Shown: positions 1 through 64,000 of the stretch, piece by piece
How the letters are laid out: every line of letters starts with the position of its first letter
Numbering within the stretch: position 1 is the first letter of the stretch
Assembly (NCBI GenBank): GCA_964036295.1
Contig: OZ038462.1
Location: 36,037,180-36,101,179, forward strand
Direction of reading: 5' to 3'
DNA length: 64,000 nucleotides
Origin: Plumapathes pennacea
Taxonomy: Eukaryota; Cnidaria; Anthozoa; Antipatharia; Myriopathidae
Notes under the pieces: generated by a model
Told to the model about the DNA's origin: nothing
The model's database searches: none
What the model saw: only the letters and a program-made list of their open reading frames with translations
Program-made: the position numbers and the translations under genes

Positions 1-17454
<17,454 letters not shown>

Positions 17455-20400
17455 GTTTCCAGCTCACAACAAATCTGGCGTTCAACACACCGAGCTGTTC
17501 CAACTGGGTACTGTCACAGAAACGAAAATTGAATGTTCTGAAAGCACCTTCGCCTTCCCACGTGTACTAAATAGTGTCCACTCCAAAAGTGCGTAGTAAT
17601 GCCTTCTAAATCCGAACGTTCCGTCATAGGCGCGAAGGAGCCTGGGTCGGAGACCCAGACAATAGTTTCTTTTATTACATTCAGTTTTCAACTGTCAATT
17701 ATTTCTGTGACGATCGGAAGGATGACGTATTGTGACGGCTGTTTAGCAAATCGAGTCTTATGAGAGGGATCACTTCACTTCTCTTTGAGAGATAAATCAG
17801 CCAATCAGAATGCGAGTAGGGGTGAACTAGCCCAGCCAGAATAAATATTCATACATTCTGCAGGTGCAGATTAAATTTTAAAAAAGCATGGAACCTAATT
17901 TGATTCTCATTAAAGAGCCACCAATGTTGAACTATGAATATTGGGTCAAGGAAATAAGAAAAAGCTGACTGGACAACTTGGTGGAAACATTACATCATTT
18001 CCTGTCGACTAGCAATCGATTCAATACAACCGGATCTCCTTATTAGGCAGAAGCGAGTTTTTGCTGAACCATCAGTCTTAGTGTCCTTAGTTTCCGGATA
18101 TTCAAATCCGTTTTTCAATTAATTACCATCGCATGCGGCTCTAACTACTCGAAGGGTTTCTGGGATACCAGGAGCTGTGCGTCGTTGGGGAACGGTGAAA
18201 GTGCCGCCCGAAAACTCCCATGCACAAGAACTGATCCAAACCTGCAAACACAAGGTTCGTGCGTTCTGTTCTATATGGGCTTGCTATTTTAATGACCGAG
18301 TGTGAGGTCTGCGTGTACGGGACGAAAAATATCGTCCCGCTAGGTCAGTTAGTCGGAAATACTGCCAAGACCTGTAGTGGCACCGATATCTCCCGTACAG
18401 ACGTTCCAAACAAACGAAATTAATAAAATATTTATTATATAGCATAAACATTTCATAAGTAAACATAAACAAGCGCTCCTTGAGTAGAGTGCTTGAACTA
18501 GTCACGCGAATGCATACTCATTTGAATTTGTAAACACAAAGATTTCAACCTTTTCGACTCCTCTTATGAATTCTCTCGCTCGCTTCTTAGATGAACAGAC
18601 CATTATTTCCTGAAAGTTTCAATACATAGTCCAATTACTAAGACACTGTGTAAATAGGCTGTCGTGCAAGATATGGTGAAAATATGTAGACATGCAAAAT
18701 TCCAGGTCATAGAAAATTAAAACAAGTGAAAACGATGTTTGCAGACGATGAAGCGAAAACTGAAGGTTCTGAAAGAACGTCCCCGCGTGTGTACTGTCTT
18801 CTTCAAAACCGCACAGTATTGATGCCGGTCTTCTAAATACAAACGTTCGGGTATGCGGCGCCGGGGGAAGAAATCCGGAGCCTGGGCTGGAGAGTCGAGA
18901 GGTCGACAAGTAACTGAAATGTGTAATTCTAGACTCCGATTTATGATATAGCAAATAATAGTTACCCTTATTACTTAAAAGTTTTTTAGCTGTCTATTTG
19001 CTGGACACGGGGTTTGATGGCACTCTTGACGATTGGGAAGGATGATGAATTGTGCCGGCTATTCATTAGTCACATATTACATAATATGAATAGATTGATC
19101 TTATAACCGAGTGGGGGTCGTATACACGGGGAAAATATCGACCCGCCAGGTCCTGGCAGTGCAAACCGAGCTGCTTCAGGGACTGCGCGCAAGTACGGAC
19201 CGATAAATCAGCCAATCAAAACTCGGCCAAATGCGAATACGCGCGTACGGACCGCCATATAACTGATATACATCATATGCAGGTGAAGACCAAAATATAA
19301 AAAAATCCGTGTAGCCTAATTAGATTTTCATTCAAGAGACCGAGCACACTCCAGTTTTAACCATCATCAGATGAGAATAATGATAACCGTGGATACTGCT
19401 ATGAATATCCGAGAAATGAGGGAAAAGCTGAGTCCGACAACTTGGGTGAAAAATTACATTATGTCCTGTTGACTAGCAATCGGTTCGATCTTGGCTCAAT
19501 TTAATGATCGCCTTATTCGGAAAATGCGAGTTTTTGCTCAACTCAACAGTCTTTTATATGCCCCTAATGTCCGGGATATTCAAATCAGTGTTTTTTCAAT
19601 TAATTATCATCGTGTGAGTTGTGTAGCCACTTCAAAGGGTTTCTGGGATGTGCGTCGTTGGGGAGTGATGAAAGTGCCGTCCGAAAGCTGTGTGCAATAA
19701 CTGATCCTGACCTGCAAACACGAGGTTCGTGCGTTTCTGTTCTAAGGCTATTTTAATAACCGAGTGCGAGGTCTGGACGGGGAAAATATCTGCCAGGGTC
19801 AGGTCTTGGTTTAAACTGCCAACTCATCTGATTCATTCCCCGTACACAGACATGGCTAACTGCTGCGAGGTTAATAAGATATTTATTGTATGACTCCAAC
19901 GCTTCAAAAGTAAACATAAATCAAAGCATCAAGAAGTCCTCCCTGAGTAATTTACGCGCGTACACGAGTGTACACTTTATTTAAATTTAGTGTAAACACA
20001 AAGAATTCAACCTGTTCTTCTCCTAAAATTAACTGCCTAGCTCGCTTTTCAGAGTAACAGATCTTTATTTCTGAAATATTCAATGCATTGTCAAATCACT
20101 ACAAACTGACACTGCGTGACTAGGCTCTTTGCAGGATATGGTGAAATGAATGCAATAGACATGCAAAATTTCATGTTCAAAGAAATTTGCCGACATTTTA
20201 AAAACGGTTCAGAAATATTACTGAAGATTTTTATGGCAAAAGTTGCCTGTCGACTAGCAAAGTCATGCTGAACTTTCGAGTGCTGCCATAATCGATGTCT
20301 ATATGCTATGAGCCTGACATTCACGCTTGGCAATGTTCGAGTTTCAATTTCTGCCACTCAAAAAGCCTGAGGTGATTTTCATTGAAGACTCACCGTGAAT

Positions 20401-20816
20401 ATTGAATTGAAATTTAGGTGTGGTGATGTAAGACCTGGCCAGTAACACATCCTGTAGGGATTGTGGAGTAGTAACAACTAGGACATTTTTAGGTACTCTA
20501 ACTGTAACGAAATATTTATTGCACAAGTAATTCCAGTTTAAACACTTTAGTCATTATCTTAGTATTTTGTAATAGTTATATTAGTTATATATTCTATTTA
20601 TTTATTATTTTTAGTAATCCATATATAATAACCATAATTATTAGATATCGTCTCCCCGACTAGTAGGGCACATGTGCCCGGCTATAAGAACCGAGACCTA
20701 AATGAGGTTATTGTTGTTGATCGACCAGCAGCAAAAGATGGAAATAACGATAACCGTAAATTCTCGAGTTCAGGGTCTGGGTACGGCTTGAACAAGACCG
20801 GGTAAGCAAAATTAGG

Positions 20817-20850
<34 letters not shown>

Positions 20851-21900
20851 ACCTGGCCAGAAAACCTGCGCAAACATTACCGGCAACATTTCCTGACGAC
20901 TAGCAATTCATTTCGGCAAAGGCGAGTTTTTGCTGAGGAACTCACATTTTTTATGTCCCTAATTTCTGGATATTTGAATTATCGTCACGTAAGGTTTTCG
21001 AATCCGGCTGTAAAGGTGGTGTTACACGAGACAATTTTTAACGACGATTTTTAATGCATGTTACACAAGACAACTTTTAGCGCAACATTGCTGCGGCAAC
21101 GGCATGTTACACGAGACAATTTTTCGCGCAACATCCAGCTAGCGCCCAGGCTCCTTCTCCAAAAACATGACAGCCTTTACCAAAAGCAGAACGAACACGG
21201 AAAAAGAATTGTTTGGACGAGGGAATGGATGAAGAGGAGAGAAGAAAAGAGGGTTTATCACCAGTTAGCCAGAGAATTAAACGTAAAAGATGAACTTTCG
21301 CTCGATATTTCCTGATGGCAAAAAACAAGTTCGACGAGCTGGTCGGCCGAGTCGCCACATAAATACAGGTTTAACACAATAATGAGGGCGTCAATAAGTC
21401 CTGTGACGTCAGTGTTGCGCGAAAAATCGACTGCGAGGGTGTTACACGAAGCAACTCTAACAAAATTCGAGCAACATTGTTGCATGCGTTTGAAGGCCAT
21501 AAAAACTTTTAACATGTTGCTGCAACGAAGGTTGCGCTAAAAATCGTCCGGCGCGCCATGTTACACTATGACGATTTTTCGCGCAACATTGTTGCGCTAA
21601 AAATTGTCCCGTGTAATATCATCTTAACAAACTTGACAACCTCTGCCGCAAGGGTTTCTGGGAGCCTGGGGCTGCAATGCGCCTTTGCGAATCGGTCATT
21701 GTCGGCCTGCAAACACGAAGTTCGTACTTTCTGTTCTAAAAGGGTTTGGCATTTTAATAATGGGGCTTATGACAGGGGGTCAGAAAAATGCAAGAATAGT
21801 GCGAACCTTTGTGACACGGTGCACTGCACACAAAGGCAATGGAAAAATATGCAGTTTAAGGCTGACGTATACTGCAGCCCACAAACCTCAAAAAGTCACA
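17455..21900. repeat. Three tandem, diverged copies of the gene A 5' flank (unit about 1.4-1.5 kb)
   Basis: Landmarks recur in the same order. GACTAGCAATC: 18007, 19471, 20898. CCTGCAAACAC: 18241, 19711, 21706. GACATGCAAAATT: about 18690 and 20160. The GTTCTGAAAG block near 17540, about 80 bp upstream of the gene A start codon, recurs near 18764. The array therefore starts in the promoter-proximal region of gene A. Copy 3 is shortened and split by the element at 21014-21624. Short frames in the units are not conserved as protein. Confidence 0.75.
21014..21624 (+). mobile_element. PIF/Harbinger-derived non-autonomous element (611 bp)
   Basis: Termini AGGTGGTGTTACACGAGACA and, as complement, AGATGATATTACACGGGACA form imperfect inverted repeats of about 27 bp. 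The flanking trinucleotide TAA (21011-21013 and 21625-21627) fits the 3-bp target duplication of PIF/Harbinger elements. Inside, a plus-strand frame from about 21210 encodes WMKRREEKRVYHQLARELN, followed after a shift by KNKFDELVGRVA. This resembles the N-terminal region of Harbinger transposases (HARBI1 type). Most of the transposase is missing, so this is a deletion derivative. It interrupts copy 3 of the tandem array. Confidence 0.75.
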
Positions 21901-22070
21901 TGACCTAACAAACACGTCCCGTTTGCTGAAGGAAGCAAATTCTGAAATAACTGGAGCTTTTTGCTACGATATTTTACTTACCTAAGGAATGCTTTCTGGT
22001 GTTAAAAATGTAACAAAAATACAGCAGACTTGACGTGTGACTTTTTGTGGTTTAAGGTTTGCGGGTTCCG
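21873..22070. repeat. MITE-like foldback, GCAGCCCACAAACCTCAAAAAGTCACATGACC family, copy 1
   Basis: Left arm GCAGCCCACAAACCTCAAAAAGT pairs with right arm ACTTTTTGTGGTTTAAGGTTTGCGG. A related element is at 31822-32009. Confidence 0.6.
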
Positions 22071-24013
22071 GAATATGGCTCTCAAACTCTTTACTAACAT
22101 CTAGTTCAACCGCTGCAAACTACTACACTGACATAGTGGGGGTTCTATCGAGGGAAACTTCTACCAAATTCTGACTCTATCCAGTCGAGATACCTAGGAG
22201 TTCTGCCGTTTCCCGAATATATCTGCTGTAGATACTAGGAACTAATTTAAATGTTCTAGAAACATATGTATTCCTGGCTATATTTAGAGAAATAGCTCCA
22301 GTGACCTGTGTTAATTCGTGCATATTGTAACAAATGGTTTTCACAAGAGTGCACGGCAAGCAGTGAAGTGAAGGAAGGGCTCTGCATTGGTAAGTCACTC
22401 TTTATACTAAAACCTGCTAATCGCCTTGTGAAACAAAAGCCTGGACCGGCATTCACCGGTATGAAAATTGAAGTATACAAGCATTCCTTGCAAACAATTC
22501 AATCACTGTGTCAGAACATGATAATGAATAGCTTGGATGCTAGTATTCGACCGATTGTTGTCGATTTAGTATCTAAACCAACAGCATCGTCAACAGTGAT
22601 GTCATACCTCAGTTACGATTTAGGTCATTATAAGACTGCCATTAACTTATAGGAAACTTCAACTCTGATATTAAGGTCCGGGATTAGTTCGAATATCATA
22701 TGCTGTGCAATCGCGCGTAATCCGCAAACTTCAAGAACGTCAGAGACATTCCTAAACCGTACAGCTCAACTGTTGATATATTCCTCACTCGCGTCAACAT
22801 TAGGAGATAAGAATAATTTATTGTGTAGTTGTAAAACAAATCTTTCTGATTATCAATTAACTTCTGAGCCCCCCGGCGTTGTCTTTCAAAGAAGCTCAGC
22901 CCTCAATCAAAACTATAATGCCCCAGAAATATATACCAGTAGTTTCCTCACTGCATAGTCTGCTTGCCTTCTAATCTATTTACTAAAGTCAAGTAGTTTT
23001 CCTGTGGTTACAACACTGTCAGTGTAGGACGTGACTCCCCGACGAACGGCCTGAACCCTCGTGCAACACGAGGGCTTTCGGCAGCAACAGTCATCATGCA
23101 AAACGGGAAACGTCGAATTCGCCGTTCTCGTGACTTTGATACGAAGCCAATATTTAAAAGTCGTGTCACAATCTAGGCGCTTTGGGTTTTTGCAGATAAG
23201 GTCATGATACTCACACAAGTCACGCCCGGATGAACTTGAGTGATATTAAAAGCATACCTCAAGAGCAGCAAGCCGAGTCTAAACCCCATCTGTCCCGTAA
23301 ACAGTTGTATAAACTAAATTAGTGTCACAATGTTTCCTATATTTTTGAAAGAAAAGATACGACTATGTAAACAATAGATTAGCTGTAAAAGTAGGAGTAG
23401 GAGGGGGCTGGGGGCGACTGACTTCACTTACCGAATTCCTCTTATAAGCTCCGGGCAACGGTTCTCACCGAGTGCAAGCCAAAAGCACTTTCTGAGTATG
23501 TTTTCGCTCCTATCTGATCCATGTCTTGTGCGTAAACGCCGCGGTTTTATCCGAATTCATGCTCAGAAAGCTGGTTAGTTCAAAAGTATTCCGCTAATTG
23601 TGCGCTTTTCTGAAAATATTCAAATTTGCATGCATTACAAGAATGCCGAAAGAAACAGTGCCGTTTGTATGCGCTACTTATTTGTGTTTTAAGCATTTAA
23701 GCCGTTGTCGGCTTGCTTGGTTATTATTAACTATTCAGTGTAGTGCGATTGGATCCCAACAGAGTTAGCATTTGAAACTTCAGAGACAAACCTATGTAAC
23801 CTACGTTTGAACTGGGGGCAATGCGTATGCGCCATTTGGTAACGAACTCTATCATTTGCGGACACATTTTGGCAGACGCGCTGATGTCGCTGCACGTTTC
23901 ACTTTTTGGTGCAGCACTCACACACCTCCACGGGCTTTGTCGAGTCATGAGTATTTGATCAGATAATTTTAATACTTTCTTTGTTCTGTTTTACAGAATT
24001 GATCCTCCCTACC
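22071..24013. other. Intergenic region upstream of the Ig/TSP1 gene
   Basis: No gene recognised on either strand. The open frames are short and without family resemblance. One small perfect hairpin, CCCTCGTG-CAA-CACGAGGG, lies at about 23056-23075. The promoter of the downstream gene is presumably in the right part, but no clear TATA or initiator was identified. Confidence 0.5.
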
Positions 24014-27000
24014 ATGTGGTCTGCTGTTACGGCACTCGCAGCGCTTGTGTGCTTGGCATCTGACAATGCAATGGCAGGTACAAATATCTGACCCAGTCGT
24101 TGAAACCCGAGTAATCGAGTCCAGGATTAACCAAACTCAGTTTCCCCAGCCTCTTGACCAACAAATTGCAGGATTTTGACTAAAGACTAAAGGGGAATTT
24201 ATAAAGACCTAAAATGCTTGTTTTGCATTAGCCTGCGAGGCCACATGCTGGGCAGCGTCTTGGGAACGACACCTTCTCATTTTCAGGCTTAAAAATTGAG
24301 ACCTAAAGTTTAGACCTAAGCCAGTATTAAATGGAATATTCGAACTTGTGAGAACCACTGTATTTGTACGCTGGTCTTAAACCAGGATAAGCCTAATCGT
24401 GTTTTAAACAAGTGGGCACAGTTCTGGGCCCGGTTTTTCAAAGCACGATTAGGCTAATCCTGGATTAGGTCTAAACTTTCTTGTCATTTTTTTAGCCTGA
24501 AAACGTGAAAGTTTTGTCCACAACTTTCTTGATAATGTTTTAAGCTGGAACAAGCTTTCTAATCCATCTTCGAACAAAACCAATTTCATTAATCTTGGAT
24601 TAGCTTAATCCACCTTCGAAAAACCGGGCCCTGGGCAGAGTTGGTGCCCGTCATATTTCAACTTAACAAAGATGTGGAATAACATTTATTTATCTTTAAT
24701 GGCTTACAATAGATGACCCTCCAGCGATCGTGGACTTCCTAGATCGAGATCTAGTCGACCCTGGGGATGTCAATTATACTTCATCCCTCCTTTTGCCATG
24801 CACAGCAATAGGTGGCAACCTAAAGTACACCTGGTTTTACAATGACGTTAGCGTTGAAGCTTTGGATCCACTAGGAAAGGTGTTTGAGATATTTAATAAT
24901 GGAACGCTCGCAAAAACCCAAGCAGTGGGTGGATATGGGGAATACCGCTGTGTTGTGAAAAACAGTAGAGGAACTACGTTCAGTAGGAAGCTGAAAATAC
25001 GCGTCACAGGTAAAACATGACTCTTTGTTTACTTAGAGCGGTTTTCGGATGACAAGTTCTAGTTTGTAATTTGTCTAGTTTGGAAAGTAATTGTGTGATT
25101 GCTTTGGTTTTGCGTTTGCTTCGCTTTCGGATTGGTCCACACGAGTTTGTAAGCATGCTCAGCCAATCAGGAACAAAACTAAAACCAAAACCAAAACCAA
25201 AACCAAACACTTCTCACGCAAGCGATGACGTGTACTCGCACTGCTGACTGGAAAGTAAAAGCAAACGCAAGACCAAACGCAAATTACTTTGGCTTCCAAT
25301 TGGCTGAACTGTTTTCTCTCAGTCTCTGTGATTGGCCTGTGTGATTACTTTGGTTTTGGTTTTCGACAGTCATCCGAAAACGGCTCTATAATTTATCTCA
25401 TCTCTATAACTTTAATCTCAAGGGTGACCAAAGACAAAATTCTTCTGAGTACACAGTCAACTGTATGTCAGTTTATTGTGGAGAAAGTGCATGCATGGCT
25501 GCTAGGCTCTTGCTTGGGTTCAAGCTGTCACTCAAGAAATTTTCCCAACATTACCTCGTACATTTGTCTAGGAAAAATTGGGAAAATTTCGCAATAAAAC
25601 AACGGCGGACAATCGTAGATCCAAAATAAGACGCCCAATCTTTCAAATCCTTGGACAGAGTGCTGCGAATAACGCATTCATACAAGTGCGATCTGTTTTC
25701 AAAGATAGAGACTATTTTGGTTGAATGTCGAGAGTAATAGTTGAATTTGCATTTCCTACCCTTTCGTCAGGAACAAAAGCAAATCGTTTGACGATTCTGC
25801 TTTACCTGTGCCTGTTCCCTTCTCTTTTGAAGACGAGCTTCGCGAGACTGTTGTGTTTTTAGTTTTCCAGTTTTTAAAGTCATTTTCGTGATTACAGTGC
25901 AATATTATTGTTTTGTTCATCAATCGTCTTTCTTTCTGTCGTGCACTTTCTTTATTAGGAGTGTCAGTAAAACTACAGCGTGCTTAGCTACCGCGCCTGG
26001 AGGTCGTACGCCAGACAGACTGACTGGTGACCATTAGATTTCGAGATGGCGACCCGCTTGAAGTTTTGAAAAAGCGTGATACTACGTCACATATGCAATT
26101 TTGGTATTATATAATTGTCAAGCATCACGTCAAGCATCACGAGTGGTGTAAATTATTAATTGTCCAAGCAGCTCATAGGATTACCCAAATTAATTACTTT
26201 GGTTTGGTTTTACAAAAGTCATCAGTCTAAAAACCGAAACTTTAATTTGTTGCTTGCAGAGCATCATCATTTTAAGTCAGGGGGCTCTGACATTACGTTG
26301 CGAGTCAGCCTCGGGCGGCCAGCAGTGTTGAATTGTCCGGATCGTGAGATCAAAACAGGCTTTGGTGTCACATTTTCCTGGAAGAAGGACTTCAACGGAA
26401 AGGTGCAGGTTTTCGAAGAAAACGAAAGAAGAGCCATCACCCCTGAAGGCAACATGCACATCATGTACGTAACACAGCAAGACATCAACAAAATTCGGCT
26501 GGTGAATGGCTTGCAGTGCAGAATAACGGCCGGCGGACAATATGAGGATTCTGTGTCAATCAACGTACAAGGGGATGGTACAAGTAGGTGTAAAAACCAA
26601 GTTGTAGGTACTTGTAGGCCTTCATAGCGGGCAAGTATTATCATAGTTTGATCGTTTTCTCGTGAAACAAAACATTACAAACCCAAAAATGTATGTTGAA
26701 TACGGCAAGTAGCGACGATCAGATTGATTAATCACAACGTGAGCGCCACAGAATAGTCAAGTTCCCGGATGTAAATTTTAACATAAGCGCCTCATAAAAG
26801 CCGAGCTCCCGGATGTACAAGTACACGTGGGCACCTCATTATGTAGGTTGATTTGGAGGGATAGTTTAATGTCCGACATTGTGTTTATCCAACTACGCGT
26901 TGGATAACTTGGCGTTAGTTGCTCAAATTACAGTTTGTTGCCTTCTATCGGTCTTTACATGACAAGCATGAGGTTGCACACGACAGATACAGACAATTAT

Positions 27001-30000
27001 TGACAAATGAGATAGCGTCGCGATTATTACCCTCGCAATGCTCGGGGATGATATGTTGAAGTACAGTAACAGAAGAAAAGTGTATTTAATATGCTGTTTC
27101 ATTTTGAAGCAAGCCAAGACAACATCAGTCCCTCGTTCATAACAAAGCCATCTGAGGTGGAGTCGGCAAGAGAGGGATACCGCAAAGAGCTCCGTTGTAT
27201 AGCTACTGGCAAGTAAGTGACGAAAATCGAATAGAGCCGTTTTTGGATTGGTCCAAGCAAGTTTAGTAGCATGTTTGTCCAATCAGGATAAAAAGCAAAA
27301 CACTGTTGCTTTTAATATGATGTATTCTCACGCAAGCAAGCCTGTGGCGAGAGCGGTTTCTTCGCACTGCAGTTGATTTCTTCTCCAAAGTAAAACCAAA
27401 CGCGATTTGCTTTTTTGGCTTCTAATTGGTTGAAAGTGTTTCTTACCTCTGTGATTGGCAGTCTACTTACTTTGGATTATTTTTCGACAGTTATAAAAAC
27501 ACTGCTCTCTACGCTCGGATGCGACGTCTTTAACTATATCTGTATTGTGTCTGTGGCCGTATCTCTATTTAAATATCTCTTTTATTTTTTCTCGTCTCTC
27601 TATTTCAGGCCAGCACCAGTAATCACATGGAAGAAGGATGGCAAGATGATTGTCGATGGCAAAGATTCGTTCAAACTTAGCCAGTTCAAGAGAACTTTGG
27701 TCATCACAAAAGTAGATAAGAGAAAACACGATGGAAAATACGTCTGCGAGGCAAAGTCAGCCAACGCGCCTCCAATTCAAGCTTTCACAAATCTCACAGT
27801 AAAAGGTGACCAAACCACTTCTAGAGGCTTGCCTACTTTTGAACAAACATACTGGCACAAAATTATTTTATTGATCGTCCGGGTAAAAATAGTCTTCTGA
27901 AAAGACTGGTTTCCCACCCCACCAACCTTTTATTATCCGTTATCTGTTAAGTCGTGTTAGTCCATTTTAGGTCCAAAATTGTGATCTCCTTTTATATACT
28001 TTCACTAAACATATACCCATTTTGAATAGTAGGCGTATGTCATACAAAAAAGGTGAGGAAAACTTTACACCTTGAAAACGCGAACCGTGTTTCTGTATTT
28101 AAATACTTAATACTTATTACTCACTTAATACCGTATTTGAGTAATAAAGTAATGACTCAGTAATTTCAACATCCATGCTTTTGCAGCGCTACCTTACTGG
28201 ACGCCTGGAAAGAAACTAGCCCAAAAGATAATAGTAAATTATGAGGAAAATGCGACATTAACTTGCTCTGCGGAAGGAATTCCAAGTCCATCGTACAAGT
28301 GGTACAGGGATGACATTGTTGTTCAGCCATAGTAAGTGGTGTAATAAGACACTTTTGTACAAATGCGCAGTTGTTAAGGGTGAGCCGTTTGATAGTCAAA
28401 CTTTGCAGAATGAACTACCGCTACACTGAACATAATTCAGTTTTACAGAAACAAAACTAGAATAAGTAAATAGCAATCCTTTATACAAGAAGTAAAAAGT
28501 ACCAAGACTACTGTGCATGTTTTATTGATTTTGATATGATGGAGGGAGTACGGGAAGATTTTTGCAATGTTTTCACCCAGTAGAGACCTGACCCTACCTG
28601 GTCAGCTACGCAGATTTCTCAGTTGGTTGCATGTCTGATATTGACGCAACCACTATCTCCCCAATGCTTTAGGACTGTTAGGCCTGTTTAAAACGTCAAA
28701 CTTCACATGCGTCGAATACAACGAAAATTAGCCGAAACAATATGGTTTTTGCTTATTTGCAATGTAAACGGTATTCGGATCATGTGAAGTTTCACGTTTG
28801 AAACAAGCTTTAGTGTTCAAGTGTTAGTAAAAGTCAATCTGTAGATTCCGATCAGTATTACTTATTTTCATGCAGTCTTTACAACCCTTCCCGATAATTG
28901 TGCTTATTTTGCAGTGATCACTTAACAACGGATAACAACAAGCTTCACTTCAGAGAAATCCAGAAAGATCAAGACAGTGTTTACCATTGTGTTGTAAAAA
29001 ACGATGTTGGGAATATTGTCTCATCTACTTGGGTTTATGTCAACAGTAAGTTGTAGATAATTTGTGTGCACAAATGTTACTTTGAAAGGTGACATCTCAG
29101 GCCCCGTCCACACAAATCCGTTTTTGTTTGAAAATGGATATTTATTTATCCGTTTTGACCTTCCGTCCACGCGCGTTTTCAGTGACAGAAAACGGATATT
29201 TTCGAAAACGCTCTCCAGAATAGGATATTTTTGAAAACTCCGGTTTCATGTTGTACTGTGGACGGCGAAAACGGAGCTTTTGGAGAACGCGTGACGTCAT
29301 GATGATCGTGTGGTCTCTGTGCGCATGCTCAATCCGGGCATTTAGCGTTTTCGATCAGTCCAGCGTATTAGTGTGGACAGCGAAACCGATAGTGGCCGGA
29401 AAACTTTCGATGCATTTTCGTATGAAAACTCCGCCTTCAAACGGAAACGGATTAGTGTTGACGGGGCCTTATTCAGTTATCTTCGGTTTCTTATCACTCG
29501 ATATCAGGAGCCCTGGAGCACAAATGAAATGAATGGCATCGGAATAAGGCAATAAAGAATTTCATCTTGTTGAAGATCAATCATGATACACTACCCTGAG
29601 ATGCATCAGGTAAAAACTGCATGCAAAAATGGCGACATCATTAGCTCCCGGTTATTTCAAGAGTATGGTTTACGCCATGCCCAAAGCGAAATATAGAAAT
29701 GGCGCACCAACGCAGGCGAACAAGTGCACCTTTTGGCACAGAACGTGCGAACCGCCGCAACAACGGAAGCACAAGCATTATTGATTAGTATTTATTAATT
29801 TCGACTCTTCGTCGTCTATACATATATACTTGTACCCAGATTGCTCGCTGAGAACAAACGAAGCACAGCACCTTCGTAAGTTCTCGTGCTTGTGTAGTAG
29901 TGTGAACCACATCTTTTTCATTTTGAAATAACTGTTGTCGGTACGATAATGTGAAATCTTTTGTTTCTAGTGGACGGTGGTTGGAGCGAATTTGGACCTT

Positions 30001-31704
30001 GGGGACAATGCAGCAAATCATGCGGCATTGGCGGGAGCCAAGAACGCAGACGCACCTGTACCAGTCCCCCTCCAGCCCCCGGCGGCGCGGTCTGCTTTGG
30101 ATCCAACCGAGAAACACAAGCGTGCAGCGACCATCCTTGCCCCGGTAAAGAAGATGATTTATTGTAATTTTGTTCCTTTCCAAATTTTGTTGTTTATGGA
30201 GTACATTAGCAGGTACTAAAAAAAAACGAACGTTTCAGAATGATGCTTCTTGGCTCAAAGGATAAGAGTCATCTGGTGGACCTCCAAAAAAGGGCATTCC
30301 ATTCTGTTGCTTTTGAAACATCTTTGTATTATTTAGGTGCTATGTAGGTTGTATAATCAACATGACCTCAGGTTTAGACCCGTGCTTACAACCCGAGTAA
30401 TAAATGTTCTTTTCTAACTAACTTAAAACAGCTATACTGTTGGCGTATATTTGGAGATAATACAATAGTAAAATAGTAAAAAAAAAAAAAAAAAAAAAGA
30501 TTCGCCTGTGGAGACCACGCCTAATGCCCTATTAAAAATTTATCCATTTGTTAAAATTTGACGGATTATTAAGATTGATATTAAAATTACTCTTTTTCAA
30601 TCCATGTTTGTAGTGAACGGTAATTGGAGCGACTTTGGCTCTTGGGGAGAGTGCAGTGAGTCTTGCGAAGGTGGGAAGCAAATGCGCAAGCGCCAGTGCA
30701 CCAGTCCCCCTCCAGCGCACGGTGGCGCGAGCTGCTTGGGATCTGACCAAGAAAGCCGACCGTGCAACGAAAGTCCTTGTCCTGGTAAGGATGCAAGTTC
30801 TGTATAACCTGCAGAACATCGCATCCAAAATGTCTACTCATTGTATGCGACTTACTTTGTTTGAGCTATTTACATATATAGATTTGTGGCCGGAATGTTC
30901 ATTGCTGCCAAGAAGTGAAACACACTTATCGACATCGTTAAATTTTTTGTGGATACTGGCTGAACATCAGTCTTACTTTGATACACTCTACTGCGTTTTA
31001 TCTTTACGCCGACAAAGGGCGTAGAGAAGTTCACTTGCTTTCCATTATGCAAAACCCTATATACCGTACCTCCACGAAGGATAACGCAAGACGATTTTAT
31101 CGTGGGCGCGCAAAGGCATACGTTTTGTTTATGTACTTCATGTAGGTACACTGTATAGGGTTTTACATAACTTTTTATAGAGAGCACGCGAACTCCTCTG
31201 CGTCCTGTGCGCCGACACAGACCAAAATTAGTTCTCAGGCTACGTCCACACCTTTGGCGTTTTAATGCGTATTCAAAGACCTCCGTTTTCGAAATCGCCC
31301 GTTCACATTAATTCGTTTTCATTTTCATTTGAAGAAAAAACATAACTTTCAGAGGGGTTATCCGTTTCCGAAAGTCTCCATTTTGGGAACCGTTTTTTAC
31401 GAGTCATTGTTTTACGGCAAACGCATGAAAAAGTGTGCGTTTTAAAACATTTGGCATATTCGTGAGAGGCGGCTTCGAGAGACATTCTGACTTGTACTAA
31501 CCTCCACGTTTTTTTTTTTTTTTTTTTTTTTTTTTTGCATCCACAGCTGCGTCACAAAGAGGACTGCTCACGACTCCAAATGCCATTATTGTATTCATCT
31601 GCGTCATCTCTGCGGTGTTGCTTCTGGGGGTCATGGTGGTTGTGTATTTAGTGTGTCCAATAGGGAAGTGCAAGGCGACTCGTGGTTGGGTGTTCGTTAT
31701 GTAG
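24014..31704 (+). CDS. Type I membrane protein: 4 Ig domains, 2 TSP1 repeats, one TM helix
   Basis: Exons 24014-24077, 24713-25009, 26260-26577, 27110-27212, 27609-27805, 28187-28331, 28915-29045, 29971-30144, 30614-30784, 31547-31704 sum to 1758 nt, or 585 residues plus stop. Nearly all introns are phase 1. Exon 1 is a signal peptide (MWSAVTALAALVCLASDNAMA). Ig1 spans about 22-120 (PCTAIGG, TWFY, YRC), Ig2 121-226 (LNCPD, SWKKD, LQCRI), Ig3 227-326 (LRCIATG, ITWKKDG, YVCEA), Ig4 327-418 (LTCSAEG, YKWYRDD, YHCVV). TSP1 repeats at about 419-476 and 477-533 each have six Cys and a WSEFGPW or WSDFGSW motif. A TM helix (about 547-569) and a 15-residue tail follow. The Ig set recalls L1/contactin-type adhesion molecules; Ig plus two TSP1 recalls UNC5 ectodomains, but no ZU5 or death domain exists. 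Likely a cell-surface adhesion or recognition protein; ligand unknown. Confidence 0.86.
24426..24631. repeat. MITE-like element, GGGCCCGGTTTTTCAAAG family, copy 2
   Basis: Left end GGGCCCGGTTTTTCAAAGCA; right end complement GGGCCCGGTTTTTCGAAGGT; the inverted arms continue as a GGATTA/TAATCC motif. It lies in intron 1 of the Ig/TSP1 gene. A further decayed related stretch precedes it at about 24120-24415. Confidence 0.75.
25036..25386. repeat. MITE, GAGCCGTTTTCGGATGACTGTCGAAA family, copy 2
   Basis: Starts GAGCGGTTTTCGGATGACA and ends TCATCCGAAAACGGCTC. TA flanks at 25034-25035 and 25387-25388. Intron 2 of the Ig/TSP1 gene. Confidence 0.8.
25985..26085. repeat. Dispersed repeat shared with 7806-7912
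   Basis: GAGGTCGTACG, then CATTAGATTTCGAGATGGCGAC and CGCTTG, align with the same phrases in gene A intron 15. Element type not recognised. Confidence 0.45.
27234..27509. repeat. MITE, GAGCCGTTTTCGGATGACTGTCGAAA family, copy 3
   Basis: Starts GAGCCGTTTTTGGATTGGTCC and ends near TTTTCGACAGTTATAAAAACACTGCTCTC. It retains the GCTTCTAATTGGTTGAAAGTGTTTCTTAC segment shared with copy 2 and with 57051-57327. Intron 4 of the Ig/TSP1 gene. Confidence 0.6.
28681..28809. repeat. Short MITE with TTCACATG-type ends
   Basis: Left arm GCCTGTTTAAAACGTCAAAC then TTCACATG pairs with right arm CATGTGAAG then TTTCACGTTTGAAACAAGC. A related foldback (CATGAGTCGAA / TTCGATTCATGTGAAG) is at about 46985-47110 in gene B intron 1. 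Confidence 0.6.
29101..29467. repeat. MITE, GGCCCCGTCCACACAAATCCG family, copy 1
   Basis: Left end GGCCCCGTCCACACAAATCC; right complement GGCCCCGTCAACACTAATCC. Flanking triplets are TCA and TTA. The interior is rich in GTTTTCG/CGAAAAC phrases. Intron 7 of the Ig/TSP1 gene. Relatives at 61488-61661 and about 31236-31460. Confidence 0.7.
31013..31215. repeat. MITE-like element with GGCGCAGAGGAG termini, copy 2
   Basis: Starts AAAGGGCGTAGAGAAGTTCAC and ends GCGAACTCCTCTGCGTCCTGTGCGCC. The arms TGCAAAACCCTATA and TATAGGGTTTTACATAA pair. Related to 4983-5265. Intron 9 of the Ig/TSP1 gene. Confidence 0.6.
31236..31460. repeat. Truncated MITE of the GGCTACGTCCACAC family
   Basis: Begins GGCTACGTCCACACCTTTGG and contains CCTCCGTTTTCGAAA and GAAAGTCTCCATTTTGGGAACCG, shared with 61488-61661. 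The right terminus is not recognisable. Confidence 0.5.
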
Positions 31705-34700
31705 GGGAGAGAAAGCGGAGAGATGACGGACTCAAAATCTTCCAAACGGGATAAATTTGGCACAACATACACGCGCTATAACTGCTTGCAAAATACCGGG
31801 GGTCGTATATCTGTCACAATAGGCAGCCCGCAAACTGCGAAAAGTCGCATGACCTGACTCACTCGTCACATTTTGCTACAGGTGACATATCTTAAAATAA
31901 CGTATATAATAACGGCATGTAAATTACCTCTTTGTCCCTCGCGTCGAAAACGTGACAACATTACCACAGCCATGACTTGTGACTATTTTTTTTGCGCTTT
32001 GCAGGCTGCGGTAATCTTAATCTTCCTTATTTAATGGTATAACCGGGAAACGGTCAGTCTTTACTCATGTATACTAATCGGCACAATACATATTTTGTTA
32101 TTGCTAATACTTTAGAGTTAGGCCGATACGTTAGAAGCATAATTAGCCTTGCCTAACCTCAAGCTTGCTTGCTTGACCGACGATGGTCAGTAAATTTAAT
32201 TGCCACTGAGCAAGATATGAACCAAATATGGTTGAAACTTGCCAGGAATGTAGTACGTACTTCTATCTATCTGTGACCACTTGTTGCTCTGAGGAAGGCC
32301 AAGCCAATTCTAGCGTAAAGAAAAGTGCTTGAACAAGTCACTTGGCCACAGTGGCGCAGTGCGCTTAGCTTTACCTGACTTTACCATATTTAGTTGCCTA
32401 GCACACGGTGAGGCGAAACTTAAAAAAAAGAAAACAAAAAAACAATAGTGCATGCGCGCTTGCTGAGCTTGATATTGGCGCAAGTGTGACCACGGCTATA
32501 AGCTTTTAATTTTGCACACGTCGTGCGATTAGTACAGGTAATCGCATGATTTCGAGTGCAATTTGGAATAAATTAGCACGAGTAAATTTTTCAAAGACGA
32601 CAAAATTGCACGAGCGCCGCGCGAGTGTAATTAATTTACGAGTGTTAATTTATTCCAAAATTGCACAAAACATCATGTAATTACTGTCTTGTTAATAACA
32701 TGCATCAATAATTTACGTCGCGCAATTTTTTTCAATTTCTTTACAATTCACAAGTGTTTCTCAAGAACTTTGTTTTCTCGCAAACAGAATCGGAATCGTC
32801 CTGAGGAATGAAAACATGCCCTTTTGTTTTGTTTGGCTTCGCATTAAAAATACGCGCTCCATCTGTCGGCAATTTTTAATTTCAAATTTCTGCACTCGGC
32901 TTAATTTCACATTTTTGCACTGTTAATTTCACATTTTTGCACTGTTTGGGATAAATTGACGTGCGCTCAGCCAACCAGAATGCAGAAATTAATGTGTGCA
33001 TGTTATTATGACTGATATCGCGTGACTACAGCGAACATGTCAACTGTGCTCAGAGTCTCGTGATTTTAAAGCGGAACTAAGAGGGAAAATGCTGAGCAAA
33101 TGAGTGATGCAACAGTTAGGACCTTGCAGCCATTTTTGCTCACGTGTGTGGTCTCGAATTCTAAAAAATGCTTCGCAGGCTGTTGGCAAAATAATACATT
33201 TTAATAATATATCACTTTGTTGTGAATTGTTAGTAAGCAGCAATCCGTAATAAAATTCGTACGTGTCCTTCCATATCATCTTGACTGGAAAACCGCGTGC
33301 AGCTTTGCACGACTTTTAACCCTTTCACTCAACAAGAGCGATAACTTAAATTTTCTCTTCCTGTTTCTCAGCAGAGATCTATCATACACTAATGGAGAAA
33401 GCTTGCTCAAACGAAAGTCACTTGAACTACTAATTTTCACCACTTGCATTGATTATTCTTAGAAGGCTGAGTATACGCCTAAACAGCGGATTTCAATATT
33501 TCAAAATCCAGTCGTAATAAATACGGAATACTTCTTAGATCTTTCAATGGTTTGGCATATTTAGAATGGATTTGACAATTAAGTCGCTGTAGACTCGATT
33601 GGCACTTTGTAAGAGCCATAACGTAATAACTGAAATGGTACTGAAACGCAATGAAACGAAGGGATCCCTAGGGATTCCGACTCTATGGGCAGAAAACGAG
33701 TGCGTTTCCATGACAAACCAACAAACCTTATGCATTGTTTTATACATTGATTATTGTATTGTAAGCTGCCTGCCATCGACTTGTCTTCGCTGTTTACATG
33801 AGACTGTTCGTTCGATGAGTCATACATAAAGTAATTTGCATATCTATTTGAGTGGTGTTCACTCGTGCAAAACAGTTGTTTTAGACAACAAAGTACTCAG
33901 GTCTTCCAATGCGGAGTTCACCTGTGTGATTCTGGAGACATTTTGCGGAACTGTCACTCATTTTCCACCGGAATCACATGATCTGATCCATTGAGTGTTT
34001 TTCAACAAATTGCTTGTCCGAGTTGGCTTGCCGTTCAGAAACAGGTAACCGAAACGTCAGGTAAGCGATTTATGCTAAACTATCATCGCAAAGCGTAATC
34101 GAAGCGGGAAGCACTAAGCAAATAGTACTGTTTGTTATCTGAGTCTCTGTAATTTGGAAATACGTAAGGTCTTCATATTTTTCAAGGCAGTCGGTTCGAC
34201 CAATGCTGCTTTCACTTCGGTTTACAGCACTGCATGTTGTTACTAAGCAAATTCGTCCTGTCCACAAATGTTTCCTCAGATCATAGGCTCTTCTCACTCA
34301 CTGAATTACAAATAGTCTCTCGCTTGTGTGAGCCGCCTTTGACATTTATTTTACTAAATACATCGACTGAATGTTTTGAAAGCAGCTTTCAGTACATGCA
34401 TGGCATGGCTATTTTTACCGAACAGTTTTGAGCTTGTACTGCTTACGTAATCATGCGTATATACTATACTCGACATAGCTCTCCTGAATCTGTTTTAAAA
34501 CATAGTGTGCTAATCTGCAAAACAGGACTAAGAAAAACAACACAAGACTGGCGGAAAATGAGATCTGCCTCGGTGAATATTGATGTGGCGGGACATTATG
34601 GTATCCCAGATTTTCAAGCCACACAAAACAGATAATCCAGCCATATACAATCCAGAATTACAGAGTTACAGAATTTACGTCCAGTTACCACTCGGAAAGC

Positions 34701-35402
34701 ACCCGCTTATTCGATCAAAAAAGCCGCTATTTGCTGGTTCAATTCGTAAATCGGGTTTGTGCTTCATTTGAATAAAGATGGCCGGCACTGCATGACAGCT
34801 GCCGGTTTCTAACTAATTGTACTAACACGCTTCTCTGCAAACCAATTAAATGGTTTTCCGTGCATTGTTTATCGCTTATCACTTAGGCCCCATTAGCGGA
34901 TGCAAGTTGCGATAAAAAGTGCCTCGTACAAGGGCCTTAACAGTCTCGTTTGTTGTTCAGCTCTTGCTGTTTTTGCTACGAGGACAAACTGTTGCTCGAT
35001 CAGTGCAATGAACGTATATACGGTTATTAATTATTCTCGCGGGACAGCTCGTGACGTTTAGTACATTTATTGCAAACAGTGAAGCACTGTTCAAAATAAT
35101 GGCGTTAGCTGAAGCTAGACTCCTTTGATAAATAATGGTAATAGGACTGAGTGGAGTCCGATTCGGTCTGTAATCATACGAGTGATTACGAAATCGGACG
35201 ACCGCGCTTCGCGGGAGTCTGATTTCGTAATCACGAGTATGATTACAGACCGACATCGGACGACACGAAGTCCTCTTACCAATTAATCATAAATATTACA
35301 ATTTCTGAGAATGAAATGATCATATAGCTTCAGCGTCTTCTCCTGTACTATACATAAAAACAAAGCATCAAGAAGTACTTCATCGCCGATCTATTTTAAC
35401 AC
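31705..35402. other. Intergenic region between the Ig/TSP1 gene and the P-type transposon
   Basis: No gene recognised. Contents: a foldback MITE at 31822-32009 (related to 21873-22070); an imperfect palindrome at about 32533-32690 with arms around TTTGGAATAAATTA / TTAATTTATTCCAAA; and a near-perfect 105-bp palindrome at 35156-35260. The stretch 35340-35402 resembles part of the tandem array at about 19910-19955. Confidence 0.6.
35156..35260. repeat. 105-bp palindrome
   Basis: Arms TCCGATTCGGTCTGTAATCA and the complement of TGATTACAGACCGACATCGGA continue through GTGATTACGAAATC / GATTTCGTAATCAC around the centre GCGCTTCGCG. A compact foldback element or remnant of one, about 150 bp left of the transposon. 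Confidence 0.75.
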
Positions 35403-35410
35403 GCGCGTAC
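35403..35410. repeat. Target-site duplication GCGCGTAC, left
   Basis: Identical to 45136-45143 on the other side of the transposon. Eight bp is the length known for P elements. An uninterrupted GCGCGTAC in similar context lies at 19956-19963 in the tandem array. Confidence 0.8.
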
Positions 35411-36099
35411 CACAGGCTCCCCAATCTTACTGTATGAGTTGAAAAAAAAAAAGTTTTCAAATTAAAGAAATACTTCACCTATGTTGTTCCTTGTGTGCTT
35501 TTATTCCTTGTGTATCATTTCTGGGCAGTTTCAAACCGTTTTGAGCGATTTTCATCTGGTGCTGATTCAGTCTGTATATATAATGACAAGGCAGTACACA
35601 AGCGAAACGACCGTTGAACTTACGAAGTCAAAAAATCACCCTAATTCTGCTTAAGTCACCTCTATTCTCATCGATAGCAATCGCCGAAGGTTGGAATGAA
35701 TATCCTCTTCACTCGCACATCAAAAGCTCACTCTCTTGCCTTCAAAAAGCATGCATTTCTGCCGCCAAAGACCAACGTTTCACTATCTGTTGATCCGTTC
35801 ATGTAGCAACGAGGACACCTCGAGCTCAGTGACCAGGCCTGATTACAATAGCTCTAATCCGATTGGACGTTGGATGTCATGGCGACGCGCAAAATTTCCC
35901 CCACCAGGGTAATCTGGAATGGACACATCTGAATATCGCCGTCCCACCTATACTACCCACGGGTTACATTTGACAGCTTTGATCGCGTGATGCAAATGTC
36001 GCAATTTATTCGTAATCAGTCCAATTAGACTTTTTTTTTCTGCTTTGCGAAAGTGTTTGATAGTTCTTCTGCTTGATTTTTGTTACTATTGCTGTATTT
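35411..36099 (+). repeat. Left terminal inverted repeat of the P-type transposon
   Basis: Matches the complement of 44448-45135 base for base wherever compared, ending at the shared GCTGTATTT. The transposase start codon (36204) lies 105 bp inside the inner edge, so the TIR probably supplies the promoter. Confidence 0.92.
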
Positions 36100-36203
36100 A
36101 TTGAACTTCAGAGCTTTTGTAGCACACCACGCAACGCCGGTTCGTACGTGTTTTGTTTGCAAGTTTCCCGGGAAAGTTTGAATGTGTCCAGCAACCTGCT
36201 GAG

Positions 36204-39120
36204 ATGTTTTCAAAACTGAAAAGGACACAAGATGACAGTAGCAAAAATATAATTGTGAAGCCAAAAACAAACCCCTCTCATCAGTGGAAGGCGTGGTAAG
36301 CGAATTTATCGTCGGAAGTCGCAGTCGTCGATTTTAATATTTTTCTTATTTTAAAATTTTTTAATATTCTATATACTATACTCAGGTTTCTGGCAAACTA
36401 CGAATATGCAGAATCGTCGATTACGTTTCTCAGTGACATTGTTAGTCATTCTGAAGTGGAGAGAGAGAACATGGAACTTCTATTAAGTATCCATACTATT
36501 GGGAAAATCGTGAAGGATCGTTTCGAAGGAAAGGTTCGAAAAGTAAAGAGGGCTGGTCCAAAGATGAAGAGACAACTTGGCTATCTAAATCTTGGAAGAA
36601 AATCAAGAGTAACGCCATACCTACCAGACGGTACAACTGAGGCAATGAAAACCACCGAGTTGCCACACGGTTGGTATATCACACAAAACGACCCCAATCA
36701 AGTATGTATTGTCCGTCTTGAGGAGTGGGAGTTTGCTGGTAGTAGAGCCATATTAGAACTAACACTGACGCGAGCACCTGCATCTGGAGGCTGGAATGTT
36801 GCTTTAAAATCACATGGATCTCAGGTCAATATCGAGCAGGACCTCCAACAGCTGACTGGCAGAGGACAACTGCAGCTAGAAATGATCCTCGATTTTCTGG
36901 GAAATTCGAACACTTGCCGTGGAACTCCTGTTGAAGAAGTGATTGCTATGATCCCCCACTTCTCTGGGACTTACAAGCTTCTGAATGGGGAAGTAGACAG
37001 AGAAGAGCGCAGAGCCTTTGCTTCTGACTGCGATATCATCGTCAACTGGAAAGATCGTCCCTGTCCCAGATGTGCACACCTGAGGCTCATCAACGAGGCT
37101 CGGATGAAGAGGAAAAATACAAGCACATCAATACATCCTCACTGTAACAAGAGATATCTGTCAAAGGAGGAGGTTGGAAAGCAGCTTCAAGAGGAGAGAA
37201 GAGCAAAGAGAAACGCAGAGAGCAGGGAAGACTACTGGAGAGAAAAATTTTGTTCACAGGCCCTGGAGATGGACAAAGACGATAACATGGATTTGTGTGA
37301 TATTTTCAAGGGAGTCAAGGCTGAAAGTGTCCCTAATGATATGAAGTTCCTGTGGGACCAGCAGAGGAAGATCTTGGAAACCAAGAACAAGCATGGCTAC
37401 AGATGGCATCCAAAGTAAGCACCTTCACATTTAAAATGAATAATCATATCATATAATCATATCCCCGACCATACAGTGGGGCTCATGCAAAAATTAGGCA
37501 TGTCTTATGTTTTCAGTACTGCTGCAAGTGGGAAAGAAATCAATAATTTATTATTGGATATGTTGTCCCATTTCGGGTCATGTGATGCACTAATTGAAAA
37601 GGGTCAATTGTAGGGAAAATAACTGAACAGGAAAATATAGTTAAATCCTTTTTGTTTATATTTGATTAGAATTATTCGGCTGTCACTGGATTTGTATTGC
37701 AAGAATCCTCATGTCCTGGATCCTCTTCGACAATTTATCAAGCTTCCCAGCAACAAGACAATAAGGTACATATAATGTAGTCAGGAGGGAAAGCTTTTTA
37801 AAAAATGTTACTTCAAAACTTTTGCCAGCTCTCGACACCTCTCCTGATCACATCACTGTTGATTTATATTGCAGAACATCAAGCTATGTTTATAAGAAGT
37901 GGTTGGTGTTTTTTCACTGCAGGATGTATAAAAACAAAGTTGAACAGAATCCAGGATGGAGCAATGAAGTATTGAAGTGGTGCCTGAAGGAAGCAAAGCA
38001 AAAGGATCTCAAAGGTCAAGATTACTGGGGTGGTTTTGCCATTGATGAAATGAAAATACAGGTAATCAAATATGAGCTGTAATTTGATAAATAATAATTG
38101 ATGTGAAATATTAGGAAATTATGATCAGTACCGAGGTTCTTTATTATAAAAACTATATTGGATATAAGAAAGTTGGTTGAAAATCATATGTTCTTCCAGA
38201 TTTTGGTTAGGAAGAAAATGCATTAAGAATCAAACTTTTTGCTCCAGAGTCAACACATTTCAAACCATCATATTATTATGTAATCTTCTTGTTTTTAGGA
38301 GAATCTGGAGATGGAAATCAAGAATGGAAAGCACAAGCTGGTGGGCTATGTCAATCTTGGGGAAAGTCATGACATAATGAAAAACCTCTCAATTGGTAAT
38401 TTGATCACATGTTCATCTGATTGACAGCTGACAATTGATGCAATCCTGACTATGAAAAATCTCAGAACATTAATGATATTTACCTTTGTAGTAATTTTAA
38501 ACCACAGTATGCACAGAGCTATATACCCATGCATTCAAATTATTTACAGGAGCAAGTCACGAGGGACCACAACTGGCAACACAGGTTCTACAATTTGTAT
38601 TCTTGAGTGATGGTGGATTCCGCTTCCCCATTGCTCAGTTTCCATCTGGTACCTGCACACCCAGTGATTTGTACTTCATCTTCTGGGAAGGAGTGTTAAA
38701 AATGCTTGAAACTGGATTTGTGTATGTTCAAATCTACTTAACTGATATCATTTCCACTTGGTCCTGCTTTCATAGAGTGTAATTGTGTACTGAAATCATG
38801 TTAATCCCTTTTTCATTCACAGCATTTACTGGTGCATTACTGATGGTGCAGACGTCAACCGTCAGTTCATGAAGATCCATTTTAAAGGGAAAGACCCAGC
38901 AGACTGCAAATTTGTTTCCCGTAACAAATACACTGGTGGTCCAATGGTGTTCATAATGGATCCAAAGGTAAGGTAATTTGCGATTTTAGCTGCCCCCTAC
39001 AGCATTAACTGACTAGACCATCTAGTCGACCTGAATATAAAATGGCACTGATGAATATAAATCAATCAATCAGTCAATCAACCTTTATTTATACACAAAA
39101 TAAGTAACGTTAGTATCTCC

Positions 39121-39160
<40 letters not shown>

Positions 39161-40765
39161 TTTTGCAGCATAACATGAAGAAATTCAGAAATAACATTCA
39201 GAAAAGTAATGCAAGTGGAAAACCTCGTCTACTGAAGATTAATGGCCATGACATTGTATGGAAGCAGTTCAAAGATGCATACAGCTGGGACCAATTGAAT
39301 CACTCCCTGCCAATTCATGAAGGCCTTGCACCCCAGCACTTTGATCTGGACTCTGCATCTAGAATGCGGAACCATCTAGCAGAAGATGTGCTGGACAGAA
39401 AGATGCTGTTTCTTATGCAGGTAATGTTTGATAACATAATGTATGTGTAACCGGGCGGCGCGAGCGGTTTCGCCGTGAATAAATTAAATAGGGATGCAGC
39501 GAGTGGACTGACAAAACACATTAATGAAACATATAAAAACAGTACCAAACGGTGTATAAAACGGTATAAATGGTAGGTAAAACGATCTAAAATGGAAACG
39601 AGTAACAGTGCTAGGAAACAAAGCAAGTACAACAAAATACTATAAGAATATAATCTAACTTGATTATCCTAGCCATAAAAGTAGCACCTAGCATCAAGCT
39701 ATGTTTATAAGAAGTGGTGAGCAAATCAATTTGGATGAATCAATAGATATAAAATCTGTGCACTGAAATACTTGCTTCACCAAGGGCAAAGGTTAAGTGA
39801 AACACAACTAAATAACAACTGAGCTTGATACAACTTGAATTGGACCATGTGCTTATGCAGATTGAGAAATAGTATTGCTGAAGGCAATAACTACACTGAA
39901 CTGAAAAACGTGCACATTAACTGAGCTAGAAGCTGAACCTAAAGAATTCTATAATATTATATAAACCTAGCAGTAAGAGAGAAATATAAATATAAAAATA
40001 CAAAAAAATAAGCACTCTGACCCTGTCACATATGCTAATGAGGAAAACATGTAAACAAATATCCTCCTACAGCAATCAGATTCGGTGCATGAAAAGTCCA
40101 AACTCAGTCGAATGGTGAACTCTTGATCCCCGTAAAATATATTGGAAGTTTTTACCGAAATACACCCAAAAATATCCACACAACAAGTTTAAAATTAGAT
40201 ATAATACAACACTATAAATCGGCATAATTTATCCTTTCAGAAATACCAAGAATATCTGTTCCAAAATGGCTCAGCTGAGTCATCCCCAGTACTCGCTGGC
40301 ACAATTTCCCTACTACATCACACAAGTGAGATTGTGAGCCTATTCAACGACAAACTACACATCTCGTCAACATCTGATGACCGCCTCGCCAAGCTGAATG
40401 CATTTTTCACGTTCATGAAGACCTGGAGGGAGGAAACCCTGGAAGCAAACCAAAAATTTGTATCAGCAAAATTGTGGTTTGACATCCAGTCAATGTGCCT
40501 AGGATTCCAGTCCATGGTTGCAATCAAGCTGGGAAAATACCCAGGAGCTGTCCTAAAGCCTGCCATTGTCAACCAGGACTGCGTTGAAAATCATTTTTGC
40601 CAAGTGCGTGCCTGCAATGGGCAAAACAACAACCCAACTTACCGACAACAGGCCGCTGCTCAGAATTCCATTCGTTTTGGTCAGACAACAATAAGCAGGA
40701 AGAGTAACTCAGGACGATCCATAACAGCAGAGAAACTGTCTGCCTGCTCCCTCCCAAATATTTAA
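36204..40765 (+). CDS. P-element-type (THAP9-like) transposase
   Basis: Exons 36204-36295, 36386-37414, 37670-37765, 37923-38061, 38299-38395, 38550-38721, 38823-38967, 39169-39420, 40241-40765 sum to 2547 nt (848 aa). It catalyses excision and insertion of the surrounding element. The split RNase H fold of P-type transposases is visible: D447 in GFAIDEMKI, D549 in ITDGADVN, then MDPKHNMKKFRNN (587-599), which opens the GTP-binding-type insertion, and NQDCVENHF (E790) in the C-terminal RNase H half, followed by NGQNNNPT. The N-terminus has no THAP finger. Instead CPRC (257-260) with HPHC (281-284) could bind zinc, followed by a charged, possibly coiled-coil segment. An alternative acceptor at 37875 would add 16 in-frame residues. 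The start ATG is inferred from the phase-2 junction with exon 2. No disabling change seen. Confidence 0.88.
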
Positions 40766-40896
40766 AAGCGAAACAGTGTACAGAAAGCGAATATCGCTCG
40801 ATCCAACACGTTTTTGAACCCAGGTCCCACTCGGTGTAGGGACGCCTGGATGAGTTCGTGAACTAACAAAACACAATATAGTCTCACCTGAGCGAG

Positions 40897-43800
40897 TTAA
40901 TTCATCTGTAGGCGCATGACTATTCCTCTCCCTTCCCCATTTGCTGACAGATCTGCAATGCGGTAGGTTCTGTTATCTACAGATGTAGGCAGGGGTACAT
41001 GAAAGGATGCCAGGACAACTTGCTGTAGCTTTGAGGCAAGAACTCTCTTAGTCGCTCTTTTGTTGTGGGGGACCATGTATCCGTCACACAGGGCAAGTAG
41101 TTGAGGTCTCTGATACACACGGACAAGTGAATTGAGGCCATGTTTTGCGAGGAAAGCCTTCAAACGGCTGTGTGAAACATGCTTCATAGGGCTCCTGTCA
41201 TTCAGAATTTCCTGTTAATTAAATAATATTTTATCAAGCATTAATGATAATTATTCAATAGGTGCAACAAGAACCACAACCATAAAGCTATAGCACTATA
41301 TTGCAACAGAAACATGTACCTTGAAAGGTATACTTTCAGCCTTCTCTTGAGTCTTCTGCTTTCTTTGCAGGACACGCTTCCTGAGCTCTGCAGTCTTTCT
41401 GATGTTGTAGCTCCTGCGGAAGTCCCTCAGGTACTGTGACGCACCCATGTGCACATAGCGTTTCAGGACTTCTGCAAGGAGTGAGTCAATCATGAGCTGC
41501 AAAAAAAAAAAAAAAAAGAAAAAGAAAAAGTGGCATTTTAGTGTTTATAATAATTATATCTTGATATGCAATAAATTATTAGGTTTTCTTAATGTTAATT
41601 TGCTCCTCTGTTTTGTGTCTTCTACAAAACCACTGGCCCAATTAAAACCAAACTTCTGTGGTACTTTTTAGGGTTAAGCCCTGGCCAAACGGTACTCCCA
41701 ACTTGAGCCAAGTTGGCCGTCTATTTTGGCCAGGGCTTTATACCCAGAAATTGTCTGAAAGCCCAGAAAGTAGCCTCTGGCAGCCAGAGGCCAGTTACAA
41801 TAATTGTGAAGAAAGTATTGACAATTACTTGCATGGCCTTTACCTTCTCATCTGCTGTTCGAAGTACTCCACTTCCTGAGAAGCAATTAGTCTCCCACAA
41901 GTTCTTTAAGTGCACATTCTGCAGAAGTGACTTGTATGCCTTCTCCACCATCATTTCTTTCTCGTGTTTCAATTTGCTATCATTTAGCAGTTGCACCCTC
42001 AACCCCTCTAAATAAAGGAAGAACTCGTATGTCGCATCAGAAATGTGAACAAGTCCCCTCTCCCGAAACTGTCGGTTCTCTGTGACTTCAAGTGAATTGC
42101 TATGTGAAGTGCTTTCTTCCAACATAGCAAAAGGAACAATGAGATTTTCTTCAATCAGTTCACATTTCTTCATGTGTTGTTGGACTGATGTTAGCGTCTC
42201 AGCATTCCTGGTATACACATGTTGCCGAACAAACCTCCTTGAACATTCCAGCACTTTCTTCACTGCCCAACCTCCCACAAACCTAAGCTTTGCCTTTCCA
42301 ATATCTGACATATCTTCCACATTGAATGTGACTTGCTCTTGCTGCTGTTGGGTGATGATATGGTTGGACAGATTTTGAAGAAAACCAAAGTAAACTGACT
42401 CTGCCAACTGTACTGCTACAACATTTTGAACTGGGCTGACTGTAGTGGTGGTCTGGAACAATCCAGTAATGTAGGTGGCAAATTCCTGACTGTTGAGGAG
42501 ATCATCTAGCTTTTGTGTTCCTTCGGTGAAGTCTTGTCGCCCAATGTTTACCACGATTTCATCTGCAGAATTACCATGTAGATGATGCTGGACGATGTCG
42601 AATGAACGATGCCAGACAATCTTCATGAAGGTTTCTAGGCGTGGATTTATTTTCAAACCTTCAATGACTGCATTCTTCTCCACTGCAAACCCACTGGATG
42701 GTGCTTCGTTCTTCATGGACATGACTAAGTCATTGGCTGCCAACAAAAACTCGGATGGAGGAATGGATAGGATAGATTCATGCCTGGAAAGATGGTCATA
42801 CAGTTGCAGCAGGTCCATAGCACCCTGGACACCATCTTCTTCAAAGCAAGCTTGGATGGGCCCATCATACATTTGATGGGGAAATGAGAAGCCATCATCT
42901 CCACAATCACCTGCTTCAGAGGAGAATCGATCACTAGCAAAAAAGAGTGAACCATCTTCTATGACCCTTCTGCGGCAGCAGGATAGATCATCAGCATTGG
43001 TATGACAATGATGTGCAGCACAGAAGTCGATAACTTTCTGCTGTGGCTTGAGTAGCATGTTTGGGTTAAAATTCAAGACCTGCAAATTGCCAGAATCTTT
43101 CACCCGAGAAATTGCAACGTAAAAGAGATCAGGAACAAACTCTCTTGCACAATGCACCACAGCTGCTGGCAATGTCAGACCTTGTGTTTTGTGGCAGGTT
43201 ACACCATAAGCCAATATAATTGGGAACTGAGTGATACTCCCCACTGTTTTGCCAAGATTATTTCTTTTCAGCCAGGTCTCACGTCCAATGTTCACAGTTC
43301 CAACCCCTTCAAACGTAACCCTGAGTTTCTCTCCACTCATTCCACGAAACACCCCAATGCTGCCATTCTTCAGCTGGTCGGACCTGTTCCACACCAGCAT
43401 TACTCTACAATTAGCTTTCAGGTGCAAACTATGTTGTCCTGGCCACTTTAAACCTCTCGCCTCACCTTCATATACCGCATCAAAACACAGACGCTGACCA
43501 TGTAGCTTAGACAATCTCTCTTGATTGTACAGGAGTGCAGGCTCCCTCCTGAAGAAAATATGGGTAGCATTTGTAGCAGTTGCATGGGGGAGTTCCCGTG
43601 ATAGACTTGCAAGAAATGCAGCTGTCCCCTCTGAGCAGGTGCCAAGCCTGAGCTGATTCAAAGCTTGCATGAATTCATCGTTTGCTCCTATCTGCCGCAT
43701 GACTTTGGTTAGCTGAAATCTGTGTGGGAAAGCACTTCCAAAAAGCCTTGACAAAAACATAAACTTTCCCTCGTCAAAACCATTGGCGACTGGGCGTAAC

Positions 43801-44345
43801 TGTAGAAAGTCACCCACCAGGACTATTTGCTTTCCAGCAAAAAGCATGTTCTTTTCTTTGCCTTTGGCTAGCTTGTGGTGGATGGCATTTACTAGTTCCA
43901 ACATTCTTTGGCTCGACATGCTCACTTCGTCCCATATGATGACGTTCATAGCAGCTAGTTTTCTGCGCACCGTCGGGTTTTGAGTGGACCGTTCAATTAA
44001 TTCTTTCCAGGGCAAATCTGCTGTTTGCAGTCCATACTGCGAATGGACTGTCGCAGCTTCTCCTTTGGCATACACATGACAGGCAATCCCGCTTGCACAT
44101 ACCACTCCAACTCCCAAACCTTCTGCTCTGCAATAGCGTTGAATCGCTTTCACCACTTCGGACTTTCCTGTCCCAGCTTGCCCATTAATTACCGTGTTGT
44201 GGCCTTTTGTAACGAACGCTACTATTTCTGCTTGTTCTTCGTTGAGTTCCAACCTAAAAACGTTTGACAACCAAACGAGCTCTCATCGAGAATCAAAGTA
44301 AAAATGGACAGGAAATCACGCCAGGACAGAAGAAAGTACTTACAT
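40897..44345 (-). CDS. PIF1-like superfamily 1 DNA helicase, transposon-borne
   Basis: Exons 5' to 3': a 5' exon ending at 44344, then 41844-44253, 41320-41496 and 40897-41211. The start codon appears to be formed across the first junction (AT at 44345-44344 plus G at 44253), giving 967 aa. Helicase motifs: Walker A GQAGTGKS (about 25-32), Walker B IIWDEVS (DE 109-110), motif III GDFLQLRP (148-155), motif V CHKTQGLTLP (354-363) and motif VI YVAISRV (379-385). The helicase core covers about 400 residues. A C-terminal extension of about 560 residues, with a Cys/His cluster (CAAHHC, CCRRR) and a basic region near 825-865, matches nothing I recognise. PIF1 enzymes unwind DNA 5' to 3'. Being inside the TIRs and convergent with the transposase, it is probably an element function, perhaps in resolving or replicating transposition intermediates (inference). 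Confidence 0.88.
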
Positions 44346-44447
44346 GGCTGTGAGAAATGCATTCGTTTCGCCGTTGCGGTTGAATTACCACATTGGAATA
44401 TACCTCGGATATGTTCGTTCGTAGATTAATATTTTCTTTCGTAGACG

Positions 44448-45135
44448 AAATACAGCAATAGTAACAAAAATCAAGCAGAAGAACTATCAAACACTTTCGC
44501 AAAGCAGAAAAAAAAAGTCTAATTGGACTGATTACGAATAAATTGCGACATTTGCATCACGCGATCAAAGCTGTCAAATGTAACCCGTGGGTAGTATAGG
44601 TGGGACGGCGATATTCAGATGTGTCCATTCCAGATTACCCTGGTGGGGGAAATTTTGCGCGTCGCCATGACATCCAACGTCCAATCGGATTAGAGCTATT
44701 GTAATCAGGCCTGGTCACTGAGCTCGAGGTGTCCTCGTTGCTACATGAACGGATCAACAGATAGTGAAACGTTGGTCTTTGGCGGCAGAAATGCATGCTT
44801 TTTGAAGGCAAGAGAGTGAGCTTTTGATGTGCGAGTGAAGAGGATATTCATTCCAACCTTCGGCGATTGCTATCGATGAGAATAGAGGTGACTTAAGCAG
44901 AATTAGGGTGATTTTTTGACTTCGTAAGTTCAACGGTCGTTTCGCTTGTGTACTGCCTTGTCATTATATATACAGACTGAATCAGCACCAGATGAAAATC
45001 GCTCAAAACGGCTTGAAACTGCCCAGAAATGATACACAAGGAATAAAAGCACACAAGGAACAACATAGGTGAAGTATTTCTTTAATTTGAAAACTTTTTT
45101 TTTTTCAACTCATACAGTAAGATTGGGGAGCCTGT
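44448..45135 (-). repeat. Right terminal inverted repeat of the P-type transposon
   Basis: Inverted copy of 35411-36099. The helicase initiation site (44345) lies about 103 bp inside its inner edge, mirroring the transposase on the other side. Confidence 0.92.
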
Positions 45136-45143
45136 GCGCGTAC
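45136..45143. repeat. Target-site duplication GCGCGTAC, right
   Basis: Copy of 35403-35410. Confidence 0.8.
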
Positions 45144-46319
45144 ACACGGTTCGGCGTTTGTAAACACGCCGCTTGTTCGTAGTTATCTAGCTCTCAGTTA
45201 TATCAACTTAAAATACTTGAGAGAAAGAAGAAGCTAATTTGCCCAATGATTTGAGTTGAATGCGGATTTTTGAAGTAAAAGTAAAAAATGTGTAAGTTCT
45301 TTACACTCAGTAAAAATCAGTAAACCCATCACGAACTCACAAATTGAAAGACAGTTTATTTCGACTTTTCAGGTTTACATTTTTTAACATAACAGGTACT
45401 TTGAAACTCAGAATACTAGTTTATTTTTTTCACAGAAGTTTACTCCAAAGCATTCAAAGGAAATATTCAAGACTGAAAAAATCTGTATCTTAGCGGGTCG
45501 GCACAGCAATTACAAACTTACCGATTTCTTGACGGCTTAATTTTCTAGGAGCGTTTGTCCATCACAGTCCATCACAACAAAGTTAAGTTTCTTCCATGAT
45601 TTTGAAATGAATTAACGACGTTCATTGACATTGGCCGAGCCGTAAGTTTCAGAGTGTCTATAGCACAGCATGCTGGCGATGTCGTGAACTAAACAAACGC
45701 GCCCGACCGGCGAAAATTTCCTGTCTTCTTTCGTTACATAGTGACTGTTCACGTTCTTTGATTGACCATAAACTGTTCCTTGCGTGTTAAGTTGTCCAAG
45801 AATTAACAAAATTCGCCTTTCGAGAAGCCACAAACTCACACCGGCAATCGAGTTTTCCACTGAAAATCAGTGTAACGCTGATTGGTGCATTTAAATTTCA
45901 CTCTTGCTTATGATTGGTCAAGCCAACTGTCCGATTACAGAACAAAGAAGTATCCGATTACAGAACAATAGGTGTCCAATTAATGATTAATCGGGGGGTT
46001 TATGAACCAATCACATTCGAGGAAATTGTAATATTTATGATTAAGCACCGACAAATAAAGGTCAGCCCTCGCATGTGATGCGACATAAAAATGTAAATTT
46101 TGCGAGCTTTTTATGTGAATTAAAACCGCATGGGCAAACAGTGTCAGTTTTTGTATCATAATATTAAACTGTTTCTTTATCTTGAATCTACCCTGATATA
46201 CAAGTGCGTGCGTTCTTTTATAACAAGTCCTTGTTTGACCTGCAGAAGGACTGCACTCAGAAGAAAACCAATACAAGAAGTGTAGACTAAAAAATACTCC
46301 AGGGGAACTGAACACTGAA
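45144..46319. other. Intergenic region between the transposon and gene B
   Basis: No gene recognised. It should hold the gene B promoter and 5' UTR. A possible CCAAT-type motif (ATTGG, 45882-45886 and near 45912) is seen, but no definite TATA box. A short inverted pair GGCGTTTGTAAACACGCC lies at about 45152-45171. Confidence 0.45.
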
Positions 46320-46771
46320 ATGGAAGGAACATTTCGGAAAAGAAGCGGATCAGAGTCTCTCAAAGAAAAGGAAACTCAGGAAGCAGAAGAAAACGGGTAT
46401 GATACAGCTGCATCGCGTTTAGTGTCAATGCTCCTATTTATGTCTATCAACCTATTTTCTGCCATTTGGAATTATCGATCCTCGACCATCTGTTCAGTTG
46501 TGTGCGATTCATCCGCATTTACGAAGCCTTCGCGAGTGCAAGCAGAAGAGATATGCGTCAAGTGAAAAACAAGCGGACGCATAGGATGCGCTGCATTGAA
46601 CGATCAAGCAACACAACCATAACAGCGGTATTTAGCATAATAATATTCGCAGAAAAGGAGATGAACAGCGTGGATATTTACCTCGCAGCCTCATCGACAC
46701 TGAGAAAAAATGTTTACCACGCAAGCCGGTTTAATAGACAGCTCCCAAATAGCTATAATTTTACTTTCTGT

Positions 46772-46808
<37 letters not shown>

Positions 46809-49800
46809 AAAATCGGGTTCGCGCGCCATTTTGTTTCACCGGAACCAGTCGGGAGGTGAAAAGTATTTGCTGATCTAAGATTGAGGACTGACACAATCTG
46901 AACGCGCAATAGATGTATGGCGTCAAGTGAAAACGAGCGACATAAGTGTAAAAGCAAGCACAAGTGAGATACAGGGAAAAGTTAGGCCCATCGAACTTTA
47001 CATGAGTCGAAATCAATGCAAATGAGCAAAAAGTCATTGTTTGAGCAAATTTGCATTAAGTTCGATTCATGTGAAGTTCCGAACTTCCGTACTGCATTGT
47101 TTGACCTGGACCTAAGGCAATTCATACCTTGTGTTTGAATTTGCGTCGAGTCTGTTTTCATTTTGAAAAGACTTCTTTATGTGCCTACAACGCTTTGCGT
47201 TCGTGCTTGCGTTACTAGTAAAAACCAGGTTTATCTCTTCCACGCCGAGCTTGCCTTGGAAGCTAGCGATGGACAATGCATTCAGAATAACATCCTTTTA
47301 CAATTAAATGTTTTACGTTTCATTTTGTTGCAGCATCGAATTTAAAGATGGGAAGAAGACAAAGAAAGAGAAAGAGAAAGAGAAAAAAGAGAAGCCACCA
47401 GCAGTCAGCTTTGGTCAATTAGTAAGTCAAAATTTGGTGTCGCTATTAGTCACCTTTCAAGAATGCTGCGGTTTGCAAGCTTGTAATCATATTTACCCTT
47501 GTTCTAGTCTAACACAAGCTGCGTGATGAATACGAGTATTTCTAGGTCTGTGACTTGACAGTTCATAAATATTGAATTTGGCGTTAGCTTCACTGACCTG
47601 CTGCCTCCGTTGTTGTGGCAAATTTGCTGAAGGTTCGGCAGGATTTTCATTCTCAAATTTGCCCGTCTCAAGCCTTTCAGAATTTCTTGAATTGCGGTCG
47701 CCGTACCTTTTGCTTCCTCTTGGAGCCCAATTATATGGTTTCCATTCACATCGTGAATGCCTGAATAGTCTTCAACGTCATCCAAAATATTTTGTTAATC
47801 TCCGTATACTCTCAAGGACGTCCTCTGAAGTTACCCGACTCGTCTCTTTTAGTAATGCACAAACGAAATCGACTGAACTTAAATCTCCAAACAATCAAAA
47901 TGGCGGATAACACATTTTGCATCATGTAGTAGTCAATAAATGGACACTTTTGTACCCAGGCTTCTAGAATCCAAAGTCCAACTGAACCCTTGGGTGCATT
48001 AGGGAGAGGGTGAAAGGTCAAGGTCGTTGTGAGGTCGGAAGATGTGCCCACTCATACATCATGGCTCTCGCTTACTTAATTTTTTAAAACCCGTTTTTTT
48101 CACAACCGGCACACGGCACAAACGTAGTCCTGCGTTGTCCGGCTTGTTTTCACTTGGCGTTTACCCAGTGTGTTTCTCGCAGTTACCTAGCATTGACGAC
48201 ATATATCTGCTTTCCATTTCAGTTCCGCTATGCGACAACATTGGACGTTGTTTTCATGGTGGTTGGTACCCTGGGCGCTATCGGCCATGGCGTCGCCACT
48301 CCACTCCAGTTTGTCATCTTTGGTGACCTGATTGACGCGTTTGTTGACTTTGAGAAAGTATTGGCAGGCGGCGGGGGTGGCTTTGATCTCGAAGCGAAAA
48401 TGACCGAGTTCGCTCTGTATTACATCTACCTTGCTGTTGGGCTTATCGTGGTGGGTTATCTCCAGATGGGTCTGTGGGGTCATTCGGGAGAACGGCAGAC
48501 TCGTCAAATGAGGCAGGAATTCTTTCGAGCGATCCTTAAGCAAGACATTGGCTGGTTCGATACAAGTGACCCAGGGCAATTGAACAGTCGTCTCACAGAG
48601 TAAGTCGCCATCACTAAGTAGCCCATAGTATGATATAGAGTATAGAGTGTAATTAATTCTCAACGTGGCAACAGCCTCCCCCGCACAGAATCTATTTGAT
48701 TGACATTCGATCTCCCGTGAATTTCCGGGTAGCGGCAGACTGCTGGGAAAGGAATCATTGTACTTTGTATTATAAGATGGACGTACCTCCATATTGGTAG
48801 ACCTGCTGCAGGTGCGAGGTGCGAGGTCCAGTTCCTGTAATCAAGGCCTTGCACTTACTTTGAGTGATAAAACGTCCATTGTTTTTTATTTCATTCTATT
48901 TTCTTTCCTTTTTTTTTTTTTTTTTTTTTTTACTTTTTTGCGTTTCAACCTCTGTGACGGAAAATAGCTCCTTTGTTTTGCCTTGATTTTTTAGGGACCT
49001 TAAGAAGGTTAATGATGGCATTGGTCACAAGATTGCATCATTCATCCAGGCCATTACCATGTTCTTCGCGGGATTTGTGCTAGGATTTGTGTACGGATGG
49101 AAGCTGACTCTGGTTATCTTAGCGATCACTCCTTTGTTGGCTGTGTCCGGCGCAATTCTCGGAAAGGTAAGTCAAAATTTTGAGCAAAATCATTTTTTTC
49201 TGAATTGTGACACTCTACATGATCTGCTCACATCAAATTGAAGCAAAATGTCAGTCGGTTGTTTATTGCACGACATCATAGATAATATAAAGAGCTGTAA
49301 GTGAAAACTGTAAAATAATGAATAGAAATGTCATTTGGGAAATGATCATTTGAAAGCTTATGTTTTGGTTCCGAAGGGGTTCACATCGATTCTGTGGTTT
49401 TGTGTCCCACATTAATCCCTAAAAACAATCATGTAACGTTGGCCCAGTCTTTGGCATGAGCCGAGTCATTCGATTAGTAAATCCAACGATTAGGCTAAGT
49501 ATACTATTTTGATAGGTCCTTTCAGCCTACACGACAAAAGAACTTGACGCTTACGCAAAAGCAGGTAGTATAGCAGAAGAAGTTCTGTCCTCTGTTCGGA
49601 CGGTAGCTGCGTACAGTGGAGAGCAGAAGGAGTTTCAGAGGTAAATACATGAGGTTTCAGGCGGAACGATCTAGCCTTCTTTTTTTCTTTAATGTCCATT
49701 TCACTACCACCCCTGCATGTGTTTCTGGGCTATCCACTTTTAGTATATACCACACAAGTGAATAGTGCTTTTCGTGCGCTCTGATTGGCTCCTCAATCTC

Positions 49801-52800
49801 GGAATATCAAGTACTATTCACTTCCCGGCGGCTTCCGGTAAAACAAAATGGCGCGCGAACCCAATTTTTGCTCATTTTTGTCGGAAATAAAATAGCTATT
49901 TGGGAGTTGGCTATTAAACTTGTGTGGTATATACTAAAACATTTATTCGCCTCAGTGTCGGTGAATAGCGGTGGATATTTACCTCGCCGAAACAGCTCGG
50001 TGTCGGTGTTTCAAAGTGCTGTATGAGCCAGTGTTTTAATGTATGATATTCATCTTTTGCAACTTTAAAATGGGTTTATAGTATCAGTCCTTTATCTGCA
50101 TGGAAATTATTGCTGCTTAAACACCCCGTCTTTAAAGCACTCACAGCTGAACACTCAGACGTCTCATCTAAATCATTTTCAGATACTCGTCACATTTAGA
50201 AGAAGCGCGTGCTTATGGCACCAGAAAGGGTTTATCCACTGGACTTGGGATGGGCTTTTTCAACTTTATCGCCCTGGGAAGTTATTCCCTGGCGTTTTGG
50301 TGAGTTTAACTTGCTTCATTAAAGACTAGTATGAAATTCGTGACAGTATCATTCGCCGATCTTCACATTTCCTAACAAGGCTTCAAGCATAACTTTGGCA
50401 CACCATATGGATGATGTTTGATCGACATATCAGTGTTCTTTCTCTCAGCTATTAACGGTAGTTGTACTAACACTATAACAACGCACCAGGTATGGCTCGA
50501 AACTTATCATCGATGGAGAAATAACCCCGGGAAACTTGTTAATCGTAAGTAAATTCTCGTTGTTATTATCTAAATCATGTTTGCATCGTCATCTTTATCG
50601 TCATCGTAATGATCGTTATCACTATCGTCATCTTCGTTAATCCTCGTCATCCTCGTCATCCTCATCGTCATGGCCATAGTCATCATCGCCATCGTCATCA
50701 TCATCAACAACATCGTCGTCATCATCAACGTCATCGTCGTCATTATTAACGTCATCGTCGTCGCTGTCGTCATCTTGGGCGCGCGCTCGGAAACACGAGT
50801 GCTTGAATACGAGGCTTGGTAAGCCACCATTTTGATCTGGAAAAAGAAAAAACTAATAGCTTGCCAACCAGCCAAAGAAGCGTCAGGAATATCGTCTTCG
50901 CAGAGTATCACTGGTAATATTGTGTTGGCATATATGTGGAAGCCTACCAAGCCTCGTGTTCAAGCACTCGTACCCAGGCATTTCCAAGTGCGTGCCACCT
51001 TATGAGTAGCGTGTGAAGTAGTACACTGCGGTTGATCCGTTGTGGTCTTTTTTAGTATCCGAGTTATAGTCTTAGTGAACAAGGGAACATGGTGTTAAGT
51101 CTGGAAGATTTGACTATCATGTATTTTGTTTCGTTGGCTCGTCCTGCCAGGTGTTCTTCTCGGTTATGTTCGGTGCCATGTTCCTTGGCCAGGCCGGACC
51201 CTACTTCTCAGCCATTGCCACCGCACAGGGAGCTGCTTATGAGGTGTTTGCCGTCATTGACAGGGTAAGACCGTTAGGTACATCTCCAGTAATCTGCGAA
51301 TGTGTCGCTAATCTGTAATTTATGTAAATCTTTCTCCAGGTTCCTCCATTTGATAGCAGCTCCGAAAATGGGAAGAGGCCAGATTCAATGCAAGGCAATA
51401 TCGAGTTTAAAGACATTCATTTTTGTTACCCATCAAGGCCTGATGTTAATGTAAGTACTCTTTTATACTGCTAATTTGTCATGCGTTGAGAATGTTCGCG
51501 GCCATTGCTTTGTGCAACAGTTTCTGCGTATGCATGTCATACAATGGTACACATATATCAAGATCGGGAAACCTGTTTTTTCTTTTTTAAGTGTCGTAAA
51601 AGCACAGAGCAAAGTGCATGGTACATATTTTGCTCCTAGTCTACAATCATGGAAACAATAAAAATCTTTGCTGTCTTGCTCAGAAACACTTAATACTTTT
51701 TGTTTCAATCCTCCTTAGATTCTGAACGGTTTGAACTTGAATGTCGAAAGTGGACAAACAGTAGCGCTGGTCGGTGAAAGCGGATGTGGAAAGAGCACCC
51801 TTGTGAAACTTATTCAGAGATTTTATGATCCAAATGACGGGCTGGTGAGATATTTTATATTTTTATGACTTTTCAGGGTATTAAACGTAGCAGTCAGATC
51901 TGTCGCCACAGTCTCTGTCGACAGTTAAAAAGGCTTACGGTAACAGAGACTGTGCCTTTTAATAGTAAAACCATCATACTGTCAAACATAGATCCAGGTA
52001 CGTAAATTTCCCGAATGTTTTGTTGTAGGTGATCATCGATGGCCAAAGCATCCCCTCTCTTAATATAAAATGGTTGCGTGAGCACATCGGTGTCGTCAGC
52101 CAAGAGCCTGTGTTGTTCGCTACGACGATTGCGGAGAACATACGATATGGAAAAGATGGCATCACTCAACGGGAGATAGAGGACGCCTGTAGAATGGCGA
52201 ATGCGCACGACTTCGTTTCACGCCTACCTCAGGTGAGCATCGACCATTTGGCTACGTCCACGACACGACCCAACAACACTACAGTGAGCAGTGAAAACCC
52301 GACGATCCGACAAGCATCGATGAAGGACCCGACGACCCTACAACGATTACTATAGTTTGCTTTTATCACCCTAACGAAAGATCTCTTGTTATTTCTAGAA
52401 ATATGAGACATTAGTTGGTGAACGGGGCACCCAACTCAGCGGTGGTCAGAAACAGCGCATTGCTATCGCCCGTGCTTTGGTGAAAGATCCTAAGATTCTT
52501 TTGCTCGATGAAGCTACATCCGCTCTGGACACAGAGAGTGAATCTGTGGTGCAAGCTGCTCTGGATAAGGTAAATGAATGCTATAAGCTATAGTCGGTTT
52601 CTGACTATGCTAAGATACTTTGTGCTGGGTCATATATCGACCGTGCTCTGGAGCGTTTATTTGGTCTACTCTATATATTACAATGAATAGGATGGAATGG
52701 TATTGGAGAGGGGCTGAGACAGTGCCGTATCAAAAACGCTTGACCTTCAGTTTCGAGTGAGATCAGTCATCCTTCAAAAATCCACACAAAAACCTTTAAA

Positions 52801-55800
52801 CAACCGACGGCCATCCCCTGCAGCTGACTTGAAGAAGGAAGACACAACTTGCCATCCGTACAGAACTGCAGATTTTATCGAACTTGACTAAAAAGTCAAG
52901 CCCCTTCTCTCTTTACCTCAGGCTCGTCTCGGCCGCACAACGATCATCATCGCTCATCGCTTGTCGACTGTTAGAAATGCTGACGTCATTGCTGCCATCC
53001 AGGACGGAGTAGTGGTGGAGAAAGGGACTCACGCAGAACTCATGAAGACAGAAGGTGTTTATAGACAACTTGTTACCCTGCAGGTGAGATTTCACTCTGG
53101 CGTTGTAGTTTTCACATTTCCGAAATGACTGTTGCCTCTACTTGCTTAAACTGTTTCGTACTTACACTTACGCATATTGACCGGGAATCAACCCTAAACG
53201 GAGGTTTACCAAAAGTATGCGTATTGGCTATAGAACGCTATTTAGTCCATAAGCATTGACAGGAAGTTTTAACTTTTTAAATACAGACATTTGAAGAAGA
53301 CAAGACTGATGATACAGAAGAGGTTCCAAATAACGAGGAGAAAGGTATTTCCAGAAATGTGCTTGCTGAACAAAAGCCGGCTGTAAATCTAAATAAACAG
53401 CATACAGTAAATAGTTTCCAGGAATATCCAGACGCCCAGAAAGTCGCTGTGGGGTCGAGGCTCAATCTTTTCATTCTCATAAAAGTTAACCGTAATCGTC
53501 GCCGTAAAATACTACGGACTGACGAGACAACTTCGAGATAACATCAAATAAATATTAATTTGCAATGATATCGTATTGACAGGAATATCTTGTTTTCAGA
53601 ATCCGAGGCTGCCGTGAAGTTTATAAGGAGTATGTCAAATATGTCCAGTATGTCAAGTGGAAGTGAAAACGACGGCAATGCATTTGAAAGGAAACTGAGC
53701 CTCCGGGCATCACAGAGACTGTCAGCGGGAAAGCGAAGACCAAAGTCAGCCCTGGAGAAACCGGTGAGACAATGCATCCAATCATGAAGTACTCTTCTAA
53801 CATCTGTCATCACTTATTAGATTTCTTAATACATTTTCACCAATGTGCAGCTGTGATGGCCGAGTGGTTAAGGCGTTGGACTTGAAATCCAATGGGGTCT
53901 CCCCGCGCAGGTTCGAACCCTGCTTGCAGCGATATATTTTTGTACTTTGTTTTTGTTATTGCGACTATTGAGACTGCAATATACGATTTCGTATACCGAA
54001 TGTAAGCTGAACGTTAAAAATGGGAGCAGGGCACAATGAAATTATTGTCAAATGTATCCTGTAAATCCCTGCAGAGTGACAGTGCGGAAGAGAAGTCTAA
54101 AGAAGAAGACATCAAACCAGCTCCTTTCGCACAAATCCTGAAGCTCAACTTAACAGAATGGCCTTACCTTATAGGAGGTTCGATTGGTGGAGTGATTTAT
54201 GGATTGTTGCCTTTGGCGTTTGCGGTCGTACTTTCGGAAATCTTAACGGTAAGCCGAAAGACACTCAAGGCTTTGTTTCAATTTCTCAATACATCATGAA
54301 CATGCAATGATGGCCGTTATGCAAAGACTGACTAAATTCTTCATATCACTGTGTACTTACATCAACTCTGCAAATACCCAACTCAAACGATACATACTTT
54401 TACTACTACTCCCACAATCTTCATCAAACTGCAACTATGGCTATAACTAAATGTTTCATTTTGATAAATAAGAGTTTTAGTGCCTTTCAAGAGGGGAAAA
54501 TTGTACCCATCAAAATTAGTCTTAACAGATACAATTTCTAAGTCTATCCCTCTCAATAAACAAACAAAAACATACTTACTAGCTAAACTTGACCAACTCA
54601 GTAGATTCGACTACGCGGTTAATTTCTCTTCCAGATTTTCACCAAAACCGACGCAGATGAAATTCAAAAAGAGGCAATATTCTGGTCCCTGATGTTTCTT
54701 GTTATGGGTGCAGTAACATTTATTGGAAATCTGCTACAGGTATGCTGTGGTTAAACGTAGAATTTAAGTCAATTATGCTAAACGCTGTTAAAATAGTCTT
54801 GGTTGACGCTTCGGGCTTTAATCCTTTGTCAGAACAATATTGTAATCATGGCTTAGAAAGGTTAAGACGAACAGATCCCTGACGTAAGGATTTTCCAGGT
54901 CAAGGGTCAGGCAGCAGTTCATAGGAAGGGAACTAAATCAATTCATTAGGCTTTATGCGAATCAGTCACCTTGGATTCCCAAAAATGGACGAGCATCAAT
55001 AATTGAGGAGGAATTTGAAGTTTGATATATGAGCACTGTTAAATTTGATTGCATTTCAGATTTAATAAAGGATATAGCCATACCGCAACTTTCTTCCAAT
55101 CCATACAACTGTTTCTGAAACATGAAACAACCAAACTTGTCATTTAATAATTTATACAGGTGCATGAAAGCTCTTTAATTTATAAGGGCTCTTTAATTCA
55201 AGACAAAATCTATAGATATACTGGTAACTATTATTTACTGACAAAAAAGTTTAAAATCATACTTATCGAACTGTCTTTTTTCAGGATTACATGTTTGGCG
55301 TTTCAGGCGAAGCCTTGACAGTAAGGCTGAGAAGAATGGCGTTTCAAGCAATGCTACGACAGGTAAGGTGCTCGAGTCGAGTTATCGGGCTAGCGGTAGT
55401 CATCACAAATTGAGACACGCATTTTGTGTCAAATGACGACATCTTCGGACCGCGCAGTACTCTGGGTTCAGTTTTCAAGACACAAAATGGCGGATTGTCG
55501 CGATCAGTAACCTCGCAGGAAGAGGGGACATGTGCAAGGATAAATTTTCTAGTAACAATTACGTGTCATTCCAGGTTTGCAGAAAGTTGTGTTACTAGAG
55601 CAACAGATAACGTACCAAATATCGAACCATTTACGTATAAAATAAGTACGAGGTTCACAAGCCGAACCACTAATAAATAGATTTGACCCTAACCTCGAGT
55701 GCGTTGCATTTGTCGACAGGAGATGGGCTTCTTTGATGATCCAAAGCATTCCACGGGAATACTGACAACGTCTCTGTCTACACACGCGTCTGATGTCAAA

Positions 55801-58800
55801 GGGGTGAATGTTCCAACCAAAATTACTTTTTGAGAAATCGTTGTCATTTTTGTGTTTCCTTGCTGCTGTATTTTTGCTCTGACGTATCTTTGATGCATTT
55901 TATATTTGTTTGCAAGGCTACTGGAATTCGTCTCGGTACCATAGCAACCGGTCTCAGCACAGCCATAGCTTCCCTGATCTACGCCTTCGTCCACAGCTGG
56001 AAATTAACGCTTCTGTGCATAGCTTTTATGCCTTTTACTATCCTTGGGAGCGCAATCCAAATGAAAAGCATGACCGAAGGAAGCAGCAAGGACGACGATC
56101 ACCTGGAATCCGGCAAGGTAAAATCTCAAACTCGAAAAATGTTGGGGGACATGGTAGTGAAATTTACAAATTTGCGTCTTAAACAGAGTGGTCAGGATTT
56201 CTTCCAAAATTAAAATATCATATACGTAGTAAGAGTAATATCTTTTCTTGGATCCAGGTGGCAGTGGAAACCATAGAAAACATCAGAACAGTAGTATCGT
56301 TGGGCAGAGAGCAAACATTTTACGAAAAGTATTGCGCAGCTTTGTCAAGGCCCCACAGGTAAGGTTACTTAATTATTTTTATAAGAGAATGAAAAATGCG
56401 TACACTAAAAAAACTTGGACTAGAAACTAGCGTGTGCTCTGGACGATTGTTTGTGAGTAATGTTGGGTAATGTTTTGAGCTTGCAAAAGCTGATTTAGGA
56501 AATTGGTGCATCAGTGTACAAGTTCCATAATCTGCGAGTTGTTGTCAAATCATATCTTGTGCACAAGGGATGTTACTAAAACGAGGAATAGAGAATGGGG
56601 AATGAGATCAAAGAAACAGAAAGAGATAAATTTCGTAGGATTAAGTTTAGGGTTAGGTTTATGGTTAGACATCAAACAACTAATTCTAACAAACCTAACC
56701 CTGACACTACGCTGCTTAGCTCTGTCGGCTTCTTTGATCTCATTCCCCATTCCCAGTCGTTTTAATAACATCCGTGCACGAGTGTTGAGTGTTTCAAAAT
56801 ATGTATGCGTTCAAATGTTCGGATAAAATATTAGGCAGCTTTGAAAATACAACGTTTGCGCAGAGTTTGCCGCATGGAATCCAGTGTCTGTATTTTCAAG
56901 GCATGCGTTCCAGTGTTTAGTTAGTGATTTAAGGACAATGCAAGCACCGAACGACAGAAAAGAATCAATCAACCAATAGTTGTATAAAACAAAACAAGTA
57001 ATAAATTAGTTAACGAATAACTAATTAACTAATTAACCAATCAATCATTTGAGCCGTTTTCGGATGACTGTCGAAAGGGATAGTGTGATTGCTTTAGCTT
57101 TGCGCTTGCTACGCTTTCCGATTGGCCCAACAACTTTAGAAGCATTCTTGGCCAGTCAACAGCAAAAAACCTGGTTGCGAAATTCTCACGCCTTCAAAGT
57201 AAAACCAAATGCGGATTACTTTGGGTTCTGATTGTTTTGAAAGAGTTTCTTACAGCCTATGTGATTGGCGGTGTACAGCACTTGCTTTGTTTTTGCTTTT
57301 CAACAGTCATCAGAACTGAAACACAGCTAGCTTTGTTACACTCACCAACTTTGTTGTTACAGCAAAGCAGTGAGGAGGGTGCATCTGTTCGGTTTGTCCT
57401 TTGGCTGGGCAGAAGCAACGTTTTTCTTTCTCAATGCGGCGGCGTTTCGTTTGGGAGGATATCTTGTGGTAGAGCGTGAACTCAAGATGGATGACGTGCT
57501 AAAGTAAGACTAATTTTCACACTCATTAAAAGTGCATGGGGTTCTCTCAAACACTTATTTTTTCAGGGCCTCGAAAACAAGTGGCAATCCTCGATTCGTT
57601 TGCGAAAAAGATTGATTTTGAGCGAAGGCTGCTCTTTTCTATCATTGATTGAGATATATTATGTCTTTTTGTTTTGTGAAAAAATGCAAAGCCTTAGTTC
57701 TGTTTTACATTTAAACAAAAGCATTGGTTGGAAGAGCCTATATCATTCCAGTTATTAAACTTTGTTTTGTTTACACAGGGTTGTGCTGGCCGTTGCAATT
57801 GGTGCTATGGTACTGGGACAAGTAAGTGCTTTCTCGCCTGACTACGTCAAAGCCAAGGTAGCGGCTGCACGTATGTTTAAACTCTTCGACCGAGAATCGG
57901 CTATCAACAGTTCCTCAGAAGAAGGCTCGAGACCAGTAAGTGCAACAATGACTTCTCTACCTTACCAAGTATGAAGGGATTTAAAGTTTCGCATGACTTT
58001 GAATGCATATGCCAAATGAAAGAAATTTCTCCTGAGCCGAGCGGTGGAACATTTGGAACATTTCTGCTATTTTATAAATTTCCACTGGTTTGCCGTGGTG
58101 TGGACTCTTATTTACCACGATTTACGTCATCACATGGTCAAAATGTTGTGGACTCACGAGGCGCTTCGCCGAGTGAGTCCGCAACTAATTTTGACCATGC
58201 GATGACGTAAATCGTGGTAAATAAGAGTCCACACCACGGCAAACCAGTGAAAATTTGTTTTTTACCACAACATTTAGAAATATACAGGAAACTTTCCTTG
58301 TATTTCGCTGCAAAACGTGACATGCTGGCGTCAGCTGGCGTCAGCATCGTTGTCTGGACTCTTATTTACCACGCTAAATCGACCAATCAGAGAGCGAGAA
58401 ACTAGTGTGTTGTGGTAAAAACCTCTATTGCTATGGCAGATTTGCTAGAAGTTCGTTATTATCATTCTCAAGTCCGCCCGCCTCAAAACACTCACAACTT
58501 TCACAATTACCTTCTGCTTCCAAATATTCGTCTTCTACATCTCTGGTCAATGAGTATTCGAGACCGAAACAGGGTAGTTCATCTCCATATTTACTCCGTA
58601 GTTTCTCAAGGACAGCAAAAAAGACTGAACTAACAAAATGGTGGTCAAACATGTTCAAATATTTATATTGGTAGAAGATACGTCATGTAGCACTTTATAA
58701 ATTGACAACTTGCCCCCAGGCTTCCTGGTTTTATTATAATTGTATGCGATACACGAGGATGTAGTGGGTACCCCAGCCTCTGGAAGAAGGCTAAAAGGGA

Positions 58801-61154
58801 ATACTCAAAAGGACCATGCATCAAAAGGACCTGAAGTTATGGACATCTCCGAAGGGTTAGGGTTATAGGGCTTAGGTTAGGGTTGGAACTTTGGAGATAC
58901 ATGTTAAAAAGGGATTATTCAAAAGGACGTTAGATCTTTTTGAGTCATCCCTTTTAGCCTCCATCCAATCCTTGTAGCATGCCGCTAAGAACATAGGACA
59001 GGTCGAGGGTTATAATTCCCGTGAAGACACGTGTTTGAAATGATGGTCTTGTCTTCGCTCATTTTCAGAGCAGTGTAAGTGGCACTATTCAACTTAACAG
59101 CGTCCGCTTTCGCTACCCAACTCGTCCGGACGTGAAAGTTCTCCGTGGGCTCAATCTCACGGTCAATTCAGGACAGAAACTTGCTCTGGTAGGTTCAAGT
59201 GGCTGCGGTAAAAGCACGGTGATTTCGCTGCTGGAGAGATTTTATGACGCCGACGCTGGAATAGTGGTAAGGAAAAAACAAACACACACACAATAAGAAG
59301 GTTTAGTTTAGATAGATAGATAGATAGATAGATAGATGGATAAAACTTTATTTTACGTGATCAATTACACTTAGCTATAGATAGTGTGCCCAGAATACGG
59401 GAAACACAAGCTAATTTACAGGTAATGCCACAAACTGAATTAATATATAAGAATAGAACTAATTAAGACTTTAAATGGATATATACACAGTAAAATTGAC
59501 TAAAAACAATAGAGAATAATAATTACTATAATTATAATAATTCAATGCCATGGAGACCTTTCTTGAAGGCTTTAAGGTTGGCTGCCGTTCGCACTGTGTC
59601 AGGGAGGGCATTCCATAGCTTGGCAGCCTTGTAACGCCACGAATTAAGACCGTACGTGGTTCTGTTAGGCTTTGGCATTAGCTAAACAGTAACTGTCGCA
59701 CATTTTTATGGCACCGTTCCAGCACGTCGATTTCAACGTCTGGTTTAAGTGACATTATGCCTAACTTAGCACTACAAATAGACTGAGACGTAGACCCAAA
59801 TTAGTCATCACAGGGACTAGCAAGAACAGGTGTAACTGACTGGAATCTCGTTATTGGCCTTTTCAAACTGAGATCGCTAAAATGGGATCGGTCTTGGTAT
59901 TGAATTCATCTCGGTACCAATATCGTCCGTACTGGTGCGCGTTTACACTGCGAAAACTGCACCAAGAAAGTTATTTTATAAAACTTTCACACCCTCATAT
60001 TTAGCCGCCTGGTTTCTTGAAAAACTGCCAAGTGTGAATGAGCCATAATGTAATAAACGCGTGTTTGCTTCTCTGTTTAGAGCAATTCTCATAGCAGCAA
60101 TAATTTCGTCGTACTACGAACGTTCACATGAAATTCCAACACTTTTTTGCAGACGATGGACGGGAGCAACGTGAGCAGCCTCAACATCAAGTGGCTACGT
60201 TCCCGGATGGGGATCGTCTCTCAGGAGCCGGTGTTGTTTGCCTGCAGCATTGCCGAGAATATCGCTTATGGAGACAACTCTCGCGCTGTCAGTATGGAGG
60301 AGATTGAGAATGCAGCCAAGGCGGCCAACATCCACAATTTTATTAACACGCTACCCAAGGTCAGTGTTCAGCTTGGTCAGTACATATTACTGAACTGGAA
60401 ACTGGTTGGAATATTATCGTTTAGGCGAGACAAAGGATTGGGAACTATTTTAAACAACCACGTAGGAACAATTTAGAGTTAGCAAAAGTTAAACTCAACC
60501 GAGAAAGGTCTGTGAAAAATCTCAATTATCTGAGCTGATATTCAGCTGAATACTTTTAAAATTTCAACCAATCAGGGTTACGACACACTTGTGGGAGACA
60601 AAGGGACCCTTATCTCTGGGGGCCAAAAACAGAGGATCGCTATCGCCAGGGCCCTTATTCGGAACCCTCGGATCCTGCTCCTAGACGAGGCGACGTCAGC
60701 TCTGGACACCGAGAGTGAAAAGGTAAATGGTTAGCGAAATAATCAGTCTTTGTTTACGTCAATCTACAATATTCCTCAGTTTTCTTTCTGCATGCCTCTC
60801 GCACACGTACGTTCGCATGAATGCATTCATATACCCACCCACCTACTTAATCACACACGAAAGCACATGCACAGCATCTACAAAACTCCACCACACATAA
60901 GTTAGTAAAGGTCTCTGAGTGACGTTTCTGTCCTCTAGGTCGTTCAAGAGGCTTTGGACGCCGCCAGTGAGGGTCGCACAACGATTGTGATCGCCCACCG
61001 TCTGTCCACTGTCCAGAACGCCGACGTGATCGCCGTTATCGACCACGGTCGAGTTGTGGAGCAGGGCACTCACCAAGAACTGCTGGCACTGAAAGGCACT
61101 TATTACAGCCTCGTCACGGCGCAGATCCAGGCGGGAGGGAATGGTGATGAGTGA
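46320..61154 (+). CDS. ABCB1/P-glycoprotein-type multidrug transporter, gene B (complete)
   Basis: Exons 46320-46396, 47334-47421, 48223-48599, 48995-49166, 49516-49640, 50183-50299, 50490-50544, 51151-51264, 51340-51450, 51719-51844, 52029-52232, 52399-52569, 52922-53083, 53287-53344, 53600-53763, 54075-54248, 54635-54739, 55285-55362, 55720-55803, 55917-56117, 56258-56358, 57363-57503, 57779-57935, 59069-59266, 60153-60359, 60576-60722, 60939-61154: 3930 nt, 1309 aa, close to human P-gp (1280). TMD1 is in exons 3-8. NBD1 has Walker A 431-439 (GESGCGKST), LSGGQ 535-539 and Walker B D559 E560. A linker (exons 14-16) is followed by TMD2 in exons 16-23. NBD2 has Walker A 1096-1104 (GSSGCGKST), signature ISGGQ 1202-1206, D1226 E1227 and H1258. 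Both ATP sites look competent. Expected ATP-driven exporter of lipophilic compounds at the plasma membrane. Divergent from its paralogue, gene A; ECL1 has a glycine run (AGGGGGF) instead of A's NGT sequon. Confidence 0.95.
46590..46870. repeat. Dispersed repeat with poly-A tract (46774-46804), copy 1
   Basis: Shares AGCGTGGATATTTACCTCGC, ATAGACAGCTCCCAAATAGCTAT and GGTTCGCGCGCCATTTTGTTT, in inverted orientation, with 49735-50010. Gene B intron 1. Element type unknown. Confidence 0.55.
49735..50010. repeat. Dispersed repeat, copy 2 (inverted relative to 46590-46870)
   Basis: Outer arms TAGTATATACCACACAAG and CTTGTGTGGTATATACTA pair as terminal inverted repeats of an inner element (about 49741-49938), flanked by GGATATTTACCTCGCC. 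Gene B intron 5. Confidence 0.6.
50585..50770. repeat. CAT/CGT trinucleotide-rich microsatellite
   Basis: About 185 bp of imperfect (TCATCG)n/(CGTCAT)n in gene B intron 7. Confidence 0.85.
50783..50980. repeat. MITE with 30-bp inverted ends
   Basis: Left arm CGAGTGCTTGAATACGAGGC then TTGGTAAGCC; right arm GCCTACCAAGCC then TCGTGTTCAAGCACTCG. No coding potential. Gene B intron 7. Confidence 0.7.
53850..53931 (+). tRNA. tRNA-Ser (anticodon TGA)
   Basis: 82-nt cloverleaf with a long variable arm typical of tRNA-Ser. D-arm with A box TGGCCGAGTGG, anticodon loop CTTGAAA with TGA at 53883-53885, variable arm GGGGTCTCCCC, T-arm with B box GGTTCGAACCC. The acceptor stem closes G1-C72 through A7-T66 with two G-T wobbles, and the discriminator is G. 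The sequence closely resembles animal tRNA-Ser(TGA). It sits in gene B intron 15, same strand, with a T run downstream at 53935-53941 as a plausible Pol III stop. Confidence 0.95.
57051..57327. repeat. MITE, GAGCCGTTTTCGGATGACTGTCGAAA family, copy 4
   Basis: Begins GAGCCGTTTTCGGATGACTG. The right side TTTTCAACAGTCATCAGAAC is decayed. Gene B intron 21, ending just before exon 22 (57363). Confidence 0.65.
58076..58421. repeat. Foldback repeat with a 180-bp palindrome, copy 2 (gene B intron 23)
   Basis: Reverse-orientation copy of 2136-2482. The palindrome is 58076-58256 with centre GGCGCTTCGCC, and the single-copy part runs to the terminal GTGGTAAAAA. A few substitutions separate the copies, for example AATTTTGACCATGCG against CATGTG/CATTAC variants. 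Confidence 0.8.
59313..59660 (-). mobile_element. 5'-truncated non-LTR retrotransposon (LINE) 3' end
   Basis: On the minus strand a frame ending near 59543 encodes [20 protein letters not shown] followed by [14 protein letters not shown] and a stop. This is the C-terminal signature of reverse transcriptases from CR1/L2/Jockey-like LINEs. A 3' UTR and a (TATC)n tail (59313-59336 on the plus strand as GATA) follow. An in-frame stop upstream shows that it is a dead fragment. Gene B intron 24. Confidence 0.72.
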
Positions 61155-62555
61155 ATTTGGTCTTGCGTGTAATCGGGCCAACCAGGACAAGCTCCAACCT
61201 GGTAACGTGGTCGGACAAGCTCCGTTCAAATTTTGGCATTCTCGATCACAGCATATTGTTGGACTTTTATTTAAAAAAAAAAAAAGAAAATAGAATATTC
61301 ATTATACTTTCTGCAGTGTGTGCAGCACTATTCCAAAAACTGCTTCCAGTTTTGGATATTAAGCGGACCACGGTGTGTTTGTGTGCATTTTATATCTCCT
61401 GTGTGTTTCAGCGATCAACAATCTCACTAAAATCGGACATGAAAGTCGCGTTTTAGTGGTTTGTATCCTCCACATGATGAATTTTTAGGCTGCGTCTACA
61501 CTAATGCGTTTTCAAAGGCTTCCGTTTTCGAAAGTCTCCACTTTGGGAACCGCTTTCGAAAACCTCCGTTTTCGGGTCATCGTTTTAGTGTTGACGGAAT
61601 AAGCCAAATGCAAAAAAATGTTTTCGTTTTCAAAAGAAAACAGATTAGTGTGGACGTAGCCTTAGCGTATCACTCCAAGTGATTAACGTCATTTTTTTTA
61701 GTCTCTCACCAGAAATATATCATACGGCGAGGTTGTCTCACTACATCAATTACACACTTTCTTGTTAGTAGAACTCGTATGTTCTAGTAGAACTAGTATG
61801 TATCTAGTATGTCGAGCACGAGTGTGATGGTAATCCCCTAGCTGTTACTGCGCTAAACTACTTCTGAATCTGACATCTCATATTTGTCTAGTTACTTGAG
61901 GAGTGAAAGTTTAATTTGCTTTATCTCACAGTTAACGTTCGTAATATACTGTTTAACTTTCAATTGAAACTTTTGTAATGAAGGCGTTGTACACTTTCAA
62001 TACGAGATCTGGTACGAAAACTTTCTTCTGAAAATTAGTTTTCATTTTCATGCAAATCAAGCTAATTTTCATAAGAAAGTGAAAATTTCGCACTAGGCCT
62101 CTGTTTCAAACAGAGACAACAGACATCTCGAAAATGATGTTCTCGTAGTTCCTGTTCTGTACCTCAACAAGTTCCCATGCACGGACATGCAAGGGCTCAT
62201 TAATTCACATATTTTTTATTCAAGCTGTGTAAATGTTGTTTGATCCTAACAATGTAGTGATTAAAAATGAAAAAATGTTTAGATATTAGACTTATATGCA
62301 CTTTTAACAGCATTTGATTGGATGCTTTATGAATATATGATTTTCAATTAGGTATACTTTAGGATCAGTTTGACTTACACATTTCGTTTGTTGGCCGATG
62401 TGATAGGAGACACCAAACTTCAATTTATTGTTGTGTGTTCCCGCAAGATCATTTCAACAACAACAAAAAGGCGGAGTAAAACAGTCTAGGTTTCTGGCTT
62501 GTTGACCAAGTAAGGAAACGAAACAACTGGAGCAAGATCAAGGTAACAAAAAAAA
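61155..62555. other. Intergenic region between gene B and the GPCR
   Basis: Contains the MITE at 61488-61661 and otherwise AT-rich sequence without recognisable genes. No unambiguous AATAAA signal was found directly after gene B. Confidence 0.5.
61488..61661. repeat. MITE, GGCTGCGTCTACACTAATG family (174 bp) with TTA target duplication
   Basis: Left end GGCTGCGTCTACACTAATGC; right complement GGCTACGTCCACACTAATCTG. TTA on both sides (61485-61487 and 61662-61664). The interior is palindromic CCGTTTTCGAAA motifs. The 3-bp TTA suits PIF/Harbinger-type non-autonomous elements. Confidence 0.8.
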
Positions 62556-63548
62556 ATGACCTCAAACAACAGTGAATCCTCACCGAATGATTCAAAAAGC
62601 TTCTGGTGGACTGTCTCATTTGTGATAGAGGGAGTTTTAATCATTTTTGGAAACACTGTAACTATTGCTGTGTTCTGGAGGAGACGCCTCGTACTGAAAA
62701 GAGCTTCATATCTTCTCATCAATCTGGCGTTTGCTGATTTTCTGGTCGGCATTGGAGTGATAGCCTGCGGTGTAACCATGATTCCAATCAAAAAGTATTT
62801 CAACGGAGGTGGCTTACCGGCTCTGATTGTATCTACATTCGTATACCTCACAACTACCGCCTCCATTTGCTCCCTAACAGTTGTGGCTGTAGAAAGAGCA
62901 TTTGCAATCGCTAAACCCTTCAAGCATCGAACTGCACGCAAAGTGTGTTATTTCTACGCAATTTTTCTGGTGTGGGTGACGGCTACTTTTGTTAGCGTTT
63001 GTTTTGTGCTTTACCATTTCCTACGTCACTTCCATTTAGTTGTAGGTTTCATCTCCTCTGCTTGTCTTCTAATAATTTGTCTGTCGTACTTGACAATATG
63101 GTGGTTTACAGTAAAACGGTCTACGTTACGTATAAACGGCGACCAGCAAAATAGAAAACTAGCAACGACTTTATTGATTGTTACAGTTCTCTCTCTGATT
63201 ACATGGATTCCAATTCAAGTATTGATATTTATCCCTTGTGAAGATGTGTTAAGTAGCGCGAGTGGTATTACACTCGGTTCTATGTTTCGGTTTCTCGAAT
63301 TTGTAAATTCCTTGCTTAATCCGTTCGTGTACGTTCTGAGGATGCCTGACTTTCGAAGAGAAATCAAAATAATCTGTAGAGGAAGATGCCAGAGCCGAGA
63401 AGAAGTGATTCCAATGGCAGATGTGAGGCAGACTACTGGAGTGACTTTGATATCAATGGAACACCTTCTAAGACCAGCCACTTCTGTTCATTTAAGTATA
63501 TGTACTAATACAGCAGCAGAAAATACTAACATTCACATCTTAAAATGA
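62556..63548 (+). CDS. Class A (rhodopsin-like) G protein-coupled receptor, intronless
   Basis: 330-residue seven-helix receptor in one exon. TM1 about 18-42 (FGNTV), TM2 52-76 (LAFADF, D61), TM3 88-119 ending in ERAF (113-116) in place of DRY, TM4 131-153 with W140, TM5 160-186, TM6 201-226 with TWIP (216-219), TM7 237-261 with NPFVY (255-259), then DFRREI as the start of helix 8. N-glycosylation sequon at N4. The second extracellular loop is very short (about FLRHFH), and the usual Cys pair between TM3 and ECL2 is not evident. Single-exon orphan receptors of this type are abundant in cnidarians; ligand not predictable. The start is the first ATG, with AACAAAAAAAA upstream. Confidence 0.93.
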   Translation: MTSNNSESSPNDSKSFWWTVSFVIEGVLIIFGNTVTIAVFWRRRLVLKRASYLLINLAFADFLVGIGVIACGVTMIPIKKYFNGGGLPALIVSTFVYLTTTASICSLTVVAVERAFAIAKPFKHRTARKVCYFYAIFLVWVTATFVSVCFVLYHFLRHFHLVVGFISSACLLIICLSYLTIWWFTVKRSTLRINGDQQNRKLATTLLIVTVLSLITWIPIQVLIFIPCEDVLSSASGITLGSMFRFLEFVNSLLNPFVYVLRMPDFRREIKIICRGRCQSREEVIPMADVRQTTGVTLISMEHLLRPATSVHLSICTNTAAENTNIHILK

Positions 63549-64000
63549 AATCGCAAGCAGCGTTGATATACTATTATATTTATCCTGCTTATGCCTCTTT
63601 TATTTAACAGTTCTAAGCTTGTCCATTCGCAGGACGCTTAAAAGTAAACTTTGTGTCCTCAGTGCAAACTAAATATATTCTTTGACTAATCTTGTAAAAT
63701 ATATTTCAGTCTAACAGGGCGAATACCACTTGAACATAAAACTAAAATTACATGTAAGGATTGAGTACATGAAAATCTTTGTGAGAAAATGAATTTACTG
63801 TTTGATTTTCGAGCTTTTATTCTGAGTATGTTTTCAGGGCTAGTATGCTTTTAATTAAAAACTGCGGCGTGTCGATGTTTTTTTTTTTTTTTTTTATATA
63901 TATATTTCTGATTATTCAATCAGTTTCTTATCTAAACCAGTTCTAAAGTCGTCCATTCGCATGACGGACAAAGCACTCTTTGGTTCTCAGGCAGGTTAAC
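63549..64000. repeat. 3' flank of the GPCR with a direct repeat
   Basis: CAGTTCTAAGCTTGTCCATTCGCAGGAC at about 63609-63636 recurs as CAGTTCTAAAGTCGTCCATTCGCATGAC at about 63938-63965. Each copy is followed by a similar short stretch, a direct repeat spaced about 330 bp. A T tract and (TA)n lie at 63879-63904. No gene seen. Confidence 0.5.

Follow-up and report, generated by a model that had tools for sequence, protein, structure and literature searches.

P elements are the textbook one-gene cut-and-paste transposon, with gap repair left to the host. The 64-kb stretch of Plumapathes pennacea DNA analysed here (the window) contains a complete 9.7-kb P-type element, at 35404..45143 including its target site duplications (TSDs), and between the terminal inverted repeats (TIRs) of this element lies a gene for a PIF1-like helicase in addition to the transposase gene. 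Do these two genes belong together? We find that they do, and that the element is almost certainly a member of a two-gene branch of the P superfamily. Its parts are given below, with the exons of both genes predicted from GT-AG sites and reading frame.

35404..35410, no strand: left TSD, 7 bp, CGCGTAC
35411..36099, plus strand: left TIR, 689 bp, starting CACAGGCTCC, from comparison with the right TIR
36204..40765, plus strand: P-type transposase gene, nine predicted exons, 848 amino acids, from Pfam matches and catalytic motifs
36204-36295, 36386-37414, 37670-37765, 37923-38061 and 38299-38395, plus strand: transposase exons 1 to 5
38550-38721, 38823-38967, 39169-39420 and 40241-40765, plus strand: transposase exons 6 to 9
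39440..40033, no strand: nested repeat in intron 8 of the transposase gene, with many further copies in the genome
40897..44345, minus strand: PIF1-like helicase gene, four predicted exons, 967 amino acids, from Pfam match and motifs
44345-44344 (split start codon), 44253-41844, 41496-41320 and 41211-40897, minus strand: helicase exons
44448..45136, minus strand: right TIR, 689 bp, from comparison with the left TIR
45137..45143, no strand: right TSD, 7 bp, CGCGTAC

The two TIRs differ at a single position (35535), and chance falls far short of explaining an inverted repeat of this length with a duplication at its flanks. The original prediction had the TIR length right but gave the duplication as 8 bp, a value reached only by including the final G of the right TIR. 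The element ends in a perfect CACAGG...CCTGTG, which leaves 7 bp, and the TSD is likewise 7 bp in 11 of the 12 elements of this TIR family that have both ends in one fetched locus, the window element included (the twelfth, L030, has 8 bp); an 8-bp duplication is thus ruled out here. TSD sequences vary within the family, and none is the TTAA of Kolobok elements. The left TIR has at least 72 matches in the genome. Between the TIRs, the two convergent genes occupy 96% of the interior, with gaps of 104 bp and 102 bp from gene to TIR and 131 bp from stop to stop, so that little space is left for captured flanking DNA. The repeat nested in intron 8 is not part of the two-gene design.

The predicted transposase has no internal stop and, as had been proposed, is a complete P-type protein. 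It matches PF21787 and PF21789 (TNP-like RNase H N and C), and motif and alignment place its putative catalytic residues at D447, D549, D588xxH591 (D588PKH591) and E790, which is the D, D, E order of the P superfamily with C/DxxH before the E. This C/DxxH motif is common to the P superfamily too, according to the part of the source available (PMC9587614). The 241 residues between D549 and E790 leave space for an insertion such as a GTP-binding domain. A homolog of the protein, P0119, has a fold like that of the Drosophila P transposase (structure Z 27.9, versus 8 to 11.5 to RAG and Transib). In P, Galileo and THAP9, a THAP DNA-binding domain stands at the N terminus. Here PF05485 was absent from the 848-amino-acid transposase at E up to 1, and the C2CH pattern was absent from this protein and from open frames in the 5' regions of the transposase genes of both families described below. 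Since no THAP was detected, placement in the P superfamily rests on the catalytic domain, and by its sequence the transposase is a branch outside the THAP-bearing group. Among viral contigs, alignment to the transposase confirmed none of 32 candidates.

The second gene also stands as first described, on the opposite strand and within the same TIRs. Its predicted protein has no internal stop, matches PF05970 (PIF1, 5e-28) and keeps the motifs GQAGTGKS, WDEVS, GDFLQL, QGLTL and YVAISR intact, as do, almost without change, 46 aligned relatives. The core most resembles cellular PIF1 (E 6e-43 against PDB PIF1 chains, versus 2e-9 against Helraiser), and a structural model of exon 2 (mean pLDDT 83.5) matches Candida Pif1 (7otj, 3e-30), so both motifs and modelled fold are those of a PIF1 (SF1B) helicase. 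Helicases of this kind group in a clade apart from every other PIF1 protein found, with a C-terminal part of 400 residues that is peculiar to them; all nine clade members with an organism name are anthozoan. No relative of this C-terminal part was found among the viral-contig matches listed (at least 78 loci) or the best 80 of 144 prokaryote-contig matches; the matches listed were to the PIF1 core, were 23-34% identical and did not extend beyond query residue 549. A domain common to the C-terminal part and the transposase was considered and rejected (hhalign probability 0.2). A Helitron-type helicase that lies near a TIR remnant elsewhere in the genome (L042) is unrelated to the helicase of the element.

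That helicase and transposase belong together is shown by a diverged relative in this genome that has both genes. This second family (L211/L213, C4:9066921-9075947) has TIRs of 759 bp (99.87% identical), a 7-bp TSD (GTCTATA) and ends that read CACAGGC, as in the window element, so that TIRs with a 7- or 8-bp TSD, the P-superfamily arrangement, are present in both. Between the TIRs are a P-type transposase and, convergent with it, a further member of the helicase family seen in the window. Its match breaks coincide with the window exon borders (about amino acids 805 and 863), and its upstream sequence is compatible with the same split start codon. The main helicase exons of the two families share 48% of their amino acids and contain no stops, with identities by codon position of 0.585/0.709/0.358 (790 codons), dN of 0.46 and dS of 2.17 (LWL85, saturated; NG86 gave no dS). 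For transposase exon 9, the values are 65% and 0.716/0.787/0.420 (169 codons). These codon-position patterns mark both protein sequences as having been under constraint between the families.

How often do the two genes occur together? Within this one genome, nine loci have transposase sequence from exon 3 on, and at six of the eight examined (all but C2:26613329) the family helicase lies where expected on the other strand, a place that in two of the six had been predicted from the transposase before the sequence was read. Several copies with both genes between the TIRs had been named as the finding that would confirm one unit, and the pair does recur: besides the intact second family there are a damaged copy of it (L212), a pair on C8 that is old and damaged but keeps the gene order, and two loci (C11 and C2:28.79 Mb) with the family helicase, whole or partial, where the transposase predicted it. 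In the helicase tree, family 1, family 2 and family 3 (C11) occupy separate positions inside a clade of 35 (support 0.99). At L215, only residues 567-648 of the helicase P0024 match (38%, E 1e-14); at E 0.01 the window helicase itself has no match in this locus, and the N-terminal helicase part was not found. Of the other two examined loci, one (C3:10601421) is a deletion derivative that keeps 58 bp of helicase, and one is the fragment at C3:10518248 described below.

Two observations had been named in advance as evidence against a two-gene unit. The first was helicase-less copies with a clean insertion scar; each such copy read either is a deletion derivative or consists of TIRs only, and no transposase-complete element with a clean empty helicase site is among them, although a transposase fragment at C3:10518248 has no helicase detectable by DNA search. 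The second was a helicase found mainly as an independent or Helitron gene. It is not a Helitron gene, but helicase sequence without a known transposase does exist, as fragments (C2:23261272, C11:9489130, C1:17656821) and short matches (C2:15843352, C11:7151812, C6:12356443, C6:12346226, C1:11948142) whose flanks lie mostly outside the sequence read. The proposed two-gene lineage is borne out by the second family and by the six of eight loci, and the element very probably belongs, as a complete and recently inserted copy, to an old two-gene P branch that carries a dedicated helicase.

What would the helicase do? Each gene begins about 100 bp inside one of the near-identical TIRs and reads inward, so the same type of TIR-borne promoter may drive both. 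The DDE (P-type) transposase of the left gene would excise the element and insert it elsewhere with a 7-bp duplication, and the right gene, with its PIF1-like helicase, would travel along. After excision, the helicase could unwind the template or move the D-loop, so that the donor gap is refilled by repair synthesis across a 9-kb element whose TIRs are long and prone to form hairpins; copies with TIRs only or with internal deletions, of which there are many, would then be products of failed copy-back. Host helicases, namely the Bloom homologue and Ku, take part in the repair of P-element breaks (PMC7776569, as far as available). The helicase probably aids transposition or copy-back in some way; that it acts specifically in post-excision repair synthesis is a more tentative proposal, which we rate somewhat below an even chance.

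Less likely, at perhaps one chance in four, is a role in the transposition reaction itself, in which the helicase melts or remodels the long TIR ends during synapsis or cleavage, or dismantles the strand-transfer complex for gap filling. To our knowledge, P-type reactions studied in vitro needed no added helicase. The long, nearly perfect TIRs of both families, the intact helicase motifs and the unusually long 17-nt staggered cuts of P transposase (PMC7776569, as far as available) suit such a role, and nothing observed here distinguishes it from repair. A regulatory or host-interference role, with the helicase dispensable for movement and acting, for example, against silencing, host recombination or the arrest of replication forks, is unlikely. 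Accessory proteins differ among several Kolobok lineages, so roles can vary (PMC9587614, available part), but no positive sign of regulation was seen here, and the near invariance of the motifs among the aligned relatives points to ATP-driven unwinding as the function kept.

P-type elements can hold foreign DNA between their ends, and the helicase might be a passenger, a host PIF1 gene captured once by the window copy and without a role. This is very improbable and largely refuted: the arrangement recurs in diverged families and at most loci examined, the protein is constrained despite third-position saturation, and the helicase forms a separate clade with its own C-terminal part; recent capture is ruled out by the same pair at diverged loci together with this constraint. 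Least credible of all, and largely refuted as well, is a helicase that landed inside the P element with a Helitron or other mobile element, since, although PIF1-type helicases are typical of Helitrons and one lies near the TIR remnant at L042, neither protein of the element contains a Rep domain or matches a Helitron family, the helicase core is far from Helraiser and branches apart from PF14214-bearing Helitron proteins, and its position and orientation are the same in diverged families.

Returning to the dedicated helicase of an old two-gene branch, it is conceivable, at a little less than even odds, that a PIF1-type helicase and a THAP-less P transposase came together once, in an ancient event older than the diversification of the hexacorals and perhaps of all anthozoans, and that the pair has since been inherited as a two-component element in which the helicase is obligate for copy-back. 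Such a transposon would supply its own break-repair helicase rather than use that of the host. A P branch that keeps a linked helicase through deep divergence makes the limits of copy-back, and the cause of internal deletions and TIR-only derivatives, directly testable, and the element offers a two-component system for tests in cells. It is also a warning for the annotation of coral genomes, where genes labelled PIF1-like may belong to transposons.

How does this element compare with known systems? Among the open-licence papers that our literature search covered, none turned up that describes a P element encoding a helicase. Helitrons also encode a PIF1-class helicase, but theirs belongs to another branch and is fused to Rep, and Helitrons move by rolling circle and have neither TIRs nor TSD, both of which are present here. 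Galileo, a P-superfamily element of Drosophila, resembles the window element in its P-type transposase, its long fold-back-like TIRs (765/757 bp in a near-complete D. willistoni copy), its TSD of 7 bp, sometimes 8 bp, and its many TIR-only and deleted copies; its transposase has a THAP domain and the available part of the source mentions no helicase gene (PMC4168063), whereas here there is a helicase and no THAP was detected. The Drosophila P element and the zebrafish P-like elements (THAP9) differ in their short TIRs (31 and 13 bp), 8-bp TSD and repair by host factors (PMC7776569, available part), and in having no helicase gene. RAG-like (RAGL) transposons likewise have two convergently oriented genes (PMC7204232, available part), but these are RAG1-like and RAG2-like rather than a P-type transposase and a PIF1-like helicase. 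KolobokH and Kolobok-1_CCri, as described in the available part of PMC9587614, are DDE transposons with a helicase of their own, which in Kolobok-1_CCri is on the complementary strand, as here; they belong to the Kolobok superfamily, make TTAA duplications, encode a RecQ helicase and come from fungi and a red alga.

The window element, a member of family 1, has the following features:

35411-45136: family 1 element with 689-bp terminal inverted repeats (TIRs) differing at one base
plus strand: P-type transposase gene, 848 amino acids, nine predicted exons
minus strand: PIF1-like helicase gene, 967 amino acids, four predicted exons

The two genes are convergent, with 131 bp from stop to stop; they start about 100 bp inside the TIRs (104 and 102 bp) and make up 96% of the interior. 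These values agree with the original prediction of TIRs of about 689 bp around a complete transposase and an opposite-strand helicase of about 967 residues, but the 8-bp target-site duplication (TSD) it proposed is instead 7 bp in 11 of 12 family 1 elements (those whose two ends fall within a single retrieved locus and whose outer 22 bases were recognised at ≤4 substitutions). Across these 12 and one element of family 2, a diverged relative, 6 of 13 TSDs start with GT (GTCGGCC, GTCGGCA, GTCACAC, GTGAAAA, GTTGGAC, and GTCTATA), bringing to mind the GTATTAC duplication of Galileo in passages of PMC4168063. Transposase intron 8 holds a nested repeat with many genomic copies (39440-40033), and a 27-bp piece of it recurs exactly in intron 3 (37877-37903).

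A palindrome lies just beyond the left end (35163-35253); its 44-nt arms match at 89% and are separated by a 3-nt loop. Farther out, dispersed inverted similarities of 71-96% between 1-16272 and 47365-60274 suggest a large inverted duplication across the flanks, inside which lies an ABC transporter membrane domain (48088-48603). An uninterrupted rhodopsin-type GPCR frame (7tm_1) occupies 62547-63548.

Do the two genes travel together? DNA searches of the same genome turned up transposase sequence (exon 3 onward) at nine loci.

Transposase loci (by contig, C1-C11) and the family helicase
C1 (window): helicase present, full TIRs
C4:9069275: helicase present, full TIRs
C3:7691739: helicase present, partial TIRs
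C8:10266352: helicase present
C11:9575780: helicase present
C2:28791914: helicase present
C3:10601475: deletion derivative, 58-bp helicase remnant
C3:10518248: transposase fragment, no helicase by DNA search
C2:26613329: left out of the count

Further copies with both genes in the same arrangement had been sought, and the helicase lies at the expected place, opposite the transposase, at 6 of the 8 loci counted, all in one genome. At two of these, the transposase was used to predict where the helicase should lie before the sequence was read: C11 carries residues 98-701 in four pieces (33-61%) without internal stops, and C2:28.79 Mb carries only a C-terminal piece, matched through a homolog (P0024 residues 567-648, 38%, E 1e-14). 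At C8:10266352-10278746, transposase residues 376-674 lie about 5 kb from residues 98-803 of the helicase, ordered and oriented as in the window; every frame of the helicase stretch has stops, and no TIR was found there. Counting against the two-gene reading is a helicase fragment (94%) at C2:23261272, with no transposase in the 1.5-kb flanks examined. Also on this side are short or divergent helicase matches without a known transposase, with the match alone read, at C2:15843352, C11:7151812, C6:12356443, C6:12346226, C1:11948142, C11:9489130, and C1:17656821.

The two-gene arrangement recurs within full TIRs in family 2 (C4:9066921-9075947; 9,027 bp), which has 759-bp TIRs that are 99.87% identical, the TSD GTCTATA, and the ends CACAGGCGGCCC. 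Its transposase matches residues 32-846 of the window protein (36-83% by exon) and its convergent helicase residues 4-965 (47-61%); reading frames are open in the main exon of the helicase and in exons 2 and 9 of the transposase. Codon-position identities between the families indicate constraint on both the helicase (0.585/0.709/0.358) and transposase exon 9 (0.716/0.787/0.420). A damaged copy on C3 (L212) holds both genes, with ~96% identity to family 2 in long aligned pieces.

The helicase protein search gave 117 matches at E 1e-3, of which P0001-P0077 are set off by score (871 to 323 bits; the next, a Mytilus protein, scores 238). In a tree, 68 of these and the window helicase form a single clade (support 0.96), placed away from PF14214-bearing Helitron proteins. 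The organism-named members (9 of 77) are all anthozoan (Oculina, Orbicella, Exaiptasia, Paramuricea, and Actinostola), and five of the six transposase matches are from Oculina, Porites, and Exaiptasia. Judged by these matches, the host is probably a hexacorallian.

The family 1 TIR has at least 72 matches in the 290-Mb genome, a lower bound with 40 of 99 candidates scored, and the DNA search found no complete interior outside the window. Among the first 14 TIR surroundings read, L031 (C2:2274943-2277580) lacks the helicase but retains the 5' part of the transposase, at 97.5% DNA identity in the main piece; the others hold TIR sequence only, save L042, where a degraded copy of the TIR has an unrelated Helitron-type PIF1 helicase (6214-7998) a few kb away. 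Five compact fold-back copies of ~900 bp (L006, L007, L009, L010, and L011) join segments of the two TIRs, 423 and 477 bp long, back to back; their 97-99% identity to the window TIR implies that this non-autonomous family was mobile recently.

In yeast repair synthesis, D-loop migration is driven by PIF1-type helicases. Such help would bring the greatest gain to a 9-kb element with long TIRs, and the relics found most often, copies with TIRs only or with internal deletions, would be the expected leavings of interrupted copy-back. After P-type excision, passages in PMC7776569 assign the double-strand break to host repair, including the Bloom helicase homologue and Ku. All four deletion derivatives found with transposase sequence (L031 and, in family 2, C3:10601475, C4:14898861, and C6:13104061) retain the transposase end, not the helicase end. 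The relics and retained ends are consistent with a repair role for the helicase, without proving it. Such derivatives might yield a truncated transposase with a repressor function like that of KP in Drosophila.

Searches of an open-licence literature library found no PIF1 helicase in a P-type element. For TIR-only and internally deleted relics, Galileo offers a parallel in the passages of PMC4168063. The principle of a helicase-bearing DDE transposon is already known, since passages in PMC9587614 describe Kolobok transposons with a RecQ helicase.
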